The translations under genes were made by a program, and so were the position numbers. DNA of 64,000 nucleotides from NCBI RefSeq assembly GCF_000235565.1, contig NC_017527.1, positions 1,426,001 through 1,490,000 on the forward strand. Reading direction: 5' to 3'. Source of the stretch: Methanothrix harundinacea 6Ac. GTDB lineage: Archaea > Halobacteriota > Methanosarcinia > Methanotrichales > Methanotrichaceae. The notes below the pieces were generated by a model. The model was not told the DNA's origin, ran no database searches, and worked only from the letters and a program-made list of their open reading frames with translations. Positions within the stretch are counted from its first letter, which is position 1. The number at the start of each line of letters is the position of its first letter. Shown piece by piece: positions 1 to 64,000 of this stretch.

Positions 1-2
1 AG

Positions 3-431
3 AAGAACCTCCTCTGCTCCCTCTTGGCCAAACAGCTCGGCGCAGATAAGATCGTCGCGAGGGTGGACAGGTCCGACTACATCGACCTCTTCGAGATGGT
101 GGGGGTGGACCACGCCATCAGCCCCGGGAGGGTGACCGTCGACGCCGTCCTGAAGCTGATCCGGGGTGGGGATGAGGCCATCTCTTCAGGCAAGGAGGAG
201 GCAGAGATCTTGGAGCTCCGGGCCGAGAAGGAGGCGAAGATCCTGGGGAAGAACGCCGCGGAGAAGATGCCGAAAGGGGCGATCCTCGGAACGATCATGC
301 GGGGGAGCCAGCCGATCATCCCCACCCTGGATACGGAGGTGAAGGAGGGGGACAGGATCTTCGTCCTGGCCCTCCCCAAGGCATCCCCGAAGGTGAAGGC
401 CCTCTTCTCCGGCGAGCGGCGCGGATCTTGA
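3..431 (+). CDS. trkA: TrkA-type potassium uptake regulator, 3' part
   Basis: The reading frame is open from base 3, so the start lies before the window; the TTG at 24 is internal. The visible part has the end of a TrkA-N (RCK) nucleotide-binding fold (KIVARV, then a hydrophobic/acidic segment DLFEMVGVDHAISP) and a complete TrkA-C domain of about 70 residues ending GDRIFVLALP. The family binds NAD(H) or ATP on the cytoplasmic face and gates Trk/Ktr potassium channels. Family assignment is firm. Whether this is the full two-repeat TrkA or a single-repeat form cannot be told from the fragment. Confidence 0.85.
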   Translation, partial: KNLLCSLLAKQLGADKIVARVDRSDYIDLFEMVGVDHAISPGRVTVDAVLKLIRGGDEAISSGKEEAEILELRAEKEAKILGKNAAEKMPKGAILGTIMRGSQPIIPTLDTEVKEGDRIFVLALPKASPKVKALFSGERRGS

Positions 432-444
432 GGAGGGAGATCCC

Positions 445-1059
445 CTAAGGCGCTCCTCCCTCTGCCATCCCTCTTCCTCTCCGAAGGTCGGCGATGAAGG
501 CCTCCCGGAGGTTTCCATTTCTGAGGACGGCGGCGGGATGGAAGGTGACGAGGAACCGGCCCCTGATGACCCGGCCCCGGAGCTCTCCGATCCCCTCCAC
601 GTCTAGGACGGCCCTCGCCGCCGCATTCCCCATCAGGATGACGGTCCTGGGCTGGAGCAGTTCGATCTGGGCGTCGAGGTAGATCCGGCAGGCCTCCACC
701 TCCTTCCTCTTCGGCCTCCTGTTCTCGGGGGGCCGGCACTTGACGACGTTGGTTATGAAGACCCGGGACCTTTCGATCCCCGCCTCCTCCAGGCAGCGGT
801 CGAGGACCGACCCCGCCCTCCCGACGAAGGGTCTCCCTGTCCTGTCCTCCTCCCTCCCCGGCCCCTCCCCAACGAGGAGGATCTCGGCCCTCGCCGGCCC
901 CTCCCCCGGGACGGCCTTCGTCCTTCCTTCGGCGAGGGGGCAGCGGCGGCACGATCCGATCTCCTCGGCGAGGGATCGGAGGGGATCTTCGACCGCCGGG
1001 GATCCGCCTGACCCAGTTCTCTCTTCGATGGTCATGCTGAACGAAACGTTCTTATTCAT
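445..1059 (-). CDS. Family 4 uracil-DNA glycosylase (Fe-S)
   Basis: Removes uracil from DNA as the first step of base excision repair. Visible signatures are GEGPGRE (residues 65-71), the TNVVKCRPPENRRP segment and the HPAAVLRN motif near residue 174. Four cysteines (37, 40, 108, 124) have the spacing expected for the [4Fe-4S] cluster of family 4 enzymes. Length is 204 aa, typical. The ATG at 1059 overlaps a TATA-like stretch (TTAAATGAATAAG on the minus strand), so translation may begin at the in-frame ATG at 1035, giving a near-leaderless mRNA. It converges with the TrkA gene. Confidence 0.9.
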   Translation of the reverse strand: MNKNVSFSMTIEERTGSGGSPAVEDPLRSLAEEIGSCRRCPLAEGRTKAVPGEGPARAEILLVGEGPGREEDRTGRPFVGRAGSVLDRCLEEAGIERSRVFITNVVKCRPPENRRPKRKEVEACRIYLDAQIELLQPRTVILMGNAAARAVLDVEGIGELRGRVIRGRFLVTFHPAAVLRNGNLREAFIADLRRGRGMAEGGAP

Positions 1060-1092
1060 TTAAGCCAGAAACGCCTCTCCAAGGTGGTTAGA

Positions 1093-1326
1093 ATGGTAGA
1101 ATGGACCGGAAGCCTCAGAAAGTTCGACGACTTGTATTACACCATCGAGAGGATCGTCTACGGCAGGGGTCAGCTCTCCGGGTTCACCTCGGAAGATATC
1201 TACGAGAACCTCCGGGACAAGTCCTTCTTCAAGAGCCCCCAGGATCTCCACAAGTTCCTGATCGAGAACGACAAAAAGTACAAGGTCAGAGCCCTGGAGA
1301 CCGGCGGCTGGGAGCGGTACTGGTAA
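1093..1326 (+). CDS. Conserved small protein of unknown function
   Basis: A 77-aa, charged, aromatic-rich soluble protein (starts MVEWTGSLRKFDDLYYTIE, ends WERYW). I do not recognise a family. The ATG at 1093 is preferred over the GTG at 1084 because AGGTGG (1082-1087) then sits six bases upstream as the ribosome site. It is divergent from the uracil-DNA glycosylase and converges with the nucleotidyltransferase; the stops lie only a few bases apart. Predicted structure would be a small alpha/beta or helical fold; no membrane segment or cysteine motif is seen. Confidence 0.65.
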   Translation: MVEWTGSLRKFDDLYYTIERIVYGRGQLSGFTSEDIYENLRDKSFFKSPQDLHKFLIENDKKYKVRALETGGWERYW

Positions 1327-1329
1327 GGG

Positions 1330-2595
1330 TCACTTCTCGCCGAAGTATATATTTTCGTCGTCGGTGCCCAGCTGAGAGAACTTCCCCGTAGCCAGGATCT
1401 TGTAGGTGTACTTGAGGGGGGCCACCCTCGTCCCCGGCCCCACCACCGACTCCTGGGGTAGGATCACGTTCTCTCCCACCACCGGGATCTTCCCGGTCCT
1501 GTTAAAGGGCTGGTCGGCGTCGAGGACGCATTTGGTCCCGATGGTGGAGTGCCTCCCGACGATCGCCCTGTTCAGGTACGATCCCCTCTTTATCGAGGAG
1601 AAGCTCATCACCATGCTCCCTTTTATCACCGACCCCCTCTCGATGAGGCTCGTATGCCCGATGTGGGAGTCCTCGATGACCACCCCCTTCTCGATGCTGC
1701 AGTTCCTACCAATGAAGACCTTCCCCCGGAGCTCGATATCCCCGGAGTCGAGGTATCTTCCTATCCTCTTCAGGGTCTTGGGGTTGATCCACTGGCCGGG
1801 GCGGTACTCGTTCCTGAAGGCGTAGTGCTCTACCTTTCCGCCGAGAAAGTCCATAGCTGCCGAAAGGAGCCGTTCTGGGGTGCCGATGTCGATCCAGTAT
1901 CCCTTCACCGGATAGCCGAAGACCGGATATCCGTGCTCTGTCAGGTAGGGTATGAGGTCACCACCGATGTCCCGGGCCGAGTCCCCCATATCGGCGAGGA
2001 CCTTCCGGATCTCTGGGGAGAAGATGTAAAAGGCGGTGTTGATCATCCTGCTCGGTTCTTTTCCGGGGGCGGGCTTCTCGACGAAGCCCCTGATCCTCAG
2101 GTCGTCGTCGATCCTGGCGACGCCGTACTGGGATACCTCCTCTCCTCCATCCAGCTCCTTCAGGGCGACGGTGAGGATCGCCCCCTTTTCCCGGTGAAAA
2201 TCGATGAAGTCCTTGAGGTTGATGTCGATGACGTTGTCGCCGGAGACCACCAGCATGTCCTCATCGATATCGAAGTAGTTCGCGCAGTATCTCAGGGAGT
2301 CGGCGCTGCCCTTATCTGCGTACTGGGGCTGGTAGGCGAACTCCTCGATATCGCTGATCCCCAGCCTCTTGAAGAACCCCTCCCCCGCCTTGAAGTAGTT
2401 GTTCAGGGGGAGGGTGTTCTCGGCTCCCTTGCTCCCCAAAACGAACCTCCTGCATCCCTGGATCGCCAGGACCCTGAAGAGGGTGGCGATGATGGCGGTG
2501 TCGCAGAGGTCCACCAGGGGCTTCGGCTGGTCGAGGGTGAGGGGATAGAGCCTGGTGCCCCCTCCCCCGACGGTGGCGATTACCGGTGGGAACAT
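1330..2595 (-). CDS. Sugar-1-phosphate nucleotidyltransferase with left-handed beta-helix tail
   Basis: An N-terminal nucleotidyltransferase domain (GGGGTRLYPLTLDQPKPLV at residues 10-28, the signature G-x-G-T-R-L-x-P-x-T and P-K-P) makes NDP-sugars from NTP and sugar-1-phosphate. VVSGDNV supplies the metal-binding Asp, and EKP and WIDIGTPE are typical of glucose-1-phosphate adenylyl/thymidylyl/uridylyl enzymes. From about residue 280 hexapeptide repeats (GKVFIGRNCSIEKGVVIEDS) form a left-handed beta-helix, as in ADP-glucose pyrophosphorylase and GlmU. The true nucleotide and sugar cannot be assigned. A predicted 32-aa membrane peptide gene lies 17 bases upstream in the same direction. Confidence 0.85.
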   Translation of the reverse strand: MFPPVIATVGGGGTRLYPLTLDQPKPLVDLCDTAIIATLFRVLAIQGCRRFVLGSKGAENTLPLNNYFKAGEGFFKRLGISDIEEFAYQPQYADKGSADSLRYCANYFDIDEDMLVVSGDNVIDINLKDFIDFHREKGAILTVALKELDGGEEVSQYGVARIDDDLRIRGFVEKPAPGKEPSRMINTAFYIFSPEIRKVLADMGDSARDIGGDLIPYLTEHGYPVFGYPVKGYWIDIGTPERLLSAAMDFLGGKVEHYAFRNEYRPGQWINPKTLKRIGRYLDSGDIELRGKVFIGRNCSIEKGVVIEDSHIGHTSLIERGSVIKGSMVMSFSSIKRGSYLNRAIVGRHSTIGTKCVLDADQPFNRTGKIPVVGENVILPQESVVGPGTRVAPLKYTYKILATGKFSQLGTDDENIYFGEK

Positions 2596-2612
2596 CTCGT
2601 TCTCATCTCCGG

Positions 2613-2711
2613 TCAGTAACCGCGCCTGATCTTGATTATTATCCGGGTTATCGCGAAGACTATCAGGAATATTATGACGTAGAATATTATCTCCTGGGTT
2701 TCCATGTCCAT
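2613..2711 (-). CDS. Predicted 32-aa single-span membrane peptide
   Basis: On the minus strand, ATG at 2711 (or 2705) opens a 32-codon frame ending TGA at 2613-2615. The product starts MDMETQEIIFY and has a 16-18 residue hydrophobic run (VIIFLIVFAI) followed by a basic tail (IKIRRGY), a classic single-pass small membrane protein with positive-inside topology. A TATA-like box (AAAAATATAAAC, centre about 2733) lies 22-28 bases upstream of the two ATGs, which fits leaderless transcription. The stop is 17 bases from the nucleotidyltransferase start, so the two are probably co-transcribed. No family is recognised. Confidence 0.5.
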   Translation of the reverse strand: MDMETQEIIFYVIIFLIVFAITRIIIKIRRGY

Positions 2712-2725
2712 GCCTGGGATCTTGA

Positions 2726-2739
2726 AGTTTATATTTTTG
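2726..2739. promoter_or_regulatory. Likely bidirectional TATA box
   Basis: The AT-rich stretch GTTTATATTTTT at 2727-2738 stands out from the GC-rich surroundings. Read rightward it would drive isocitrate dehydrogenase with a leader of about 60 bases. Read leftward it sits 22-28 bases before the ATGs of the 32-aa peptide gene. No BRE was confirmed. Confidence 0.5.
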
Positions 2740-2820
2740 ATGGGAGGGGGTCCCGTTGAAAGAGGAGTGGGTTAGTTATAGAAAAAGGGGGTAAAGGAGG
2801 ACCCTAGTTTCAGATGAGGG

Positions 2821-4029
2821 ATGGATTTGATGACCGAAAGGAGAGAGGCTATTGAGAGGGCGAAGGCCCACTTCGAGGAGCTCCTCGTCGAGCAGATGGA
2901 CCGGGTGGAGCGGATGAAGGCCGCCGAGGACTGGATCGACTACTCTATGATCAGACCCATCGTCATCGGCGTTGTGGGGGGAGACGGGATCGGACCCTAC
3001 ATCTGCGCCGAGGCGAAGAGGGTCCTGGAGCACATGCTCCAGGCCGAGGTCTCGGCCGGGAAGGTGGAGATCAGGGACGTCTCCGGCCTCACCATCGAGG
3101 AGAGGGCGAGGGCGATGAAGGCGATCCCCGCCGGGGTCCTCGACGAGCTGAAGAGGTGCCACGCCATCCTCAAGGGGCCCCTGACGACCCCCAAGAAGGG
3201 GGACCCCTGGCCAAACCTGGAGAGCGCAAACGTCGCGATGCGCCGGGAGCTGGACCTCTTCGCCAACGTCCGGCCCGTCAAGGTCCCTAGCCAGGGGATC
3301 GACTGGATCTTCTTCAGGGAGAACACCGAGGGGGCGTACATCCTCGGAAGCAAGGGCTTAAACGTCACCGACGAGATCGCCTTCGACTTCACGGTGACGA
3401 CCACCCAGGGGGCGGAGAGGATAGTCCATCTCGCCTTCGATCACGCGAAGAAGAACGGGGTCAATCGGGTCACCGCCGTCACCAAGGCTAACGTCATCAA
3501 GACCAGCGACGGCAAGTTCCTGGAGGTGGCGAGGAAGGTGGCAAAGGACTACCCAGAAATCGACCTCGACGAGTGGTTCATCGATATCATGGCGGCAAAG
3601 CTCGTCGACCCGAAGCGGAGGACCCAGTTCCGGGTCGTCGTCCTTCCTAATCTGTACGGCGACATCATCACCGACGAGGCGGCGGAGTTCCAGGGCGGCG
3701 TCGGAACCGCCGGCTCCGCCAACATCGGGAAGAGGTACTCCATGTTCGAGGCGATCCACGGCTCTGCCCCGCGGATGGTGGAGGAGGGGAGGGCCCAGTA
3801 CGCCGACCCCTCCAGCATGATGAGGGCTGCGGCGATGCTCCTCGGCCACATCGGCTTCGTCGAGAAGGCGAGGCGGCTGGAGATGGCCCTCGACCTCTGC
3901 GGCCAGTACGAGAGGAAGGTCGTCCTGACGGGCCGGGCCGACGGCGCCACTGGGGCCAAGTTCGCCGACTACGTCATGGAGACCCTCCAAGATCCTGAGC
4001 TGGAGGCGAGGTGGAGGAGCCATCAGTAG
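2821..4029 (+). CDS. icd: Isocitrate dehydrogenase (isocitrate/isopropylmalate family)
   Basis: Oxidatively decarboxylates isocitrate to 2-oxoglutarate. Seen: VVGGDGIGPY near the N-terminus, the GPLTTP substrate loop, ESANVAMRRELDLFANVRPVK (the S-x-N-V-x-x-R pattern of isocitrate rather than isopropylmalate enzymes), RENTEGAY (catalytic Tyr), VTKANVIK (catalytic Lys), YGDIITDEAAEFQGG (metal Asp) and HGSAP. At 402 aa it carries an N-terminal helical extension of about 45 residues. Homoisocitrate or isopropylmalate activity is a weaker alternative. Cofactor preference was not assigned. It would feed 2-oxoglutarate for glutamate synthesis in a partial oxidative TCA route. Confidence 0.8.
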   Translation: MDLMTERREAIERAKAHFEELLVEQMDRVERMKAAEDWIDYSMIRPIVIGVVGGDGIGPYICAEAKRVLEHMLQAEVSAGKVEIRDVSGLTIEERARAMKAIPAGVLDELKRCHAILKGPLTTPKKGDPWPNLESANVAMRRELDLFANVRPVKVPSQGIDWIFFRENTEGAYILGSKGLNVTDEIAFDFTVTTTQGAERIVHLAFDHAKKNGVNRVTAVTKANVIKTSDGKFLEVARKVAKDYPEIDLDEWFIDIMAAKLVDPKRRTQFRVVVLPNLYGDIITDEAAEFQGGVGTAGSANIGKRYSMFEAIHGSAPRMVEEGRAQYADPSSMMRAAAMLLGHIGFVEKARRLEMALDLCGQYERKVVLTGRADGATGAKFADYVMETLQDPELEARWRSHQ

Positions 4030-4189
4030 GAAAAGCTCTGCGCAAAAGATCGGGAGAGCCGCTGTCCCGGGCCCGGGGAGTCGGCCTCCCCTCCCTTTTC
4101 ATCCGATGCCGGGCAGATCTTCTGCCTCTTCCTCTGATCTATCGAGATGGAGGAAACCAATTTCTATTATAAACGACATATAGCCCTCC

Positions 4190-5191
4190 GTGGAGAACCT
4201 GGCAGATGCTTTCCTGAGACTGGACCGGAAGGAGATCGCCCTCCTGAAGGCGGTTGAGCGGGGGATGCGCACCTCGGAGTGGGCGTCGATGGAGGATGTG
4301 GTGGCGAGAGCCCGCCTCTCCCCCAAGGCCGCCGCCTCGGGGCTCGCGAGGCTGGTGGGAAAGAAGCTCGTATCGAGGACCACCGAGCCCTATGAGGGGT
4401 ATCAGATCGGCTTTGTCGCCTACGACCTCGTCGCCCTCTCCGACCTCGTCGCCCGGGACGTCGTCCTCTCCTTGGGCGACCTCCTCGGGGTCGGGAAGGA
4501 GTCGGTCGTCTTCGAGGCCCTCGGCCGGATCCCCCCCGGGGCGGATGAGCAGGCAGCCCCTCCGGAGGGGGAGGAGACGGAGCTCGTCCCCCTGGCGGTC
4601 AAGTTCCACCGCCAGGGGAGGACGAGCTTCAAGCACGTCCGCAGGGCGAGGGAGCACCTCGCCGACCATCCCCGGTGCGCCTGGATCCACGCCGCGAGGC
4701 TCGGGGCGGCGAGGGAGTGGAGGACCCTCAAGGCCCTCCATCCGGAGGTGAGGGTCCCCAGGCCCGTCGCCCTCAGCCACCACGCCCTGGTGATGGAGCA
4801 CGCGGGGGGGACGGAGCTTTACAGGGTGGTGCTGGAGGAGCCGGAGCCCTTTTTAGAGCTGATCCTGGAGGAGGTGGCCTCTGCCTGGAGGAGGGGTTTC
4901 GTCCACGCCGATCTCAGCGCCTACAACGTGCTCGTCGGGGAGGAGGGAGAGGTCGTCATCATCGACTGGCCCCAGGCCGTCTCCAGGAGGGACCCTCGGG
5001 CCCGGGAGCTCCTCGAGAGGGACGTCAAGAACCTCCTCGACCACTTCGCCCGGAAGTACCGCCTCGACCTCTCCCTCGAAGCTGCCCTCTCCTCCGCGGC
5101 CGCCGATCTCGGGCCTGGGGAGGAGGGGGGAAAGGAGGCGGGAGATGAAGAGGTCGACGTCTCCACCACCAATGGAGCGGCGGAGGGGTGA
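4190..5191 (+). CDS. rio2: Rio2 atypical protein kinase
   Basis: RIO kinases act in maturation of the small ribosomal subunit. The N-terminal 90 residues form the winged-helix typical of Rio2. The kinase follows: GVGKESVVF at 100-108 (P-loop), VKFHRQGRTSFK with the ATP-binding Lys at 138, HADLSAYN at 239-246 with catalytic Asp 241, and IIDWPQ with metal-binding Asp 259. Start is GTG; CTATTATAAACG about 30 bases upstream is TATA-like, so the message may be leaderless. The low-complexity Glu/Gly tail overlaps the start of the DUF460 gene, so the two are probably one transcription unit. Confidence 0.93.
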   Translation: MENLADAFLRLDRKEIALLKAVERGMRTSEWASMEDVVARARLSPKAAASGLARLVGKKLVSRTTEPYEGYQIGFVAYDLVALSDLVARDVVLSLGDLLGVGKESVVFEALGRIPPGADEQAAPPEGEETELVPLAVKFHRQGRTSFKHVRRAREHLADHPRCAWIHAARLGAAREWRTLKALHPEVRVPRPVALSHHALVMEHAGGTELYRVVLEEPEPFLELILEEVASAWRRGFVHADLSAYNVLVGEEGEVVIIDWPQAVSRRDPRARELLERDVKNLLDHFARKYRLDLSLEAALSSAAADLGPGEEGGKEAGDEEVDVSTTNGAAEG

Positions 5192-7181
5192 TGCCATCCC
5201 GGGATCGATCTTCGGCGTCGACATAGCCAGCGGCTCGCCCGTGAGCAAGCAGCCTCCCAGCTACGCCCTCTTCATCCTCTCGGCAGAGGGAGAGGAGCGC
5301 CACCCCATGATCAGCAGGCAGAAGCTGATCAGGATGATCCGGCAGAGGTCCCCGGAGATGGTCGCCGTCGACAACGTCCACGAGCTCGCCGCCGACAGGG
5401 CCGACCTAGTCCGGCTCCTGACGCAGATGCCCTCGGGGACGAGGCTCGTCCAGGTGACGGGGGGGGAGAGGGCCGAGCCCCTCGCCCGCCTCGCCCGAAG
5501 GCACGGGATCGCCTTCGATCGGCTCGACCCCATGGACGAGGCCGAGGCCTGCGCCCGCCTCGCCTCCCGGGGCGTCGGGAGCGTCGTCTCCGCCTTCGAG
5601 GAGCAGACCTGGATCAAGGTCAGCCGCCGGAGGTCTCCCGGCCGGGGCGGCTGGTCCCAGAAGAGGTACACCCGGAAGATCCATGGCTCCGTCAAGGCCC
5701 TCTCCCGGGAGGTGGAGGAGAGGCTCCGGGAGGAGGGGCATCAGTTCACCGCCCGGTCGGTGGAGGGGATCGGCGGCTACATCAGGAGCGAGTTCGTCGT
5801 CGAGGCGGACAGGAGCCTCGTCCACCTCCACTCCGGCTATCGGGGCGACGCCCAGATCAGGGTGGAGGGGGTGGAGCGGCCGAGGCTCAAGTTCGAGCCG
5901 CTCCGAAAGAGGCGGGGGTACATCATCGCCGGGATCGATCCCGGCACCACCACCGCCATCGCCGCCCTCGATCTTGAGGGGGAGCTGGTGGACCTCACCA
6001 GCTCTAGGACGATGGCCACCCCGGAGGTGATCGAGTGGCTCTCTATCCGCGGAAAGACCCTGGTAGTGGCGACGGACGTCTCCCCGACGCCGGGGGCTGT
6101 CGAGAAGGTGAAGAGGGCCTTCTCCGCCGTCCTCTTTTCTCCCGGAGGCGATATCAGCGCCGAGGAGAAGATCGCCCTCGCCCGGGAGTACGGCTACAGA
6201 AACGACCACGAGCGCGACGCCCTGGCGGCGGCGGCCAGCGCCTTCAAGAGGTACAGAAATAAGTTCCAGCAGGTGGAGAGGAAGTGCCCCCCGGATCTCG
6301 ACCCCGAGGAGGTGAAGGCTCTGGTGGTGCGGGGCCTCTCGATAGATCAGGCGATCTCCAGGATGGCGTTGTCGCCGGCGGAGGAGAGGCCCGCGCCTCC
6401 CCAGGCCCCGCAGGAGGCTCCATCCTCAGAAGATGCCGATCTCTCCATGCAGGTGGCGGAGAACCGACGTCAGCAAGAGCAGATCCGGAGGCTGAAGGAG
6501 TTTGTCGAGGAGCTGAAGGGCGAGCTCGCGGAGGAGAGGGCGGCCCGCCGCCGTCTCGAGGCTAAGATCGAGAGGCTGATGGATAGGTCCCGCCGGGAGA
6601 TCAAAAGGGACCAGGAGATCAGGATCCGGGAGAAGGAGATCGAGAGGCTCCGGGGCCTCCTCCGGCAGGAGAGGAAGACGAACCGCCGGCTGAAGGCGAG
6701 GCTCAGGAGGGAGAAGAGGGCCGAGGAGCTGGAGGAGGAGGCGGTGGGAAGGCCCACCAAGGAGGTCGCCTCCTTCTCCAGGGAGGCGATCCTGGAGGCG
6801 GCAGAGCGGCTTCACATCGGGAAGGGGGACGTCATACTCCTCCTCGACGCCAGCGGCGGGGGTCCCAACACCGCAGACCTCCTCATCGAGCTGGGGGTGG
6901 AGGCGGTGGTCGTCGAGACGGAGATGGAGCCGTCGGTGGAGGGGCATCTGATGGACGGAGGGGTCCCCGTCCTATCCAGCCGGGAGGTGCCGGTGCGGAG
7001 GGTCTCCGGGATCGCCCTCGTCGGCCCCGAGGATCTGGAGAGGGCGCGGGCTCAGTGGTCGGAGCGGAAGGCGGTCCGGGACGCCCGAAGGAAGACCGAG
7101 TGGCTGGAGGGGATGATCCAGGAGTACCGGGCGGAGCGGAGAAAGGATGAGCGGCAGAGGAGGAGGCCCTCTCCGGAGTGA
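5145..7181 (+). CDS. DUF460 / COG2433 archaeal RNase H-like protein with coiled coil
   Basis: An archaea-specific family of predicted RNase H-like nucleases. Residues about 25-145 form the N-terminal domain (FGVDIASG). From about 255 comes an RNase H-type core (IIAGIDPGTTTAIAALD, then KTLVVATDVSPTPG, and NDHERDALAAAASAF with the terminal acidic residue). A long charged coiled coil spans about 420-540 (RRLKEFVEELKGELAEER). A C-terminal Rossmann-like domain follows (DVILLLDASGGGPNTADLL). Start is ATG 5145 or the in-frame ATG 5172; both lie inside the rio2 reading frame. Biochemical function is unknown. Coupling with Rio2 hints at RNA or ribosome maturation (inference). Confidence 0.9.
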   Translation: MKRSTSPPPMERRRGDAIPGSIFGVDIASGSPVSKQPPSYALFILSAEGEERHPMISRQKLIRMIRQRSPEMVAVDNVHELAADRADLVRLLTQMPSGTRLVQVTGGERAEPLARLARRHGIAFDRLDPMDEAEACARLASRGVGSVVSAFEEQTWIKVSRRRSPGRGGWSQKRYTRKIHGSVKALSREVEERLREEGHQFTARSVEGIGGYIRSEFVVEADRSLVHLHSGYRGDAQIRVEGVERPRLKFEPLRKRRGYIIAGIDPGTTTAIAALDLEGELVDLTSSRTMATPEVIEWLSIRGKTLVVATDVSPTPGAVEKVKRAFSAVLFSPGGDISAEEKIALAREYGYRNDHERDALAAAASAFKRYRNKFQQVERKCPPDLDPEEVKALVVRGLSIDQAISRMALSPAEERPAPPQAPQEAPSSEDADLSMQVAENRRQQEQIRRLKEFVEELKGELAEERAARRRLEAKIERLMDRSRREIKRDQEIRIREKEIERLRGLLRQERKTNRRLKARLRREKRAEELEEEAVGRPTKEVASFSREAILEAAERLHIGKGDVILLLDASGGGPNTADLLIELGVEAVVVETEMEPSVEGHLMDGGVPVLSSREVPVRRVSGIALVGPEDLERARAQWSERKAVRDARRKTEWLEGMIQEYRAERRKDERQRRRPSPE

Positions 7182-7238
7182 GGAGCCGGGCCTTCCTTCA
7201 ATCCGGACCCGCCCTCCTCCCTCTGGGGCGAGGGGAGC

Positions 7239-7249
7239 GTTTTTAAGGA
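7239..7249 (+). promoter_or_regulatory. TATA box for nadA
   Basis: GTTTTTAAGG lies about 30 bases before the nadA ATG at 7275. There is no purine-rich ribosome site in the short gap (CCCCCAACCATG), which fits a leaderless message. Confidence 0.5.
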
Positions 7250-7274
7250 TAAGCCGCCCTCACTGCCCCCAACC

Positions 7275-8168
7275 ATGCTCGCCGACGATATACTGAGGTT
7301 GAAGAGGGAGCGGAACGCCGTCATCCTCGCCCACAACTACCAGCCCGGAGAGGTCCAGGAGGTCGCAGACCTCCGGGGCGACTCCCTGGAGCTCTCCCGG
7401 GCTGCGGCGAGGGAGGAGGCTGAGGTGATAATCTTCTGCGGCGTCGACTTCATGGCCGAGACCGCGGCTATCCTCTCCCCCGAGAAGAGGGTGGTGATGC
7501 CGGCGGCGGGAGCGAGCTGCCCCATGGCCTCCATGATCACGGCCCGGGATCTCCGGGGCTTCAAGGAAGAGAACCCCGGGGCCGCCGTCGTCTGCTACGT
7601 CAACTCCTCCGCCGAGGTGAAGGCGGAGAGCGACATCTGCTGCACCTCCGCCAACGGGGTCGAGGTGGTCGCCTCCCTCGCGGAGGAGACGGTCCTCTTC
7701 GTCCCCGACAGGAACCTGGGGAGGTACGTCGCCCGCTTCACCGAAAAGAAGATCATAACCTGGAACGGGTACTGCTACGTCCACGACAGGTACACCCCGG
7801 AGGACGTCTCCAGGGCTTGCGCCCTCCACCCCGAGGCCGAGGTTCTCGTCCACCCCGAGTGCAGGCCCGAGGTTATCGACCTCGCCGACGGCGTCTACAG
7901 CACCTCGGGGATGGCGAGGCGCGCTAAGGAGAGTCCGTCCCGAGAGTTCATCATCGGGACTGAGGTGGGGATGAACTACAGGCTGAAGGAGGAGAACCCG
8001 GGGAAGGAGTTTTACCCCTTGAGCGAAAAGGCGGTCTGCCTCGACATGAAGAAGACGACCCTGGAGCGGGTCCGATCCGCCCTGGAGACCCTGGAGCCGA
8101 GGGTCACCGTCCCCGAGGAAGTGGCGGGCCGGGCGAGGGTCGCCATCGAGAGGATGCTCTCGATCTGA
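7275..8168 (+). CDS. nadA: Quinolinate synthase
   Basis: Condenses iminoaspartate with dihydroxyacetone phosphate to quinolinate, the second step of de novo NAD synthesis. The three conserved [4Fe-4S] ligands are visible as Cys82 (GASCPM), Cys167 (NGYC) and Cys255 (KAVCLDM). Also seen are AHNYQ at 19-23, GDSLELS, the segment CGVDFMAETA and the VHPEC motif. Length 297 aa is typical. No nadB or nadC lies beside it in this window. Confidence 0.96.
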   Translation: MLADDILRLKRERNAVILAHNYQPGEVQEVADLRGDSLELSRAAAREEAEVIIFCGVDFMAETAAILSPEKRVVMPAAGASCPMASMITARDLRGFKEENPGAAVVCYVNSSAEVKAESDICCTSANGVEVVASLAEETVLFVPDRNLGRYVARFTEKKIITWNGYCYVHDRYTPEDVSRACALHPEAEVLVHPECRPEVIDLADGVYSTSGMARRAKESPSREFIIGTEVGMNYRLKEENPGKEFYPLSEKAVCLDMKKTTLERVRSALETLEPRVTVPEEVAGRARVAIERMLSI

Positions 8169-8285
8169 TATCCCCTCCCGGACCAATACTTTTATAGGCA
8201 GAGGCCATTACCAGGACAATCGCTTCCCCTTCGCCAGGACCCCAGACCGAAGGGAGTTTTGAGATGAAGGTGGGAGCAAGGCCTG

Positions 8286-8465
8286 GTGATCAAAATCAGC
8301 CTGAATATCAATGCTCGTCAGCTCCGGTATCCCCTCATCGCGGGCAGCGTCCTGCTGCTTTTAGCCGCCGTGTACAGCGATGCTAACCAGTTGACCATAG
8401 AGCCGTTGATAGAGCTCTTGGGGGTGGTCCTGATCCTCATCACCGCCGCCATATGGAGAAGGTGA
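8286..8465 (+). CDS. Predicted 59-aa two-span membrane protein
   Basis: GTG at 8286 opens 59 codons ending TGA at 8463. The product has two hydrophobic segments: residues about 15-31 (YPLIAGSVLLLLAAVY) and about 40-56 (IELLGVVLILITAAIW), with a basic C-terminus (RR). AGGTGGGA at 8269-8276 can serve as ribosome site. A TATA-like box (ACTTTTATAGG, about 8189-8199) lies between nadA and this gene, so it probably has its own promoter. No family is recognised. An ATG at 8264 leads into a different frame that lacks membrane character and was not used. Confidence 0.5.
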   Translation: MIKISLNINARQLRYPLIAGSVLLLLAAVYSDANQLTIEPLIELLGVVLILITAAIWRR

Positions 8466-8553
8466 TCTAGCGAGAGTTGGATCCGTCTGCCTGAAACCAT
8501 CCCCATCCAATTTTCCATTTCGACCTTAGAAGGCCGATCCGCCACCAAAAGGC

Positions 8554-8715
8554 TCAGGCGGTCTTCTTCTCGAAAGCGGGCTTCCCCGCCCCCTCTCCTC
8601 TCTTCGCCGGTCTAGCCGGCCTTCCCTCCTCCCCGCCGCCGCCCTCCTCCTGGAGGTCCTCGAGGGCGTCGGGAAGCTCAGCCCCGCAGATCGCGATCCC
8701 TCCCTTCAATCCCAT
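8554..8715 (-). CDS. Predicted 53-aa small protein, overlaps upstream gene
   Basis: ATG at 8715 (minus) starts inside the end of the 8678-9268 gene and runs 53 codons to TGA at 8554-8556. The product begins MGLKGGIAICGAELPDALED and ends with a Gly/Glu/Lys/Pro-rich tail (KPAFEKKTA). The 38-base overlap would allow translational coupling. An alternative is that this is the real C-terminus of the upstream protein, joined by a frameshift. The charged, biased tail is common in this GC-rich genome, so the frame could also be chance. Confidence 0.35.
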   Translation of the reverse strand: MGLKGGIAICGAELPDALEDLQEEGGGGEEGRPARPAKRGEGAGKPAFEKKTA

Positions 8716-9268
8716 CCCCCGCTAATCCGCCCGCTCCCGGGCCGCCCGCGGAATCCTCCCACCTCCGGAGGTCTCTTGCCAGGCCAGCCGCGATCTCCGC
8801 CGCCTCCTCCATCCGCTGGCGGGTGGCGCGCCCCCGGGGGCGGACCTCCGACCCGAGCCAGTCGGCGAGGTCGTCGAAGAAGGCGGTGAGCCTCCCGGTG
8901 GCAACGGCCTCGGCGAGGGCGAGGGGGTCGAGGACGCATTCGGCCGCGACCTCTCCGCCGACGAGCCAGCGGGCCCTGGCCCCCAGGGCGTCGCCGAAGG
9001 GCCCGCCGTAGGTGAGGGTGAGGTGCCAGGAGGCGCCCGCCGATGACCCGCAAGGCGGGTCGATCCTGAAGGGCAGGGGGTCTTCGCGGTCGAATCGGTC
9101 GCAGACCATCCCGTCGGGCCCGGCCCGGACGACCTCGACGAGGAGGAGCTCTCCGATCCGGTCAGCCCTTCTCCTGATCTCCTCCTCCAGGGCCAGGATC
9201 GCCGGGAGGGATCCGGCAGTTCTATCTCTGTCTTCTCTTGTCGGGGTCTCTCTCGCATCGCAGATCAT
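8678..9268 (-). CDS. Hypothetical protein (196 aa)
   Basis: No family recognised. The start at ATG 9268 is chosen because GAGAGGTGG precedes it by a few bases; the longer frame reaching 9343 adds a poor N-terminus. The product is soluble with an early helical segment (LPAILALEEEIRRRADRIGE), a beta-rich middle (ASWHLTLTYGGPFGDALG), an Ala/Leu helix (DPLALAEAVATG) and a low-complexity Gly-rich end. It is divergent from the flavoprotein gene at 9438 and may be coupled to the overlapping 53-aa frame. Confidence 0.6.
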   Translation of the reverse strand: MICDARETPTREDRDRTAGSLPAILALEEEIRRRADRIGELLLVEVVRAGPDGMVCDRFDREDPLPFRIDPPCGSSAGASWHLTLTYGGPFGDALGARARWLVGGEVAAECVLDPLALAEAVATGRLTAFFDDLADWLGSEVRPRGRATRQRMEEAAEIAAGLARDLRRWEDSAGGPGAGGLAGDGIEGRDRDLRG

Positions 9269-9437
9269 TAGGCCACCTCTCGGATCTCTTCTCGGGCTTG
9301 TTTGGGATGGGGTGGATAAAGGCTTGCCCATCGGCTTGAGCATCAGTTCCCGTCTTCATGAGGGTGGGTCAGCTCGGTATGGGCCAGATCGGGATGGCGA
9401 TTTATATCATAACGGGAGATTCCAAATGGTCGTCGTC

Positions 9438-10703
9438 ATGTCGGAGGATAGGAGCCGGGATGAAATCTGGGATCTCATCGTCGTCGGAGCGGGCCCCGCA
9501 GGCCTCTTCTGCGCCGCCAGCGCCTCCGGCGGGAATCTGAAGGTCCTCGTCCTGGAGAAGAAAAGCTCCCCCGGCCGAAAGCTCCTCATCTCTGGCTCGG
9601 GCCGATGCAACCTGACCCACGATGGCGAGGCGAGAGCCTTCCTCGACCATTACGGTGATGCGGGCCGCTTCCTCCGGCCGGCCCTCCTCGGCTTCACCAA
9701 CCGTGACCTCGTCGCCTTCTTTGAGGAAAGGGGCCTTTCGATGACAACGCTGGAGGGGGGCAAGGTCTTCCCCGAGACCCAGAGGAGCCGGGACGTCCTG
9801 ACCGTCCTCCTGGCAGAATGCGAGGCCCGGAAGGTGGAGATATCGGGCGGCAAGACCGTGACCTCCATCGAGAAGTCGGAAGAGGGGTTTCTCGTCGCCT
9901 GCGGCAATGATATCCATCGGTCCCGCTTCCTGGTCATCGCCACCGGGGGCCGGTCGTACCCCGCCACCGGCTCGGCCGGCGACGGCTACTCCTTCGCCGG
10001 GGCCCTCGGCCATTCCATCGCCGAGGTCGGCCCCGCCCTCGCCCCCGTCCGGATCAGGGATTATCCCTTCGCCGACCTCGCGGGGATCTCCCTCCCCGGC
10101 GCCAGGGTCTCAATATTCCGGGGGCGGAAGGCGAAGGAGGGGGTGGGGGACGTTCTCTTCACCCACGATGGGCTCTCGGGGCCGGGGATCCTCGACCTCT
10201 CCAGGGACATCCGGGCCGGGGACCTCCTGAGGGTATCGTTGGCAGGGCTCAGGAAGAAGGAGGAGATGGAGAGGTGGCTTCTCGCAAGGTCCGAGGAGGA
10301 GGGCGGCCGAAACCTGAGGTCGGTCCTGGCGGAGCTCGCGGTCCCCGCGAGGCTCGTCTCGAGGGTCCTCGAACTCCTGGAGATCCCCCAGGACCTCAAA
10401 TGCGCCTCGATGACGAGGCGGATGAGGATCGACCTTGCCGACCGTCTCTCCGGCTTTCCTCTGATCGTCGATGAGGTCGGAGGCTACGATTCGGCGATGG
10501 CGACCAGGGGCGGCGTCGCCCTCTCGGAGGTGGACTCGAAGACGATGGAGTCGAAGCTGGTCTCGGGGCTCTATTTCGTCGGCGAGGTCCTGGACGTGGA
10601 CGGCGATACCGGCGGCTACAACCTCCAGGCCGCCTTCTCCACCGGGTTATTGGCGGCTAAGAGCATTAGAAGGCGGCTTGCCGAAATCGAGGACGGAAGG
10701 TGA
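9438..10703 (+). CDS. HI0933/YhiN-type FAD-dependent flavoprotein
   Basis: A two-domain Rossmann flavoprotein of the HI0933 (aminoacetone oxidase-like) family. Seen: DLIVVGAGPAGLFCAASA near the start, the family hallmark SPGRKLLISGSGRCNLT, VIATGGRSYPATGSAGDGY, FTHDGLSGPGILDLS, and a C-terminal FAD contact VGEVLDVDGDTGGYNLQAAFSTG. A TATA box (TTTATATC, about 9400-9407) lies about 35 bases before ATG 9438 and about 22 before ATG 9426. I use 9438; the frame reaching further upstream is non-coding. Substrate is unknown. The hydrolase gene follows after 16 bases. Confidence 0.9.
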   Translation: MSEDRSRDEIWDLIVVGAGPAGLFCAASASGGNLKVLVLEKKSSPGRKLLISGSGRCNLTHDGEARAFLDHYGDAGRFLRPALLGFTNRDLVAFFEERGLSMTTLEGGKVFPETQRSRDVLTVLLAECEARKVEISGGKTVTSIEKSEEGFLVACGNDIHRSRFLVIATGGRSYPATGSAGDGYSFAGALGHSIAEVGPALAPVRIRDYPFADLAGISLPGARVSIFRGRKAKEGVGDVLFTHDGLSGPGILDLSRDIRAGDLLRVSLAGLRKKEEMERWLLARSEEEGGRNLRSVLAELAVPARLVSRVLELLEIPQDLKCASMTRRMRIDLADRLSGFPLIVDEVGGYDSAMATRGGVALSEVDSKTMESKLVSGLYFVGEVLDVDGDTGGYNLQAAFSTGLLAAKSIRRRLAEIEDGR

Positions 10704-10719
10704 ACCGGGGGCGTGGTCT

Positions 10720-11526
10720 ATGTCGGAGAACGAGATCATCGACCTGAGACGGCATGGAAGGCCGCCCTACACCGTCGCCCTCCTCCACGGCGGTCCGGGG
10801 GCCCGGGGAGAGATGGCGCCGGTGGCGCGCGTCCTCTCTTCCAGCCGGGGCGTCCTGGAGCCGCTCCAGAGGGCGACCTCGGTCCGGGGGCAGGTGGAGG
10901 AGCTCCGAAGGGATCTGGAGGCGGCGGGGGACCCGCCGATGGCCCTCATCGGCTTCTCCTGGGGCGGATGGCTCGGCTTCATCCTGGCGGCTGAGCATCC
11001 CGACCTCGTCGGAAAGCTGATCCTCGTCGGGTGCGCCCCCTTCGAGGAGAGGCGCGCATCCGCCGTCCACCTCACCAGGATGAGCCGCCTCGGGGTCGAG
11101 GAGAGGAGGGAGGCCTCTTCTATCCTCCGCCTCCTGGAGGGGCCTGAGGTGGCCGGGGCGGAGGAGATGGACGCGGCCCTCCGGAGGCTGGGGGCGATCT
11201 TCTCGAAGGCCGATTCTTACGACCCCATATTACCCGAATCCGTCGACGTGGACCTCCAGCCGGAGGCGTTTCAGGCGGTCTGGAGGGAGGCGGCGGAGCT
11301 GAGGAAGAGCGGCCGGCTCCTGGAGCTCGGAAGAAGGATCGAATGCCCGGTGGTGGCGATCCAGGGGGAGCATGACCCCCATCCGGCCGAAGGGGTCCGC
11401 CTCCCCCTCTCATCGGTTCTCAAGAGCTTCCGCTTCTTCCTCCTGCAGGAGAGCGGCCATAAGCCGTGGATCGAGAGGAGGTCCAGAGACAAATTCTACC
11501 AGATCCTGGATCATGAGCTGAGATGA
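10720..11526 (+). CDS. Alpha/beta hydrolase
   Basis: A 268-aa alpha/beta-hydrolase. Seen: LLHGGPGARGE (oxyanion-hole HGGPG as in proline iminopeptidases and meta-cleavage hydrolases), nucleophile elbow GFSWGG with Ser80, acid in QGEHDPHP and base in ESGHKPW near the C-terminus. All triad positions are intact. The substrate cannot be told. It follows the flavoprotein gene by 16 bases and is likely co-transcribed with it. Confidence 0.85.
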   Translation: MSENEIIDLRRHGRPPYTVALLHGGPGARGEMAPVARVLSSSRGVLEPLQRATSVRGQVEELRRDLEAAGDPPMALIGFSWGGWLGFILAAEHPDLVGKLILVGCAPFEERRASAVHLTRMSRLGVEERREASSILRLLEGPEVAGAEEMDAALRRLGAIFSKADSYDPILPESVDVDLQPEAFQAVWREAAELRKSGRLLELGRRIECPVVAIQGEHDPHPAEGVRLPLSSVLKSFRFFLLQESGHKPWIERRSRDKFYQILDHELR

Positions 11527-11631
11527 CGGCCTCTCCTCAAGGCTAAAGACCCTCCCTCTAGATAGGCATCATGGAAGCTTCTCAAAGACCGATCGCCACC
11601 TTTTTCTCTATAAAAAAAAGATGTATCTCTC

Positions 11632-11991
11632 ATGCCGCGAGTGATCCATTTCGAGATCCCCGTCGACGATCCGGAGCGGGCCGTCAACTTCTACTCCGAG
11701 GTCTTCGGCTGGAGGCTGGAGCGCTGGGAGCCCTTCGACTACTGGCTCGCCTACACCGGGGAGGGGCCCGGGATCGACGGCGCCCTCAAGCCCCGGGAGA
11801 GCCCCGGCGAGGGGACGATGAACACCATCGAGGTTCCAGACCTGGAGGTGGCGATGGCGAAGGTCGCTATAGAAGGGGGCGAGGTGATCTCCGAGATCAT
11901 GACGGTGCCGGGGGTCGGCCGCTTCGCCCGCTGCCGGGACCCGGAGGGGAACGTCTTCGGGATCATGGAGATGGACGAGGCGCCCGAGTGA
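11632..11991 (+). CDS. VOC (glyoxalase/bleomycin-resistance fold) family protein
   Basis: A 119-aa single VOC domain: HFEIPVDDPERAVNFYSEVFGW at the N-terminus (one beta-alpha-beta-beta-beta unit) and CRDPEGNVFGIME at the C-terminus, where the conserved metal-ligand Glu sits. Such small members bind divalent metals or small ligands; the reaction is unknown. A TATA-like CTCTATAAAAAA (about 11606-11617) lies about 20 bases before the ATG and no ribosome site is visible, so the message may be leaderless. Confidence 0.85.
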   Translation: MPRVIHFEIPVDDPERAVNFYSEVFGWRLERWEPFDYWLAYTGEGPGIDGALKPRESPGEGTMNTIEVPDLEVAMAKVAIEGGEVISEIMTVPGVGRFARCRDPEGNVFGIMEMDEAPE

Positions 11992-12166
11992 GGCCGCCCT
12001 CCCCAGACCCCGCCCCTCCGGGGGGTTTTCCGGCCCGGGGATCTCTCCAACCCCACATAATACCGCATCCCCTCCGCCTCCCGGGAGGGGGCGCGGTCGG
12101 CGGTTCGATGGCGGCCTCATCGGGGCCTGATGGAGGCGTCCGACGATGGCGAATCCGCCAAAAAGC

Positions 12167-12412
12167 TCAGTACTTCTCGAGGAACCACTTCTTGTCGAAC
12201 TCTTTGATCTCTCGAACCGTCGTCTCCGGCTTCCAGACCACCACCATGGCGATGTCTCTCTCAATATCGATCATGTTGTAGAGCTCCACCTTGACGAAGG
12301 CGGGAACGGTGTAGGCGGTGAGGGCGACCTTCTTCGCATCCTCGATGAACTCGTCGTAATTCTCCTTTCGGATTATGTAGGTGCTGTCAAAGCTGTCCTC
12401 CAATTTCTTCAC
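12167..12412 (-). CDS. Conserved small hypothetical protein
   Basis: An 81-aa acidic/basic mixed protein (starts MKKLEDSFDSTYIIRKENYDE, ends KKWFLEKY). It looks like a single alpha/beta domain with a beta-rich centre (DIAMVVVWKPET). No family recognised. CTGGAGGTGAAGAA directly precedes the ATG and provides a strong ribosome site. It is convergent with the VOC gene and lies downstream of the cupin gene on the same strand. Confidence 0.65.
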   Translation of the reverse strand: MKKLEDSFDSTYIIRKENYDEFIEDAKKVALTAYTVPAFVKVELYNMIDIERDIAMVVVWKPETTVREIKEFDKKWFLEKY

Positions 12413-12506
12413 CTCCAGAGGATCATCCGTCCGAATCTACTAAAACTTTTTGATCAGATCTTCTCAGATCTGTGCTCCTCGACCGTGAGCCGCCCTTCCC
12501 GGCCCC

Positions 12507-12872
12507 TCAGGCCGCCTCGTCCTCCTCCTTCCTCCAGGGAGGAGAAACCATGCACAGGAAGATGAGACGTCCGCCCCCGACGTTCTCTATATGCTGAATC
12601 GACCCCGGCGGTATGTATACCGCCTGGTCGGGTCCCACATCGCGCGATTCGCCGTCGATGTGAATTCTGCCCCGACCTTCCAGGATGAAGTAGACCTCCG
12701 AGGAGCTCTTCAGCTGGTGGGGGGTGGAGGCTTCGCCGGGGCCGAGCCGGGCGTGAGCTAGGCTGTAGCCCATGGATATCTCCTCCTCCCTGTCCGGGTG
12801 GAGGAGCTCGCAGATATCGGTCCCGTCCCCCGCGACGAACCGCCGGCATCTTCTCAGGTCCTTGACGAGCAT
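12507..12872 (-). CDS. Cupin domain protein
   Basis: A 121-aa single cupin barrel. Motif 1 is recognisable as PHQLKSSSEVYFILEGRGRIHIDGE, with the metal-ligand positions His and Glu, and motif 2 as YIPPGSIQHIENVG, with the C-terminal His. Similar archaeal proteins include mannose-6-phosphate-isomerase-like cupins, but catalysis cannot be assigned. It lies 32 bases after the cytosine-deaminase-like gene on the same strand. Confidence 0.85.
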   Translation of the reverse strand: MLVKDLRRCRRFVAGDGTDICELLHPDREEEISMGYSLAHARLGPGEASTPHQLKSSSEVYFILEGRGRIHIDGESRDVGPDQAVYIPPGSIQHIENVGGGRLIFLCMVSPPWRKEEDEAA

Positions 12873-12904
12873 CTTCTCACCAGAACGGCCTTCGGAAGGG
12901 ACGA

Positions 12905-13363
12905 TCAGAAGAGATCGGGGCTCACCTCGGCGAGGAACCGGTCCCAGAGGCCGGGGCGCCTCCGGATGAACTCGGCGAGGATCTCCTTCGCCTCCGCCAG
13001 GTTCAGATCCACTACATCGATCCCGTGGGCCTCCATGAAGGCCCTCGCCTCGGGGGCGCTCTCCGCCTCTCCGGCCACAACCCTCTTTATCCCGAACTGG
13101 ACGGCGGCCCCTGCGCAGAGGTAGCAGGGCATCATCGTCGAGTAGAGGGTCGTGCCGGCGTAGCCCCCCGTTCGCCTCGCATTTCGGAGACAGTCGATCT
13201 CGGCGTGGATAAGCTGATCCTCCTCCTGGACCCGCCGGTTCCGGCCTCGGCCGATGATCCTCCCCTCCTCCACCAGGACGGCGCCGATGGGAACTCCCCC
13301 CTCGACGAGCCCCGCCCTCGCCTCCTCCATCGCCGCCCCCATGAACTCGAGGTCTCTCTTCAT
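12905..13363 (-). CDS. Cytosine deaminase-like nucleoside/base deaminase
   Basis: Zinc-dependent deaminase of the CDA fold. HAE (His53, Glu55) and PCYLC (Cys80, Cys83) are the zinc and proton-shuttle motifs. GGVPIGAVLV, TTLYSTMMPC and the C-terminal EFIRRRPGLWDRF closely follow the pattern of the yeast-type cytosine deaminase, so conversion of cytosine to uracil is likely. Guanine deaminase or tRNA deaminase are less likely alternatives. The ATG at 13363 is preferred; the frame extends to an ATG at 13408 with an unconserved Arg/Glu-rich lead. Confidence 0.82.
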   Translation of the reverse strand: MKRDLEFMGAAMEEARAGLVEGGVPIGAVLVEEGRIIGRGRNRRVQEEDQLIHAEIDCLRNARRTGGYAGTTLYSTMMPCYLCAGAAVQFGIKRVVAGEAESAPEARAFMEAHGIDVVDLNLAEAKEILAEFIRRRPGLWDRFLAEVSPDLF

Positions 13364-13404
13364 CACGCCCTCCGTCTCATCCTCCCTCTCGCCGCCCCTC
13401 CGCC

Positions 13405-14554
13405 TCAACCCCCATCCACCTCTCCTCTGGGGCTGGATCGGCCCCGGACCTCCTCCCCTTCCTCGACCTCTGCCCCCATCCTGACCAGGTCCGCGAGGAG
13501 CCTCCCCGGGTCGACGATGTGGCCCATCATCGATAAGCCCGCCTTTCTCGCCGTCCCGTCGAGGATCTGGAGGAGGAGGGAGACGACGGGCATCGCCGTG
13601 AAGCCGTAGACGTCGTCGTGGCCTGCCCTCAGGCGGACGAGGACCTCTTCGCCGCCCCTCTCCCCCTCCGCCTCCAGGACGACGGCGACCGCCTCCCCCG
13701 GCGGTGTGAACCTCTTCGACCCCCAGACCAGAAGCCAGGCAAGCCTATCTCTACCCAGGCCCGATTTGACCTTGCCGAGGAGGTAGGCGAGGGGGGTCAC
13801 CACCCCGTCGACGAACCAGTTTATCCCGGCTACGTAGGCCCCCAGCTCCTCGACCCCCAGCATCTCTGGAAGGCCCCTCATCTCCGCCAGGGTCGTCGGA
13901 TAGCAGGTCTTCACCCCCAGGGGCGGGCCGAAGTCGACCTTCCGGACCTCCCGGGCCCCCGCCCCCCTCCACCGGCCGTCCCTAAAGACCTCGGCGGAGT
14001 ATTCGCCCAGAGCCTCGACGAGCTCCAGGGCGGCACCGCCGGGGTCGAAGTCGGTCCTCATGGCAACAGAGGCGGCGGCCTTTCTGTATCTGGTGAAGCG
14101 GCCTTCGGCAGCCCGAGCGAAGACCGAAGGGAGCCCGGGAAGAAATCCCGCCTGGGTGACGAAGGCGAGGCCAGCCCCCTCGATCTCGGGGCGGAGCCCC
14201 TCGAGGACCGCCACCCCGGCCTGGGGGTAGTGGATGTCGATCCAGTCCGCCCCCGCGGCTAAGGCGGCCCTCGCCGTCGTCTCGATGAAGGGGACGGTCG
14301 TCGCCGCGTCGATGACCAGGTCTGCGCCCTGGAAGGCCTCCCTCAGGCTCGGGGGGTCGGGAGGCGTCGGCTTGGGCATAGGATGCTCGGTCCCCGGAGA
14401 ACTCTCGGTTCAGAGCCTCCGCCAGGCCGCTGGCCCTCTCCTTCCGCCTTCCTGCGACGATCAGGTCGGCGGGGGTCATCTTCAGGATCAACCTCGATAT
14501 GGCGGACCCGGCGCCGCCGTAACCTCCAAGGACCAGGATGGAATCTATTGTCAA
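13405..14554 (-). pseudogene. Saccharopine dehydrogenase-like gene, frameshifted
   Basis: The 5' part (TTG at 14554, strong GGAGGT site) encodes a Rossmann start, ILVLGGYGGAGSAISRLILK, up to SYAQADAS. The family sequence then continues in another frame as DPPSLREAFQGADLVIDAATTVPF and on to the stop at 13405. Removing one C (minus strand) in the run at 14359-14361 joins the frames cleanly as ADAS-DPPSLREA. The restored protein of about 382 aa matches the saccharopine dehydrogenase/reductase-like family (NAD(P)-binding, often of unknown substrate). It is either a real inactivating insertion or a sequencing error in a GC-rich run. Confidence 0.8.
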
Positions 14555-14815
14555 GGATCGACCTCCTCTTCCGGGCTTTCGTCCGTTGATGGCAGGTGTA
14601 ATCGGGGATGGGGGCGATGACCCCCCACGTATTTTCGCCCTCCTGGAGTAAAGGGATTTCGGATCTTCCGTCAGGATCCGTCCTCGCCTCTTCCTCGCCT
14701 GAGCCTATCGTTTCCCACCCAATAGATCCGCCCCTGGAGGATGGCCGTCGGAGCTTCCGCCCTTGGTTTCTAGATGGGGTTAAGCTTAATAGATGCCGAT
14801 CGATAATATAGGCTG

Positions 14816-16477
14816 ATGATAGACCTATTCCTGAAGGGCAGAAGAAACCCCCACTTCTCCGGCCGGAGCTCGACCTTGAAAGATCTCCAGGACCGCCTCA
14901 AAGATGGCCCCGTCCTCCTCCTCGGCCCCGACGGCATCGGCAAGAGCGCCATCGCCGAAGAGTACGGCCGGATCCACTTCAGCGAATATGACCACAGGCT
15001 CTGGGTCAGGGCCTGGGACGGCGCGGTCCTCGCCTCCGACTACGCCTCCCTCGCCGAGCCCCTCGGGATCCCCTCCGAGGAGGATGGGGACGTATCGGAC
15101 CTGGCGGGGTCCGTCCGGGCCCATTTTGAGGAGAGGGGGAGGTGGCTCCTCGTCTTCGACGGAGCCCCCTTCCCTGAGGCCCTGGACGGATTTCTCCCGG
15201 AGGGTGGGGGCGACGTCGTCGTCACATCCCGGAGCTCCGGATGGCCGGGGTGGTCGGCCCTGGAGGTCGGGCCCCTCGACCTCCAGGAGGCGGCCGGGTT
15301 TCTCCTTCAGAGGACGGAGAGGGAGGACGCCTCCGGAGCGGCGGCCCTGGCCCGGGAGCTGGACCGCCATCCTCTCTCCCTGGAGCTGGCGGCGGCCTAC
15401 ATCCGCTGGACGGGAGCTTCGATCTCCAGGTACCTGGATGATCTGAGAGGCCGCCTGGCCGAACCCCCCGCCAGAAAGCTCCCCGGCATTCCCGAACCCC
15501 TGGCCGCCGTCCTGGAGATCTCGGTAGAGCAGGTCGGAGCCGTCTCCCAGGAGGGGCTGGATCTCCTCACCCTATCGGCCTTCCTCGCCCCCGAGGATCT
15601 CCCCGTCGACCTTCTCGAAAAGACCGCCGCCCTCTTGCCCGAGTCGGTGGAGCTGGGGATCGCGGCCCTGGAACGGCGGGGCCTGGTGAGGCGGGGCGAA
15701 GGGCTCCTATCGGTCCATCCTCTGGTCCAGGCCTTCGCCTACAGCCGCCTTGACGAGGAGGAGAGGAAGGCCTGGGCCGCCGAGACGGTGCGGTCCGTCG
15801 CGGGCGCCTTCGGCTCTTATATCGAGGACCTGGCCACCTGGCCGGAATGCCGCCGTCTCCTCCCCTCCGCCCTCTTCTCCACCCGGAGGGTCGAGGAGGT
15901 GGGAGGCGGCTCCGAGGAGGCCTCCCTCCTCCTGAGCCAGGTCGGCCTCTACCTCCACCGGAGGGGGGACCTCCGGGGGTCGAAGGGGGTCCTAGAGACG
16001 CTTATCGTCATCGATGAGAGGCTCCACGGCCCCGACCATCCGGAGTTGGCCACAGACCTCAACAACCTGGGGTCGGTCCTCCGGGCCCTCGGCGACCTTT
16101 TGGGGGCGAGGAGGTCCTTTGAGAGGGCTATCGCCATCGAGGAGTCTCAGCCGACGCCGGACAGGCTGAAGATAGCCATCAGGGAGAACAACCTGGGGAC
16201 GGTCCTCCGGGCCCTCGGGGACCTTCCGGCCGCCGTCGCCGCCTTCGAGAGGGCCCTCGCCATCGACCGGGAGGCCTACGGGCCAAACCACTTCAAGACC
16301 GCCATCCGCCTGAACAACCTGGGGGAGGTCCTCCAGGAGATGGGCGACCTGGAGGGGGCCCGGGATAGCTACCAGCGGGCCTATCGGGTCTTCAGCCAGA
16401 TCCTGGGCCCCGGCCACCACTACACCCGGCGGGCGGAGGAGAACCTCGTCTCCCTCCGAGAGGAAGGCTCAGGCTGA
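14816..16477 (+). CDS. STAND (NB-ARC-like) NTPase with TPR repeats
   Basis: A 553-aa signal-transduction ATPase. Walker A is GPDGIGKS at 37-44. A Walker B-like strand WLLVFDGAP is near 110, VVVTSRS is the sensor-like segment, and DRHPLSLELAAAYI is the GxP-type motif typical of NB-ARC/AP-ATPases. A winged-helix-like region follows (DLLTLSAFLAPEDLPVDLL), then kinesin-light-chain-type TPRs from about 385 (LNNLGSVLRALGDLLGARRSFERAIAIEE). No N-terminal effector domain is present. Such proteins act as regulators or in defence; the role here is unknown. A TATA-like AGCTTAATAG lies about 30 bases upstream. Confidence 0.85.
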   Translation: MIDLFLKGRRNPHFSGRSSTLKDLQDRLKDGPVLLLGPDGIGKSAIAEEYGRIHFSEYDHRLWVRAWDGAVLASDYASLAEPLGIPSEEDGDVSDLAGSVRAHFEERGRWLLVFDGAPFPEALDGFLPEGGGDVVVTSRSSGWPGWSALEVGPLDLQEAAGFLLQRTEREDASGAAALARELDRHPLSLELAAAYIRWTGASISRYLDDLRGRLAEPPARKLPGIPEPLAAVLEISVEQVGAVSQEGLDLLTLSAFLAPEDLPVDLLEKTAALLPESVELGIAALERRGLVRRGEGLLSVHPLVQAFAYSRLDEEERKAWAAETVRSVAGAFGSYIEDLATWPECRRLLPSALFSTRRVEEVGGGSEEASLLLSQVGLYLHRRGDLRGSKGVLETLIVIDERLHGPDHPELATDLNNLGSVLRALGDLLGARRSFERAIAIEESQPTPDRLKIAIRENNLGTVLRALGDLPAAVAAFERALAIDREAYGPNHFKTAIRLNNLGEVLQEMGDLEGARDSYQRAYRVFSQILGPGHHYTRRAEENLVSLREEGSG

Positions 16478-16538
16478 AGAAGAAAAAGGGGTCGAGGATC
16501 GTGGACTTACGGTGCCTCAGGCCCCTTTCGCCTGGCGC

Positions 16539-17024
16539 TCAGAGCCGATCGGGTATCTTCCAGTCCGTGGGATCGAACTCGTTGTCTTTGAAGTCCTTCA
16601 CCACGGCGTGGCCTGAAGTCACCAGCATGGCGTTGAAGTTGATGAGCTCGCCCGTCTCGGGGTCCTCGACGTAGGCGAGGCAGATCCATCGGCCGTATCT
16701 ATCTCTTCCTCGGAGGTCGTCGACGTCTAGGTGGACCGTCTCGCCGGTGAGGATCGTCTCGGCGAAGAACTTGGAGGCCTTCCCCGCCGGGGTGTCCATC
16801 TCGGGGGCGTCGACGTCGGCGAGCCTCACCCGGCCGAAGCCCTCGACGTCGAAGGTATCTCCGTCTACGACCTTCGTCACGAGCCCCGAGGCCTCCGGCG
16901 AAGGGCCCTCCGAACCTCCCCCTGGGGGAAAGAGGTCCCCTAGGGGGCTATTGTCCAGACAGCCCCCTCCTGCGAGGAGGGCCGAGATGACGATGGCCAT
17001 CGGCAACATATATGGGATCTTCAT
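16539..17024 (-). CDS. Secreted thermonuclease (SNase)-like protein
   Basis: A 161-aa protein with an N-terminal hydrophobic signal ending LLAGGGC (possible but weak lipid-attachment Cys22), a Gly/Pro linker, and an SNase OB-fold. VVDGDTFDVEGFGRVRLADVDAPE carries the Ca-binding Asp, catalytic Arg and Glu, and DRYGRWICLAYV carries the second catalytic Arg. Staphylococcal-type nucleases cut DNA and RNA. Catalytic residues look complete, so an active surface nuclease is likely. It is convergent with the STAND gene. Confidence 0.88.
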   Translation of the reverse strand: MKIPYMLPMAIVISALLAGGGCLDNSPLGDLFPPGGGSEGPSPEASGLVTKVVDGDTFDVEGFGRVRLADVDAPEMDTPAGKASKFFAETILTGETVHLDVDDLRGRDRYGRWICLAYVEDPETGELINFNAMLVTSGHAVVKDFKDNEFDPTDWKIPDRL

Positions 17025-17109
17025 CCGGGGCTCCTAATTGGTGGCGACGGTCCGACGAGCTCGGGTCGGTGGCTGCTCATGGGAATAAAAGAGATGGCCG
17101 GCTACCGGC

Positions 17110-17415
17110 CTACTCTCCCAGCTCCTCTATGATCTCCTCCACCTCTTCCCTCCCCTCTTCGTACTTCTCCTCCTCATCGGGGGCTAGCTCCTGCAGGAGC
17201 CTAAGAAACTCTCCGGCGTGGACCCGCTCCTCGTCGGCGATATCGACGAGGACGGCTTTAGCCAGCTCATCGTCCGTAGACTCAGCAAGCTGCATGTAGA
17301 GCTGGACCGCCTCGTACTCGGCGGCGATCATGTACCTGATCGCCCGGATCAGCTCCTCGGGGGTGAGCTTTCGGTCGCAGGCGAGGCCTGAAAAGGGGTT
17401 GGCAAACTCTGGCAT
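17110..17415 (-). CDS. EncFtn-like encapsulated-ferritin family protein
   Basis: A 101-aa protein of two helices: LTPEELIRAIRYMIAAEYEAVQLYMQ and DDELAKAVLVDIADEERVHAGEFLRLL. Glu33, Glu63 and His66 form the half-site ferroxidase motif of EncFtn, which assembles as a ring of dimers. A charged tail (DEEEKYEEGREEVEEI) follows, typical of the family. Family members oxidise iron and are usually packaged in an encapsulin shell. No encapsulin gene is present nearby, and no clear targeting peptide is seen. AGGAGGAGATAGGAG precedes the ATG. Confidence 0.82.
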   Translation of the reverse strand: MPEFANPFSGLACDRKLTPEELIRAIRYMIAAEYEAVQLYMQLAESTDDELAKAVLVDIADEERVHAGEFLRLLQELAPDEEEKYEEGREEVEEIIEELGE

Positions 17416-17514
17416 CTCCTATCTCCTCCTGAAGACGTTTTTTTCAGCAAGTTTAACCCTATCGCGGCCAAGCGATAAGAGTTTCGGTCCTCCCGGATTT
17501 ACTGAGCCTGCGGC

Positions 17515-18207
17515 TCATCCTCCTCCCGCCCTTCGGGCCGCCGCCACCGCCAGGTAGATGAAGGGGGTGTCCAGGGCGGCGATGAGGAGCTTTATGGCGT
17601 ACTGCCCCACCATCATCTGGATCAGGACCGAGTTTGGAAGGATGCCGTAGAAGGCGAGGGTGATGAAGATGAGGGTGTCGATCGCCTGGGAGGCGGCCGT
17701 TGAGGCGTTGTTCCTGAGCCAGAGCCTCTTCCCCCCGGTCTTCTCCTTCCAGAAGTGGTAGGCCCAGACGTCGTGATGCTGGCTTACCAGGTACGCCACC
17801 ATGGAGGCGGCCACGACCCTGGGGGCGAAGCCGTAGACGGCGTCGAAGGAGGAGGCGAGGCCCGGGTCCATCAGCGGCGATGCCGACCACCGGAGGGCGA
17901 TGAGGACGGAGACGAGCATCACCACGTTGGCGGCGAGACCCGCCCAGACCGCAAGCCTCGCCTTCTCCTTCCCGAAGAGCTCGCTCAGGATGTCGGTCAA
18001 AAGGAAGGTGGAGGCGTAGACGAGGACCGCCGCCGGAGCGATGAAGGGGCCGAAGGAGATGGTCTTGACGGCGAGAAGGTTGGCGAGGACCGTCAGGGAG
18101 GCGAAGACTCCGACGGCGATCTCAGGTCCCCGGCGGGCTGCGAGGATCGCCGAGGCGGTGACGATGGCGAGGGTCGCCGCCGCCCAGAAGATCGGGACGA
18201 GGTCCAT
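17515..18207 (-). CDS. Queuosine/archaeosine precursor transporter (YhhQ/QPT family)
   Basis: A 230-aa integral membrane protein with about six spans. The signatures are those of COG1738: AVKTISFGPFIAPAAVLVYASTFLLTDILSELFGKEKAR, the internal Asp/Glu pair, and QAIDTLIFITLAFYG. Bacterial members import preQ0/preQ1. In an archaeon the likely cargo is a 7-deazaguanine precursor for archaeosine in tRNA (inference). It begins eight bases after the RfcS stop and is probably co-transcribed with it. Confidence 0.88.
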   Translation of the reverse strand: MDLVPIFWAAATLAIVTASAILAARRGPEIAVGVFASLTVLANLLAVKTISFGPFIAPAAVLVYASTFLLTDILSELFGKEKARLAVWAGLAANVVMLVSVLIALRWSASPLMDPGLASSFDAVYGFAPRVVAASMVAYLVSQHHDVWAYHFWKEKTGGKRLWLRNNASTAASQAIDTLIFITLAFYGILPNSVLIQMMVGQYAIKLLIAALDTPFIYLAVAAARRAGGG

Positions 18208-18215
18208 CTCGCCCC

Positions 18216-19187
18216 TCAGCCCTCGGTGCCGGCGAGGGCGAAGTAGGCGAGGAGCGCCTCCAGCTGGATCCGCTCGTTCGCCCCCTCCGTCATCCTGAAG
18301 TCGATCTCGCCGATCCTGTCCATCAGCCTCACCAGGGTCGGTCCGGAGAGCTCGTGGGAGTCGAGGAGGCTGAGGGTCTGCCGGTGGATCTGGATTATGA
18401 CGTCCTCTCCGGAGAGCCCCTGGACGAGGAGGAGGTCGTCGAGGAGGCTCCGGGCCTGGGTGAAGTTGCCGGCGAGGGCGGTCTTCATCAGGTCCCGGAT
18501 CTGCTCGGGGCGGGCGGTGGCGGTGATCTGGTAGATCGTCTCCTCCGTCACCGACTCCTCCATCAGGGAGGCGGCCTGGAGGGCGTTGATCGCCTTCCTC
18601 ATGTCACCCCTGGCGACGTAGACTATCGCCCTCATCCCCTCCGGGGTCACCTTCACCCCCTCCGCCTCGGCGATCGTCTTCATCCTCTCGGAGACCGCCT
18701 CCTCGGAGAGGGACCTGAACCGGTAGACGGCGCACCGCGACTGGATCGGCTCGATGATCTTGGAGGAGTAGTTGCAGGATAAGACGAACCTGCAGATGGA
18801 GCTGTACCTCTCCATCGTCCGCCGGAGGGCGGACTGGGCGTCGTTCGTCAGGGCGTCCGCCTCGTCGAGGAAGATCACCTTGAACTCGGCGTTGCCGAGG
18901 GGGGCGATCCGGGCGAAGTCCTTCACCTTGTGGCGGACGACGTCGATCCCCCGCTCGTCGCTGGCGTTCAGCTCGATGAAGTTTCCCCGCCACTCCTCTC
19001 CGAAGAGCTCCCTCACCATGCTGATGGCGGCGGCGGTCTTGCCGACGCCGGGGGGGCCTGAGAAGAGGAGGTGGGGGACGTTTCGGCTCCTGACGTAGGA
19101 CTTGAGCCTCTTGACGATCTCCTCCTGGCCCACCACGTCGTCCAGGCTCATCGGCCTGTACTTCTCGATCCAGATCTCCTCTTTTAT
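18216..19187 (-). CDS. rfcS: Replication factor C small subunit
   Basis: Clamp-loader AAA+ subunit that loads PCNA. Seen: EIWIEKYRP near the N-terminus, Walker A GPPGVGKT, Walker [11 protein letters not shown], sensor [19 protein letters not shown] (SRC motif) and the C-terminal collar. The start is a puzzle: family sequence extends upstream of the first ATG (19151), but the frame between the TATA box and EIWIEKYRP has no ATG, GTG or TTG. AGGAGGGG lies eight bases before an ATA at 19187, used here as a provisional start; ATG 19151 would delete the conserved EKYRP motif. Confidence 0.9.
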
Positions 19188-19319
19188 CCTGAACCCCTCC
19201 TTCCTGACGACCTGGCCCCTATCTCTATATCTAATTTCCCACCTGCGGCCGGGGTGCGATCGGTGCCGAGCCCGATCTTGCCGATGGGGGGAGGGCGGGC
19301 CGGGGCCGCCGTATACATT

Positions 19320-19338
19320 CAAAAATTTATATATACGA
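19320..19338. promoter_or_regulatory. Shared TATA region of divergent rfcS and DUF333-type gene
   Basis: AAAAATTTATATATACGAA is an AT island in GC-rich sequence between two divergent genes. Rightward it lies about 35-45 bases before the ATG at 19371. Leftward it would start rfcS transcription near 19300, leaving a leader of about 110 bases. Confidence 0.6.
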
Positions 19339-19370
19339 AATCCGCCGTAGTATAGAGAGAGGTGGATCTG

Positions 19371-20177
19371 ATGGCGGATTTGATGATGGCATCTATGACC
19401 CTGATCGTCGCCCTCCTGGCGGCGGCGGCCCTGGCGGCCCCGGCGGCGGGGATCGCCGATCCGGCCTGCGTCTACTGTGAGGCCCTCGGCTACAATTGTA
19501 GCAACGGAAACTGCACCTTCCCCGACGGATCCTCCGTCCCGGCCTGGGAGTTCTACCGCGGGAAGGCGGGCCAGAAGTATTCGTTCTGCGAGCTTCAAGG
19601 ATATCGGATCGAGAGCCGGACCGAGGATATGGGCGGCTGGACCAGCGAGTACGCCGTCTGCGTCTTCGATGACTGCTCCGAGTGCGGCGAGGAGGAGCAC
19701 TTCGCCGGCACTTGCGGCCCTTCCAACTGCAGCTCCTGGACCATGGCCGAAGGGTGCCGGCCGCCCTTTGAACTCAACGGCCTGCTCTCGATGGCAGCCC
19801 GGATCAACAACTCCGTCGGCCGGGCCGCGGAGGACGTCCTCGGCTGGGACGTGGTTCGCCGGGGGGAGGATGGGATCTGCCGCAGCTACTACCTGGCCCA
19901 GGAGCCTCTGATCGGGATGACCGAGCCGGCGGAGGTGGACTGTCCCTCAGGCCTCAGACCCTTCGACAGGTACATGGTCGGCTATGAGGAGGCGATCGCC
20001 AGCATGAGGTCGATGCGTTGCGGCACCGCCTTCGTGAACCTCACCCTCAGCTGGCCGGCGGCCCCGGAGTTCGGGGAGCCGGTCTGGCGGATCACCACCG
20101 ACATCGGAAACGAGATCGTCGTCGGCGCAAACTGCGGCCTCGGCGGATGCAGGCCGGCCGAGCAGAGGACCCCTTGA
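19371..20177 (+). CDS. Secreted Cys-rich protein with DUF333-like motif
   Basis: Signal peptide at residues 1-27 ([21 protein letters not shown]). The mature start, [25 protein letters not shown], resembles the DUF333 motif (C-x-x-x-G-x-x...F-P-D-G) of putative haemolysin/inhibitor-like proteins. About sixteen cysteines follow in pairs ([25 protein letters not shown]), suggesting disulphides or metal binding. N-glycosylation sequons (NCS, NNS, NLT) are present. ATG 19371 is preferred over GTG 19362, because GAGGTGG is then the ribosome site. Function unknown. Confidence 0.75.
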
Positions 20178-20316
20178 GGAGAGAATGTTCGGGAGAGGGG
20201 GAGGGGCTGGAGGAGACAGAGGCCGAAAATCTTCCCGTCCTCTGCTCCTTCTGATCTTCTCATATTGACCGGCTCGAATAGGTGGACCTATTTAAACACT
20301 TAGAAGAAAGTAAAAA

Positions 20317-20334
20317 GCAGGTCTTCCGTCCTGC
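20317..20334. terminator. Stem-loop between convergent genes
   Basis: GCAGG (20317-20321) pairs with CCTGC (20330-20334) around an eight-base loop. It sits between two convergent stops and is flanked on the left by AT-rich sequence that gives T-rich runs (CTTTTTACTTTC) for the leftward gene, so a terminator for the aldehyde dehydrogenase gene is plausible. Confidence 0.4.
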
Positions 20335-20374
20335 AGTTTCGGATCTTGCCGGGAAGAGTGAGCTATCGGCCTAG

Positions 20375-21823
20375 TCATATCTCCTCCCCCAGGTGGATCC
20401 GGATGTGCTTCTCCTCCATGTACTCGTATAAGGCGCACCGGGACCGCTCCCTTCCCAAGCCGCTCTCCTTCCAGCCGCCGAAGGGGGCCCCCGGGACTAT
20501 GGGGCTTGTGGTGTTGACCCCGACGGACCCCGCCTCCAGCCTTTCGGCGAAAAAGAGCCCCCTCTTCATATCCCCGGTGAAGACGTAGGCGGCAAGGCCG
20601 TACCGGGAGGCGTTGGCGAGCCTCAGCGCCTCCTCGTCGGTCGAAAAGCTCATCATCGGCGCCACGGGGCCGAAGGTCTCCTCCCTCATCATCCTCATGG
20701 AGGGGTCCATCCGGTCGAGGACGGTGGGAAGGAAGAAGAAGCCGCGGCGGAACTTTTCCCCCTCCGGCCTCCTCCCTCCCCAGAGGACCCTCGCCCCCCG
20801 CTCCAGGGCGTCGGCTATGTGGTCCTCCGTCTTCTTTCGCTGCGCCTCGCTGAAGATGGGCCCGAGGTCGACATTGGGGTCGAGGCCGTCTCCGATCCGG
20901 AGCCTCTCCGTCCGCTCGACGACCTTCCCGGCGAACTCCTCGGCGACCGCCTCCTGGACGTAGATCCGATTGACGCTGATGCAGATCTGCCCCATGTTCG
21001 AGAAGGCCCTCTGGACGCAGGCCGCCGCCGCCCCATCCAGGTCGGCGTCGTCGCAGACGATGGCGGGGGCGTGCCCCCCCAGCTCGAGGGAGAGCCGCTT
21101 GACGGTCTTTGCCGCCTTCGCCATGATCTCTTTTCCCGTATCCGTCTCCCCGGTGAAGGATACCTTCCGGGGGATGGGGCTCTCCACCAGGGCCCCGCCC
21201 ACCTCCTGCCCCGAGCCGTGGACGAGGTTGATGACCCCCGCCGGGAGCCCCGCTCCGGCGACGGCCATGACGAACCTGGTGGCGGCGAGGGGAGCCTGGC
21301 TGGAGGGCTTGGCGACGACGGTGCAGCCGGCGGCCAAGGCGGGGGCTACCTTCCAGGCGAGGAGGTCCACCGGATAGTTCCAGGGGGAGATGACGGCGGC
21401 GACCCCCAGGGGCTGCCTTATGACGAGGCTCCGGCTTCTCCCCGAGGACGGGACGACCTCCCCGGTGATCCTCTCCCCCTCCTCGGCGTAGTACTCCAGG
21501 GCCTCCGCCGATCCGGCGACCTCCCGCCTCGCGTACGCCAGGGGCTTTCCCTGCTCCATCGTCAGCAGAAGGGCGATCTCCTCGATCTCCTCCCGGACGG
21601 CCTCCGCCCCCCGGCGGAGGAGCCCACCCCGAACCCTCGGCTCTCTTTCCGCCCAGGCGGGAAAGGCCCTCGCCGCCGCCTCCAGGGCGAGCCTGGCCTC
21701 CGAACGACCGCCGAGGGCGACCTCGGCCACCGCCTCCCCCGTGGCGGGGTTAGTTATCAGAGCCCCCCTCCCGGTGGCGGAGTCCACCTCCTCTCCGTCG
21801 ATCAGCATCTTGAACCGTTCCAT
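20375..21823 (-). CDS. NAD(P)-dependent aldehyde dehydrogenase
   Basis: A 482-aa ALDH superfamily enzyme. Seen: ISPWNYPVDLLAWKVAPALAAG (cofactor site), FTGETDTGKEI, LELGGHAPAIV (general base Glu), NMGQICISVNRIYV (catalytic Cys) and EETFGPVAPMM. The pattern is close to succinate-semialdehyde and related short-chain dehydrogenases, but the exact aldehyde is unassignable. ATG 21823 is favoured over TTG 21832, since GGAG then lies nine bases upstream. Divergent from the epimerase gene. Confidence 0.9.
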   Translation of the reverse strand: MERFKMLIDGEEVDSATGRGALITNPATGEAVAEVALGGRSEARLALEAAARAFPAWAEREPRVRGGLLRRGAEAVREEIEEIALLLTMEQGKPLAYARREVAGSAEALEYYAEEGERITGEVVPSSGRSRSLVIRQPLGVAAVISPWNYPVDLLAWKVAPALAAGCTVVAKPSSQAPLAATRFVMAVAGAGLPAGVINLVHGSGQEVGGALVESPIPRKVSFTGETDTGKEIMAKAAKTVKRLSLELGGHAPAIVCDDADLDGAAAACVQRAFSNMGQICISVNRIYVQEAVAEEFAGKVVERTERLRIGDGLDPNVDLGPIFSEAQRKKTEDHIADALERGARVLWGGRRPEGEKFRRGFFFLPTVLDRMDPSMRMMREETFGPVAPMMSFSTDEEALRLANASRYGLAAYVFTGDMKRGLFFAERLEAGSVGVNTTSPIVPGAPFGGWKESGLGRERSRCALYEYMEEKHIRIHLGEEI

Positions 21824-21996
21824 CAGATCCAACTCCAGTTTGCGATCTCAGCTTCAAGACCTCGATTCAGACCTCTAATATGCCCCTCTCCAGAGATAAA
21901 GGGGGAGGATCTCTCCCCTTCAGGCGGTCCTCCTCGTCCCCATCGACCGACACCGTAAAATTCTCCCCATTCAGATCCCCACCGAGGCGAACCGAG

Positions 21997-22950
21997 TTGA
22001 TAAGAGATAGATCCATCCTGGTGACGGGGGGCGCCGGCTTCATCGGAAGCCACCTCGTCGATCGGCTGATCGATTATAACAGGGTCACCGTCCTCGACAA
22101 CTTCAGCTCTGGGAAGGCGGAGCATATCGAGGACCATTTAAAAAACCCCAACTTCACCCTGGTGGAGGGGGACCTCCTCGACCGGAAGGCCGTCGAGGCG
22201 GCCCTGAAGGGCTGCGATCTCGTCTTTCACCTGGCCGCAAACCCCGACGTCAAGGTCGGGGCCGAAGACTCCAAAACCCACCTCCACCAGAACGTCATCG
22301 CCACCTACAACCTCCTCGAATCGATGAGGCTTCGGGGCGTCGCCGAGATCGCCTTCACCTCCACCTCCACCGTCTACGGCGAGGCTGGGATCGTCCCGAC
22401 CCCGGAGGGGTACGGCCCCCTCCTCCCCATATCCCTCTACGGGGCGTCGAAGCTCGCCTGCGAGGCCCTCATCTCCGCCTTCTGCGGCACCTTCGATATG
22501 CGCTCCTGGATCTTCAGGTTCGCCAACATCGTCGGGGACCGGGGGACCCACGGCGTCATCGTCGACTTCATAAATAAGCTGACGGCGAGCCCGGCGGAGC
22601 TTCTGATCCTCGGCTCCGGAAGGCAGAGGAAGTCGTACCTCCTCGTCGACGACTGCATCGAGGCGATGGTCTACGCCGTCGCCAGAGCCGGCGGAAGGGT
22701 GAACGTCTTCAACGTCGGATCCGCCGACTCGGTGGACGTCACCGAGATCGCCGACGTCGTCGTCGAGAAGATGAAACTCTCGGGGGTGCGGTACAGGTAC
22801 ACCGGCGGGATCGAGGGGCGCGGCTGGCGGGGGGACGTCAGGACGATGCTCCTATCCATTGAGGCTCTGGAGGAGCTCGGCTGGCGGCCGAAATACAGCT
22901 CCAGAGAGTCGATCGAGCGGGCGGCGGAGGCGCTCCTCCGCCCGAGATGA
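21997..22950 (+). CDS. NAD-dependent nucleotide-sugar epimerase/dehydratase
   Basis: Extended short-chain dehydrogenase of the UDP-glucose 4-epimerase type. Seen: ILVTGGAGFIGSHLVDRL (NAD site), VFHLAANPDV, catalytic Ser/Thr in FTSTSTVYGEA, and Y-x-x-x-K in YGASKLACE. The C-terminus has the sugar-binding domain. TTG 21997 places the Rossmann motif at the usual distance; the longer frame from ATG 21880 is implausible in composition. It may supply NDP-sugars for surface glycans together with the nucleotidyltransferase at 1330 (inference). Confidence 0.88.
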   Translation: MIRDRSILVTGGAGFIGSHLVDRLIDYNRVTVLDNFSSGKAEHIEDHLKNPNFTLVEGDLLDRKAVEAALKGCDLVFHLAANPDVKVGAEDSKTHLHQNVIATYNLLESMRLRGVAEIAFTSTSTVYGEAGIVPTPEGYGPLLPISLYGASKLACEALISAFCGTFDMRSWIFRFANIVGDRGTHGVIVDFINKLTASPAELLILGSGRQRKSYLLVDDCIEAMVYAVARAGGRVNVFNVGSADSVDVTEIADVVVEKMKLSGVRYRYTGGIEGRGWRGDVRTMLLSIEALEELGWRPKYSSRESIERAAEALLRPR

Positions 22951-23136
22951 ACACCCGGAGCCATCCCCGCCGGCCTGACCACGGGTTCGCCTCCGGGAGG
23001 ATGGGGCAGGATAGGCGGGATTAAAGGCTACGGAGGCAGGCGGCAGGAGGGATCCGGGCGGGGGAGCGGAGCCGAAGATAGGCCGCATTGGGTAGGCGGA
23101 CGGCGTAGCTCGAGATTCACAGCCGGCCCTAAGCCT

Positions 23137-23682
23137 TCAGGGGAGGACCCGGAGCCTGAGCTTAGAGAAGTCCTCCTTCACCTCCACCCTGATCCCCATC
23201 TTGGAGAAGATGTCCAACAGCTCCGTCTTGATGAACTTCTTCGGTATGTCGTAGCCGAGGAGGAGGGTGAAGTCCGTCTCCGAGGTCCTGCTCAGCTTGA
23301 AGAGGTTGCAGAGCTCAAGCCTCCTCAAGACCGCCTCAGCCTTGTGGTTCTTCTTCTTGAACTCTTCGGCGTGGGCCTCGGAGACCTGCTGGTGCATCTC
23401 CCAGAACCGCTCCCTCTCGGGGTGGGTCTCGATGAAGCTGAGAAAGAGGATCCAGTGGTCGATGTCGAGGATGATGTGCTCGCCGACGGATAGAAGGTCG
23501 GAGTAGGCGTAGATCTTCTCCTCGTCGACGGAGCTGAAGAGGGGCTTGTGCTTGCTGTAGAACTTGAGGGCCTCCCGCATCAGCTCGCTCTGGGATATCC
23601 CCAGATCTTCCCTCATCTCTCGGAAGAGCTTCGCGGTCTCGTCGTCGAGGGCTATCGTGACCCTCTCCGGGGCTTTTGCCAT
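23137..23682 (-). CDS. Ribbon-helix-helix (CopG-type) regulator with C-terminal domain
   Basis: The N-terminal 45 residues are a ribbon-helix-helix DNA-binding unit (RVTIALDDETAKLFREMREDLGISQSELMREALKFYS). The remaining 135 residues are a helical and alpha/beta domain (HWILFLSFIETHPERERFWEM, then SETDFTLLLGYDIPKKF) that I do not recognise and which may sense a ligand. GAAAGGAGG precedes the ATG at 23682. The TATA-like AAGGTAAATACATG is just upstream. It is the last gene of a minus-strand group with the FmdE-like gene. Confidence 0.8.
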   Translation of the reverse strand: MAKAPERVTIALDDETAKLFREMREDLGISQSELMREALKFYSKHKPLFSSVDEEKIYAYSDLLSVGEHIILDIDHWILFLSFIETHPERERFWEMHQQVSEAHAEEFKKKNHKAEAVLRRLELCNLFKLSRTSETDFTLLLGYDIPKKFIKTELLDIFSKMGIRVEVKEDFSKLRLRVLP

Positions 23683-23813
23683 ATCGAGCCTCCTTTCCCC
23701 CCGCATGTATTTACCTTTTTTCCGATCCGGCTCCTCCGACGGCGCGATATCCCGGAACCTGCCCTCGGGGCTACAGGGAGGGATCTCAGGGGAAGGGCGC
23801 GGCTGGAGGGGGG

Positions 23814-24272
23814 TCAGCCTGGACCTCGCTCCCAACTGAAGAGCTCCTCGTCCGACCTTTTGGAGATCTTCCGGGCGGCCTCCTCCAGGGAGGCGTACCT
23901 CTCCCTCCAGCTCTTTATCTCACCGACGACCTCGGCCCTTGCCCTGATAGTCACCCTCCTCCCGGAAGCGGAGAACTCCGCCTCGGCGATCCCGGGGGGC
24001 TCGACGGATATGTTGCCCCTCCCCAGGGTGCAGCCCGCCGAGACCTGGATCCCGTCCAGGAGGCAGGAGAGGGAGGGGACGGCCCCGGTCTTGACCGCCG
24101 CCTCCATCTCCCCCGGGGCCGAGTCGAGCTCCCTTCTGGCGAAGAGCCCCATCCTAACCCCCAGGACTAGGAAGGGGCCGAGGTGGCCGTGAAACTCGAC
24201 CGCCCTCTCGATCGTCTCTTCGAGGATCGACCCCCCCGCCCCCGCGGCTCCATCCGCCGTCGAAGGCCTCAC
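23814..24272 (-). CDS. Formylmethanofuran dehydrogenase subunit E (FmdE)-like protein
   Basis: A 152-aa protein with the FmdE signature FHGHLGPFLVLGVRMG near residue 30 and SCLLDGIQVSAGCTLGRGNI. The FmdE family accompanies molybdenum/tungsten formylmethanofuran dehydrogenase and often ends in a zinc ribbon. That ribbon is absent here; the protein ends in a helical tail. The GTG start at 24272 lies four bases after the upstream gene's stop, so the two are coupled. Role is unclear: metal/cofactor delivery or a standalone regulator are options. Confidence 0.8.
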   Translation of the reverse strand: MRPSTADGAAGAGGSILEETIERAVEFHGHLGPFLVLGVRMGLFARRELDSAPGEMEAAVKTGAVPSLSCLLDGIQVSAGCTLGRGNISVEPPGIAEAEFSASGRRVTIRARAEVVGEIKSWRERYASLEEAARKISKRSDEELFSWERGPG

Positions 24273-24276
24273 CGGG

Positions 24277-24636
24277 TCAGCCCCCGGCCTTCGGCTCCGA
24301 GAGCCAGGAGCCCTCCCCCTCCACCACCGCCTCTTTGCAGAGGATGGCTCCGACGTCCAGGACGGCGACGACCTCGGGCTTATACCCGTATTTTTCGGGG
24401 ATCTTCTTCCGCCACCGGTCGGAGCGGAGGTACTCCTGGAGCTCCTCCTCGGTCCGGAAGATGTACAGAGCCCCCCACTCCCCCCTCTCCGGGTCCGACC
24501 ACCAGACCTTGCTATAGAGGCCCGGCATCTCCCTGAAAGCCTCATAAGAGATGAGGAACTTCTCGCGCATCGCTTCGACGTTCTCGGGGTCCCTGGGCCT
24601 GAAGACGACCCATAGGGCTTTCTTTTCGCTGACCAC
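24277..24636 (-). CDS. YdhR-like / dimeric ferredoxin-like monooxygenase-fold protein
   Basis: A 119-aa protein with one ferredoxin-like alpha+beta barrel: ALWVVFRPRD, a helix (ENVEAMREKFLISYEAF), PGLYSKVWW, then WGALYIFRTEEELQEYLRSD. This order matches the YdhR/ABM-type putative monooxygenase fold. GGAGGAGTTTT precedes a GTG start. Followed after four bases by the FmdE-like gene. Enzymatic activity is not established for most relatives. Confidence 0.7.
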   Translation of the reverse strand: MVSEKKALWVVFRPRDPENVEAMREKFLISYEAFREMPGLYSKVWWSDPERGEWGALYIFRTEEELQEYLRSDRWRKKIPEKYGYKPEVVAVLDVGAILCKEAVVEGEGSWLSEPKAGG

Positions 24637-24728
24637 AAAACTCCTCCACTAGCGTCTCCATCTTCTGCCTGATATCAATTTTGTCTTGATGGGATCTTCG
24701 GGCCACCGAAGTCGCTGGCCCAGGACCT

Positions 24729-25565
24729 CTAAGGCCTTTCACCATCGCCTGCAGCTCTTGATCCGTATTTGGCGACGAAGGCGATGGGGTAGTAAAGTTT
24801 GGCGCGGCCTCGCCTCTCCACCAGCCTTCTTGCTTTCGTCGGGCAGGTCGAAACGCAGAGGCCGCAGCCGTAGCATCTATCGGGATCGAAGACGACCCTG
24901 CCGTTGACGAGGCGGTTCGCCCCAAAGGAGCACCTCTCAACGCATCTGTTGCATCCTCTGCATCCGTCGGTGCTGAGGCTTATGATGTCGGGCCCGGGGC
25001 TGAGGACGCCCCCCAAGAGCTGGTGGGCCCTCTTGGGCAGGCAGACCTTCCCATCGCAGTTGCAGATCACCACCATCCAGCCCGTGGACTGGAGGCAGGC
25101 GTAGAAGGTGGGGATGCACCCCTCTTCCCGGAGACGGTCGAGCAACCCCTTCGCCTCGGCCGAGCTTATCACTCTGATGCCGCCCTCGTCCCCTTTCGCC
25201 CTCTCGTATACCTCGGTGCCGTAGAGGACGGTCAGCTCCTTTATGAGGGTCCCCTCCCTCCTCCCCAGGGCCTCCTGGCATACGCAGGGGCCGACGATGA
25301 TCTTCGAATCGCCGGAGTTGGACAGGGCGTCCAGGAAATCCTTCGCCCTCTGGGTGCTCACCACCTCTCCCCGAGGGAGGAAGTCCAGCCTCTCCCGCAT
25401 GAAGAGGAGGATCGGCCTGCCCCTTCCTCGGAAGAGATCAGATTCCATCATCCGGTCCAGGATTCTGAGGATCGTCGGCTCGGATCGGGCAAAGAGGGTA
25501 TGAATAAAAAGCTGAAGCTTCCCCACATCCTCCAGTTTTCCATCCTCAGCTATGCGGTGAGCCAT
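24729..25565 (-). CDS. 2[4Fe-4S] ferredoxin-domain protein
   Basis: A 278-aa protein. The C-terminus holds a bacterial-type ferredoxin module: CRGCNRCVERC and CYGCGLCVSTCP. The first 190 residues contain a helical N-terminus and further cysteines (GPCVCQEALG, CNCDGKVC) that may bind another cluster. The overall look is of an iron-sulphur electron carrier or sensor of the kind common in methanogens. No partner enzyme is adjacent. It is divergent from the protease-like gene, with a repeat array between. Confidence 0.8.
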   Translation of the reverse strand: MAHRIAEDGKLEDVGKLQLFIHTLFARSEPTILRILDRMMESDLFRGRGRPILLFMRERLDFLPRGEVVSTQRAKDFLDALSNSGDSKIIVGPCVCQEALGRREGTLIKELTVLYGTEVYERAKGDEGGIRVISSAEAKGLLDRLREEGCIPTFYACLQSTGWMVVICNCDGKVCLPKRAHQLLGGVLSPGPDIISLSTDGCRGCNRCVERCSFGANRLVNGRVVFDPDRCYGCGLCVSTCPTKARRLVERRGRAKLYYPIAFVAKYGSRAAGDGERP

Positions 25566-25605
25566 GATGAGATCTTCTCAGCTTTCGCGGAATGAATCTT
25601 CTTCG

Positions 25606-25649
25606 GTCAGATTTGTCAGATCTGCGAGATTAGTCAGATTTGTCAGATC
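25606..25649. repeat. Four GTCAGAT boxes in a divergent promoter
   Basis: GTCAGATTTGTCAGATC occurs at 25606-25622 and again at 25633-25649. Each copy contains two GTCAGAT boxes nine bases apart (25606, 25615, 25633, 25642), so the array has a 27-base period. It lies between divergent genes and just upstream of the TATA-like CTATTTATCC (about 25661-25670). This is an operator-like arrangement; the regulator is unknown. Confidence 0.6.
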
Positions 25650-25685
25650 GGCAGAGATATCTATTTATCCATATCATATAGAAAA

Positions 25686-26168
25686 ATGATCATGCTCAGG
25701 GCGGGAGACCTCTTTCTGGCCGGGAGGCAGGGAGGGGTCGTGGGCGCTTTTCTGAAAGGCAGAAGAGGATGCATCGGGGTTTCCGTCTACCACATCATGA
25801 GGCTCGCCGGAACCAAAGACCTCACCATCGGAACGGCCAGGGCGAAGGTGGTCGCCGACTGCAAGCCCTTCGACCTCATCTACTTCAAAGCCTCAGGATG
25901 CGAGCCGACGGTCCTGGCGGAGCCGGAGCTCGGCCCCGCCCGCCTCGCGAACGCCCGCCGTTCGAGAGACTGCAGCATATCCGACGTCGGAGACCTCATC
26001 TCCATCGTCCTCGGCCACGCCGATCTCCCGGGGCCGGGGGAGAGCGGGACCCCCCTCTTTCAGGACGGGAAGGTGGTGGGGATCCTCTCCTCCATAAACC
26101 TCAACGCCGGCAAGGGTACAGCCATCTCGGCGAGGGCGATCGTGAGAGGGGCCGAGGGGCTGATCTGA
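25686..26168 (+). CDS. Compact chymotrypsin-fold protease-like protein
   Basis: A 160-aa protein without a signal peptide. GPGESGTPLFQDGKVVGILSS has the form of the G-[DE]-S-G-x-P nucleophile motif of trypsin-like peptidases (Ser120), followed by the typical strand-turn-strand. Candidate triad partners are His36 (VSVYHIM) and Asp63 (KPFDLIYF). The order His-Asp-Ser and spacing are right for the fold, though the domain is short and the usual AAH context is missing. It could be a degenerate or non-proteolytic member. TATA box about 20 bases upstream; nearly leaderless. Confidence 0.55.
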   Translation: MIMLRAGDLFLAGRQGGVVGAFLKGRRGCIGVSVYHIMRLAGTKDLTIGTARAKVVADCKPFDLIYFKASGCEPTVLAEPELGPARLANARRSRDCSISDVGDLISIVLGHADLPGPGESGTPLFQDGKVVGILSSINLNAGKGTAISARAIVRGAEGLI

Positions 26169-26237
26169 CGGAGGCCGCGGTCAACTCCTCCCAGGGACCC
26201 CGCCTCGGAGAAGCGTTTACGAGAGTTTCAATCTGCC

Positions 26238-26621
26238 CTAGGCCCCGGCGGTGGCGTTCTCCGGGACGTAGACGATCATCCCGTTCTCCAGGCGGTAGGC
26301 CGTCCCCATCCTCGTCCCCTGCCCCCCGGCGATCTTATCGGTCATGTTCAGGATCTGAATCTGGTCCATCTCCTTGATGATGATCTGCATGTTGGGGTCG
26401 CCGGGGTTTTTGACGATGGTGACGCTCGCCTCGGGGTTGAGGAGCTCCGGGATGTTGTAGGAGATGACCAGGGCGAGGAGAAGGGCGATGGCGAAGACCA
26501 TGGCGGCGTCGAAGAGGTTGGCGACCCCGCTCAGGGGGTCGTCATCTTCGGCATCCTCCAGGACTCCGAGGCGGGGGCGGCCTCGCCTGCCGCCGCCTCC
26601 CATCCCTCCCGCCTCTCTCAT
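26238..26621 (-). CDS. DUF2149 membrane protein (ExbD-like role)
   Basis: A 127-aa protein: Gly/Arg-rich cytoplasmic N-terminus, one membrane span (LFDAAMVFAIALLLALVISY) and an external domain (QIQILNMTDKIAGGQGTRMGTAYRLENGMIVYVPE). This matches DUF2149, found beside ExbB/TolQ-like proteins, with topology like ExbD/TolR. ATG 26621 overlaps the ExbB-like stop as ATGA, so the pair is translationally coupled. Last gene of the CobN-like cluster. Confidence 0.82.
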   Translation of the reverse strand: MREAGGMGGGGRRGRPRLGVLEDAEDDDPLSGVANLFDAAMVFAIALLLALVISYNIPELLNPEASVTIVKNPGDPNMQIIIKEMDQIQILNMTDKIAGGQGTRMGTAYRLENGMIVYVPENATAGA

Positions 26622-27283
26622 CCCCCTGCCTCCCTCTCTCGGCTCCGGTCCCTTCTCTTTCTCTCCCCATGCAGGAGCTCCGCCGCGTATTCGAGGTCGC
26701 TCATGTCCTGGCGGTACCACCTGTTTTTGACCGTATAGACCCCGTAGCAGATCCCGCCGACGGCAAGGCCGATCACCGTCGTCGAGAAGGCGATGACGAG
26801 GCTATCGGCCATCTGCTGGATCTCCCCCCGGGAGAGGCTGATCAGGGCTGGCCCCATGGGGATGAGGGTCCCCATCAGCCCCAGCATCGGTCCCACCCGA
26901 ACGCCGATCTTCACCGGCTCCAGGGCCTTCCCCATCCCCAGCTCCGCGTCCTGGAGGGCCTTCTCCAGCCTCGGGGCGGCGGGGTCGCCCCGGAGGGACC
27001 GGGCCTCCTCCCCCAGGGCCGCCAAGACCCGGGGGGTCCCCCGGTAGCCGGCCGTGAGGGAGGCGGCCTCCTCTTCCCGCCCCGAGAGCGCCATCTTCGA
27101 GGCCTCAGCGCAGATCCCCTCCAGCTCCTGGAGGTCTCTCCTCCGGGAGGTGTACTCGGATATGAGGGAGCCCAGGAGGGCGAGGGACCATCCGAAGAGG
27201 AGGAGGAGCGCCAGGATGACGGGGTAGAGGAGGGCGGTCGAGAAGACGAAGAGGAGGTTTACGACCTCTAAGTAGACGGTCAC
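26618..27283 (-). CDS. MotA/TolQ/ExbB-type proton channel subunit
   Basis: A 221-aa protein with an N-terminal span (LLFVFSTALLYPVILALLLLFGW), a cytoplasmic helical stretch, and two C-terminal spans: GPMLGLMGTLIPMGPALISL and LVIAFSTTVIGLAVGGICYGVY. The G-x-M-G-T-L-x-P-M-G and AFSTTVIGL motifs are the ExbB/TolQ/MotA signature. The family couples ion flow to mechanical work. GTG 27283 overlaps the DUF2162 stop (GTGA). With DUF2149 it would form an ExbBD-like motor in the archaeal membrane. Confidence 0.9.
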   Translation of the reverse strand: MTVYLEVVNLLFVFSTALLYPVILALLLLFGWSLALLGSLISEYTSRRRDLQELEGICAEASKMALSGREEEAASLTAGYRGTPRVLAALGEEARSLRGDPAAPRLEKALQDAELGMGKALEPVKIGVRVGPMLGLMGTLIPMGPALISLSRGEIQQMADSLVIAFSTTVIGLAVGGICYGVYTVKNRWYRQDMSDLEYAAELLHGERKRRDRSREREAGG

Positions 27284-27972
27284 CGGAAGACCCCCATCCT
27301 CCTCCCGACGAAGCCGAGGCCGACCAGTCCGAGGATGAATAGGTAGGAGGGGATGAGGTCCGAGGCGGGGATGGGGATGGGGACGAAGGGGGTCGACGCG
27401 GCCTTGAGGTAGGCGGGGATGAGAAGGATCGATAGGAGGTAGAAGAGGCCGACGAAGATCATGGCGTTCCCCAGGGCCGAGGGGGCCCTCCCCGCCCTTC
27501 CGAAGGTGGCGGAGAGGATCGCGATGGAGATGAAGAAGATGAGGCCGACGACCGCCCCCACCTTCCAGCCGGGGACGTCCAGGAGGCCAGCGAGGGCGCT
27601 GCAGGAGAGGAAGGTGGCGGCAAGGCAGGCAGGGCACGGGACGGAGAGGACCCAGAAGGTCTTTCGGGAGAGGTCGCGGCCGCGGCGGTTCCACTCCCGG
27701 GCGGTGGAGACCCCCACCGCCACCAGAAGGAGGGAGATGCCCAGGTGCATCGCGACCCCCATGCCCATGATCGAGGTGATGGCGGCTTCAGGGACGAGGC
27801 CGACTGCGAGGCCCATCACCAGGGAGAGGGCCAGGTAAGACGCTCCGATGGAGAGGGTCTCCTTCCGGCTGAGGCTGGCGAGGCCGCACCCCAGGCTGAC
27901 CTTCAGAGCGAATACAATGATCCCCATCAGAACACCAGAAGCGGCAAGCCACGGGTAATCCAAGACTTTCAC
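27280..27972 (-). CDS. DUF2162 predicted transporter
   Basis: A 230-aa polytopic membrane protein with about six to seven spans (for example WLAASGVLMGIIVFALKVSLG, AITSIMGMGVAMHLGISLLLV and DLIPSYLFILGLVGLGFVG). It has a conserved-looking CPACLAATFLSCSAL motif in a loop or span, possibly metal binding. It matches DUF2162, annotated as a predicted transporter, and is repeatedly seen between CobN-like and ExbB-like genes in methanogens (from memory). A TATA-like AT region precedes it at 27973-28020, so it may also have its own promoter. Confidence 0.8.
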   Translation of the reverse strand: MKVLDYPWLAASGVLMGIIVFALKVSLGCGLASLSRKETLSIGASYLALSLVMGLAVGLVPEAAITSIMGMGVAMHLGISLLLVAVGVSTAREWNRRGRDLSRKTFWVLSVPCPACLAATFLSCSALAGLLDVPGWKVGAVVGLIFFISIAILSATFGRAGRAPSALGNAMIFVGLFYLLSILLIPAYLKAASTPFVPIPIPASDLIPSYLFILGLVGLGFVGRRMGVFR

Positions 27973-28088
27973 CTACTACACTAGATTGGACTAAAGTCAA
28001 GTTTACAGGATATAACATTTGCGCAAGCCAGCCTGTCTGAGAGAAAGATAGCTTTGTTTCTCCGGGGAGGGGGGAGGTGAGGGGGCCC

Positions 28089-31000
28089 TCACCACCTCCT
28101 CAGAAACCCCGCCCCCACCGCCAGGAGGATGAAGAGGACGAGGATGATCCCCATCAGCGGGGCCGCCGATCGCGATGGGAGAGGGCTCTCCTCAGCCAAC
28201 TCCTCCATGACTAAGCCGCTGACGTCATCCTGCACCGATCCGGCCGCCTCGCCCGCCGGGACCAGCTCTTCGAGGATCTCTGTCCCGACGCTCGGCGGGC
28301 GGGTGGCGTTCGCCGCCCCTGGAGCTTCGGCACGAGGATAGGGGTGCCTGCTGGAACCGCCGCCCTTGCTCGCGCTATCGCGGGTAGCCTCCGTCTGCTC
28401 AGTTCCGGTGAGGACCCCCTCCAGGTACTCTCGGAGGAGGATGTTTCCGCAGGTGTGGTGGCAGCAGGTGACGCCGAACTCGGTCTCCGACTCCTCGAAC
28501 TCCTCGGCCAGCTTTTTTTTCATCTCCTCGGTGGGGTGCCAGTATCCTTTCCTCGAAGCCTCCAGCATCCTCGCCGTGACGACCTGGTATGCGTAGGGGT
28601 TCTTCTCGTCGAAGAACTCCCGGAGGCCCATATCGTACTTGTCCTTGACGTAAACGTCGTAGGCCTCGTTCCACATCGTCTCCGTTACCAGGTCGGGGAC
28701 GGTGACGTCCCATCCCCAGAGGTGCTCGACGAACTTGTCCATCTCCCTTCCTCCGGAGTACCCCTCCCCTTTCATCCCCTCGATCCATTTGGGGTTGTAG
28801 TAGCGGGACCGGAGCTCCCTTGTAAAGAAGCTCTTGAGGGGCTCCGCCTTTCCGGCAGCCCCTCTGGCCCGAGCGTCGGTGACGTAGAGGTTGGGGGCAA
28901 CGCCGGTGACGGTCCTGACGGCCATGGAGATCCCGCCCAGGTACTGGTAGACGTCGTCGTTGTCGATGAAGCCGTAGAGGTTCGAGTTGGTGTGGTGGGC
29001 CGCCGCCTCCACCTCGGCGAGGTTTCGGCGGTATACCTCGGTCTGGACTGCTGCGTAGTCCTTGCCGGAGGGGGTTCTGCTCCCCCAGACCCCATCGCCG
29101 TAGATGTAGGACATCCTGTCGATGAAGAGGTCGCCGAGCTTCGAATCGTTCTCCCAGGTGTCGCTTGCGGATACGGGGCTATCGAGGTTCGGGCCGTAGG
29201 TCCCGGCGGCCTCAAGGAAGATCCTGCTGGCGGCGAGGAATTCGGCATCCTCCTCGGAGTAGTTTCCCGTCGCCAGAAGCTCCGACCTGATCTCCTCGGA
29301 GTTCTCCCTCACGTAGTTGGGATAGTCGGTCGCCGAGTCGTTTGCTGCAAGGCGGATCGCCCGATCGATGAGCTGGAGCTTCTCGGGGAAGAGGTCCCGG
29401 TGGAGCCCCGAGGGGACGACCACCACGTCGATCCGGGGCCTTCCGAGCTCGGACGAGGGGGTCAGCCGGACGTCGGAGACGCCGCCGTAGGAGTCCCAGA
29501 CCGGCTCCGCCCCCACCAGCCTCAGGATCTCCGCCTCGACGACGCCGTGGTCTGTCGTCGCCCAGGCCCAGAGGACGATGGCGAGCTTCCTCGGGTAGGT
29601 CCCGTTCTCCTCGGCCCGATAGACCTCGATCAGATCCTCGGCCAGCTCCGACCCCACCTCCCAGGCTGCCGGCGTCGGGACCATCCTCGGGCTTATGGAG
29701 TGGAAGTTCCTCCCCGTCGGTAGGACGTTGGGATCTCTTATCGGATCGTCGGCCGGAGACGGCGGGGTGTACTCCGACTCCGAGGCGTTTATGAATCGCG
29801 GAACCTCCTCGACGGAGGCGTCGAGCCCCTCGGAGCGGGAGAGGGCGAGGGCGAGGAGGGCGGTCAGGTTCTCCGATCGGTTGGCTGTTCCAGCGCCCGG
29901 GCGGTTGGAGAAGACCTCCCCCTGGGCGAGATCGGGGCTCGTTTTATCGTCGATGACCGCCGCCAGGAGGGCCAGAGAGGCGTTATCGAGCTCCCGCTCC
30001 TTGTCGAGCCTCGAGGGGTTCGGGTAATCGTCGTAGGAGATCATGAGGGCGACCTCTCGCTTGTAGTCGTCGCCGAGCATCGATTGGACCATCTCCAGAC
30101 GGGCCCCCCCCTCCGGAGGGGTCGCAAAGGTATGGAGGCCGTAGGGCATGAACTCCTTCTTCAGGTCGTAGAGGTAGTGCTCGAGCTCTTCGACGAAACC
30201 GTCGAAGGCCTCCGGATCTCTGGAGAGCTCGCTCAGGTTTTTATCCAGGTCCTCGTCCAGGTGCAGCTCCTCGCACCGGGCGATGATCTCCTCTTTGTAG
30301 AGGGCCTTCACCGAGGCGTTCTCGACCTGGTGGTAGTTGAAGGCGGTCTCGGCGAGGTGGGTGAAGTTGCCGTAGAGGCCGGAGGCGACTATCGGCGGCG
30401 TCAGGTGGGTTATAATCACCGCGTCCCCCCTCCTCTTCGCCTGGGACCCCTCGGCGATGTTGTCGACGATGTAGGGGTAGATCACGGGAAGGTCCTGGAT
30501 CAGGATTCCCGGCCAGCACTGGTCGCGGGAAATCCCGCTCTCTTTGCCGGGGGTCCACTCCTGGGTGCCGTGTTTTCCGAGGTGGACGATGAAGTCGGCG
30601 TCGAAGCCCCTCCTCAGCCAGAGGTAGAAGGCGATGTACTGATGGTGGGGCGGTATGTCCTTATTGTGGTAGAGGATGGTGCTGTTCTGAAGCCACCCCC
30701 TCGTCGGCTGGGGGGCCAGGATGACGTTTCCGAAGGAGAGCTTGGGGATGACGAAGTAGCTCCCGGACTCGTTCTCGTAGACCATGATCTCCCCGGGGGG
30801 CGGGCCCCAGATCTCCGTCACCTCCCGCTGCTTTGCGGGGTCGATCTCGGAGAACCACTCCAGGTAATCGTCTGCCGGGATGAGGGTCGCGTTCCCCGCT
30901 CTGACCATCTTCTCCAGCTCTTCCGGCGCCCAGGTCCCGACGTTCGTTCCCTGGTGGGCCATCAGGTCGACGAGGTCCTGCTCATCGGGGACGGTCCCCT

Positions 31001-32654
31001 CCACCCGGTAGCCGGAGCCGTTCAGCCCCTGGAGGATCACCCGGAGGCTCCGGGGTACGTTGATGTAGGTCGCCCCCAGGTTGTCCTTTCCTCCGCCGTG
31101 GTTGTAGTAGATGATCGCCGCCTTCTTCTCAGAGTTCGGCCTTCGGCCGAGCTCTGCCCAGGCGATGGCCCGATCTGCCAGCCAATCGATCTGGCTCTGG
31201 ACGGGATCGAAGGTTCCCTTCTCGGTCCTTCCCGCTATCATCATCGGCTCGATGACCGCGTCCATCTCGGGCATGGCGATCTTGAAGTATAGCTCCGCTG
31301 GGAACAGGCCGGTTTCGTTCCTCCACTCCTCCGGGGTCTGGTACCAGAGCTTCATGGCATTGAGGACGGGGACGTTCAGCTCCTTGAGAGCCTCGATCCC
31401 CTCCTCGGGGTCTCCATAGTTCAGCCTGAAGGGCTTGGTGAGGAGAACGGCATCAACGATCGTCGATCCGTTCAGGATGAAGAAGTCCTGGATGGTGGTG
31501 GTGTTCTCAAATCCGATGTCGATGACGTTGGCCCCCCTCGCCTCCAGAGCCCTGACGATGGCGGTTCTCATCGACGAGGTCACGGGGTCGCTCGCCAGGT
31601 TCATCACCCCTATCGTCGGAGCCAACTCGTCGTAACGGTGGCCGGAATGGCTCCGGTACCACTGGAGGTAGGAGGAGGTCTGGAGGAAGAGGTCCGGCGA
31701 GTCCGGATGGCTGATGTAGGCCCTGGGGGTCGGAACGGGTGCCCTCACCGGCACCTCCAGGCCTAAAAAGGCCCTTGCCAGGTACGAATAGAGCCCCTTC
31801 ATGTTCTCGACTCCGCCATAGTTCCAGTACTCTTCGACCTCGGGATGGTCCTGGAGGTCGACATCTCCGAGGAGGCCGTCGTACCCCTCCGAGTGGATCG
31901 AGATGACGGGAACTCCCGCCTCCTTCGGCGCCTCCAGCAGGGGCAATAGCTTTCTTGCGCCGTCGCTTCCCACCATCTCCAGGAATATCAGGTCGTAGCC
32001 CGATAGGTTCGAGGGGGCGGTCTCCACGAAGGCGAGGGTGACGTTCAGGACGGCGTCCTTCGCCGATTCCTCGATCCCCGCGTGGTTCTCTGCGGCGATG
32101 AAGAGGGCCTCCGGCCTCTCCGTGAGGATCCTCGCTGTTATGTTCACCCTTGGGGATTCGCCGGGCAGAGCGTGCCGATCGCCAAGGAAGAAGGTGATTT
32201 CATCCCCCTCTTTGAGGAGGAATTGATCTGGGCCGACGACCGGGACGGGGTCCTGGGGATAGTTGACCACGTACCTCCAGGTTCTGTTCGCCGTCGCATC
32301 TGCGCCTCCCATCGACACCACTACGGGGCCGCGGATCGCCCAGAGGGACAAGTCCACCAGAAGCTCAAACCCGCCAGCTTCGGAGGCTCTGATGAGGGCT
32401 CCAAGGGCCGACCTTTCCGCGATCGAGGCATTGCCGCTTCCGCCTGATATGGGGATCTCCCCGCCGGCTAGGAGGAGCTCGCCCTCCCAGATCAGATCGG
32501 AGGGCTCATCTTTCGCCTCTCCCTCGGAGGGGCCCTGGCTGAGGTCTCCCAGGGCGGGGACGATCGTCATGAGGATGAGCAAAATAAGGGGGGAGATCCT
32601 CATCCAGGACCCCCCCCACCCCTCCGACCTTCTGCCGCGTCGGTGAGCGGACAA
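28089..32654 (-). CDS. Surface-anchored CobN/ChlH-like chelatase with DUF4430 domain
   Basis: About 1504-1521 aa. The N-terminus has a signal peptide (LILLILMTIVPALG). Residues about 55-165 form a DUF4430-like (transcobalamin C-terminal-like) domain: ALGALIRAS, TWRYVVNYP, LLKEGDEITFFLGD. The rest is a CobN/magnesium-chelatase H-type catalytic subunit with HLGKHGTQEWTPGKE and AKRRGDAVIITHLTPP. It ends in a Pro/Glu linker and a membrane anchor (MGIILVLFILLAVGAGFL). Cytoplasmic cobaltochelatase CobN has neither export signal nor anchor, so this one acts outside. Start is TTG 32654 (good ribosome site) or ATG 32603. CobS/CobT-type ATPases are absent nearby. Confidence 0.92.
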   Translation of the reverse strand: MSAHRRGRRSEGWGGSWMRISPLILLILMTIVPALGDLSQGPSEGEAKDEPSDLIWEGELLLAGGEIPISGGSGNASIAERSALGALIRASEAGGFELLVDLSLWAIRGPVVVSMGGADATANRTWRYVVNYPQDPVPVVGPDQFLLKEGDEITFFLGDRHALPGESPRVNITARILTERPEALFIAAENHAGIEESAKDAVLNVTLAFVETAPSNLSGYDLIFLEMVGSDGARKLLPLLEAPKEAGVPVISIHSEGYDGLLGDVDLQDHPEVEEYWNYGGVENMKGLYSYLARAFLGLEVPVRAPVPTPRAYISHPDSPDLFLQTSSYLQWYRSHSGHRYDELAPTIGVMNLASDPVTSSMRTAIVRALEARGANVIDIGFENTTTIQDFFILNGSTIVDAVLLTKPFRLNYGDPEEGIEALKELNVPVLNAMKLWYQTPEEWRNETGLFPAELYFKIAMPEMDAVIEPMMIAGRTEKGTFDPVQSQIDWLADRAIAWAELGRRPNSEKKAAIIYYNHGGGKDNLGATYINVPRSLRVILQGLNGSGYRVEGTVPDEQDLVDLMAHQGTNVGTWAPEELEKMVRAGNATLIPADDYLEWFSEIDPAKQREVTEIWGPPPGEIMVYENESGSYFVIPKLSFGNVILAPQPTRGWLQNSTILYHNKDIPPHHQYIAFYLWLRRGFDADFIVHLGKHGTQEWTPGKESGISRDQCWPGILIQDLPVIYPYIVDNIAEGSQAKRRGDAVIITHLTPPIVASGLYGNFTHLAETAFNYHQVENASVKALYKEEIIARCEELHLDEDLDKNLSELSRDPEAFDGFVEELEHYLYDLKKEFMPYGLHTFATPPEGGARLEMVQSMLGDDYKREVALMISYDDYPNPSRLDKERELDNASLALLAAVIDDKTSPDLAQGEVFSNRPGAGTANRSENLTALLALALSRSEGLDASVEEVPRFINASESEYTPPSPADDPIRDPNVLPTGRNFHSISPRMVPTPAAWEVGSELAEDLIEVYRAEENGTYPRKLAIVLWAWATTDHGVVEAEILRLVGAEPVWDSYGGVSDVRLTPSSELGRPRIDVVVVPSGLHRDLFPEKLQLIDRAIRLAANDSATDYPNYVRENSEEIRSELLATGNYSEEDAEFLAASRIFLEAAGTYGPNLDSPVSASDTWENDSKLGDLFIDRMSYIYGDGVWGSRTPSGKDYAAVQTEVYRRNLAEVEAAAHHTNSNLYGFIDNDDVYQYLGGISMAVRTVTGVAPNLYVTDARARGAAGKAEPLKSFFTRELRSRYYNPKWIEGMKGEGYSGGREMDKFVEHLWGWDVTVPDLVTETMWNEAYDVYVKDKYDMGLREFFDEKNPYAYQVVTARMLEASRKGYWHPTEEMKKKLAEEFEESETEFGVTCCHHTCGNILLREYLEGVLTGTEQTEATRDSASKGGGSSRHPYPRAEAPGAANATRPPSVGTEILEELVPAGEAAGSVQDDVSGLVMEELAEESPLPSRSAAPLMGIILVLFILLAVGAGFLRRW

Positions 32655-32658
32655 GCTT

Positions 32659-34185
32659 TCATCCCTCCCATCCCGTCGTCATCTCCACCCTGAAGAAATC
32701 CTGGGGGCTTCTGCTCCTATCTCCGAGGTAGAAGAGTACCCTGTCCCCCTCCTCCAGGGGAAAGCGGTCCGGCCCTTCGGAGGGCATCGGCTCCTCGGGA
32801 TAGTTCACCCAGTAGATCCAGAACTCTCCCGCCCTCGCCTCGATGCCGTCGATTGATCTCACCAGAAGGCCGTAGTCGTCGACGTAAGAGCCGTCGAAGG
32901 TGATCTCAAACCCTCCCACCTCGGAGGCCTTCATCAGCGCCCCCAGGGCCGTCCTCTCATCGACCGCGCGGACGCTCCCATCCTCCGCCGCAGCGTTGAA
33001 TCTCCCGTCGCCGAGGAGGACCTCCCCCTCGAAGATGACCTTTGAGCCCTCCTCCCCGAAGGCGTAGAGGCAGCCGTCGTCCGAGCCGATGTAGAGGACG
33101 CCGTCGGAGAAGGACGGCGATGACATCAGATAGGCTCCGGTCTCGTACCTCCAGACCTCCGAGCCGTCCGATCGATTGAGGGCGTAGACGACGCCTCGGT
33201 GAGATCCGAGATAGACCCGGTCTCCCGCGACGAGGGGCGAGGACCTGACGGAGCTATCGACCTCGGCGCTCCAGACGAGGGACCCGTCCGAGGCGTTGAG
33301 GCACGCGAGACGGCCATCGTCGGTCCCTATGTAGACCCGGCCGGAGGAGATGGCCGGAGACGACGTGGTTCCCTTGAGGGGCGCGACCCAGACCTCTTCG
33401 CCGGTGGAGGCGTCCAAAGCGCGGAGATCCTCCCTCGTGGCGAAGTAGGCTCTGCCCCCTCCGATCCCTGGCGTCGTGGTTATGGGTCCGTTCGTCGGAG
33501 CCCTCCAGAGGATCTCAAAAGAGGAGGTGTCGATACAATATAGGGCGGGGTCCCCTCCCGCAAAGTAGACCCTCCCCTCCTCGGCGGCAGGGGACGTATA
33601 GGGATCGATCTTGCCGGTTGAAATGTTCCAGAGCTCATCACCTTCGAGGTCCAGGACGTGGAGGGTCCCATCGGAGAAGGTGGAGACAAATACCAACTCC
33701 CCGATCACCAGGGGCGACGAAGCTACCCCCCACCACTGAGGGTCCCTCTCGACCGTCCGATTCCAGACGGTCTCGCCGGTTTCAGCGTCCAGACAGTATA
33801 GATCTCCGTACCAGGAGCCGGCGAAGACGAGGCCGCGGGAGACGGCGGGGGTCGAAGCTCCCCCCTTCCCACCCAGGGGATTCCGCCAGAGGACCGACCC
33901 GTCCCTGGCGTCGAGGCAGCCGAGGGCCTGCTCTCCCTGGTAGGACATGTCAGGCCAGGACGAGACGTAGACCCTCTCCCCAGATATTGAAGCGCTCCCT
34001 CCAACGTAGCCCTTGGCCGTCACCTTCTCCCTCCAGAGGAGCACGGGGGCGGCGGGGCCGTCCCCGCTGACGTTCCCGGTCCTCTGGGCGTCGCCGCGGA
34101 AGGTCAGATGGTCCCCGAAGGCCGGCGAGATCGCTGAGGCGAGGATGAGGCCCATCATCAGGGCCAGGGCGAGCCGTCGGATCAC
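32659..34185 (-). CDS. Secreted PQQ-type beta-propeller with C-terminal DUF4430-like domain
   Basis: About 508 aa. Signal peptide (ALALMMGLILASAISPAFG), then some seven PQQ-like blades with repeated W-x-x-x and G-x-V-Y-x-G-S/T-x-D-G-x-L/V-x-x-L-x-x-x-x-G motifs (for example SSPAISSGRVYIGTDDGRLACLNASDGSLVW). From about 385 a DUF4430-like domain (TALGALMKASEVGGFEI, FWIYWVNYP, LEEGDRVLFYLGD) closely resembles that of the CobN-like protein. The GTG start overlaps the upstream stop (GTGA). The CobN-like gene begins four bases after its stop. True PQQ binding is not implied by this repeat in archaea. Confidence 0.88.
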   Translation of the reverse strand: MIRRLALALMMGLILASAISPAFGDHLTFRGDAQRTGNVSGDGPAAPVLLWREKVTAKGYVGGSASISGERVYVSSWPDMSYQGEQALGCLDARDGSVLWRNPLGGKGGASTPAVSRGLVFAGSWYGDLYCLDAETGETVWNRTVERDPQWWGVASSPLVIGELVFVSTFSDGTLHVLDLEGDELWNISTGKIDPYTSPAAEEGRVYFAGGDPALYCIDTSSFEILWRAPTNGPITTTPGIGGGRAYFATREDLRALDASTGEEVWVAPLKGTTSSPAISSGRVYIGTDDGRLACLNASDGSLVWSAEVDSSVRSSPLVAGDRVYLGSHRGVVYALNRSDGSEVWRYETGAYLMSSPSFSDGVLYIGSDDGCLYAFGEEGSKVIFEGEVLLGDGRFNAAAEDGSVRAVDERTALGALMKASEVGGFEITFDGSYVDDYGLLVRSIDGIEARAGEFWIYWVNYPEEPMPSEGPDRFPLEEGDRVLFYLGDRSRSPQDFFRVEMTTGWEG

Positions 34186-35408
34186 TGGAGATCCTCCTCT
34201 TCTCCCGCCCCGCCGAAGGCGTAGACCCTTCCCTTCCCTACGGTGAAGACCATCCTGTCGGCGACGGCCGGCGAGGACCCGCCGCCGGGATGGCTCCAGA
34301 CCACTTTGCCGGTGGCGGCGTCGAGGGCGACGGTTCCGCCGAAGTCGTCGAAGTCGGGCCGTCCGACGAAGACGAGGCCGTCGGCATAGGCCATGGAGCA
34401 CCTCCAGTCACCGATCTTCTCCGCCTCGTCCGTCTCCCAGACCAGCTCGCCGGTGGCAGCTTCGAAGGCGTAGGTCTTGGAGCTGCTGAATCCCTCCACC
34501 CCTCCGCAGACGTAGACCTTCCCTTCGGCCAGAGTGGGGGTCGAGTCCGTCGGCGAGATCTCCCTCCTCCAGAGGAGCGAACCATCCGATAAGGAGAGGG
34601 CGAGGAGGTCGCCGTTCCCGTTGAAGTTGTAGGTGGTCATGTAGACGGTGCCGTCGTGGACAGCCGCAGATCCGCAGGGAGAGTTCTCCGTCTGGATAGA
34701 CCAGATCTCGGAGCCTTCTTCAAGGTCGGCGCAGTAGATCTTGCCTCCAAGCCCCCACTCCCAGGCCCCGAAGACGACTCTGCCGTCGGCTATGGCAGGG
34801 GTGGACTGGGCAGCTCCCTCCACGGTGAAGTTCCAGATCTCTCTTTCGGAGGCCTCCTCGAGGCAGCGATAGTGGTGGCCGTCCCAGTCGCTGGCGATGA
34901 CCTTCCCGTCTTCCACGGCCGGGCTTCCGTCCACAGCGCCCCTTCCTGAAGGCGGGGCGAAGCTCCAGATCTCCTCGCCGGTGGTGGCGTTTAGACACTT
35001 GGTCTCCATCCCCGAGAAGTAGAGCCTGCCGTCGGAGTAGACGGGGGTGAACCAGGAGCAACAGACGTCCCCGTTCCTCTCGAAGGGCGCGGCCCAGATG
35101 GTCTCCCCCGTTCCCTGGTCCAGGGCGACGATCTCGTCTACGCAGTTGACGAAGACCAGGCCCTCGGCGACGCTGACGGAAGATCCGGCCTGGGCGCCGA
35201 TCTCCCTCGTCCAGAGGGTGTGGTTTGTCCTCGGCGCAGAAGATGAAGATGCACCTCGATGCTGGGGGTCGAGGTGGAACTGGTGCCAAGCGGCACCATC
35301 GCTTCCCTCCGGATCGAGATCGATCGATTCATCGCTGAGGGCGGGCCCGGTCAAGGCCGAAAAGATCAGGATTATTACGACGGATTCCAAGACGAGATTA
35401 AATTTCAT
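34182..35408 (-). CDS. Secreted PQQ-type beta-propeller protein
   Basis: 408 aa with a signal peptide (LESVVIILIFSALTGPALS) and a seven- or eight-bladed PQQ-like propeller (HTLWTREIGAQAG, GETIWAAPFERNG, SSPAVADRMVFTVGKGRVYAFGG). There is no DUF4430 domain or membrane anchor at the C-terminus. The ATG overlaps the previous propeller's stop as ATGA and its own stop overlaps the next start, so three propeller genes are tightly coupled. Likely a surface scaffold or binding protein; ligand unknown. Confidence 0.85.
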   Translation of the reverse strand: MKFNLVLESVVIILIFSALTGPALSDESIDLDPEGSDGAAWHQFHLDPQHRGASSSSAPRTNHTLWTREIGAQAGSSVSVAEGLVFVNCVDEIVALDQGTGETIWAAPFERNGDVCCSWFTPVYSDGRLYFSGMETKCLNATTGEEIWSFAPPSGRGAVDGSPAVEDGKVIASDWDGHHYRCLEEASEREIWNFTVEGAAQSTPAIADGRVVFGAWEWGLGGKIYCADLEEGSEIWSIQTENSPCGSAAVHDGTVYMTTYNFNGNGDLLALSLSDGSLLWRREISPTDSTPTLAEGKVYVCGGVEGFSSSKTYAFEAATGELVWETDEAEKIGDWRCSMAYADGLVFVGRPDFDDFGGTVALDAATGKVVWSHPGGGSSPAVADRMVFTVGKGRVYAFGGAGEEEDLQ

Positions 35409-36691
35409 GAGGTAGATCCTCCTGTGGGTTCTATCTTTATGGTCGAATTTTCCGAAGGGTCGGCCTGGGGATCGGAGAGGCAGTAGAGGATTCCCTTCTC
35501 GGTCCCGAAGTAGACCCGCCCCTCCGAGACCGCGGCTCCGGCGAGGATGTATCCGTCATCCTGCGGGTCGAACCTCCAGAGGAGCCGAGGCTCGGAGCCG
35601 CCGTCCTCGATGCAGTAGATTGAGCCGTTGACCCTGGCGGCGGTGAAGACGATCCGGGGAGATTCTCCGGCCGCAGAGATCACCGGCGAGGACTTCACCC
35701 CCGCCTCGACGGGGTAAGACCAGATCAGATCGCCGGTGGAGTCGTCGAGGCAGGTCAGAGCCCCGGGATACCCGTGCTCGCCGACGCCGAGGTAAACCCT
35801 GCCGTCGTAGACGGCCGGAGTTGAGGTGCTGAAACCGACGGAGGAGCTCCAGCCGAGGTTCTCGAAGGTCCCATCCTCCTCGTCGAAGCCGACCTTCCAG
35901 GCGTAGCCCCTCTTGGCCGAGAACTCAGATGTCGTATAGACAGAGCCGTCTTTGTAAGAGACCGAAGCCCGGATGCGGCCGGGATCTGACGCCGCAAACC
36001 CGATCCTCGATCCGTCGGAGAGGTTCAGGATGTCAGAAAGGTCGCCGGTCTTCCTATCGACGCAGAGAAGGAGGCCGTCATTTGAGCCATATACGAGATA
36101 ATCCCCGGCGACGGCGGCGCCGCACCCCATGTAGCCGGTGGTATCTCGCGAGAGGTTCCAGACCTCTTCTCCGTCCTCGTCGAGGCAGAAGTAGCGCTTC
36201 TCGCCCCGGCCGCGGCCGCTCCCCTCGCCGAGGTAGATCAGCCCATCGAAGCAAGTTATGGGGACCTCAAACCTCCTGTCGGTGAGGTGACGGGTCCAGA
36301 CCTCTTCGCCTGTCTGAGCGTCGAAGGAGGCGAGGTCGCCGGAGTCCGTCGCCGCGAGGATCCTGCCTCCGGCGAGGGCAGGGGTGGAGGTCTGAAATAC
36401 CCAGCCTTCCGTCTGAGCCTCCCACCGGAGGTCGCCGGTCTCACCGTCGAGGGACGAGAGGGTTCCGTCTCCGGCGAGGACGTATACAGAGCCGTCTGCT
36501 ACGATGGGAGGGATGTCAACCCGGATGAGGTCGCAAGACCAGAGGATCCGCGGATCCTCCGGGACGGCGCTTTCAGCGAGCCCGGAGTTTATCGCATCCC
36601 CCTGGAACTGGGGCCAATCTACAGCCTCCGAGAGGAGGAGGGATGATATCAGAACTGATAGATAGAGGGCTGCTGTAACGACTTTTTTCAT
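35405..36691 (-). CDS. Secreted PQQ-type beta-propeller protein
   Basis: About 428 aa; ATG 36691 (MKKVVTAALYLSVLISSLLL) gives a good signal peptide. A further in-frame ATG nine codons upstream is less suitable. The body is a PQQ-like propeller (WPQFQGDAINSG at the start, GSVYVLAGDGTLSSLDGETGDLRWEA blades, a possible disulphide Cys set). The C-terminal tail is Ser/Thr-rich. First of the three coupled propeller genes. A TATA-like GAATAAATTG lies about 60 bases upstream, so transcription probably starts here as well as further upstream. Confidence 0.85.
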   Translation of the reverse strand: MKKVVTAALYLSVLISSLLLSEAVDWPQFQGDAINSGLAESAVPEDPRILWSCDLIRVDIPPIVADGSVYVLAGDGTLSSLDGETGDLRWEAQTEGWVFQTSTPALAGGRILAATDSGDLASFDAQTGEEVWTRHLTDRRFEVPITCFDGLIYLGEGSGRGRGEKRYFCLDEDGEEVWNLSRDTTGYMGCGAAVAGDYLVYGSNDGLLLCVDRKTGDLSDILNLSDGSRIGFAASDPGRIRASVSYKDGSVYTTSEFSAKRGYAWKVGFDEEDGTFENLGWSSSVGFSTSTPAVYDGRVYLGVGEHGYPGALTCLDDSTGDLIWSYPVEAGVKSSPVISAAGESPRIVFTAARVNGSIYCIEDGGSEPRLLWRFDPQDDGYILAGAAVSEGRVYFGTEKGILYCLSDPQADPSENSTIKIEPTGGSTS

Positions 36692-37031
36692 CTCGACTCG
36701 ACCACCACGAAAGTTCAAAGGCTGATCCTCAAATCAATTTATTCTCACTTTAGGTAAGTAAACTTGATTTTAAGCCTTTCGATCGGTAGGAAAGGATCTG
36801 GGGAGAGATCTGAGAGATGGAGGGCCGGAGGACCGGGCTGCCGGCCCCAGGTCGGAGGTGCTGTGGCCGATCAGCGGGCACCCAAATTTTGGCGAGATCC
36901 CTCACCCCGAGGTCGGCGGCACGGTGGTCCAAACTCCAGCATACCCTTTCCTGGAAGCTTCTCGAACCTGTCAGAACCGGCTCGGCCTTTGATGATAGGC
37001 CAGCCTCTATCTCCTCCGCCCCGGCTTTGGC
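36692..37031. other. Intergenic region with promoter for the propeller operon
   Basis: The right-hand part of this 340-base gap has GC-rich sequence with no convincing gene. The left part (about 36715-36775) is AT-rich; read leftward it contains AAGTTTACTTACC and GAATAAATTGATTTG, which suit a promoter for the 36691 gene. No hairpin or repeat of note was seen. Confidence 0.5.
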
Positions 37032-40000
37032 CTAGATCTCTCCCCCTCCCGCGGCCAAATTCAGCTGGCATATCTCCTCGCAGGTGAGGTTGTTTGAGTA
37101 GTCCATATACTGGAAGCCCCAGTCGGGCGGAGTCCAGATTGGTTGGGGAAGCTCGCCCTCAAACTCGGCGATCTCTATGACGGAGCTGGCGTATACCCGC
37201 GGCGTCCTGGAGCCGTCGACGGACCGCGCCTCCACCAGGGCCTGGTTGAAGAACCTCCCGCCCCGGAGGGCCTCGGCGCCGTAGACGATCGTCTCTGCCT
37301 CATACGGGCCGAGGTCTATCAGGGTCCAGGTGACGGCGTTGCCGTCGACGGAGGAGGGCTTTGGCGATGAGTCGAGGAACCTCATCGAATCCGGGAGGAT
37401 GTCGGTGACCGCGGCCACCTTGGAATCCTCGCCGAGGTTCTGGATGGTGACGGTGTAGGTGACGACCCTCGGATCGTTCTCGTCCACCTCGCCAAGCTTC
37501 GTCGCTGTCACCGATGCATCGCCGTCCCAGCTCAGCCAGTCGGTCTCGATGGCGTCGAAGGCGGCGGCCGTGAGGACGTTGCCGTTGTACCCCGCCGAGG
37601 CCTCGAGCCTATTGACGATCTCATCGCCCCGGCAGTTGGAGACATCAAGCCAGAGGGTGATGCGGAGGACGCCGCCGAGCCCCAAGTTCAGGAAGGTCCA
37701 CTCGGCGCTCTCGTTGGAGAGGCCAGTCGTCCGCTCCGAGGCGTTGACGAACCTGGCCCCCGGCGGGAAGAGGTCTCTAATCGCCAGGGGTCCGAGGGCC
37801 CGATTGCCGTCGTTTTTGAGGGTTATGTTGTACCGGGCAAAGATGGCGTCATCCGAATAGAAGATCTCCCCAGACTTCTCGGCCGAGAGGTGGGGTTCAT
37901 CATACTCGAAGTCCCCGGCGAAGACCACCCTCCTCGCGATGGAGTAGTCGCCGGAGTAGAGGTCGTCGATATCCATCTCGACCTTTCGCCTCCCCAACGC
38001 AGTGCCGTTGCCCGTCTCGTTCTCTGAGTCCTTCTCCAACTCGTTGACCCTGGTGTCGATGGAGATGGCCCTGAACCGGCCCATCCCGGAGAACTCAGCC
38101 TCCGTGGCCACGTCCCCCAGCCCCCTCGCCACCGTCTCCTTATCGAGGCGGTCGAGGCTTGAGAACTCCTCTCCGATGAAGGTGGTTCTGTTCTCGCTCT
38201 CGTTCTTCGACCAGATTCCCTCCTTCCATTTGGCAGAGCTGTTGAAGAATAGACTCCCTCCGAGGTCCAGGCTCGTCGGCTGATGGGCGAGGTTGATATC
38301 CTTTGCCATGTAGTCGGTCGCCGCCTCGAGGATCTCGTCGGAGTCGTAGGCGCCGGAGCCGGACTCGTAGGACCTCTGCTGGTCACCGATCCTTTTATCC
38401 GCCGAGACCGACCCCGTTCCTGAGGCCGACTTCTCGTACTTGATGCTGGAGCCGTTGACCACCTGGTATACCTTGAAGCTCCCCGAGTAGGTCTCCTCGG
38501 ACTCGAAGTCGGCGGGGCCGCCCTCGGCGGTCGGCTTCTGGAATATCCTGAAGCTTCCCATCCCTTCGAACTCCGACTCGGACTTCATCGATGTGCCCGT
38601 CTCGTCGAGCTTGAAGCGGGAGTCCCGGTCGATGGCCGTGGCGTACCGATAGGTCTCGCCCATGGTAGTGCCAGTGATCCGGTTATTTCCGCAAGCCGTC
38701 TCGGTCCATCTCGAGGAGTAGGTGAGGGAGCGGTTGTTGTAGAGGCCGATGCCGGTCGGGGCATAAGTCGCCGAGACGGCCTTCTCCATCTCGATGGACT
38801 TATCCTCGGTCTTCACCACCACCAGATCCTCGCTCTCGTAGCTCCCGCTCCCGTGCTCCCGGGTCGAGAGCTCGGTTCCCGGGTCGGTAACCTCGACATT
38901 CGCGCTGGCGGAAGCCTGGAGGGCGACGTCCGTGGTGTTGATCGCGGTGACGACGGCGACGTTATTGAGGTTGTGGTTCGGAGAGGTCGTCGAGTAATCG
39001 TTGGCGGCGTTGACGAACCCCTCGCCCCTCACGCTCTGCTCCATCTCGAACTTGAAATCCTGGATCTCGGGGACGAGCACCTCCAGGGTGATATCTTCAA
39101 AGTCACCTGGTTTGATCTCATCGAAGGTCCAGACGATATCACTGAAACGATCCCCCTCCTCGTATCCATCGATGGGCGCGGGATCTGCGGTGATGAACTC
39201 CACATCCCGGCTGAAGGCGTCTTTGACCGTCACTTCCTTCAGGCTTTCAACGGCGTAAATGTTGTAGACCTCTATCTTGTACTTGACCTTCTTTCCCCGC
39301 TCCACAGATTCTTTGTCGGCGGTTTTGGTCACTATGAGGGGATCGGCTATGCCCACAAAGACCCTGCTGCAGCCGAAAGCACCAATCTGGTCATCGTTTT
39401 CGTCGAGGGCCGCGACTTCAACGCAGTTTTCAAGAATGGCCGAAGGGGGCTTATCATTGACCTTCACCCTTAGATTTATCACCTCGCATCCGCCCGGTGG
39501 TATTTCATCTGGCAGGTTCCATTCCAGATGATCTCCGTCCGCCGAATTGGGCCAGGGATCTGCATACTCGAAGGAAGACTCCTCCGGAAGGTCGTCGGCG
39601 ATTTGAACGTCCGTCAACGCATAGGGACAGTCGTTGCAGATCGTTATGGTGTAGTTGAGGATCTCGCCAGGGTTCGCCGAGTTGTTTTCGGCCTTCTTTG
39701 TCACAATCAGGTCGCTCTCGATCTCGCCGGTGGCGGTGATGATGTGATAGCCGCCCGGTGTCAGGTAGTACGTTCCGATGTAATCCGGCTTACTCGCCTT
39801 GACTTTGTACTCGCCCTTCCATGTTAGCGTGATGTTCGAAGTATTTCCGTCGGCCCCGGTGGTGTATGTCTTAGATCCGACGGTGACGGTGGCCCCTTTC
39901 TGGGGTACCGTCACCAGGTTCCAAGAGGCGTCGTACTCTTCAGATACGACCTTGATCTTGAATGGATCGCCGACTACTACCTCATCAGGAGGATGAAGAC

Positions 40001-42518
40001 TGACGTCCATCGAATTTGTCATCCTGAGCGAGTTTACCGTGTATGGGGCGCTGACGCAGATCCAGTCCCCATCGGTCAGGAAATACTGGTCGAGGCCGAC
40101 GCTTGGGGAAACTCCGTCGACGTAATAGACGGGCATCCCCCTACCGTCAAGATCGGTGACCGCGGGGCTTCCCATCCCCCAGGGATCGCCGATAGTGTAA
40201 GGGACGCCGGTCACCTCGAGAGCCCCCAGAGCCGTCGGGTTATCTATATCGTACCCATTCTTCTCAAAGCCGACGGAGCTCGCGAATACCTCTCCGCTGA
40301 AGATGGGATTTCCGTTCCCCAGGACGTGGATCGTTACCGTCTCTCCTTCGGCCTCCAGGCAGGTTATGATCTGATAGCCGCCGGGGGTCAGGTAGTAAGT
40401 TCCAACGTATCCAGGCTTATCGGCCCGGACCCTGTACTCGCCGGCCGTGGTGAACATTATCTCTGGCGTGTATCCGTCGGCACCGGTGGTGTAGGTCTCG
40501 GACCCGATGGTGACGGTGGCGCCTTGCTGGTGGACTGTGACCAGGTTCCAAGAGGCATCGTACTCTTCGGTCTCCACCTTAATCTTGAAGCGTTCTCCGA
40601 CGACGACTTCGGTGGGAGCCGCCATCTCAAGGGGATATACGTCGTAGGGAGCTGCGATGGTGATCCAGTCCCCATCGCTGAGGAGATACTGGTCGAGCCC
40701 GACGGGGGCCTGCCCTCCATTCACGTAAAAGGAGGGGGCCCCAAACCCAGCGACGTCGGAGACGAAGAGCCCCCAGGCCCATTCTGATAAGGAATAAGGT
40801 ACGCTCGTCAGATCCAGGGCGCCCATCGCCGTCGGGTTCTCGATCTCGTATCCGTCCTTCTCAAACCCGACGGCGGTGACTTCCACCTCGCCGCTGAAGA
40901 GGGGAGCGCCATTTCCGAGGACGTGGATGGTGACGGTCACAGGCTCGCTGCTTCGGCAGTTTATGATCTGGTACCCGCAGTTGAGGTAGATGGTATCGAT
41001 GTATCCGTCCTTCTTGGCCTCGACCCTGTACTCTCCGGGCTCTTTGAAGGTGATCTCCGGGGTCTTCCCATCCTTATCGGTGGTGTAATCGGCGGAGGAG
41101 GTGTCGGACTTTACTGTGACAGTCGCTCCTTCCACCGGAGCTGATACGATGAGTCCTCTATCATCCAGATCCTCAGAGGCGACCTCTATGGTGAACGCCG
41201 TCCCTTCCAAGACATCTTCCGGCGCGGTGATTCGGAGGGGAAGAACGGTGATCGGAGCGCTTATGACGACGCACTCGTCCCCGGTCACGTCATGCTCGCC
41301 GATGGGGTCGTCTTCCCTCGCCCCGTCGACGAAGTAGATCGGGGCCCCATAACCCTCCAGGTCCGAGACGGCCGGCCTTCCCGATCCGTCGAGGTCGGCG
41401 AGGGAATAGATCAGCCCCGTCGCCTCGAGCGCCCCCAGGACGGTGGGGTTAGAGACCTCAAAGCCGTCCTTGGTGAAGCCCTCGCCCCCGATGGCGAGGT
41501 CCCGGCTGAAGAGGGGATAGCCGTCCCCGAGGACGGTGACGGTGGCGGTGGCGCCCTCCCCCACCTCGCCGGCCGCGGCGGCTATGGGGAGGCTTTCGCC
41601 CATCAGGGCGATGATGGAGTAGGAGGTCGCCTCGGCGAGGAACCCGGCCCCACCCTGGGAATCGGGCTTCCACCAGAAGACCCCGCTCTTCTGCTGGCAG
41701 CTCAGGAGGTGGGAGACGGGAGTCTCTCTTTCCTTCCCCCATTCGGCGGGGTTGACTCCGGCAGCGTTCGAGGCCATCATCGCCCAATAGTCGCTGATGG
41801 CGTTGGAGTCGGGGCTCATCCCCGAAGAGGGAAAGCCGCCGTCATCGTTCTGCTCGCGTCTGATGTACCCGAGGGCGTCCTGGATCCTCTGACCTGCGGG
41901 GTCCTCGCCCGCCGCCAGGAGGGCGGAAGCTCCGATCCCGGTGGTGTCGAGGTCGGGAGCCCCGCCGCCCCACCCCCAGCCTCCTGAGGAGTGCTGTTTG
42001 CTCTTGATGTAGGAGGCGAAGGCCTGGGCCTCCGCTGACCCGGCCTCGCCCGCCGCGGCCAGCCCGAGGAGGATGTAAGACTCGGAGAAGAGGTTCTCCC
42101 GGCCGTAAGGCGGCTTCGCCTTATCTTTAAGCCTCTCGACGTAGTCTATTCCCGCTACGTTCCGGGGGTCGCCTCCGCAGGCTTCGACCCCCATGACGTA
42201 CCTGCCGATGCTCCCGCCGGATGCGTTCGCCTCGGGCAGGTTTGCGACGAGGTAGTCGAGGGGTGTCTTGCCGCCCTCCTTGGCGCGGCCCAGGTCGCCA
42301 GTGAGGGCGAGGGCCATGGCAGCATTGGCTGTAGGCATTAAGCTGCTCCTCGCGGCGTCCGGCTCGTTTCCGAATCCACCGTCCTCGTTCTGACAGGATA
42401 ATAGGTAGCTGACGGCTTTTCTGATGGCTGGATCCTCCCCTCCCAGGGGGAAGTCCTGGGAAGCTCCCGCCCCGGCCAAGAAGAGGATGAGGATGAGGCC
42501 GAGCCCGAAAATTCTCAA
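37032..42518 (-). CDS. Giant secreted transcobalamin-like / DUF11 surface protein
   Basis: About 1828 aa from TTG 42518, which follows GGGAGG by six bases and begins a signal peptide (RIFGLGLILILFLAGAGA); the frame stays open to ATG 42596. Residues about 30-320 form an alpha-alpha toroid with Q-x-x-D/S-G-G-F/W repeats (SCQNEDGGFGNEPD, REQNDDGGFPSSG, SKQHSSGGWGWGG). Three DUF4430-like domains follow (NPTVLGALEATG, NPTAMGALDLTS, NPTALGALEVTG, each then YFVDG/FYVNG/YYVDG), with carboxypeptidase-regulatory-like beta-sandwiches between. Next are DUF11-type repeats (LIVTKKAENNSANPGEILNYT) and beta-rich repeats to the end. Toroid plus DUF4430 is the domain order of animal transcobalamin. No C-terminal anchor is visible. 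Confidence 0.85.
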   Translation of the reverse strand: MRIFGLGLILILFLAGAGASQDFPLGGEDPAIRKAVSYLLSCQNEDGGFGNEPDAARSSLMPTANAAMALALTGDLGRAKEGGKTPLDYLVANLPEANASGGSIGRYVMGVEACGGDPRNVAGIDYVERLKDKAKPPYGRENLFSESYILLGLAAAGEAGSAEAQAFASYIKSKQHSSGGWGWGGGAPDLDTTGIGASALLAAGEDPAGQRIQDALGYIRREQNDDGGFPSSGMSPDSNAISDYWAMMASNAAGVNPAEWGKERETPVSHLLSCQQKSGVFWWKPDSQGGAGFLAEATSYSIIALMGESLPIAAAAGEVGEGATATVTVLGDGYPLFSRDLAIGGEGFTKDGFEVSNPTVLGALEATGLIYSLADLDGSGRPAVSDLEGYGAPIYFVDGAREDDPIGEHDVTGDECVVISAPITVLPLRITAPEDVLEGTAFTIEVASEDLDDRGLIVSAPVEGATVTVKSDTSSADYTTDKDGKTPEITFKEPGEYRVEAKKDGYIDTIYLNCGYQIINCRSSEPVTVTIHVLGNGAPLFSGEVEVTAVGFEKDGYEIENPTAMGALDLTSVPYSLSEWAWGLFVSDVAGFGAPSFYVNGGQAPVGLDQYLLSDGDWITIAAPYDVYPLEMAAPTEVVVGERFKIKVETEEYDASWNLVTVHQQGATVTIGSETYTTGADGYTPEIMFTTAGEYRVRADKPGYVGTYYLTPGGYQIITCLEAEGETVTIHVLGNGNPIFSGEVFASSVGFEKNGYDIDNPTALGALEVTGVPYTIGDPWGMGSPAVTDLDGRGMPVYYVDGVSPSVGLDQYFLTDGDWICVSAPYTVNSLRMTNSMDVSLHPPDEVVVGDPFKIKVVSEEYDASWNLVTVPQKGATVTVGSKTYTTGADGNTSNITLTWKGEYKVKASKPDYIGTYYLTPGGYHIITATGEIESDLIVTKKAENNSANPGEILNYTITICNDCPYALTDVQIADDLPEESSFEYADPWPNSADGDHLEWNLPDEIPPGGCEVINLRVKVNDKPPSAILENCVEVAALDENDDQIGAFGCSRVFVGIADPLIVTKTADKESVERGKKVKYKIEVYNIYAVESLKEVTVKDAFSRDVEFITADPAPIDGYEEGDRFSDIVWTFDEIKPGDFEDITLEVLVPEIQDFKFEMEQSVRGEGFVNAANDYSTTSPNHNLNNVAVVTAINTTDVALQASASANVEVTDPGTELSTREHGSGSYESEDLVVVKTEDKSIEMEKAVSATYAPTGIGLYNNRSLTYSSRWTETACGNNRITGTTMGETYRYATAIDRDSRFKLDETGTSMKSESEFEGMGSFRIFQKPTAEGGPADFESEETYSGSFKVYQVVNGSSIKYEKSASGTGSVSADKRIGDQQRSYESGSGAYDSDEILEAATDYMAKDINLAHQPTSLDLGGSLFFNSSAKWKEGIWSKNESENRTTFIGEEFSSLDRLDKETVARGLGDVATEAEFSGMGRFRAISIDTRVNELEKDSENETGNGTALGRRKVEMDIDDLYSGDYSIARRVVFAGDFEYDEPHLSAEKSGEIFYSDDAIFARYNITLKNDGNRALGPLAIRDLFPPGARFVNASERTTGLSNESAEWTFLNLGLGGVLRITLWLDVSNCRGDEIVNRLEASAGYNGNVLTAAAFDAIETDWLSWDGDASVTATKLGEVDENDPRVVTYTVTIQNLGEDSKVAAVTDILPDSMRFLDSSPKPSSVDGNAVTWTLIDLGPYEAETIVYGAEALRGGRFFNQALVEARSVDGSRTPRVYASSVIEIAEFEGELPQPIWTPPDWGFQYMDYSNNLTCEEICQLNLAAGGGEI

Positions 42519-42695
42519 TTCCAGCCTCCCGGGGAGGATAGATCTGTATCCCTGATGCTTCAACTCCTTCACCCAAATTAAATTGATTAAATTCAACTTA
42601 ATTTGAGCAAGAATAGTTTATCTTAGTTAAACTTTATTGTCTTAAATCGCAAAAACGAGGTATCAGCCGAATTGATCTCCAATGCCTCCGACCCG

Positions 42696-43100
42696 TCAGA
42701 CCCGGTGGCTGCCGTCGCATAGCGGCTTCTTCGCCGATCGGCCGCACCTGCAGAGGGCGAACTGCCCCTCCTCGGCGATCAGTCGGCCGTCTTCTCCGAA
42801 GAGGGAGCACCTCCCCTTAACCAGGAGGGGGCCGTCCTTCACCACCCTGATCTCCGCGGCCGGGGCCCCTCCCGGGCCTTTAGCCCTTCCGATGTCGTCG
42901 TTTCTCCTGTAGGATAGGGCCCCCGAGGGGCATCGGTCGATGGCGGCCATGATCTCGTCGGAGGTGGCCCCCTCCATATCCACCCAGGGGCTCTTCTGGG
43001 GGTTGAAGACCCCCGGCAGGCCTCTGAGGCACTCCGCCGCATGGATGCACCTCTCCGGGTCCCAGAAGACGGTGATCTCGCCGTTTGTGTACTCCTTCAC
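42696..43100 (-). CDS. Fused Fer4-like and CDGSH iron-sulphur protein
   Basis: 134 aa. The N-terminal half is a divergent ferredoxin-like domain (FWDPERCIHAAECLRGLPGVF, then IDRCPSGAL), with three to four cysteines of the mono-cluster YjdI type. The C-terminus is CRCGRSAKKPLCDGSH, an exact CDGSH [2Fe-2S] signature (Cys-Cys-Cys-His ligands). This fusion is known in bacteria and archaea and is thought to carry electrons or clusters. The gene is divergent from tupA. A short T-run (CGTTTTTGCG on the minus strand, about 42650) lies after it. Confidence 0.9.
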   Translation of the reverse strand: MKEYTNGEITVFWDPERCIHAAECLRGLPGVFNPQKSPWVDMEGATSDEIMAAIDRCPSGALSYRRNDDIGRAKGPGGAPAAEIRVVKDGPLLVKGRCSLFGEDGRLIAEEGQFALCRCGRSAKKPLCDGSHRV

Positions 43101-43259
43101 GATCCAGCACCACCATAGCTTTTCTCATTATGATATGGTCGGGGATCTCCCTAAAGCTTATCCTCCGGCCGTCTTCATCCCCCTCGGCCCAGGGCTGCGG
43201 CGAAGGGCACTCCTGGCAAGCAGTATCCGAACCGCCGGTCCATAAGGGCTGACGGAGAT

Positions 43260-43271
43260 TTTTTATAGTTA
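43260..43271 (+). promoter_or_regulatory. TATA box for tupABC
   Basis: TTTTTATAGTT ends about 27 bases before the tupA ATG (43298). The short leader (TTAACATCTGATAGTC) has no strong ribosome site, so the tupA message is probably leaderless or nearly so. Confidence 0.5.
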
Positions 43272-43297
43272 TCTCATCTATTTAACATCTGATAGTC

Positions 43298-44245
43298 ATG
43301 AAGGTAATATCTCATCGAATATCGGCCTTCGCCCTGATCGTCGCCCTCCTCTGCACCGCAGCGGCTGCCGAGGAAGGGGCGGTAGAGGGCGGAAAGGAGC
43401 TTTTGAGGATCTCGACCACCACCAGCCTCTACGACACCCTCCTCCTGGACGAGATGGAGGACATCTTCGAGGAGATGTACAACGTCGACGTCCGGACCGT
43501 CTCCGGAGGGACGGGGATAGCCATCGAGCGGGCCGTCAAGGGCGACGCCGACCTGATCCTCGTCCACGACGTGGAGAGGGAGAGAAAGTTCATCGAGGAT
43601 GGTTACGGTCTCTCCCGGACCTGCTTCGCCTACAACTACTTCATCATCGTAGGCCCCGAGGATGACCCCGCCGGGATCACCGGACTGAACGCCTCCGATG
43701 CGATGAGGGCGATCATGCTCCACGGCGTGGAGAACCCCGGCGAGGTCAAGTTCGTATCTCGAGGCGACGACTCCGGGACCCACGCCCGGGAGAAGCTCCT
43801 CTGGGATAGAGCTGGCCTCGACTACGCAGAGATCGCAACTTCTGGCAACTGGTACGTCGAGGCAGGGCAGGGGATGGGCCCGACCCTGATGATGGCCGAC
43901 GAGATGGAGGGCTACACCCTCTGCGACACCTCCACCTTCGCCGCCTTCAGGAGAGACCTCGACCTCGTACCCCTGATCGAGAGCGATGAGTTCCTGATCA
44001 ACGTCTACGCCGCCGTACCCGTCAGCCCCGCCGTCTACCCCGATACAAACTGCGAGATGGCAAGGAACTTCATCAACTTCCTCGTCTCCGCCGAGGGGCA
44101 GGACCTGATCGCCGAGTACGGTAAGGAGACGATCGGAAAGCCTCTCTTCAACCCCGCCAGAGGCAACTGCGATCTCATAGGATGCTCCGGCGACGAGTGC
44201 CTGGTTCCCCTAGCCGAGGACGTCTGCAGCAGGGCCTCGGCGTAA
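43298..44245 (+). CDS. tupA: Tungstate ABC transporter substrate-binding protein
   Basis: 315 aa with a signal peptide (ISAFALIVALLCTAAAA). ISTTTSLYDTLLLDEM is the TupA oxyanion-binding start, and FVSRGDDSGTHAREKLLWDRAG is the second ligand motif. Both are the TupA (not ModA/WtpA) pattern. TupA binds tungstate with very high affinity outside the membrane. Tungsten would serve formylmethanofuran dehydrogenase and aldehyde oxidoreductases. The Cys-containing C-terminus (CDLIGCSGDECLVPLAEDVC) is unusual. Followed by tupB and tupC. Confidence 0.93.
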   Translation: MKVISHRISAFALIVALLCTAAAAEEGAVEGGKELLRISTTTSLYDTLLLDEMEDIFEEMYNVDVRTVSGGTGIAIERAVKGDADLILVHDVERERKFIEDGYGLSRTCFAYNYFIIVGPEDDPAGITGLNASDAMRAIMLHGVENPGEVKFVSRGDDSGTHAREKLLWDRAGLDYAEIATSGNWYVEAGQGMGPTLMMADEMEGYTLCDTSTFAAFRRDLDLVPLIESDEFLINVYAAVPVSPAVYPDTNCEMARNFINFLVSAEGQDLIAEYGKETIGKPLFNPARGNCDLIGCSGDECLVPLAEDVCSRASA

Positions 44246-44290
44246 CCGCCTTATTCGCGGAAGGAGTCCCTGGACTAAATAAGAGTACAG

Positions 44291-44995
44291 GTGAGCCCTT
44301 TGGATGAGATTGCGGCGGGTCTGGCGAAGGCGGTGGAGCTGATCCTCGCCCTCGATCCGGTTGTGGTGGAGATAACGGCCAGGTCCCTGGCCATAGCCAT
44401 AACCTCGACCGCCATCGCCGCCGCCATCGCCGTCCCCATCGGCGGCCTCATCCATTTTCATAATTTTTTCGGTAAGAGGGCCGTCATCAACCTCATCCAG
44501 ACCCTCTACAGCCTCCCGACGGTGACCGTCGGCCTCGTCGTCTTCCTCCTCCTCTCGCGGTCCGGCCCCTTCGGCAGCCTCGGCCTCCTCTTCACCCCCG
44601 CAGGGATGGTAGTAGGCCAGACGGTCCTCATAACGCCGATCATGATAGGTCTGACCATCGCCGCCCTCAGCGGCGTAGGCCCCGCCGTCCGGGATACGGC
44701 CTTATCCCTGGGGGCCTCGAGGTATCAGGCGATCCTCACCATCATGGGAGAGGCGAAGGCCGCCATGATGGCGGCGGTCCTCCTCGGATTCGGCCGGGCC
44801 CTCTCGGAGGTGGGGGTGGCGATGATGATCGGCGGCAACATCCGGGGTCACACCAGGGTTCTGACCACGGCCATCGCCCTGGAGACATCCCGGGGGGAGA
44901 TCGAGCTCTCCATGGCCCTGGGGATCATCCTCGTCTCCATATCCCTCCTGGTGAACCTCCTCGTCAACAGGGCCCAGGGGAACTGGTGGGCATGA
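44291..44995 (+). CDS. tupB: Tungstate ABC transporter permease
   Basis: 234 aa, five to six spans, with the permease EAA loop (SLGASRYQAILTIMGEAKAAMMAAVLLGFGRALSEVG). GTG start at 44291, 45 bases after tupA. The C-terminus overlaps tupC as ATGA. Confidence 0.92.
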   Translation: MSPLDEIAAGLAKAVELILALDPVVVEITARSLAIAITSTAIAAAIAVPIGGLIHFHNFFGKRAVINLIQTLYSLPTVTVGLVVFLLLSRSGPFGSLGLLFTPAGMVVGQTVLITPIMIGLTIAALSGVGPAVRDTALSLGASRYQAILTIMGEAKAAMMAAVLLGFGRALSEVGVAMMIGGNIRGHTRVLTTAIALETSRGEIELSMALGIILVSISLLVNLLVNRAQGNWWA

Positions 44996-45714
44996 TCGAG
45001 GCGGTGGGGGTCACGGCTATGCGGGGAGGGGCGGAGATCCTGAGGGGCGTATCTCTGAGGGCCGACCGGGGGGAGGTCCTCGCCGTCATCGGGCCCACCG
45101 GAGCGGGGAAGACTACCCTCCTGCGGATCCTGGACCTCCTCGACCCCCCCGACGGGGGGAGGGTCCTATTCGATGGCGTCGACGTGACCGAGGACGAGGG
45201 GGCGAGGTCTGCTGCCAGGAGGCGGATGGCGATGGTCTTCCAGAAGCCGACGATCTTCAATCTATCTGTCGAGAAGAACGTCGCATACGGCCTTTCGATG
45301 AGGGGCATCACCGGAGCCGCTGCCCGGGATAGGGTGAGGGGAGCCCTCCGGGACGTGGGGCTCGCCGGTTACGAGGACCGGAGGCCCTCCAGCCTCTCGG
45401 GGGGGGAGGGCCAGCGGGTCGCCCTGGCGAGGGCGCTGGTCACAGAGCCGGAGCTCCTCCTCCTGGACGAGGCGACGGCGAACCTCGACCCCCGGACGGC
45501 GGAGAAGATCGAGGAGCTGATCGAAGGGGCGGTCCTCCGGAAGATAGCGGTGGTTATGGCGACCCACGACCTCGACCAGGCGAGGCGGCTCGCCGACAGG
45601 GTCGCCGTCCTGATGGGCGGAAGCCTCGTCGCCCTCGGCTCCCCCCAGGAGATCTTCGAGGCCCCGGGGTCGGAGGAGGTGGCCCGCTTCGTCCGGAGGA
45701 GGTCTGGATGGTGA
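44992..45714 (+). CDS. tupC: Tungstate ABC transporter ATPase
   Basis: 240 aa ATP-binding cassette: Walker A GPTGAGKTT, signature SLSGGEGQRVALARAL, Walker B LLLLDEATANLD, and the switch His in MATHDLDQ. The ATG at 44992 overlaps the tupB stop; the GTG two codons earlier is less likely. A CTTTTTAA run about 25 bases after the stop may end transcription. Confidence 0.93.
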   Translation: MIEAVGVTAMRGGAEILRGVSLRADRGEVLAVIGPTGAGKTTLLRILDLLDPPDGGRVLFDGVDVTEDEGARSAARRRMAMVFQKPTIFNLSVEKNVAYGLSMRGITGAAARDRVRGALRDVGLAGYEDRRPSSLSGGEGQRVALARALVTEPELLLLDEATANLDPRTAEKIEELIEGAVLRKIAVVMATHDLDQARRLADRVAVLMGGSLVALGSPQEIFEAPGSEEVARFVRRRSGW

Positions 45715-45756
45715 CGGCTCTCCCTCATCCGAGGTATCTCCTTTTTAACCTCAAGC

Positions 45757-45768
45757 CCTTATAAGCCG
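45757..45768 (+). promoter_or_regulatory. TATA box for the pentapeptide-repeat gene
   Basis: CCCTTATAAGCC lies about 30-40 bases before the TTG start at 45798. GGGAGGATGAGGATC between them provides the ribosome site. Confidence 0.45.
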
Positions 45769-45797
45769 AATACTAAAGACGGGAGGATGAGGATCTC

Positions 45798-46478
45798 TTG
45801 GCGAATCCAGAACAGCTCTCGGCCCTCCTGCAGGGGCCCGAGGCCTGGAACCGGTGGCGGGCCGCAAACCCTCAGATGAGGGCTGACTTTCGGGGCGCCG
45901 ACTTCAGCGGTATGAACCTATCGGGCGCCGACCTCCAGGGCTCAAACCTCATGGGCGCCTCCCTCAGGGGGGCGGACCTCTCGGGGGTCGACCTCGGAAG
46001 GTCAAAGCTCGTATCCGCCGACCTCCGATCCGCAAATTTGTCAGGAGCCGACCTCTCCGGGGCCAAGTTCTCGGGGGCGGACCTCGCGGGGGCGGACCTT
46101 CGGGAGGCGAGGCTCGTCGGGGCGGAGCTCTCCGGCGCCGACCTCAGATCCCTGGCCATGGCCGGGGCCGACCTCCGGGGCGCCACCCTGACCAGGGCCG
46201 ATCTATCCGGCGCCGACCTCCGGGGTGCAAAGCTCATAGAGGCCGACCTCCGGGGGGCGAAGCTCCGGGGGGCGGACCTCGCGGGGGCAGACCTCGCCGG
46301 GGCAAAGCTCGTCCGCTCGAAGCTCTCCGGTGCAGTTCTCAGGGGCTCATCCCTCGTAGGGGCCGACCTCTGCGGAGCGGACCTATCCGGCGCCGACCTA
46401 TCTCGAGCCGACTTCAGGTCCGCGAAGCTGGAGGGGGCGATCCTGGAAGGGGTCCGGGGAATGGATATGGGGATATAG
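45798..46478 (+). CDS. Pentapeptide-repeat protein
   Basis: 226 aa, TTG start. After a helical lead of about 28 residues (LSALLQGPEAWNRWRAANP) come some 38 tandem A-[DN/K]-L-x-x repeats (ADFSGMNLSGADLQGSNL and so on), which fold as a right-handed square beta-helix about nine coils long. Some relatives mimic DNA and protect gyrase, but most have no known function. The helical lead is shared by many archaeal and cyanobacterial members. The DNA itself is repetitive, with GGGGCGGACCTC-like units. Confidence 0.9.
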   Translation: MANPEQLSALLQGPEAWNRWRAANPQMRADFRGADFSGMNLSGADLQGSNLMGASLRGADLSGVDLGRSKLVSADLRSANLSGADLSGAKFSGADLAGADLREARLVGAELSGADLRSLAMAGADLRGATLTRADLSGADLRGAKLIEADLRGAKLRGADLAGADLAGAKLVRSKLSGAVLRGSSLVGADLCGADLSGADLSRADFRSAKLEGAILEGVRGMDMGI

Positions 46479-46592
46479 CATAATTCGGCCAACGCCGCCT
46501 CAGCTAAGGGCCAAGTCGGCGGAGATCATCGTCTTGCCGGGCGACGACGGCCTCTCTCTCCCCTCTCGGCCCGGGCATCGGAAGAGAAGGAA

Positions 46593-46604
46593 AGACATAT
46601 AAAT
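46593..46604 (+). promoter_or_regulatory. TATA box for AI-2E family permease gene
   Basis: GACATATAAATTT lies about 30 bases before the ATG at 46632. The intervening sequence is AT-rich (CACAGTCCAATAAAAAGCTC). Confidence 0.5.
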
Positions 46605-46631
46605 TTCACAGTCCAATAAAAAGCTCAGAGC

Positions 46632-47852
46632 ATGACCACGATGAACCGGTTCTACTGGATGGCAGGGGCGATCCTGATCGCCGCGGTGGCGGGGGTCTTT
46701 TACGTCACCCAGAACTTCATCACCACCATCCTCCTGAGCTTCTTCTTCGCCTACGTCCTCCATCCCTTCCACCTCCGCCTCTACGCCCTCACCAGAAGAA
46801 GGAGGGTCTCTGCCCTTTTATCGATATCCATAGTCTTCCTGATCTTCCTCGTCTTCGTCCTGAGCGTCATCAACGCCCTGACGACGGAGGTGCTCGAGCT
46901 CTCCAAGAACCAGGATTACTTCGACGAGGCGGCGAGCAAGTTCGCAGACCAGACCGCAGGGGACTTCTTCGACTGGACGAGGGGCCTTGCGGTGGAGCGA
47001 TCTCCCCAGGCCGTCGCCCCGTATCTGGGCCACGCCCTCGACCAGGCGGAGGAGCAGATTGGGGCGGTCTTAGCCGCTCCCGGGACCTGGCTCGTACCGG
47101 AGGTGCTTCCGAGGGCCAGGAGTATCTTGACGGGCCTCGCCGACTGGATAGCCAAGAACCTGCCGATCCTGATGGCCCAGTTCGGCGTCGCCATCCTCCT
47201 CACCTACTACCTCCTCGTCGACGGCGCGGGCTCGATAGAGAAGTTTCTGGGTCTATTGCCCGAGAGGGCGATAGTACGCCGTTTCCTCACGGAGCTGAAC
47301 GCCATCTACAACAGCCTCTTCAACGTCTACCTGATAAACAGCTTCCTCACGGGTCTGATCGCCGCCTTCGTCTACCTCTTCATCGGCGTCCCCTACCCCT
47401 TCCTCTGGGGGATGGTCACGGCGGTCTTCGCCCTGATGCCCCTCATCGGGACGAGCGCCGTCTACGTCCCCATGGCCCTCTACTACCTGATCTTCCAGGA
47501 TTACCTCAGGGTGGCGGCTCTTCTTATCCTGGGGACGGTATTTCTGAACGTATTTCCCGAGAACATCATGCGGCCTGCCCTCGCCAAGGCCGGGGCCGCG
47601 ATCCATCCGGCAATTACCCTCCTCGCCTTCGCGGCGCCGATATTCGCCATCGGTGTTATGGGGGTGATCGTGGGGCCGGCCCTATACGGCTTCGTCCTCG
47701 CCGCCTACCGGACACGCCTCTCGATCATGGAGGAGGAGGCGGGATTGGTGCCGACTCCGCGACGTCCCAAGCCCCCGTCAGGAGGGGCCGTCGAGGGGCT
47801 CCGCCGCCTCGGCCGGAGGGCGAGGGGCTTCCTCTCCAGGGGGAAGCCCTGA
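46632..47852 (+). CDS. AI-2E (UPF0118/PerM) family permease
   Basis: 406 aa with about eight membrane segments (for example FITTILLSFFFAYVLHPFHLRL, LLTYYLLVDGAG and PYPFLWGMVTAVFALMPLIGTSAVYVPMALYYLI, then the GVMGVIVGPALYGFVLAAYR ending). P-x-x-G-T-x-x-V-x-x-P and GVxGVxxGP are family hallmarks. Substrates vary and are mostly unknown (autoinducer-2 export and sodium/proton exchange have been reported for relatives). The basic C-terminal tail is cytoplasmic. Confidence 0.9.
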   Translation: MTTMNRFYWMAGAILIAAVAGVFYVTQNFITTILLSFFFAYVLHPFHLRLYALTRRRRVSALLSISIVFLIFLVFVLSVINALTTEVLELSKNQDYFDEAASKFADQTAGDFFDWTRGLAVERSPQAVAPYLGHALDQAEEQIGAVLAAPGTWLVPEVLPRARSILTGLADWIAKNLPILMAQFGVAILLTYYLLVDGAGSIEKFLGLLPERAIVRRFLTELNAIYNSLFNVYLINSFLTGLIAAFVYLFIGVPYPFLWGMVTAVFALMPLIGTSAVYVPMALYYLIFQDYLRVAALLILGTVFLNVFPENIMRPALAKAGAAIHPAITLLAFAAPIFAIGVMGVIVGPALYGFVLAAYRTRLSIMEEEAGLVPTPRRPKPPSGGAVEGLRRLGRRARGFLSRGKP

Positions 47853-47913
47853 ACCCCGTCGGTGGGGTACCTTCAAATTATGACGAACATGTCTGTACCG
47901 GCTGGGCCGCAAT

Positions 47914-47930
47914 ACCCCGGATTCCGGGGT
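47914..47930. promoter_or_regulatory. 17-base perfect inverted repeat upstream of the Tfx gene
   Basis: ACCCCGG-ATT-CCGGGGT is a perfect 7-base-arm palindrome. It ends about 15 bases before a TATA-like CACCTTTAAAGCC (47943-47955) and about 60 bases before the Tfx start. The position suits an autoregulatory or activator site. Confidence 0.5.
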
Positions 47931-47992
47931 CGCCACTTCGGCACCTTTAAAGCCTTTCGGAGCGGAATAAGATCTTGGACCGGGGGCTATAG

Positions 47993-48460
47993 ATGACCGA
48001 AAGGGCTGAAGAGGGCGCTGGGATTGAGGAGGGGTCGGAGGCGATGGAAGGCCTTCTAACCAGAAGGCAGGTGGCTGTCCTGAAGCTGAGGCGGCAGGGC
48101 CTCTCTCAGCAGGAGGTGGCGGAGATCCTGGGGACGACCAGGTCCAACGTCAGCATCCTCGAGAAGCGGGCCCACCAGAACGTCTCCCGGGCCCGGGCCA
48201 CCCTGAGGGACTGGAGGATGATCCAGGCCCCCGTCTCCCTCACCGTCCCCGCCGGGACGGATCTCTTCGACCTTCCGGGGCTGGTCTTCCGGGAGGCGGA
48301 CAGGGCGGGGATAAAGCTCGATATAGGCTCCGTCGAGATCGTCGTCCAGGTCAGGGAGAAGGCGCCGGAGGCGTTGAAGAAGAGGGTCACCGTCCGGGAC
48401 CTGGAGGTGGCCATCACCGAGGACGGCCTCGTCCTCGTCTCGGAACCTCTGGCTGCATAG
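47993..48460 (+). CDS. Tfx-family DNA-binding transcriptional regulator
   Basis: 155 aa. Residues about 20-75 form a helix-turn-helix of sigma-factor/LuxR-like type (LLTRRQVAVLKLRRQGLSQQEVAEILGTTRSNVSILEKRA), and the rest is the Tfx C-terminal domain (IKLDIGSVEIVVQVREKAP, then VTVRDLEVAITEDGLVLVS). Tfx was described as binding downstream of a molybdenum formylmethanofuran dehydrogenase promoter in Methanothermobacter. Here no fmd operon is adjacent, but tungstate uptake genes lie 2.3 kb away. Confidence 0.9.
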   Translation: MTERAEEGAGIEEGSEAMEGLLTRRQVAVLKLRRQGLSQQEVAEILGTTRSNVSILEKRAHQNVSRARATLRDWRMIQAPVSLTVPAGTDLFDLPGLVFREADRAGIKLDIGSVEIVVQVREKAPEALKKRVTVRDLEVAITEDGLVLVSEPLAA

Positions 48461-48491
48461 GTCCGACTGATCCATGGGAGTTTGATGATAT

Positions 48492-48839
48492 ATGGCCAGG
48501 ACGCTATCAGATAAGGATCTCTCAATCCTCAAGAAGCTAGCCCCGGAGTGCGCGGATACCACCTGCTCGGGTTCGGGATTTCATTACCAGTCGATCCTAC
48601 CTCCAGTCTCAAACCACTACGCCCTCGACGACGACGACTTCGAAGAGAGGCTGAAGAGGCTGGACCTCTTTGAGCTCCGGTACTTGGCGGAGGTGATCCT
48701 CGACGGCTCCGAGAGCCTCTGCTGCGTCCAGCCCGAGCACGCCGAGATCCTGGCGAGGCTCCTCTCCGAGAGGGTCTCCGAAGATTTGGGCAAGAGGGTT
48801 ATGGCCTTCTACACGGCGGCAGGGGAGGGCAGCTATTGA
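48492..48839 (+). CDS. Conserved hypothetical protein
   Basis: 115 aa, mostly helical and acidic, with a Cys-Cys pair (SLCCVQPEH) and a possible Cys motif (PECADTTCSGSGFHY). It resembles small uncharacterised euryarchaeal proteins but I cannot name a family. Its stop overlaps the TTG start of cutA (TTGA), so the two genes are translationally coupled. Confidence 0.7.
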   Translation: MARTLSDKDLSILKKLAPECADTTCSGSGFHYQSILPPVSNHYALDDDDFEERLKRLDLFELRYLAEVILDGSESLCCVQPEHAEILARLLSERVSEDLGKRVMAFYTAAGEGSY

Positions 48840-49171
48840 GGGGCGATTTCGTCGTGGTATTGACCACCGCCCCCCCCAACGGCTCCGGGAGGCTCGCCCG
48901 GCTGATCGTCGGGGAGGGGCTCGCCGCCTGCGTCAACATCTCCCAGGTCCGGTCCACCTACCTCTGGGAGGGCGAGGTGAAGGAGGAGGCGGAGGACCTC
49001 CTCATCATCAAGACGATGAAGGAGAAGTTGGAGCCCCTCGCCTCCAGGATCCGGGAGGTCCACCCCTACGACCTCCCCGAGATCATCGCCCTCCCGATAA
49101 GGGGTGGGGACGATGGCTACCTGGACTGGGTATCCAGGTCGGTGGGAGGGCCGATCCCTCCCAAGGAGTAG
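48836..49171 (+). CDS. cutA: CutA-family divalent ion tolerance protein
   Basis: 111 aa with the CutA ferredoxin-like fold: VVLTTAPPNGSGRLARLIVGEGLAACVNI, STYLWEGEVKEEAEDLLIIKT and HPYDLPEIIALP. The VHPYDLPEI and AACVNI motifs are family-diagnostic. CutA trimers bind copper and other divalent ions; the physiological role in archaea is unclear. TTG start overlapping the upstream gene. Confidence 0.93.
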   Translation: MRGDFVVVLTTAPPNGSGRLARLIVGEGLAACVNISQVRSTYLWEGEVKEEAEDLLIIKTMKEKLEPLASRIREVHPYDLPEIIALPIRGGDDGYLDWVSRSVGGPIPPKE

Positions 49172-49189
49172 TTTGAGGGGCCGATCCCC

Positions 49190-49633
49190 TCAGGCCCTCC
49201 TGAGGAGCTCGGCCGCCTCCTCGAGCTCTTCGTCCTCCTTCAGCCTCGCCATAGGAGCCGCCCCCTCTTGGAACCCCTCCAGGGCGTTGAAGAACCTGTC
49301 GAGGACGTCGCCTCCATAGGTCGGAACGAGGAAGATGTGGGTGTGGGGTATCCTCCGACCCCGGGCGTATATTGCCACGAAGTCGGGGTCGTAGGCCCGC
49401 ATGATCTTCTGGGATACGGTCCTAGCCACCCGAAAGAGGCTCTCCACCTCCTCCTCCGTCAGGTCGTGCCACCAGGGGACGTGCCTCTTGGGGATAACAA
49501 GAGAGTGGCCCCTGGAGAAGGGGTTTATGTCCAGTATCGCGAGGGACAGGTCGTCCTCGAATATCCGGCGGGCCTTCGCCCTCCCGGCTACGATATCGCA
49601 GAATATGCAGCCTTCATCGTTTCTCAGGTCCAT
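49190..49633 (-). CDS. HIT-family hydrolase
   Basis: 147 aa with CIFCDIVAGRAKARRIFEDD (zinc-type N-terminus), GHSLVIPKRH and the histidine triad variant PHTHIFLVP, usually H-x-H-x-H; here the third position is Phe-Leu rather than His. Relatives hydrolyse nucleoside phosphoramidates or dinucleoside polyphosphates. The altered third histidine may affect zinc or leaving-group contacts, though the nucleophile-like second His is present. Convergent with cutA. Confidence 0.88.
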   Translation of the reverse strand: MDLRNDEGCIFCDIVAGRAKARRIFEDDLSLAILDINPFSRGHSLVIPKRHVPWWHDLTEEEVESLFRVARTVSQKIMRAYDPDFVAIYARGRRIPHTHIFLVPTYGGDVLDRFFNALEGFQEGAAPMARLKEDEELEEAAELLRRA

Positions 49634-49711
49634 TGAGACTCCTCCCTTTCATCGGAGTTCTGACAATTGGAAGAATATAAGCCTTCTCCGATTCAACAGC
49701 CGCTGCTCGAA

Positions 49712-49722
49712 GTTGTTATATA
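49712..49722 (+). promoter_or_regulatory. TATA box for the 2-oxoacid oxidoreductase operon
   Basis: TGTTATATACC is a clear TATA match about 110 bases before ATG 49830, giving a leader of about 85 bases. GGAGAAATTTCA precedes the ATG as ribosome site. The leftward HIT gene has its own AT box (GAATATAAG, about 49674). Confidence 0.5.
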
Positions 49723-49829
49723 CCCTCGGGATTAAACTATAACAAGCTTTTGAAGGTATGAATCGGCCAAAAGGCCACTCGGGCATCGATAGCATCAGAA
49801 GATGAACCGCTGAATAAGGAGAAATTTCA

Positions 49830-51500
49830 ATGAGGGACGAAATCTCCGTTCTGGTGGGGGGGAGGGCGGGCGACGGGATAGCTGAGGCGGGGATGGTCAT
49901 CGCCCGCCTCTACAACCAGCTCGGATACTGCCTCTACCAGTACCTCGACTACCCCTCCCTCATCAGGGGGGGGCACAACTTCGCCATCGTCCGGGCTGCG
50001 GGAAAGAAGATCGGAGCTCACCGGGACGGGGTGGACTATCTCCTCGCCCTGAACCAGGATACCATCGACAGGCACCTCTGGCGGCTGAACGAGGGAGCCG
50101 TCGTAATCTACGACTCTGACGAGGTGAAGGCTCCCCCAGCGGGGGGGGCGGGCCTCCCCCTCAAGAGCTTCGCGAGGGAGGCGGGGGCGCCTCCGATAGC
50201 AAGGAACGTCGGCCTCATCGGCGCCCTCTCCGGGGCCGCCGGGATCGAGGAGGAGATCGTTGAAAAGGTCCTCCGAAAGGAGATCCGCAAGTACATCGAC
50301 GAGAACCTGGAGGTCGCCCGCCGGGGGCGCGCCGGGATCGAGGAAAGGGGCGATGGTAGGGCTGAGAGGAGGTCTTACCCCTGCTGCCCCGTCATCACCG
50401 GAAATGAGCTCATCGGCCTCGGCCTCCTCCGGGGCGGCCTCGACGCCTACGTCGCCTACCCCATGACCCCCTCCTCCGGGGTCCTCCACTTCCTCGCCGG
50501 GGTCGCAGGGGAGTTTTCGATCAAGGTCGTCCACCCCGAGAACGAGATCGCGGTGATCCTGATGGCCGAGGGGTTCGCCTACGCCGGGAAGAAGACGGCC
50601 GTTGGCACCTCCGGCGGCGGCTTCTGCCTCATGAATGAGGGGATGAGCCTCGCGGGGATGGCCGAGATCCCCCTCGTCGTCCTCGTCTCTCAGAGGGCGG
50701 GGCCGAGCACCGGAGTCCCCACCTACACCGCCCAGGCCGACCTCCCCTTCGTCATGAGCGCGGGGCAGGGGGAGTTTCCGAGGCTCGTCATAGTCCCCGG
50801 GGACGCGGAGGAGGCCTTCTTCTGGTCGGCGACGGCCCTGGGGCTCGCCTGGAGGTACCAGATCCCCGTCGTCCTCCTATCGGACAAGACCCTCAGCGAG
50901 TCGGCCTACAGCTTCAATATCGAGGAGGCGAGGGATATCCCCGATATCGCCCCCGTCCTCTGGGATGGCGAAGGCGATTACCAGAGGTACGCCTCCCCAG
51001 AAGACGGGATCTCCCCCCTGGCCTTCCCGCCGCGGGCCGGAGCGGTGGTGAAGGCGAACAGCTACGCCCACCTCCCCTCCGGGATCACTACGGAGGAGGC
51101 CCGGGCGATCGAGAGAGGCCAGGATAAGCTCCTCCAGAAGGAGAGGAGGCTCGCCGAGGAGCTGGCCTCCCTGAAGACGGTGAAGGTCTACGGGGACCCG
51201 GGGTCCTCGACGGCGATCCTATGCTGGGGATCGAATAAAGGGGTCTCTTCTGAGGTCGGGGAGGAACTCGGCCTCCGGGTCATCGCGCCCGTCGTCGTCA
51301 GCCCCTTCCCTGCCGATCGGTTCAAAGAGGCGCTCCGGGGGGTCGAGAGGACTATATCCGTCGAGACGAACTCCACGGGGCAGCTCGCCCGGCTGATCCG
51401 GTCTTACGGCTTTGAGGCTGATGATCTTATCCTGAAGTATGACGGAAGGCCCTTCACCGTGGAGGGTCTGATGGAGAGGCTTCTGGAGGTGGCGGCATGA
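49830..51500 (+). CDS. 2-oxoacid:ferredoxin oxidoreductase, fused gamma-alpha subunit
   Basis: 556 aa. Residues 1-170 are the gamma domain (VLVGGRAGDGIAEAGMVIARL, DYPSLIRGGHNFAIVR). The alpha/pyrimidine-binding domain follows (AYPMTPSSGVLHFLA, HPENEIAVILMAEGFAYAGKKTAVGTSGGGFCLMNE), with the domain II Rossmann end (AILCWGSNKGVSSEV). This gamma-alpha fusion is the KorA-like form of enzymes that turn 2-oxoacids into acyl-CoA with ferredoxin. The substrate cannot be set from motifs; 2-oxoglutarate is possible given the isocitrate dehydrogenase elsewhere in the window. No delta (ferredoxin) subunit is adjacent. Confidence 0.9.
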   Translation: MRDEISVLVGGRAGDGIAEAGMVIARLYNQLGYCLYQYLDYPSLIRGGHNFAIVRAAGKKIGAHRDGVDYLLALNQDTIDRHLWRLNEGAVVIYDSDEVKAPPAGGAGLPLKSFAREAGAPPIARNVGLIGALSGAAGIEEEIVEKVLRKEIRKYIDENLEVARRGRAGIEERGDGRAERRSYPCCPVITGNELIGLGLLRGGLDAYVAYPMTPSSGVLHFLAGVAGEFSIKVVHPENEIAVILMAEGFAYAGKKTAVGTSGGGFCLMNEGMSLAGMAEIPLVVLVSQRAGPSTGVPTYTAQADLPFVMSAGQGEFPRLVIVPGDAEEAFFWSATALGLAWRYQIPVVLLSDKTLSESAYSFNIEEARDIPDIAPVLWDGEGDYQRYASPEDGISPLAFPPRAGAVVKANSYAHLPSGITTEEARAIERGQDKLLQKERRLAEELASLKTVKVYGDPGSSTAILCWGSNKGVSSEVGEELGLRVIAPVVVSPFPADRFKEALRGVERTISVETNSTGQLARLIRSYGFEADDLILKYDGRPFTVEGLMERLLEVAA

Positions 51501-52351
51501 AGCCCCGGGATCTGGGAACGACGGCTCAGAACACCTGGTGTCCGGGTTGCGGAAACTTCGCCATCCTGAACGCCATAAAGCCCGTATTGGCGGAGCTGGA
51601 CGGGGCGGGGCTCGTACCAATAGAGAACGTCGTGGTGGTGACCGGGATAGGCTGCCACGGGAAGATCGCCGACTACCTCCACCTCAACAGCTTCTACGCC
51701 ATCCATGGCCGGGCGATCCCCGTCGCCACCGGAATCAAGCTTGCAAACCCCGACCTCAACGTCATCTGCTTCGTCGGAGACGGCGACGCCTACGCCGAGG
51801 GGCTCGACCACCTGATCTTCGCCGCCAAGAGGAACGTCGAGATTACGACGATCGTCCACGACAACCGGGTCTACGGCCTCACCACCGGCCAGTACACCCC
51901 GACATCCCCCTCGGGCTTTTCAGGCAGGTCCACCCCCGGGGGGCTGGAGGTTTCGCCGATCAACCCCCTGGAGCTGATCTTCGCCAGCGGTGGGACCTTC
52001 ATCGCCCGGGGGTACTCGAACAGGATCGACCTCCTCAAGGAGACGATGAGGGAGGCGATCCTCCACCGGGGGTTCGCCTTCCTCGACGTCCTCCAGGTCT
52101 GTGCCACCTTCTTCAACATGTATGATCTTTACAACCGCCGGACCTACGCCCTGGAGGAGCACGACCCCGAGGACCCCGTCCTCGCCCAAGAGAGGATGCG
52201 AGAGTGGGACTACAACTCCGAGGGCCCCATACCCCTGGGGATATTCCATCGGCGGGCGGCTCCGACCTTCGGGGACAACTTCGAGGATAAAAACTCAAAG
52301 ATCCCCGACATGGAGGGGGCGGTCAGGAGGGTTCTGAAGGGGTACATCTGA
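51497..52351 (+). CDS. 2-oxoacid:ferredoxin oxidoreductase, beta (TPP) subunit
   Basis: 284 aa. TPP/Mg motif GDGDAYAEGLDHLIFAAKRN, then HDNRVYGLTTGQYTPTS. Cluster ligands are the Cys pair WCPGCGN (15, 18), Cys53 in IGCHG and the Cys in LQVCATFF. The ATG overlaps the alpha stop (ATGA). This gives a two-subunit enzyme of the type found in aerobic archaea and many bacteria, rather than the four-subunit methanogen KorABCD or PorABCD. Confidence 0.93.
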   Translation: MKPRDLGTTAQNTWCPGCGNFAILNAIKPVLAELDGAGLVPIENVVVVTGIGCHGKIADYLHLNSFYAIHGRAIPVATGIKLANPDLNVICFVGDGDAYAEGLDHLIFAAKRNVEITTIVHDNRVYGLTTGQYTPTSPSGFSGRSTPGGLEVSPINPLELIFASGGTFIARGYSNRIDLLKETMREAILHRGFAFLDVLQVCATFFNMYDLYNRRTYALEEHDPEDPVLAQERMREWDYNSEGPIPLGIFHRRAAPTFGDNFEDKNSKIPDMEGAVRRVLKGYI

Positions 52352-52398
52352 GGCTGGAGGATCTCGGGAGGGGGCCGTTCCCCTCCCCTGGATCCAAA

Positions 52399-52411
52399 GT
52401 ATTATATACTT
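52399..52411 (+). promoter_or_regulatory. TATA box for rubredoxin-ferritin pair
   Basis: GTATTATATACTT is a good TATA match about 110 bases before the rubredoxin ATG. It follows a GC-rich GGGGCCGTTCCCCTCCCC stretch that could end the preceding operon. Confidence 0.5.
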
Positions 52412-52516
52412 CGGGATGGAGAATACATTGTAGCATTATTAGGCATGTTTTTGGCGGTCGAGATCCCCGGCCGCCCTCGGACTGATTCTACAAGTCCGGT
52501 CCAGGAGGCGATGTGG

Positions 52517-52678
52517 ATGGCGAAGAGATACACCTGCACGGTCTGTGGATACATCTACGATCCAGAGAAGGGCGACCCCGATTCCGGGGTCACCCCAGGT
52601 ACCGCCTTTGAGGATCTCCCCGACGACTGGACCTGTCCAGTCTGCGGGGCGACCAAGGAAGTCTTTGAGGAGAGCTGA
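52517..52678 (+). CDS. Rubredoxin
   Basis: 53 aa. Two C-P/T-x-C-G knuckles, [14 protein letters not shown] and CPVCGATK, hold one iron atom, with W in DDWTCP and the PGTAFEDLP core. ATG 52517 is chosen because GGAGG then lies eight bases upstream; the upstream frame is not conserved. Rubredoxins pass electrons to oxygen- or peroxide-reducing enzymes; the downstream ferritin suggests an iron/oxidative-stress unit. Confidence 0.95.
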
Positions 52679-52696
52679 ATAGGGAGCTGATGAAAA

Positions 52697-53227
52697 ATGG
52701 CTGCCATCGGCGAGAAGATGACCCGAGCCCTCAACGAGCAGGTGAGGGCAGAGCTCTACTCCTCCTACCTCTACCTGGCCATGTCCGCCCACTTCTCGGC
52801 GGCGAACCTCCCGGGGTTCGCCAACTGGATGAGGGTCCAGGCCCAGGAGGAGCTGATGCACGGGATGAAGATCTACGACTTCGTCATAGCCCGGGGCGGA
52901 AGGGCGGAGCTCCTCGCCATCGAGAAGCCCTCCTTCGAGTGGGCGTCCCCCCTGGAGGTCGTGGAGGAAGTCTTTCGCCACGAGAAGAAGGTGACGGGGC
53001 TGATCCACGCCCTCGCCGACGTTGCGGCCGGCGAGAAGGATCAAGCCACCTCCAATATGCTCCAGTGGTTCGTCGAGGAGCAGGTGGAGGAGGAGGCGAA
53101 CGCTAGGGAGATCGTCGAGAAGGTGAGGTTGGCGATCGGCGAAGGGGGGAGCGGGTTCCTGTATATCCTCGACCGGGACCTGGGGATGAGGCCTGCCAAG
53201 CTCGGGCCGGTCGCCTCCGCGGACTGA
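52697..53227 (+). CDS. Ferritin (non-haem, prokaryotic type)
   Basis: 176 aa four-helix ferritin. Ferroxidase residues are visible in order: Glu of NEQVRAELYSSYLYL, E..H of QAQEELMHGMKIYDF, and EEQVEEEANAREIVEKV. It starts 19 bases after rubredoxin, so the two are co-transcribed. It stores ferric iron in a 24-mer shell. Together with the EncFtn-like protein at 17110 the organism has at least two iron-oxidising systems. Confidence 0.94.
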   Translation: MAAIGEKMTRALNEQVRAELYSSYLYLAMSAHFSAANLPGFANWMRVQAQEELMHGMKIYDFVIARGGRAELLAIEKPSFEWASPLEVVEEVFRHEKKVTGLIHALADVAAGEKDQATSNMLQWFVEEQVEEEANAREIVEKVRLAIGEGGSGFLYILDRDLGMRPAKLGPVASAD

Positions 53228-53373
53228 TCTGCAGTTTAAGGGCCGGGGCTGCGGCGGGTCGGCGGCTCGACGCCACTTTCCCTCCCCAGATCCGCGCTGG
53301 CGGGATGGATACAATTGATGGATCCGGTCGGATGACGCCGATCGGAGAAGAGATGAGGCAAATTGCTCTGATT

Positions 53374-53394
53374 ACCGCTCCTCGACGGAGCGGT
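53374..53394. promoter_or_regulatory. Perfect 8-bp hairpin upstream of the 6PGDH gene
   Basis: ACCGCTCC (53374-53381) and GGAGCGGT (53387-53394) pair perfectly around TCGAC. There is no U-run after it, so it is not a standard terminator. It lies 73 bases before the TTG start and could be a 5'-leader element or protein-binding site. Confidence 0.45.
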
Positions 53395-53467
53395 TGAACA
53401 GCCTGATAGAACGCCTGGAGTCTTCGCGCTAGGGTCGTAGAGAATCTGATATTTGGTGGTGATTCAG

Positions 53468-54418
53468 TTGAGCAAACCAAAGGATATGAAGCTGGGCATC
53501 CTCGGACTGGGAAAGATGGGCGGAAACCTCGCACTGCTGGCGAAGGAGAAGGGAATCGCCGTGGTGGGGAAGTCGAGGTCCGCAAAGCCTCATCTTGAGA
53601 GAAAGGGCGTCAAGGTGGTGGGCGCGTACGATCCCATCGTCGACTTCCTCGATCAGCCCCGGGTGATATACATATCCATCCCCGCGGGGCCGACGGTGGA
53701 CAAGGTCATTGAAGAGCTAGTCCCCCTCCTGGACTCCGGGGACGTGGTGATCGACGGCGGAAACTCCTTCTACCTCGACTCCGTCCGGAGGGAGGAGGAC
53801 CTCGCCGACAACGGCATATTCTTCCTCGACTGCGGGACGAGCGGCGGGGTGGACGGAGCCCGGAAGGGCCCCTGCTTCATGGTCGGCGGAAATAAGGACG
53901 GCTTCAAGGTCGCAGAGCCGATCCTGACGAGCCTGGCAGCCGAGGGAGCCTGCATCTACACCGGCGATCCCGGCTCCGGCCACTTCACCAAGCTCGTCCA
54001 GGACGGCGTGGAGGCGGCGATGCTCCAGGCGATCGGCGAGGGGGTCTCTCTCCTCCGGGAAAGCGACTTCCACCTCGACATGGAGAAGATCTTCAAGGGC
54101 TGGGCGAGGGGGGCGACCGTCCGGGGCTGGCTCGTGGAGCTGATGGCCAAGAGCCTCGCCGAGCAGAGGTTCAGCGACGTCCCGACCCACGTCGAGGATA
54201 CCGGCGAGGTTAACTGGCTCGTCCACGACGCCCTAGAGAAGGAGGTCCCGATCCCCGTCATCGCACAGGCGGCGATGGAGCTCTTCCGCTCCCGGGACAA
54301 GAACTGCGACGCCTGCAGGTCGGTGGCGTTGATGAGAAACAGCCGCGGCGGCTACCCCCTCGGCAAAGACGATCAGCTCGCCCGGGAGAGGAGGGCGAGC
54401 AGGACGGAGAAGATCTGA
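53468..54418 (+). CDS. gnd: 6-phosphogluconate dehydrogenase, decarboxylating (GndA/YqeC type)
   Basis: About 316 aa; the short NAD-type 6PGDH. Seen: MKLGILGLGKMGGNLALLAKEKG, VIDGGNSFY, DCGTSGGVDGARKGPCFMVGG, and KLVQDGVEAAMLQAIGEG with catalytic Lys. TTG 53468 is chosen because GGTGAT precedes it by four bases; ATG 53486 is the alternative. Converts 6-phosphogluconate to ribulose-5-phosphate, CO2 and NAD(P)H. No glucose-6-phosphate dehydrogenase is nearby, so its physiological substrate in this archaeon is uncertain. Confidence 0.9.
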   Translation: MSKPKDMKLGILGLGKMGGNLALLAKEKGIAVVGKSRSAKPHLERKGVKVVGAYDPIVDFLDQPRVIYISIPAGPTVDKVIEELVPLLDSGDVVIDGGNSFYLDSVRREEDLADNGIFFLDCGTSGGVDGARKGPCFMVGGNKDGFKVAEPILTSLAAEGACIYTGDPGSGHFTKLVQDGVEAAMLQAIGEGVSLLRESDFHLDMEKIFKGWARGATVRGWLVELMAKSLAEQRFSDVPTHVEDTGEVNWLVHDALEKEVPIPVIAQAAMELFRSRDKNCDACRSVALMRNSRGGYPLGKDDQLARERRASRTEKI

Positions 54419-54471
54419 AGGAATGAACTATCTCTAAGGGGCGGGTGAAATTCGAACTCGCCTCAATTTAA

Positions 54472-55734
54472 TTAAAACTTATATAATTTTAATAATACTG
54501 TCCCTATATTTATTAATACAGCTAGTATGATTTTAATAGTATTATTCCTACCAAATGAGTAAGAATTAATATTTTCGATCTCGTTAAGATAAAGAAGAAT
54601 TTGAATGGAATAGAAAGAATGCATAAGGTGATCTTTATTTTTCATTTTGTTAGATTTTTTATTTATAATTTTGCGGAATTTTTTCCTATATCCCTGAATT
54701 ATCAGCTTATTGATCGATCTTTGAGGGAAGATGAATAAAAAGAGGCCAAATAACGATATAATTGTTATTAAAATTAAATATTGGACCAGCTCTAATTCTG
54801 GCATCGGATCAATCAAATTCTCATCGAGGAAAGTTACATAACAAACATAAAAAAGCAACAGCGCACCTATAAGATACGTTAAAGATATTTTATAATATAT
54901 ATCTCCCAAGAATCCCAGACCACCTCGCCTATCGATATTCCTAAGATCTATAACAGCTATTTTATACAACTCCTTTCCTAATAAAACAAAGCTAATAATA
55001 ATTGCGAAAAGATCTGCCAATATTATCAATTGTATCATTACTCCTGGGAACCAATGCAGAAGATTAATGATCAAAGCCAGATCAGAAGATGCGATTTCAG
55101 GACCAAATATTGGATTAAGTGAAGTATTATTTAATCCAATTTCATTTAATGGCAGATAGCCGAATAGAATTGTCGGAGTTAATTTTTGGCAAATATATGA
55201 ATAATAGGTTGGGATGAATAATAGGATTATTACAAGCAATCTTAATATATTTATTAGACTAATATTTAATTTATTTTTAAAACTACATTCATGATCTCCA
55301 AATAATCTTTCTTTAAATAAATCTAATTCACCTTCGGAGACTCGCCCTGTTTCAATTAAACAATTTTCTATTCTTAAAAATGAGCTCCTAAAATAGTACA
55401 TTAAAAATAGCGAGTACAACCAAGCAGCATTCCAATTAATATATAATCTTACGTAATTTATGAAAGGCTCTCTCCAAATGCTAGTATCAGAAATTATTAG
55501 TAAAATTTTATAATATCCATTGATTATTTTTCCATCTTGCTGACCAATATCAGAAAAGAAAATGACGGTGAAAGGAATAAAAATCTCAATTATAATGAAA
55601 TATAATACATACCATGCAATTAAAAAACCAATGACCCCAAGATGCGTCTTGTCACCTAATTTCTCAATTAATAATTTTGGATTTTGATTTATATGATCAA
55701 TTCCTACTATCCTTAAAATCGAGTCATAATTCAA
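54472..55734 (-). CDS. AT-rich polytopic membrane protein, foreign-looking
   Basis: 420 aa with seven or eight hydrophobic segments (GVIGFLIAWYVLYFIIIEIFI, LLVIILLFIPTYYSYI, LIGALLLFYVCYVTFL, YLILITIISLFGLFLFIF) and a basic C-terminal region (KKFRKIINKKSNKMKNKD). No known family is recognised. Codon use (Ile/Asn/Lys rich, A/T third positions) is totally unlike the neighbouring genes, so recent transfer from a low-GC source is likely. It stands alone, with no mobility gene beside it. Confidence 0.8.
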   Translation of the reverse strand: MNYDSILRIVGIDHINQNPKLLIEKLGDKTHLGVIGFLIAWYVLYFIIIEIFIPFTVIFFSDIGQQDGKIINGYYKILLIISDTSIWREPFINYVRLYINWNAAWLYSLFLMYYFRSSFLRIENCLIETGRVSEGELDLFKERLFGDHECSFKNKLNISLINILRLLVIILLFIPTYYSYICQKLTPTILFGYLPLNEIGLNNTSLNPIFGPEIASSDLALIINLLHWFPGVMIQLIILADLFAIIISFVLLGKELYKIAVIDLRNIDRRGGLGFLGDIYYKISLTYLIGALLLFYVCYVTFLDENLIDPMPELELVQYLILITIISLFGLFLFIFPQRSINKLIIQGYRKKFRKIINKKSNKMKNKDHLMHSFYSIQILLYLNEIENINSYSFGRNNTIKIILAVLINIGTVLLKLYKF

Positions 55735-56133
55735 ATTAATCCCTCAATTTTTTGCTACATTGTGGTTATCCGCTAAGCTCTCACTAAAGCATTGAATAAA
55801 TCTCTTGATGACTTGCTAAACTTCCTGCAAGCTCAATTCAATTTCTCTCCTGTTTCCAATTTCTCTCCTGTTTCCAATTTCGCTCAAGTTTTCAAACCTC
55901 ATTTTATGCATAAATATTTAAAAGTTTCCCTTGGAATCACAATAGATTTATCTTCTTCTAGGGCCAGGATCGAGGAGGGTCTCATCTGGCCATGGTATTA
56001 CTTCGACGATATACTAAAAGTTTGGGTGGGGGGGTAGGGATTTGGGGTCGCTTGTCAGACGCGGAATTATGAGATCCCAGACTCCGACGGCAAGGATTAT
56101 AGGCGATCGCCTTCTTAGTGGCGGGGAAAGCTC
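55735..56133. other. AT-rich intergenic remnant with short tandem repeat
   Basis: A 400-base gap between the AT-rich gene and mntP. The composition changes from AT-rich to GC-rich near 55960. It contains the 18-base tandem repeat described separately and a weak 81-codon frame on the plus strand (TTG 55792 to TAG 56035) with no recognisable product. An AT box (AAGGATTATAGG, about 56091-56102) can serve mntP. Confidence 0.5.
55839..55886. repeat. 18-base tandem repeat, 2.6 copies
   Basis: CAATTTCTCTCCTGTTTC is present at 55839-55856 and exactly again at 55857-55874, followed by a partial, diverged third copy (CAATTTCGCTCA). In the weak plus-strand frame it would encode a repeated FSPVSN hexapeptide. 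It lies in the AT-rich remnant. Confidence 0.75.
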
Positions 56134-56694
56134 ATGGACCTGATATCCTCCCTCCTCATCGCCCTCGGCCTCTCCATGGACGCCTTCGCCGTCTCGGTGA
56201 CCGGCGGGGCGACCATGTCCCACGATAGGCTCAGGGGCGCCCTCGCGGCGGCGATCTTCTTCGGAGGCTTTCAGGCCTTCATGCCCGTCATCGGCTGGCT
56301 CGGCGGGATCGGATTCAGCGACCTTGCTTCCAGCTACGACCACTGGATCGCCTTCGCCCTCCTCGCCCTCATCGGCGGCAAGATGATCTTCGAGTCGATG
56401 ACCGTTGAGCCGTCCGAGCGGTCTGCGGACCTCCTCGACCTCCGCTTGCTGACACTTCTGGCCATCGCCACCAGCATCGACGCCCTCGCCGTCGGCGTCA
56501 CCTTCGCCTTCCTCGACGTCTCCATCCTCGTTCCGGTGGCCATCATCGGCACCGTTACCTTCGCTCTCTCCTTTCTCGGGGTCTTCATCGGGAGCCGATT
56601 CGTCGGCCTTCTGGATAACAGGGTCGAGGTCGCCGGAGGTTTGATCCTGATCGGGATCGGCCTCAAGATCCTCCTAGATCACCTCTTCTTTTAA
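56134..56694 (+). CDS. mntP: MntP-type manganese efflux pump
   Basis: 186 aa with six spans in two related halves. The paired acidic motifs LGLSMDAFAVSVTGG and IATSIDALAVGVTFAF are the family hallmark (Asp in each half). It exports Mn(II) and so guards against manganese excess. In bacteria a yybP-ykoY riboswitch often precedes it; I do not see that motif in the 100 bases upstream. Confidence 0.92.
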   Translation: MDLISSLLIALGLSMDAFAVSVTGGATMSHDRLRGALAAAIFFGGFQAFMPVIGWLGGIGFSDLASSYDHWIAFALLALIGGKMIFESMTVEPSERSADLLDLRLLTLLAIATSIDALAVGVTFAFLDVSILVPVAIIGTVTFALSFLGVFIGSRFVGLLDNRVEVAGGLILIGIGLKILLDHLFF

Positions 56695-56755
56695 GTATAA
56701 TTCCGGATTATGGCTGAAAGGGAGAACGAAATAGAACGAAGATCCTTATGCAGAG

Positions 56756-57427
56756 GTGGTGACAACCATTCCGAAATCCGACCCCTACAAGGACCAGGTC
56801 GAACGCTACGACCGCTGGTTTGAAAAAAATCGGGCAGCCTACCTCTCGGAGCTCGCCGCTGTGAAGTCCTCCTTGCCCCGCTTCGATCGGGGCCTGGAGG
56901 TGGGGGTGGGAACGGGGAGGTTCTCCGCCCCCCTCGGAGTCACCTTCGGCCTGGACCCGTCGGTGGCGATGATGGAAGCGGCCCGAAGGCGGGGCGTCAC
57001 CTGCGTCCGGGGCGTCGCCGAGCGGCTCCCCTTTCGGGACGGGGCCTTCGACCAGGTCCTGATGGTCACCGTCGACTTCCTCCTCAGCGACAAAATGGCC
57101 GCCTTCCGGGAGATGGCGCGGGTCCTCGCGCCGGGCGGGGCGGTCGTCGTCGGGTTCATCGACAGGGAGAGCCCCGTCGGCAGGCGGTACCAGCGAGAGA
57201 AAGGAGATAGAGAAGGTGAAAGCGATGGCGTAGACGGCTTTTATGGTGAGGCCCGCTTTCTCGCCCCCGAGGAGATGGCCGACCTCCTCAAAGCCGCCGG
57301 ATTTGCCGACCTCGCCTTCGTCCAGACGCTATCCTGCGAGCCGGAGGCGATGACGGAGGTGGAGGCCCCTCGGCCTGGGTGGGGTCGCGGCTCCTTCGTC
57401 GTCGTTCGAGGGAAGAAGGGCGATTGA
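56756..57427 (+). CDS. SAM-dependent methyltransferase (class I)
   Basis: About 223 aa. Motif I is GLEVGVGTGRFS, followed by GLDPSVAMMEAARRRG, PFRDGAFDQVLMV and VLAPGGAVVVGFID. This is the Methyltransf_11 class. The GTG at 56756 or 56759 is used, with AGAGG just upstream. Substrate is unknown. It is 61 bases after mntP and may be co-transcribed. Confidence 0.85.
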   Translation: MVTTIPKSDPYKDQVERYDRWFEKNRAAYLSELAAVKSSLPRFDRGLEVGVGTGRFSAPLGVTFGLDPSVAMMEAARRRGVTCVRGVAERLPFRDGAFDQVLMVTVDFLLSDKMAAFREMARVLAPGGAVVVGFIDRESPVGRRYQREKGDREGESDGVDGFYGEARFLAPEEMADLLKAAGFADLAFVQTLSCEPEAMTEVEAPRPGWGRGSFVVVRGKKGD

Positions 57428-57437
57428 TCGGAAAGCC

Positions 57438-57444
57438 TTTTTTT
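57438..57444 (+). terminator. T-run terminator after the methyltransferase gene
   Basis: Seven T residues begin ten bases after the methyltransferase stop in otherwise GC-rich sequence (AAAGCCTTTTTTTCG), the usual form of archaeal intrinsic termination. Confidence 0.6.
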
Positions 57445-57588
57445 CGTCCAGAGCTCCTTAGGGGGCGGGAGGGGCGAGGCGCCGACCCCCCGACGCTGCC
57501 CGTCGCCATCGGTCGCCACCGGTCGGAAGCAGGAGTCCTCGCCGGTGAGGTGGCTCAGCCTCGCCTTCCCGGCCGGGTCCCTTAAACT

Positions 57589-58548
57589 TCACGAGCATAA
57601 GTCGATCTCATAGCTCCTACCGCTCTCGTAGTAATAATCACACCTGCAGGTGCGCCCCGAGCCGTAGACGGTGATCGTATGGCTCCTTCCTCCCGAGACG
57701 GTGATCGTAAATATCCCGTCCTTGGCGTCCCCCACCTGGCCGTCGGATCCGACGTAGGCGCCGTCGACGTAGACGCTGTAGCCCCTGAGGTTCGCGGACC
57801 TGAGGGTCACCTGGGAGGAGCCGTAGCCGGGCTGGGGCCCGGGTCCAGGTCCGGGCCAGGCCGCCTGCCTCACGTCCACCACCACCACGTTGCTCGTAAC
57901 GCCGTCGGCGGAGAAGAGGAGGATGTGCCTTCCCACCTCTTCAGGATGGAATGCGATGAGGCTGTATCCTGGATAGAGGGTGTACCTCCTCTGAACCGCC
58001 CTCGAGGAGGGGGTTATCTCGTAGAGATCGGCGGCACCTCCGGCCGGATGGAGGGCGATGAGCCTCAGATAAGCCCCCTTCGGCGCGATGGCGTACTCCG
58101 TCCAGCTGCTCGGCCCCAGAATCCAGAGGCCGGCGGCGGCCGGGGGCTGGGGGAGGGCGATGGGACGGCCCCCGGGGCCGGCACCGTAAATCACGGGGGT
58201 CCCCGTCACGTAGTACCGCTCCACCTCTCTGCCGCCGAAGGAGACGATGCTGAAGTAATCCGAGTACCAGGATAACTCCGGGGCAGGAGGCATGGTCTTG
58301 TTCTCCGGGGGATACATCTCGGGGTGCCTCTCGCTTATTATCCAGGGGCCGCCCAGGCCAAGCTCGAAGAGCCGCTCCGCCTCCCTCTCTCCGGGCTCAT
58401 ATCCGAGCTGGGCGGATGAGATGATGATCATGGAGAAGAGGAAAATGGCCACTGATAACGGTCCGAATTTGGTGGCGAAATTCCGCTGAAGGCCTCTTTT
58501 GGGAGATCTTCCGGCGGTGAGAGATCTCAATTCGTCAATCTCAGACAT
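57589..58548 (-). CDS. Membrane-anchored surface protein, PEGA-like C-terminus
   Basis: 319 aa. Basic N-terminus, one membrane anchor/signal (GPLSVAIFLFSMIIISSAQ, about 30-48), then an external beta-rich region with Trp/Tyr-rich strands (ELSWYSDYFSIVSFGGREV, PGYSLIAFHPEEVGRHILLF). A Pro/Gly linker (WPGPGPGPQPGYG) leads to a C-terminal domain with SVYVDGAYVGSDGQVG...GGRSHTITV, which resembles a PEGA-type surface domain, and four Cys. Function unknown. Confidence 0.7.
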   Translation of the reverse strand: MSEIDELRSLTAGRSPKRGLQRNFATKFGPLSVAIFLFSMIIISSAQLGYEPGEREAERLFELGLGGPWIISERHPEMYPPENKTMPPAPELSWYSDYFSIVSFGGREVERYYVTGTPVIYGAGPGGRPIALPQPPAAAGLWILGPSSWTEYAIAPKGAYLRLIALHPAGGAADLYEITPSSRAVQRRYTLYPGYSLIAFHPEEVGRHILLFSADGVTSNVVVVDVRQAAWPGPGPGPQPGYGSSQVTLRSANLRGYSVYVDGAYVGSDGQVGDAKDGIFTITVSGGRSHTITVYGSGRTCRCDYYYESGRSYEIDLCS

Positions 58549-58600
58549 CTAAACCCACTCCACAATGATGGCCTCTCATCAGGCCAAGATGGTTCATATT

Positions 58601-59741
58601 TGTCTGGGAAATTATTTAAGCTAATTGTAATGAGTATTCCTATTTACCATTGCCCATTCTTTAATTATCTCGGATCCGTCTCTTATTTTAGCTCGTTCTC
58701 CGCTCTTAATCGATTCTCGATCCTTTTCCTCGTTTTTCGTCGATAGCTACCGCTATTTTGAGACGATTTCAGCATTTTTAAGTGTACATAGCTGGTATAA
58801 GTCGAAAGCAAAGGCAGTGAATACCATTTTAACGTGAACTCTCGGGATCGTCGTTACCATTACATGCGCGCTTCGGAACACTCTTTTAATAACAGCAAAC
58901 TGACGTTCGCCCGGAAATCTCAGTTTGCTAATCAAGCGGTTTCGCAGCTTATCGAGATCGCTTAGAGGATGACCCGCTGCTGCACGTTTCATTGTGAAGT
59001 CGTTTCCCTTAGCCTTCACACCGAAATATCCTTTGTCCCTGAGGACCACCTCTCCTTCAACCGATAGATCAACCCGACTATCGTGCACCGAAGCAGTTGT
59101 CGATTCGATGCTCCTTATCAGGCCGTAATCGATATCGACTTTAGAATGAAGTTTATAACCAAAATGGAGTTCCTCACCCTTCTTAGCCCAAGTTCCATCC
59201 CTGCTCCGACGAGTCCTAGCGGTCTCTCTTCTTGGTTTCTTTGAACCTCCTGGGTCGGCCTCTATAAACGTTGCATCCTGAATGGTTCCTCTTTTTACCT
59301 GAAGCCCTTTAAAATCGAGCTGTCTCTGGAGCTCTTCCCAAACGGACTCATCCTTTCCCGTCTGGGCCATCCGCTCGCGAAAAAGCCATATCGTCCTGGA
59401 ATCGGGTATAGAATCAGGAAATCCTAAGAATTTCATAAAAGATATTCGATCCGAAATCTGCTTTTCAGTCTCGAGGTCGCTCAACCCGTACCACTGCTGG
59501 AGCAAAAGCACCTTGAGCATCAGGATAACATCAAAGTTCGGCCTTCCGCCTCGTTCGGTTTTATTATGATACATCTCTTCAAGAATTGGTCGAAATGGTT
59601 CCCACTCGATCAAGTTCGTTATCTTTGAAAGCCTATCGCCCAGCTTCTCTACGTTCTTGTAAGCTTCTCGAAGGCCCCAGGCAGTAAAAGAACTCATACA
59701 CTATTCATGTATATATTAGTATATAATGTTTTCCATAGACA
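58601..59741. mobile_element. IS5-family insertion sequence (putative bounds)
   Basis: The left end TGTCTGGGAAATTATTTAAG at 58601 and the right end, read from the other strand (TGTCTATGGAAAACATTATA at 59741), form an imperfect inverted repeat: TGTCT, then GGAAA, ATT and CTAAT match in order. The interval is 1141 bp and contains one transposase gene. No target duplication was found at these bounds, so the ends are tentative or the copy has been rearranged. AT content is clearly higher than in the neighbours. Confidence 0.6.
58753..59697 (-). CDS. IS5-family DDE transposase
   Basis: 314 aa, intact. N-terminal LIEWEPFRPILEEMYHNKTERGGRPNFDVILMLKVLLLQQWYGLSDLETEKQI is the typical IS5 start. The catalytic DDE core has Asp in GTIQDATFIEADPG, Asp in VVLRDKGYFG and Glu near LRFPGERQFAVIKRVF. 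RTIWLFRERM is the family motif. No frameshift is seen, so the element may be mobile. Confidence 0.92.
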   Translation of the reverse strand: MSSFTAWGLREAYKNVEKLGDRLSKITNLIEWEPFRPILEEMYHNKTERGGRPNFDVILMLKVLLLQQWYGLSDLETEKQISDRISFMKFLGFPDSIPDSRTIWLFRERMAQTGKDESVWEELQRQLDFKGLQVKRGTIQDATFIEADPGGSKKPRRETARTRRSRDGTWAKKGEELHFGYKLHSKVDIDYGLIRSIESTTASVHDSRVDLSVEGEVVLRDKGYFGVKAKGNDFTMKRAAAGHPLSDLDKLRNRLISKLRFPGERQFAVIKRVFRSAHVMVTTIPRVHVKMVFTAFAFDLYQLCTLKNAEIVSK

Positions 59742-59751
59742 TGCTAGGTTT

Positions 59752-60051
59752 TTAGGAATCCTCTATAGCCTCGTTGTATTGATTTAAAGCGTAATGGACG
59801 TTCCCTTTGCCAACCAATGCATCTAATTGTATTTCTGTTGGAACAGTCGGACTCTCATTCAGCACAGCCTCATAACATTCCAACGAAAGATCGTATTTAT
59901 CAAGATTGTAAAGAGCGTCACCTTTCGCAATTAGAGCATTATTATGTCTAGGATTCTCTTTAAGAGTGAGATCATAATATTTTATAGCTTCTTCGTATCT
60001 TCCACGATTATAGTACTTATTACCTTCATAGTATGGCGCTTTATCTCTCAT
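59752..60051 (-). CDS. TPR protein, apparently truncated beside the IS
   Basis: 99 aa, composed of TPR units: APYYEGNKYYNRGRYEEAIKYYDLTLKENPR, NNALIAKGDALYNLDKYDLSLECYEAVLNESP, then LDALVGKGNVHYALNQYNEAIED. The third repeat stops in its second helix at TAA 59752, only about ten bases from the IS right end. That strongly suggests that insertion or an associated deletion cut off the rest. No matching 3' part was seen on the other side of the IS. It may still be translated. Low-GC codon use compared with the neighbours. Confidence 0.75.
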   Translation of the reverse strand: MRDKAPYYEGNKYYNRGRYEEAIKYYDLTLKENPRHNNALIAKGDALYNLDKYDLSLECYEAVLNESPTVPTEIQLDALVGKGNVHYALNQYNEAIEDS

Positions 60052-60092
60052 TTCGATCCTCCATTATCAGTTTAGAGGCAGAGATATTCACT

Positions 60093-60224
60093 TTAGTGCG
60101 ACTCCTCAACTTTCTCGCTTTGGCTAGCAGCCGTCTTTTTTTCGTTTCTCTCACAATCATCTCTATTCTCATCTGAATCGCACTCGACCAGTTCTTTCTC
60201 TTCGTATCTGTCATAATTCTTCAC
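60093..60224 (-). CDS. Possible 43-aa highly charged peptide
   Basis: GTG at 60224 opens 43 codons to TAA at 60093. The product (begins MKNYDRYEEKELVECDSDEN) is almost wholly charged/polar with two Cys. It lies just upstream of the truncated TPR gene on the same strand and shares its AT-rich composition. It could be a real small gene, a fragment of a longer gene lost in rearrangement, or chance. Confidence 0.25.
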   Translation of the reverse strand: MKNYDRYEEKELVECDSDENRDDCERNEKKTAASQSEKVEESH

Positions 60225-60298
60225 TAATTTATTAAGAGTCGTGATTTATTAGATCCCGGCCGAGGGGTCAACCCCCCCGGCCTTCGCGATCGAGCCCC

Positions 60299-61435
60299 TC
60301 ACCCCAGCATCTTCTCTATCCTCGCCAGAGCCTCCGTGAGCCTCTCCCGCGAGGCGGCGTAGGAGATCCGGACGTGATCGACTCCGCCCGGTCCGAAGGC
60401 CGAGCCGGGGGTCGCCGCCAGCATCGCCTCGGAGAGCATCCTCTCGGCGAATGAGTCTCCGCCGCCGAACTCCGAGACATCCGGAAATACGTAGAAGGCG
60501 CCGCCGGGAAGCGGGCATCGGATGCCGATCTCCGCGAGCCCCGCGACGAGGAGGTCCCGCCGGGCCCGAAACTCCGCCACCATGCCGTTGATGCTCTCCT
60601 GGGGGCCCTTGAGGGCCTCGACCCCCGCCCACTGGACGAAGGTGGTGGCGTGGGAGACGGAGTGGGAGAGGATCCTGTTCACCCACTTCATCACCTCCTG
60701 GGGCCCTGCCAGATAGCCGAGCCTCCAGCCGGTCATGGCGTAGCACTTGGAGAAGCCGTTGACGGTGACGGTCCTCTCCTCCATCCCGGAGAAGGAGCCG
60801 ATGCTGAGGTGATCCTGGCCGTAGATGATCTTCTCGTAGATCTCGTCGGATAAGACCATCAGGTCGTGGTCGACGGCCAGGTCCCGGATCTCCTCGAGGA
60901 TCCTCCTCCCGAAGACGGCGCCGGTGGGGTTGGAGGGGGAGTTGACCAGGATCATCTTCGTCTTGGGGGTTATGGAGTCGGCGAGGGAGACCGGCTCGAA
61001 CCTGTCGTCCACCTCGGCCCACCGCACTCTGCCGCCGGCGAAGTTGATGCAGGGCTCGTAGCTGACCCAGGAGGGGCCGATGAGGACGCCCTCGTCGCCC
61101 TCGTCGAGGAGGGCCTGCATCGCCGCGAAGATCGCCATCTTCGCCCCCGGGACGACGGATACCAGGTCCGGGGAGACCTCGATCCCGTTCTCCTGGCTGA
61201 GCTTCTCGGCGATCGCCGCCCGGAGCTCCGGGATCCCGCTGGTGGGGAGGTAGTGGGTGTCCCCCCTCGCGAGCGACCTGATGGCGGCGTCGCAGATGTT
61301 CTTGGGGGTGTCGAAGTCGGGCTCCCCCACTCCCAGGTCGATGACGTCGAGCCCCGCGGCGTTCAGCTTCTTCGCCATCGCCGAGATCTTCATCGTCGTC
61401 GACTCGGGGATCGAGGCGAGTCTCTCGGATACCAA
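60299..61435 (-). CDS. aspC: Class I aspartate-type aminotransferase
   Basis: 378 aa PLP enzyme, subgroup I-gamma type. Seen: VIDLGVGEPDFDTPKNI, HYLPTSGIPELRAAIA, VNSPSNPTGAVF, VLSDEIYEKIIY, Schiff-base Lys in NGFSKCYAMTGWRLGYL and the substrate Arg in VRISYAASRERL. Aspartate/2-oxoglutarate is the likely pair; other amino acids are possible. TTG start with GGTGAT five bases upstream; only two bases separate it from the ribH stop. Confidence 0.9.
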   Translation of the reverse strand: MVSERLASIPESTTMKISAMAKKLNAAGLDVIDLGVGEPDFDTPKNICDAAIRSLARGDTHYLPTSGIPELRAAIAEKLSQENGIEVSPDLVSVVPGAKMAIFAAMQALLDEGDEGVLIGPSWVSYEPCINFAGGRVRWAEVDDRFEPVSLADSITPKTKMILVNSPSNPTGAVFGRRILEEIRDLAVDHDLMVLSDEIYEKIIYGQDHLSIGSFSGMEERTVTVNGFSKCYAMTGWRLGYLAGPQEVMKWVNRILSHSVSHATTFVQWAGVEALKGPQESINGMVAEFRARRDLLVAGLAEIGIRCPLPGGAFYVFPDVSEFGGGDSFAERMLSEAMLAATPGSAFGPGGVDHVRISYAASRERLTEALARIEKMLG

Positions 61436-61437
61436 AT

Positions 61438-61848
61438 CTAATCACCCTTCAGCCTTTTGACCATCTTGACCGCGGCCTCCACGGCCCGCTTCGAGTAGTC
61501 TATCCGGCTGTGGGCGTCCATCCTGGACATCTTGGGGCCGGATATCCCCAAGGTCACGGGCTTGTCGAACTCCAGGGCCAGGTCCATGATCTTCCGCGAG
61601 GCCTGCTGGGCGACGATCTCGTCGTGGCCCGTCTCCCCCTGGATGACGCAGCCGATCGTCACCACCGCGTCGACATCCTCCTTCGCCGCCAGCTTCTTGA
61701 CGGCGAGGGGCATGTCGTAGACCCCCGGGACGTGGAGGGTGGCTACGACTTCTGCACCCAGAAATTCTGCATGTTCTCTTCCCAGGATCTCCATCTGGTA
61801 CGTTATATCCCGGTTGAACTCTGCGACCACAAAACCAAGTTTTATCAT
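61438..61848 (-). CDS. ribH: 6,7-dimethyl-8-ribityllumazine synthase
   Basis: 136 aa. [13 protein letters not shown] (substrate Phe/Trp pocket), [16 protein letters not shown] (V-P-G-x-x-E/D-x-P-L), [31 protein letters not shown] (G-x-V-I-x-G-x-T-x-H-x-x) and GISGP. Catalyses the penultimate step of riboflavin synthesis; in methanogens this also feeds F420-related and flavin pools. Divergent from ilvE; co-transcribed with the aminotransferase. Confidence 0.95.
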
Positions 61849-61888
61849 AGATCCAACACCGCCGATGGGAGGCTGCTTCTTTAGCCGG

Positions 61889-61901
61889 GCGCATTTTGCG
61901 C
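61889..61901. promoter_or_regulatory. Palindrome in the ribH-ilvE divergent promoter
   Basis: GCGCA-TTT-TGCGC is a perfect inverted repeat. Read leftward it lies just downstream of a TATA-like GGTTTATTAGC, so it would overlap or sit close to the ribH start site. That is a typical place for a repressor site. The rightward promoter (CCCATTTATCC, about 61942-61952) is some 50 bases away. Confidence 0.4.
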
Positions 61902-61984
61902 TAATAAACCCATCGATCGTCGGTGGCTGGTACGGTCAAAACCCATTTATCCCTGGCCAATTCATCCGGGGTGGTGGATGGCTT

Positions 61985-62851
61985 ATGAGCTGGATCTATC
62001 TGGATGGGAAGTTCGTCCCCGCTGAAGAGGCGGCGGTCTCGGTTTACGATCACGGCCTTCTGTACGGCGACGGGGTATTCGAGGGGATCAGGGCCTACAA
62101 CGGTAGGGTTTTCAGGCTGGAGGAGCACGTCAAGAGGCTCTACGACTCCGCCAAGGCGATCATGCTGGAGATACCGATGACGGAGGAGGAGATGGCGGCC
62201 GCGATCCGGGAGACCCTCCGAAAGAACGGCCTCTCGGACGCCTACATCCGTCCCCTCGTCACCCGGGGCGTCGGCGACCTGGGGCTCGACCCCAGGAAGT
62301 GCGCAAAGCCGACGGTGATGATCATCTCCCAGAAGTGGGACGCCATGTACGGGGACCTCTACGACGTCGGCCTCACCGCCATCACCGTCACCGTCAGGAG
62401 AAACTCCCCGGCGGCGCTTCCCCCCAACATAAAGTCCCTCAACTACCTCAACAACATCCTCGCCAAGATCGAGGCGAACGTCAAGGGCGGGAACGAGGCG
62501 ATCTTCCTCGACGACGCCGGAAACATCTCCGAGGGGAGCGGCGACAACATCTTCGTCGTCAAGGACGGTGAGATCTCGACCCCCTACACCGCGAACAACC
62601 TGAAGGGGATCACCAGGCTCGCCGTCATCGAGGTCGCCCTGGCCAGGGGGTACGGTGTGAAGGAGGCAAACCTCGGCCTCTTCGACCTCTACACCGCCGA
62701 CGAGATCTTCGTCACCGGGACGGCGGCGGAGGTCGCCCCCGTCACCAAGATCGACGGGAGGGTGATAAGCGGCGGAAGGCCCGGCCCCGTCACAAAGGAT
62801 CTGATGGAGGGGTTCAAGGAGATGACGATGACGACGGGAACCCCCATCTGA
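61985..62851 (+). CDS. ilvE: Branched-chain amino acid aminotransferase
   Basis: 288 aa fold-type IV PLP enzyme. Seen: [52 protein letters not shown] with Lys PLP site, [20 protein letters not shown], and [12 protein letters not shown]. The longer upstream frame overlaps ribH and is not real; ATG 61985 has GGGGTGGTGGATGG before it. Final step of valine, leucine and isoleucine synthesis. Confidence 0.94.
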
Positions 62852-62884
62852 CCCATCCCCGACGTCGAAAGATATGGGGCCGGA

Positions 62885-63286
62885 CTACCCCGGGAGGACC
62901 CTGACGATGACGTTCCTCCGTCGGGGGCCGTCCAGCTCGACGAAGAGGACCCGTTGCCACGTCCCCAGGGCAAGACACCCTTCCTCGACGGGTATGGTCC
63001 GGCTGTTTCCTAAAAGGACGGCCTGGAGGTGGGCGTGGGCGTTCTCATCGATCCTATCGTGGAGGTACCCGTCCCCCGGAGGGGCGAGGGACATAAGCCT
63101 CCGGAGGAGGTCGGCGACGAGGCCGGTCTCGGCCTCGTTGATGACGATCCCGGTGGTGGTGTGGAGGGTGTAGACGAGGCAGATTCCCTCGGCGACGCCG
63201 CTCTCTCCCACGGCCTCGTTCACCTGGCGGGTTATGTCTATCACCTGAACCGGCTCATCCGTCTTTATCTCGAGCAAAGAGGTCAC
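62885..63286 (-). CDS. YjbQ/UPF0047 family protein
   Basis: 133 aa. VYTLHTTTGIVINEAETG, DENAHAHLQAVLLGNSRTIPVEEG and LGTWQRVLFVELDGPRRR are the family motifs, with conserved His and Asp residues around a metal site. Bacterial members have been linked to thiamine phosphate synthase side-activity. Convergent with ilvE. Confidence 0.92.
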   Translation of the reverse strand: MTSLLEIKTDEPVQVIDITRQVNEAVGESGVAEGICLVYTLHTTTGIVINEAETGLVADLLRRLMSLAPPGDGYLHDRIDENAHAHLQAVLLGNSRTIPVEEGCLALGTWQRVLFVELDGPRRRNVIVRVLPG

Positions 63287-63410
63287 CCCATCTGCAGAGG
63301 AGTTCTAAGCCCCGGCGGAATTTAAGCCGAACGGGCGGGGATCGCCGCGTATCCCTTATCCAAACCTCTTAGAGAGAGGGGGGCCCTTTCTCAGCTGACC
63401 CGCTTCCTCG

Positions 63411-63417
63411 AAAAAAA
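63411..63417 (-). terminator. T-run terminator for the leftward surface-protein gene
   Basis: Seven A residues (TTTTTTT on the minus strand) lie about 18 bases after the stop at 63435, in GC-rich sequence, consistent with archaeal termination. Confidence 0.5.
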
Positions 63418-63434
63418 TTATGGCCTGGCCCCTC

Positions 63435-64000
63435 CTAAAAGGCCGGCCCCTCGGAGAACCTCAGGGTCTTCTCCACCTCGAAGACCCCGGAGAAGGCCTC
63501 GTGCCCCTTCATGTCCTTATAGAAGATCTTGTGCCACCGGTAGTCGTTCTGCCAGGTGCCGTTGAAGCTCGTGGCGATGTCCATCCCCACCAGGTGGGCG
63601 GGGCTGGCTTCCCTCAGGGCCGCGGCCTCCGCGGGGTCGGAGGCCCGAGAGCCGGGGTCGGTGGAGGCGAAGTAGGTCTTCTGGACCCGCTCCATCTCCG
63701 TCACCTCGAAGGCCTCCTTCACCTCGGCGCCGATGCCGCCGTAGAAGGCCTTGGAGTGGATGAACTTCGCCCCCACCAGGGGGGTCTTGCCGGAGTAGCT
63801 CATCTTCACCTCCTCCAGGAGGTTGAGGGGGACGGAGGTGCCGTTCAGGGTCCCCCAGACGTCTCCGGCCCGGTTGGAGACGGCGCTCTTCTGGTCCATC
63901 TCCAGCCGGCCGTCTCCGTAGACGTAGGTGTAGTACTCCAGCCCCATCCTCCTGTCGACGACAGAGGTGCCCACCTCGAAGTAGCCGGTTCCCGATGCCC
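63435..64000 (-). CDS. Surface protein, C-terminal fragment (runs off window)
   Basis: The frame is open to the window edge (continuing upstream as ASGTGYFEV before the internal GTG at 63974), so at least 188 residues are seen. It is beta-rich with repeated Y/F-S-G-x-F/Y motifs (EAFSGVFEVEKTLRF at the end). The same motif style occurs in the C-terminal third of the 37032-42518 protein (LYSGDYSIARRVVF, TYSGSFKVYQVV). It is probably a paralogous methanogen envelope protein. No anchor is visible at the C-terminus. Confidence 0.7.
   Translation of the reverse strand, partial: ASGTGYFEVGTSVVDRRMGLEYYTYVYGDGRLEMDQKSAVSNRAGDVWGTLNGTSVPLNLLEEVKMSYSGKTPLVGAKFIHSKAFYGGIGAEVKEAFEVTEMERVQKTYFASTDPGSRASDPAEAAALREASPAHLVGMDIATSFNGTWQNDYRWHKIFYKDMKGHEAFSGVFEVEKTLRFSEGPAF

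Follow-up and report, generated by a model that had tools for sequence, protein, structure and literature searches.

What would a metal chelatase of the CobN family do on the outer face of an archaeal membrane, encoded beside an ion-channel subunit and a run of secreted proteins? Eight genes of Methanothrix harundinacea 6Ac pose this question; they lie in a stretch of 64,000 nucleotides (NC_017527.1, positions 1,426,001 to 1,490,000; hereafter the window, whose numbering is used throughout). The answer that we favour, with confidence evenly balanced, is that the cluster specifies a cell-surface machine for tetrapyrrole capture and metal release, an archaeal counterpart of the HmuS-HmuU-HmuV part of the Bacteroidota haem system. 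It is best read as a de-chelatase of cobalt (or nickel) tetrapyrroles that faces outward and is linked to the ion gradient, with substrate and direction of reaction being what we infer: the original prediction allowed for removal or insertion of the metal, and insertion has no positive support.

The gene cluster

The eight co-oriented genes that had been predicted are real: all eight ORFs are on the minus strand and follow the predicted order, each with Pfam support.

37032..42518, minus strand: giant secreted protein, with signal peptide, alpha/alpha toroid, three DUF4430-like and at least four DUF11 domains
35405..36691, minus strand: secreted PQQ-type beta-propeller 1 (PQQ_2, 3e-35)
34182..35408, minus strand: secreted PQQ-type beta-propeller 2 (PQQ_2, 3e-39; ATGA overlap)
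32659..34185, minus strand: secreted PQQ-type beta-propeller 3, with C-terminal DUF4430-like domain (GTG start, approximate; overlaps the preceding stop)
28089..32603, minus strand: predicted outward-facing CobN-like chelatase, with signal peptide, DUF4430-like domain, CobN body, C-terminal transmembrane segment and basic cytoplasmic tail
28101..28157, minus strand: C-terminal transmembrane anchor of the chelatase
27280..27972, minus strand: DUF2162 protein with several membrane passes; its CPxC, Cys, His, Asp and Lys residues are invariant
26618..27283, minus strand: ExbB-type channel subunit
26238..26621, minus strand: DUF2149, ExbD/TolR-like single-transmembrane partner with an invariant membrane Asp

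Overlapping ATGA/GTGA starts, also predicted, are present at 35405/35408, 34182, 27280/27283 and 26618/26621. The term 'surface-anchored' fits the chelatase, by virtue of its C-terminal transmembrane segment, and no other protein of the cluster. Pfam matches of the membrane-associated genes are CobN-Mg_chel (E=0, 1122.6 bits), DUF2162 (6e-54), MotA_ExbB (3e-10) and DUF2149 (6e-33). No Rfam family, the cobalamin riboswitch included, was found near the cluster, and comparison of class-level relatives revealed no clear shared operator or palindrome upstream of DUF2162.

An outward-facing chelatase

Sequence features place this class-I chelatase (CobN family) on the outer face of the membrane, held by its C-terminal anchor and encoded together with the ExbB-type channel, DUF2149 and DUF2162; the presence of an N-terminal signal as well as the anchor argues that its body faces outward. 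N- and C-terminal hydrophobic segments are found in nearly all surface chelatases and not in the soluble paralogue L001, and the tail of the surface proteins is positive-inside in 50/50. The family tree sets the anchored archaeal chelatases and HmuS on one side and the soluble CobN and ChlH proteins opposite (support 100 for the soluble side); the window chelatase falls outside the HmuS clade, in a separate clade. L173, L176 and L178, three loci with the label 'cyt' in the tree, fall among the surface proteins, and the residue tallies given here count them as surface-type.

The best PDB match of the window chelatase is HmuS. De-chelation by HmuS requires His538 (PMC12583661), and the equivalent of this catalytic residue (motif HFG(T/A)HG; HLGKHG in the window) is kept in 52/57. 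The haem ligands of HmuS, Met79 and His254 (HGR), are replaced in the window protein by Val and Pro; together with Gln299 they define HmuS and are absent from the archaeal surface chelatases. At the position of HmuS His1209 (LSLDHxxEFMGG) the window has Asp (IDNDDVYQYLGG), the residue that occupies this position in 47/57 and in M. tuberculosis CobN.

A proposed ion-gradient motor

No MotA/ExbB protein other than the window ExbB was found in the genome, and no TonB-dependent receptor barrel either; the chelatase is therefore the partner that archaea and Bacteroidota have in common. The GTLIP and TT motifs of ExbB are nearly invariant and the membrane Asp of DUF2149 is present in 77/77 archaeal and 24/24 hmu proteins, so that channel motifs and membrane-Asp partner of an ExbB/ExbD-type motor are both in place. 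No ChlI/CobS-type AAA+ partner is found among the cluster's genes. HmuU matches the profile of archaeal ExbB with E-values between 1e-40 and 1e-57, HmuV matches DUF2149 at 1e-27 to 1e-39 (with 49% identity between DUF2149 and HmuV), and HmuS matches CobN; these profile matches and the matching topology bear out the original prediction of an energised chelatase that faces outward and has its relatives in the Bacteroidetes hmu set. Equation of DUF2162 with HmuT was rejected (no HMM match; hhalign probability 21%), and a fold search of DUF2162 against the PDB gave no informative match.

The secreted propellers and the DUF4430/toroid proteins would bind and hand over a cobalt tetrapyrrole (a corrinoid), or possibly a nickel one, from which the chelatase would remove the metal by means of the conserved active-site His opposite the Asp. 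ExbB-DUF2149, driven by the membrane ion gradient, would power either the loading of substrate or the chelatase's conformational cycle, playing outside the cell the role of the ATP-driven CobST or ChlID of soluble chelatases. The freed Co(II) or Ni(II) might then be taken up by DUF2162, or by another importer (CbiMNQO, for example), for use in the cell's own cofactor synthesis. Purified HmuS is active in vitro without HmuU and HmuV (PMC12583661), so the motor is not obligatory for HmuS chemistry.

Conservation of the core and its neighbours

The eight-gene set turns out to be divisible: a core of DUF2162, ExbB, DUF2149 and CobN is widespread, and the toroid and propeller genes are a lineage-specific addition. 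That the genes travel together is true of the core. Among well-flanked loci across archaeal families, ExbB is present in 59/59, DUF2149 in 59/59 and CobN in 50/59; of the 116 genomes (out of 393) with DUF2149, 111 also have a member of the CobN family (Fisher p about 6e-25). Synteny of the core with cobalt and corrin genes is seen in other families (f9, f19), and not in Methanotrichaceae. The L121/L124 operon reads DUF2162-ExbB-DUF2149-CobN-CbiM-CbiN-CbiQ-CbiO-CbiT-CbiL-CbiF, and L123 combines the core with CbiT-CbiL-CbiF-CbiH-CbiC (the members of these Cbi sets lie mostly above NCBIfam cut-offs). CbiMNQO is a cobalt-uptake system, and the adjoining genes in f9 are those of cobalt-corrin synthesis. 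Because the core sits beside cobalt-uptake and B12 genes in relatives, the cluster's probable task is to release cobalt or nickel, which are scarce, from compounds in which a ring holds the metal, in the way that gut bacteria obtain the iron of haem.

Which metal, and is it removed?

Nickel scavenging, in which the surface chelatase would strip Ni(II) from F430 or other Ni-tetrapyrroles of dying methanogens for use in nickel enzymes, is in our estimation unlikely, since it sits poorly with the cobalt-corrin synthesis genes adjoining the core in f9 and with an active-site Asp that matches cobaltochelatase. It draws on the ability of CbiM-type importers to carry nickel and on Methanothermobacter: the M. 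marburgensis protein annotated CobN1 reaches a high level only under nickel limitation, MTBMA_c10530, annotated as a 'transporter', also rises (PMC12350162), and the CobN-like genes MTBMA_c10550-10570, two genes from MTBMA_c10530, were once proposed as nickel chelatases (PMC3087415).

A haem de-chelatase that frees iron, as in Bacteroidota, would be favoured by HmuS being the closest structure, by the HmuU and HmuV homologues, and by two M. barkeri CobN-like 'BtuS' proteins that vary with iron/sulfur source (PMC10846266). Haem is nevertheless a less likely substrate than the earlier choice of 'corrinoid or haem' allowed, because the chelatase lacks the haem ligands specific to HmuS and relatives have the core next to cobalt/corrin genes; with Gln299 also missing, Asp in place of His1209 and no counterparts of HmuR or HmuT, we regard this alternative as quite improbable. 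Just as improbable is an importer rather than an enzyme, with the chelatase as a corrinoid- or metal-binding receptor and ExbB-DUF2149-DUF2162 as a secondary importer that removes no metal: transport is the usual job powered by ExbB-type motors and DUF2162 has its invariant Cys, His, Asp and Lys, but a pure receptor would not need the widely kept catalytic His motif, and the DUF2162 fold search was uninformative.

Several observations were counted against the cobalt de-chelatase itself. They are the location of the cobalt/corrin synteny outside Methanotrichaceae, the lack of a riboswitch near the cluster and the nickel response of Methanothermobacter CobN1 and a nearby transporter; the in vitro activity of HmuS without its motor proteins, and the tight hold of corrin on its cobalt; His instead of Asp at the 1209 position in four chelatases of the outward-facing clade, and loss of the catalytic His from the alignment in five; and cores that are missing CobN at loci with room for it (L042, L071).

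The toroid, DUF4430 and propeller proteins

41574..42458, minus strand: alpha/alpha toroid domain of the giant protein (pLDDT mostly >90; fold match to squalene-hopene cyclase and farnesyltransferase)
41319..41558, minus strand: DUF4430-like copy 1, giant protein
40713..40946, minus strand: DUF4430-like copy 2, giant protein
40110..40349, minus strand: DUF4430-like copy 3, giant protein (best Pfam stretch)
32124..32498, minus strand: DUF4430-like domain, chelatase N-terminus

To the core, Methanotrichaceae have added the toroid, DUF4430 and propeller proteins; within this family the toroid was found only in DUF2162-bearing genomes (13/13 vs 27/50, p=6e-5). In-frame propeller-chelatase fusions exist at L037, L041, L043, L044, L046, L047 and L150. 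Five DUF4430-like copies in three proteins were claimed and can be upheld at graded strength: three are in the giant protein, where Pfam recognises a toroid (SQHop/Prenyltrans), DUF4430 (27.1 bits against a cut-off of 23.8) and four DUF11 domains; one is at the C-terminus of propeller 3 (E=0.0012); and one is at the N-terminus of the chelatase, with a Pfam match of only E=0.14 yet 36-45% identity to the clearer copies. The DUF4430 copy in the AlphaFold model was of low confidence and unusable.

Of the description 'transcobalamin-like', only the DUF4430 part stands, and that weakly: a profile of the propeller/CobN-type copies reaches the C-terminal domain of transcobalamin-2 at E=0.39, and a profile of the giant protein's copies gives no transcobalamin match in the PDB. 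A stronger match of the former profile, to Scone-R, looks like a beta-propeller repeat artefact. As modelled, the toroid is a generic alpha/alpha barrel; the 50 best fold matches in the PDB comprise cyclases, prenyltransferases, complement C5 and glycosidases, and transcobalamin is absent among them.

Relation to known systems

The nearest relative is hmuYRSTUV of Bacteroidota (HmuS, PDB 9D26). Both systems have a protein of the CobN family that lies outside the inner membrane with an anchor at either end, and both have homologous ExbB (HmuU) and DUF2149 (HmuV) proteins, the gene order S-x-U-V and His538. The cluster differs in having DUF2162 in the HmuT slot, no HmuR, no TonB receptor found, and propeller and DUF4430/toroid partners, as well as in the ligand and 1209 substitutions. 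The aerobic cobaltochelatase CobN (CobNST; PDB 7C6O) belongs to the same Pfam family over its whole body and has the same Asp, but acts in the cytoplasm as a soluble protein with AAA+ CobS/CobT as its partners, whereas the archaeal chelatase is predicted to be anchored outside with ExbB/DUF2149. Mg-chelatase ChlH/BchH shares the family and the six-domain body; it is soluble, has His at the 1209 position and is partnered by ChlI/ChlD.

Transcobalamin and intrinsic factor resemble the giant protein in combining an alpha/alpha toroid with DUF4430-type domains; the giant protein differs in a toroid nearer squalene-hopene cyclase and prenyltransferases, in its three DUF4430 and several DUF11 domains, and in that Pfam does not match it to the eukaryotic family of cobalamin-binding proteins. 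For capture, a beta-propeller that works in a like manner is Bacteroides BtuG; the cluster propellers are PQQ-type and are likened to it by function. BtuG is a surface lipoprotein that captures corrinoid (PMC6143338).

Implications

An intact corrin gives up its cobalt only with great difficulty, and corrinoid de-chelation would for that reason be unprecedented; we know of no biological reaction at the cell surface by which intact corrinoids or F430 lose their cobalt or nickel. The broader proposal, advanced tentatively and with considerable doubt, is that outward-facing class-I chelatases have in ExbB-DUF2149 a dedicated motor, run by the ion gradient, which takes the place of the cytoplasmic AAA+ motor, and that in archaea this motor drives just such a removal. 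If so, HmuU and HmuV of gut bacteria would serve HmuS and not the TonB receptor, and the role assumed for them is put in question. The outward-facing archaeal class, which shares operons with genes for cobalt uptake and corrin synthesis and is accompanied by HmuU/HmuV homologues, in the window genome without TonB receptors, would give a common archaeal gene set a directly testable function and suggests a route of trace-metal recycling in methane-producing communities.

A conserved core with an outward-facing chelatase

All eight genes of the original prediction are present on the minus strand, with the start-stop overlaps that were claimed, in an archaeal genome of 2.57 Mb that is ~99.9% complete. 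The cluster and its neighbours (L-numbers denote regions compared, G-numbers genomes) are:

26238-42518, minus strand: giant toroid/DUF4430 protein, three PQQ propellers, CobN-like chelatase, DUF2162, ExbB and DUF2149 proteins
42696-43100: adjoining Fer4_19 + CDGSH iron-sulfur protein, the same neighbour as in L043, L044 and L045
43298-45714: three divergent genes (binding protein, permease, ATPase) that, judged from sequence, look like a tungstate/molybdate-type ABC transporter

DUF2162, ExbB, DUF2149 and CobN form a genuine core unit. Among ~80 archaeal regions surveyed around DUF2162, 59 have sufficient flanks; ExbB and DUF2149 adjoin DUF2162 in 59/59 and a CobN-family gene lies near it in 50/59. 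Adjacency is matched by co-occurrence (DUF2149 in 116 of 393 genomes of the phylum, 111 of these, tallied by hand from two lists, also with a CobN-family gene, which 233/393 possess overall) and by joint absence of DUF2149, DUF2162 and CobN from five genomes of f2, a family near Methanotrichaceae (G168, G258, G283, G288, G369). Gene order varies: CobN is first in most Methanotrichaceae and last in most other families. Four variant loci (L071, L129, L131, L132) combine a 390-412 aa DUF2162 protein with two ExbB-DUF2149 pairs and no nearby CobN; L071 additionally encodes a secreted protein of 1506 aa. In such loci another partner may be served by the motor.

The chelatase body faces outward: almost every surface chelatase carries a signal or anchor at its N-terminus and a membrane segment at its C-terminus, and the C-terminal tail is more positive than the outer flank in 50/50. 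The genome's second CobN is soluble, without membrane segments; near it (L003, genome C2:1741142-1741324) lies a likely remnant gene, a fragment of the CobN C-terminus that contains an in-frame stop. In a FastTree tree of 94 chelatases, whose long branches call for caution, a branch with support of 100 parts soluble CobN and ChlH from the anchored archaeal proteins and HmuS, the latter two each forming one clade. The best PDB match of the window chelatase is HmuS (514 bits; ChlH 473, CobN 442), and that of the soluble paralogue is ChlH (600; CobN 453, HmuS 377). Plain identity is about equal (29% to HmuS, 31% to the soluble group), so that placement rests on tree and topology. Several deep surface-chelatase branches occur in f2 (L058, L062, L142, L143, L060), some with N-terminal extensions (the L060 ORF is 2075 aa), which suggests that surface chelatases may handle different substrates.

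The motor and its proposed partner

Compared with 38 Bacteroidota hmu (haem) loci, there are strong profile matches of HmuU to archaeal ExbB and of HmuV to DUF2149 (49% identity to the window protein). DUF2162 was rejected as an HmuT counterpart, being unrelated by profile comparison. The invariant Asp in the single membrane segment of DUF2149 and the ExbB channel motifs, nearly invariant in archaeal and hmu groups, are hallmarks of an ExbB/ExbD-type motor. HmuU/HmuV have been assigned to energising the TonB receptor (PMC12583661); a search of the window genome found no TonB-dependent receptor barrel, and the window's ExbB is the sole one found there. The partner shared by both settings is the chelatase, on which we infer the motor to act. 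The cluster is a variant of the HmuS-U-V kind, and its chelatase is not a member of HmuS. That an outward chelatase is energised, the central idea of the original prediction, is well supported.

Methanotrichaceae additions

The toroid occurs in 13 Methanotrichaceae genomes, all with DUF2162, itself in 27/50 of the family (p=6e-5); by our reading of coordinates the two share a contig in 11 of the 13. Outside the family its matches are weaker and to large proteins that look unrelated. In-frame fusions of a PQQ propeller with the chelatase (L037, L041, L043, L044, L046, L047, L150) are direct evidence that the two function together; the window encodes them separately, and each gene has a DUF4430-like domain where the junction would be. 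The proposed likeness to transcobalamin is weak. DUF4430 lies at the C-terminus of vertebrate B12 binders (PMC4350170), and the only plausible PDB match of the DUF4430-like profile is transcobalamin-2 (E=0.39), but the confident toroid model matches cyclases and prenyltransferases.

Substrate and direction

HmuS de-chelation requires His538 (PMC12583661), whose equivalent is kept in the window chelatase (HLGKHG), whereas the haem ligands Met79 and His254 are absent. His1209, opposite His538 in HmuS and also His in ChlH, is Asp here, in 47/57 of the surface clade and in M. tuberculosis CobN. Judged from these residues, the absent ligands and the Asp are suggestive evidence against haem and compatible with a corrin-type ring. 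Surface chelatases of L064, L117, L138 and L139, on their own branch, have His at 1209 and perhaps use a different substrate.

In f9, another archaeal family, L121 and L124 have the order DUF2162-ExbB-DUF2149-CobN-CbiM-CbiN-CbiQ-CbiO-CbiT-CbiL-CbiF, and the L123 run extends to CbiH and CbiC. The operons are tightly spaced and most tested members exceed NCBIfam cut-offs; of the 16 f9 loci with sufficient flanks, 8 have CbiL and 5 have CbiM within 12 kb of the core, where we estimate ~1-3% for random placement. L065 and L070 also link core and cobalt/corrin genes. The f9 operons follow the early-cobalt, anaerobic route; an outward late chelatase is therefore unneeded for synthesis, and cobalt supply is the simpler reading of the core's role there. 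In f9 loci DUF2162 is preceded by a gene for a PP-loop ATPase of Dph6/PAB0415 type (L121:10607-11308, with similar genes in L123, L124 and L070); a BtuF-like protein of L064 (1988-4249) has such an N-terminus fused to it. In a congeneric genome (L041:1-7120), the propeller-chelatase genes are immediately preceded by BtuF-BtuC-BtuD-like genes and a nitrogenase-like trio, one CfbC/NifH-like and two NifD/BchB-like, possibly a tetrapyrrole reductase.

Nickel/F430 is kept open as a substrate. The best reason for it is the response of M. marburgensis to nickel limitation, in which CobN1 and the transporter MTBMA_c10530 go up (PMC12350162); CobN-like genes of this organism lie at c10550-10570 (PMC3087415), and membership of its genes in the core is putative.

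Corrinoid or haem had been put forward as substrate, with metal removed or inserted. A cobalt or nickel tetrapyrrole is more likely than haem. Release of the metal is favoured over insertion, because the chelatase lies outside, has no ATP motor and is related to a proven de-chelatase.
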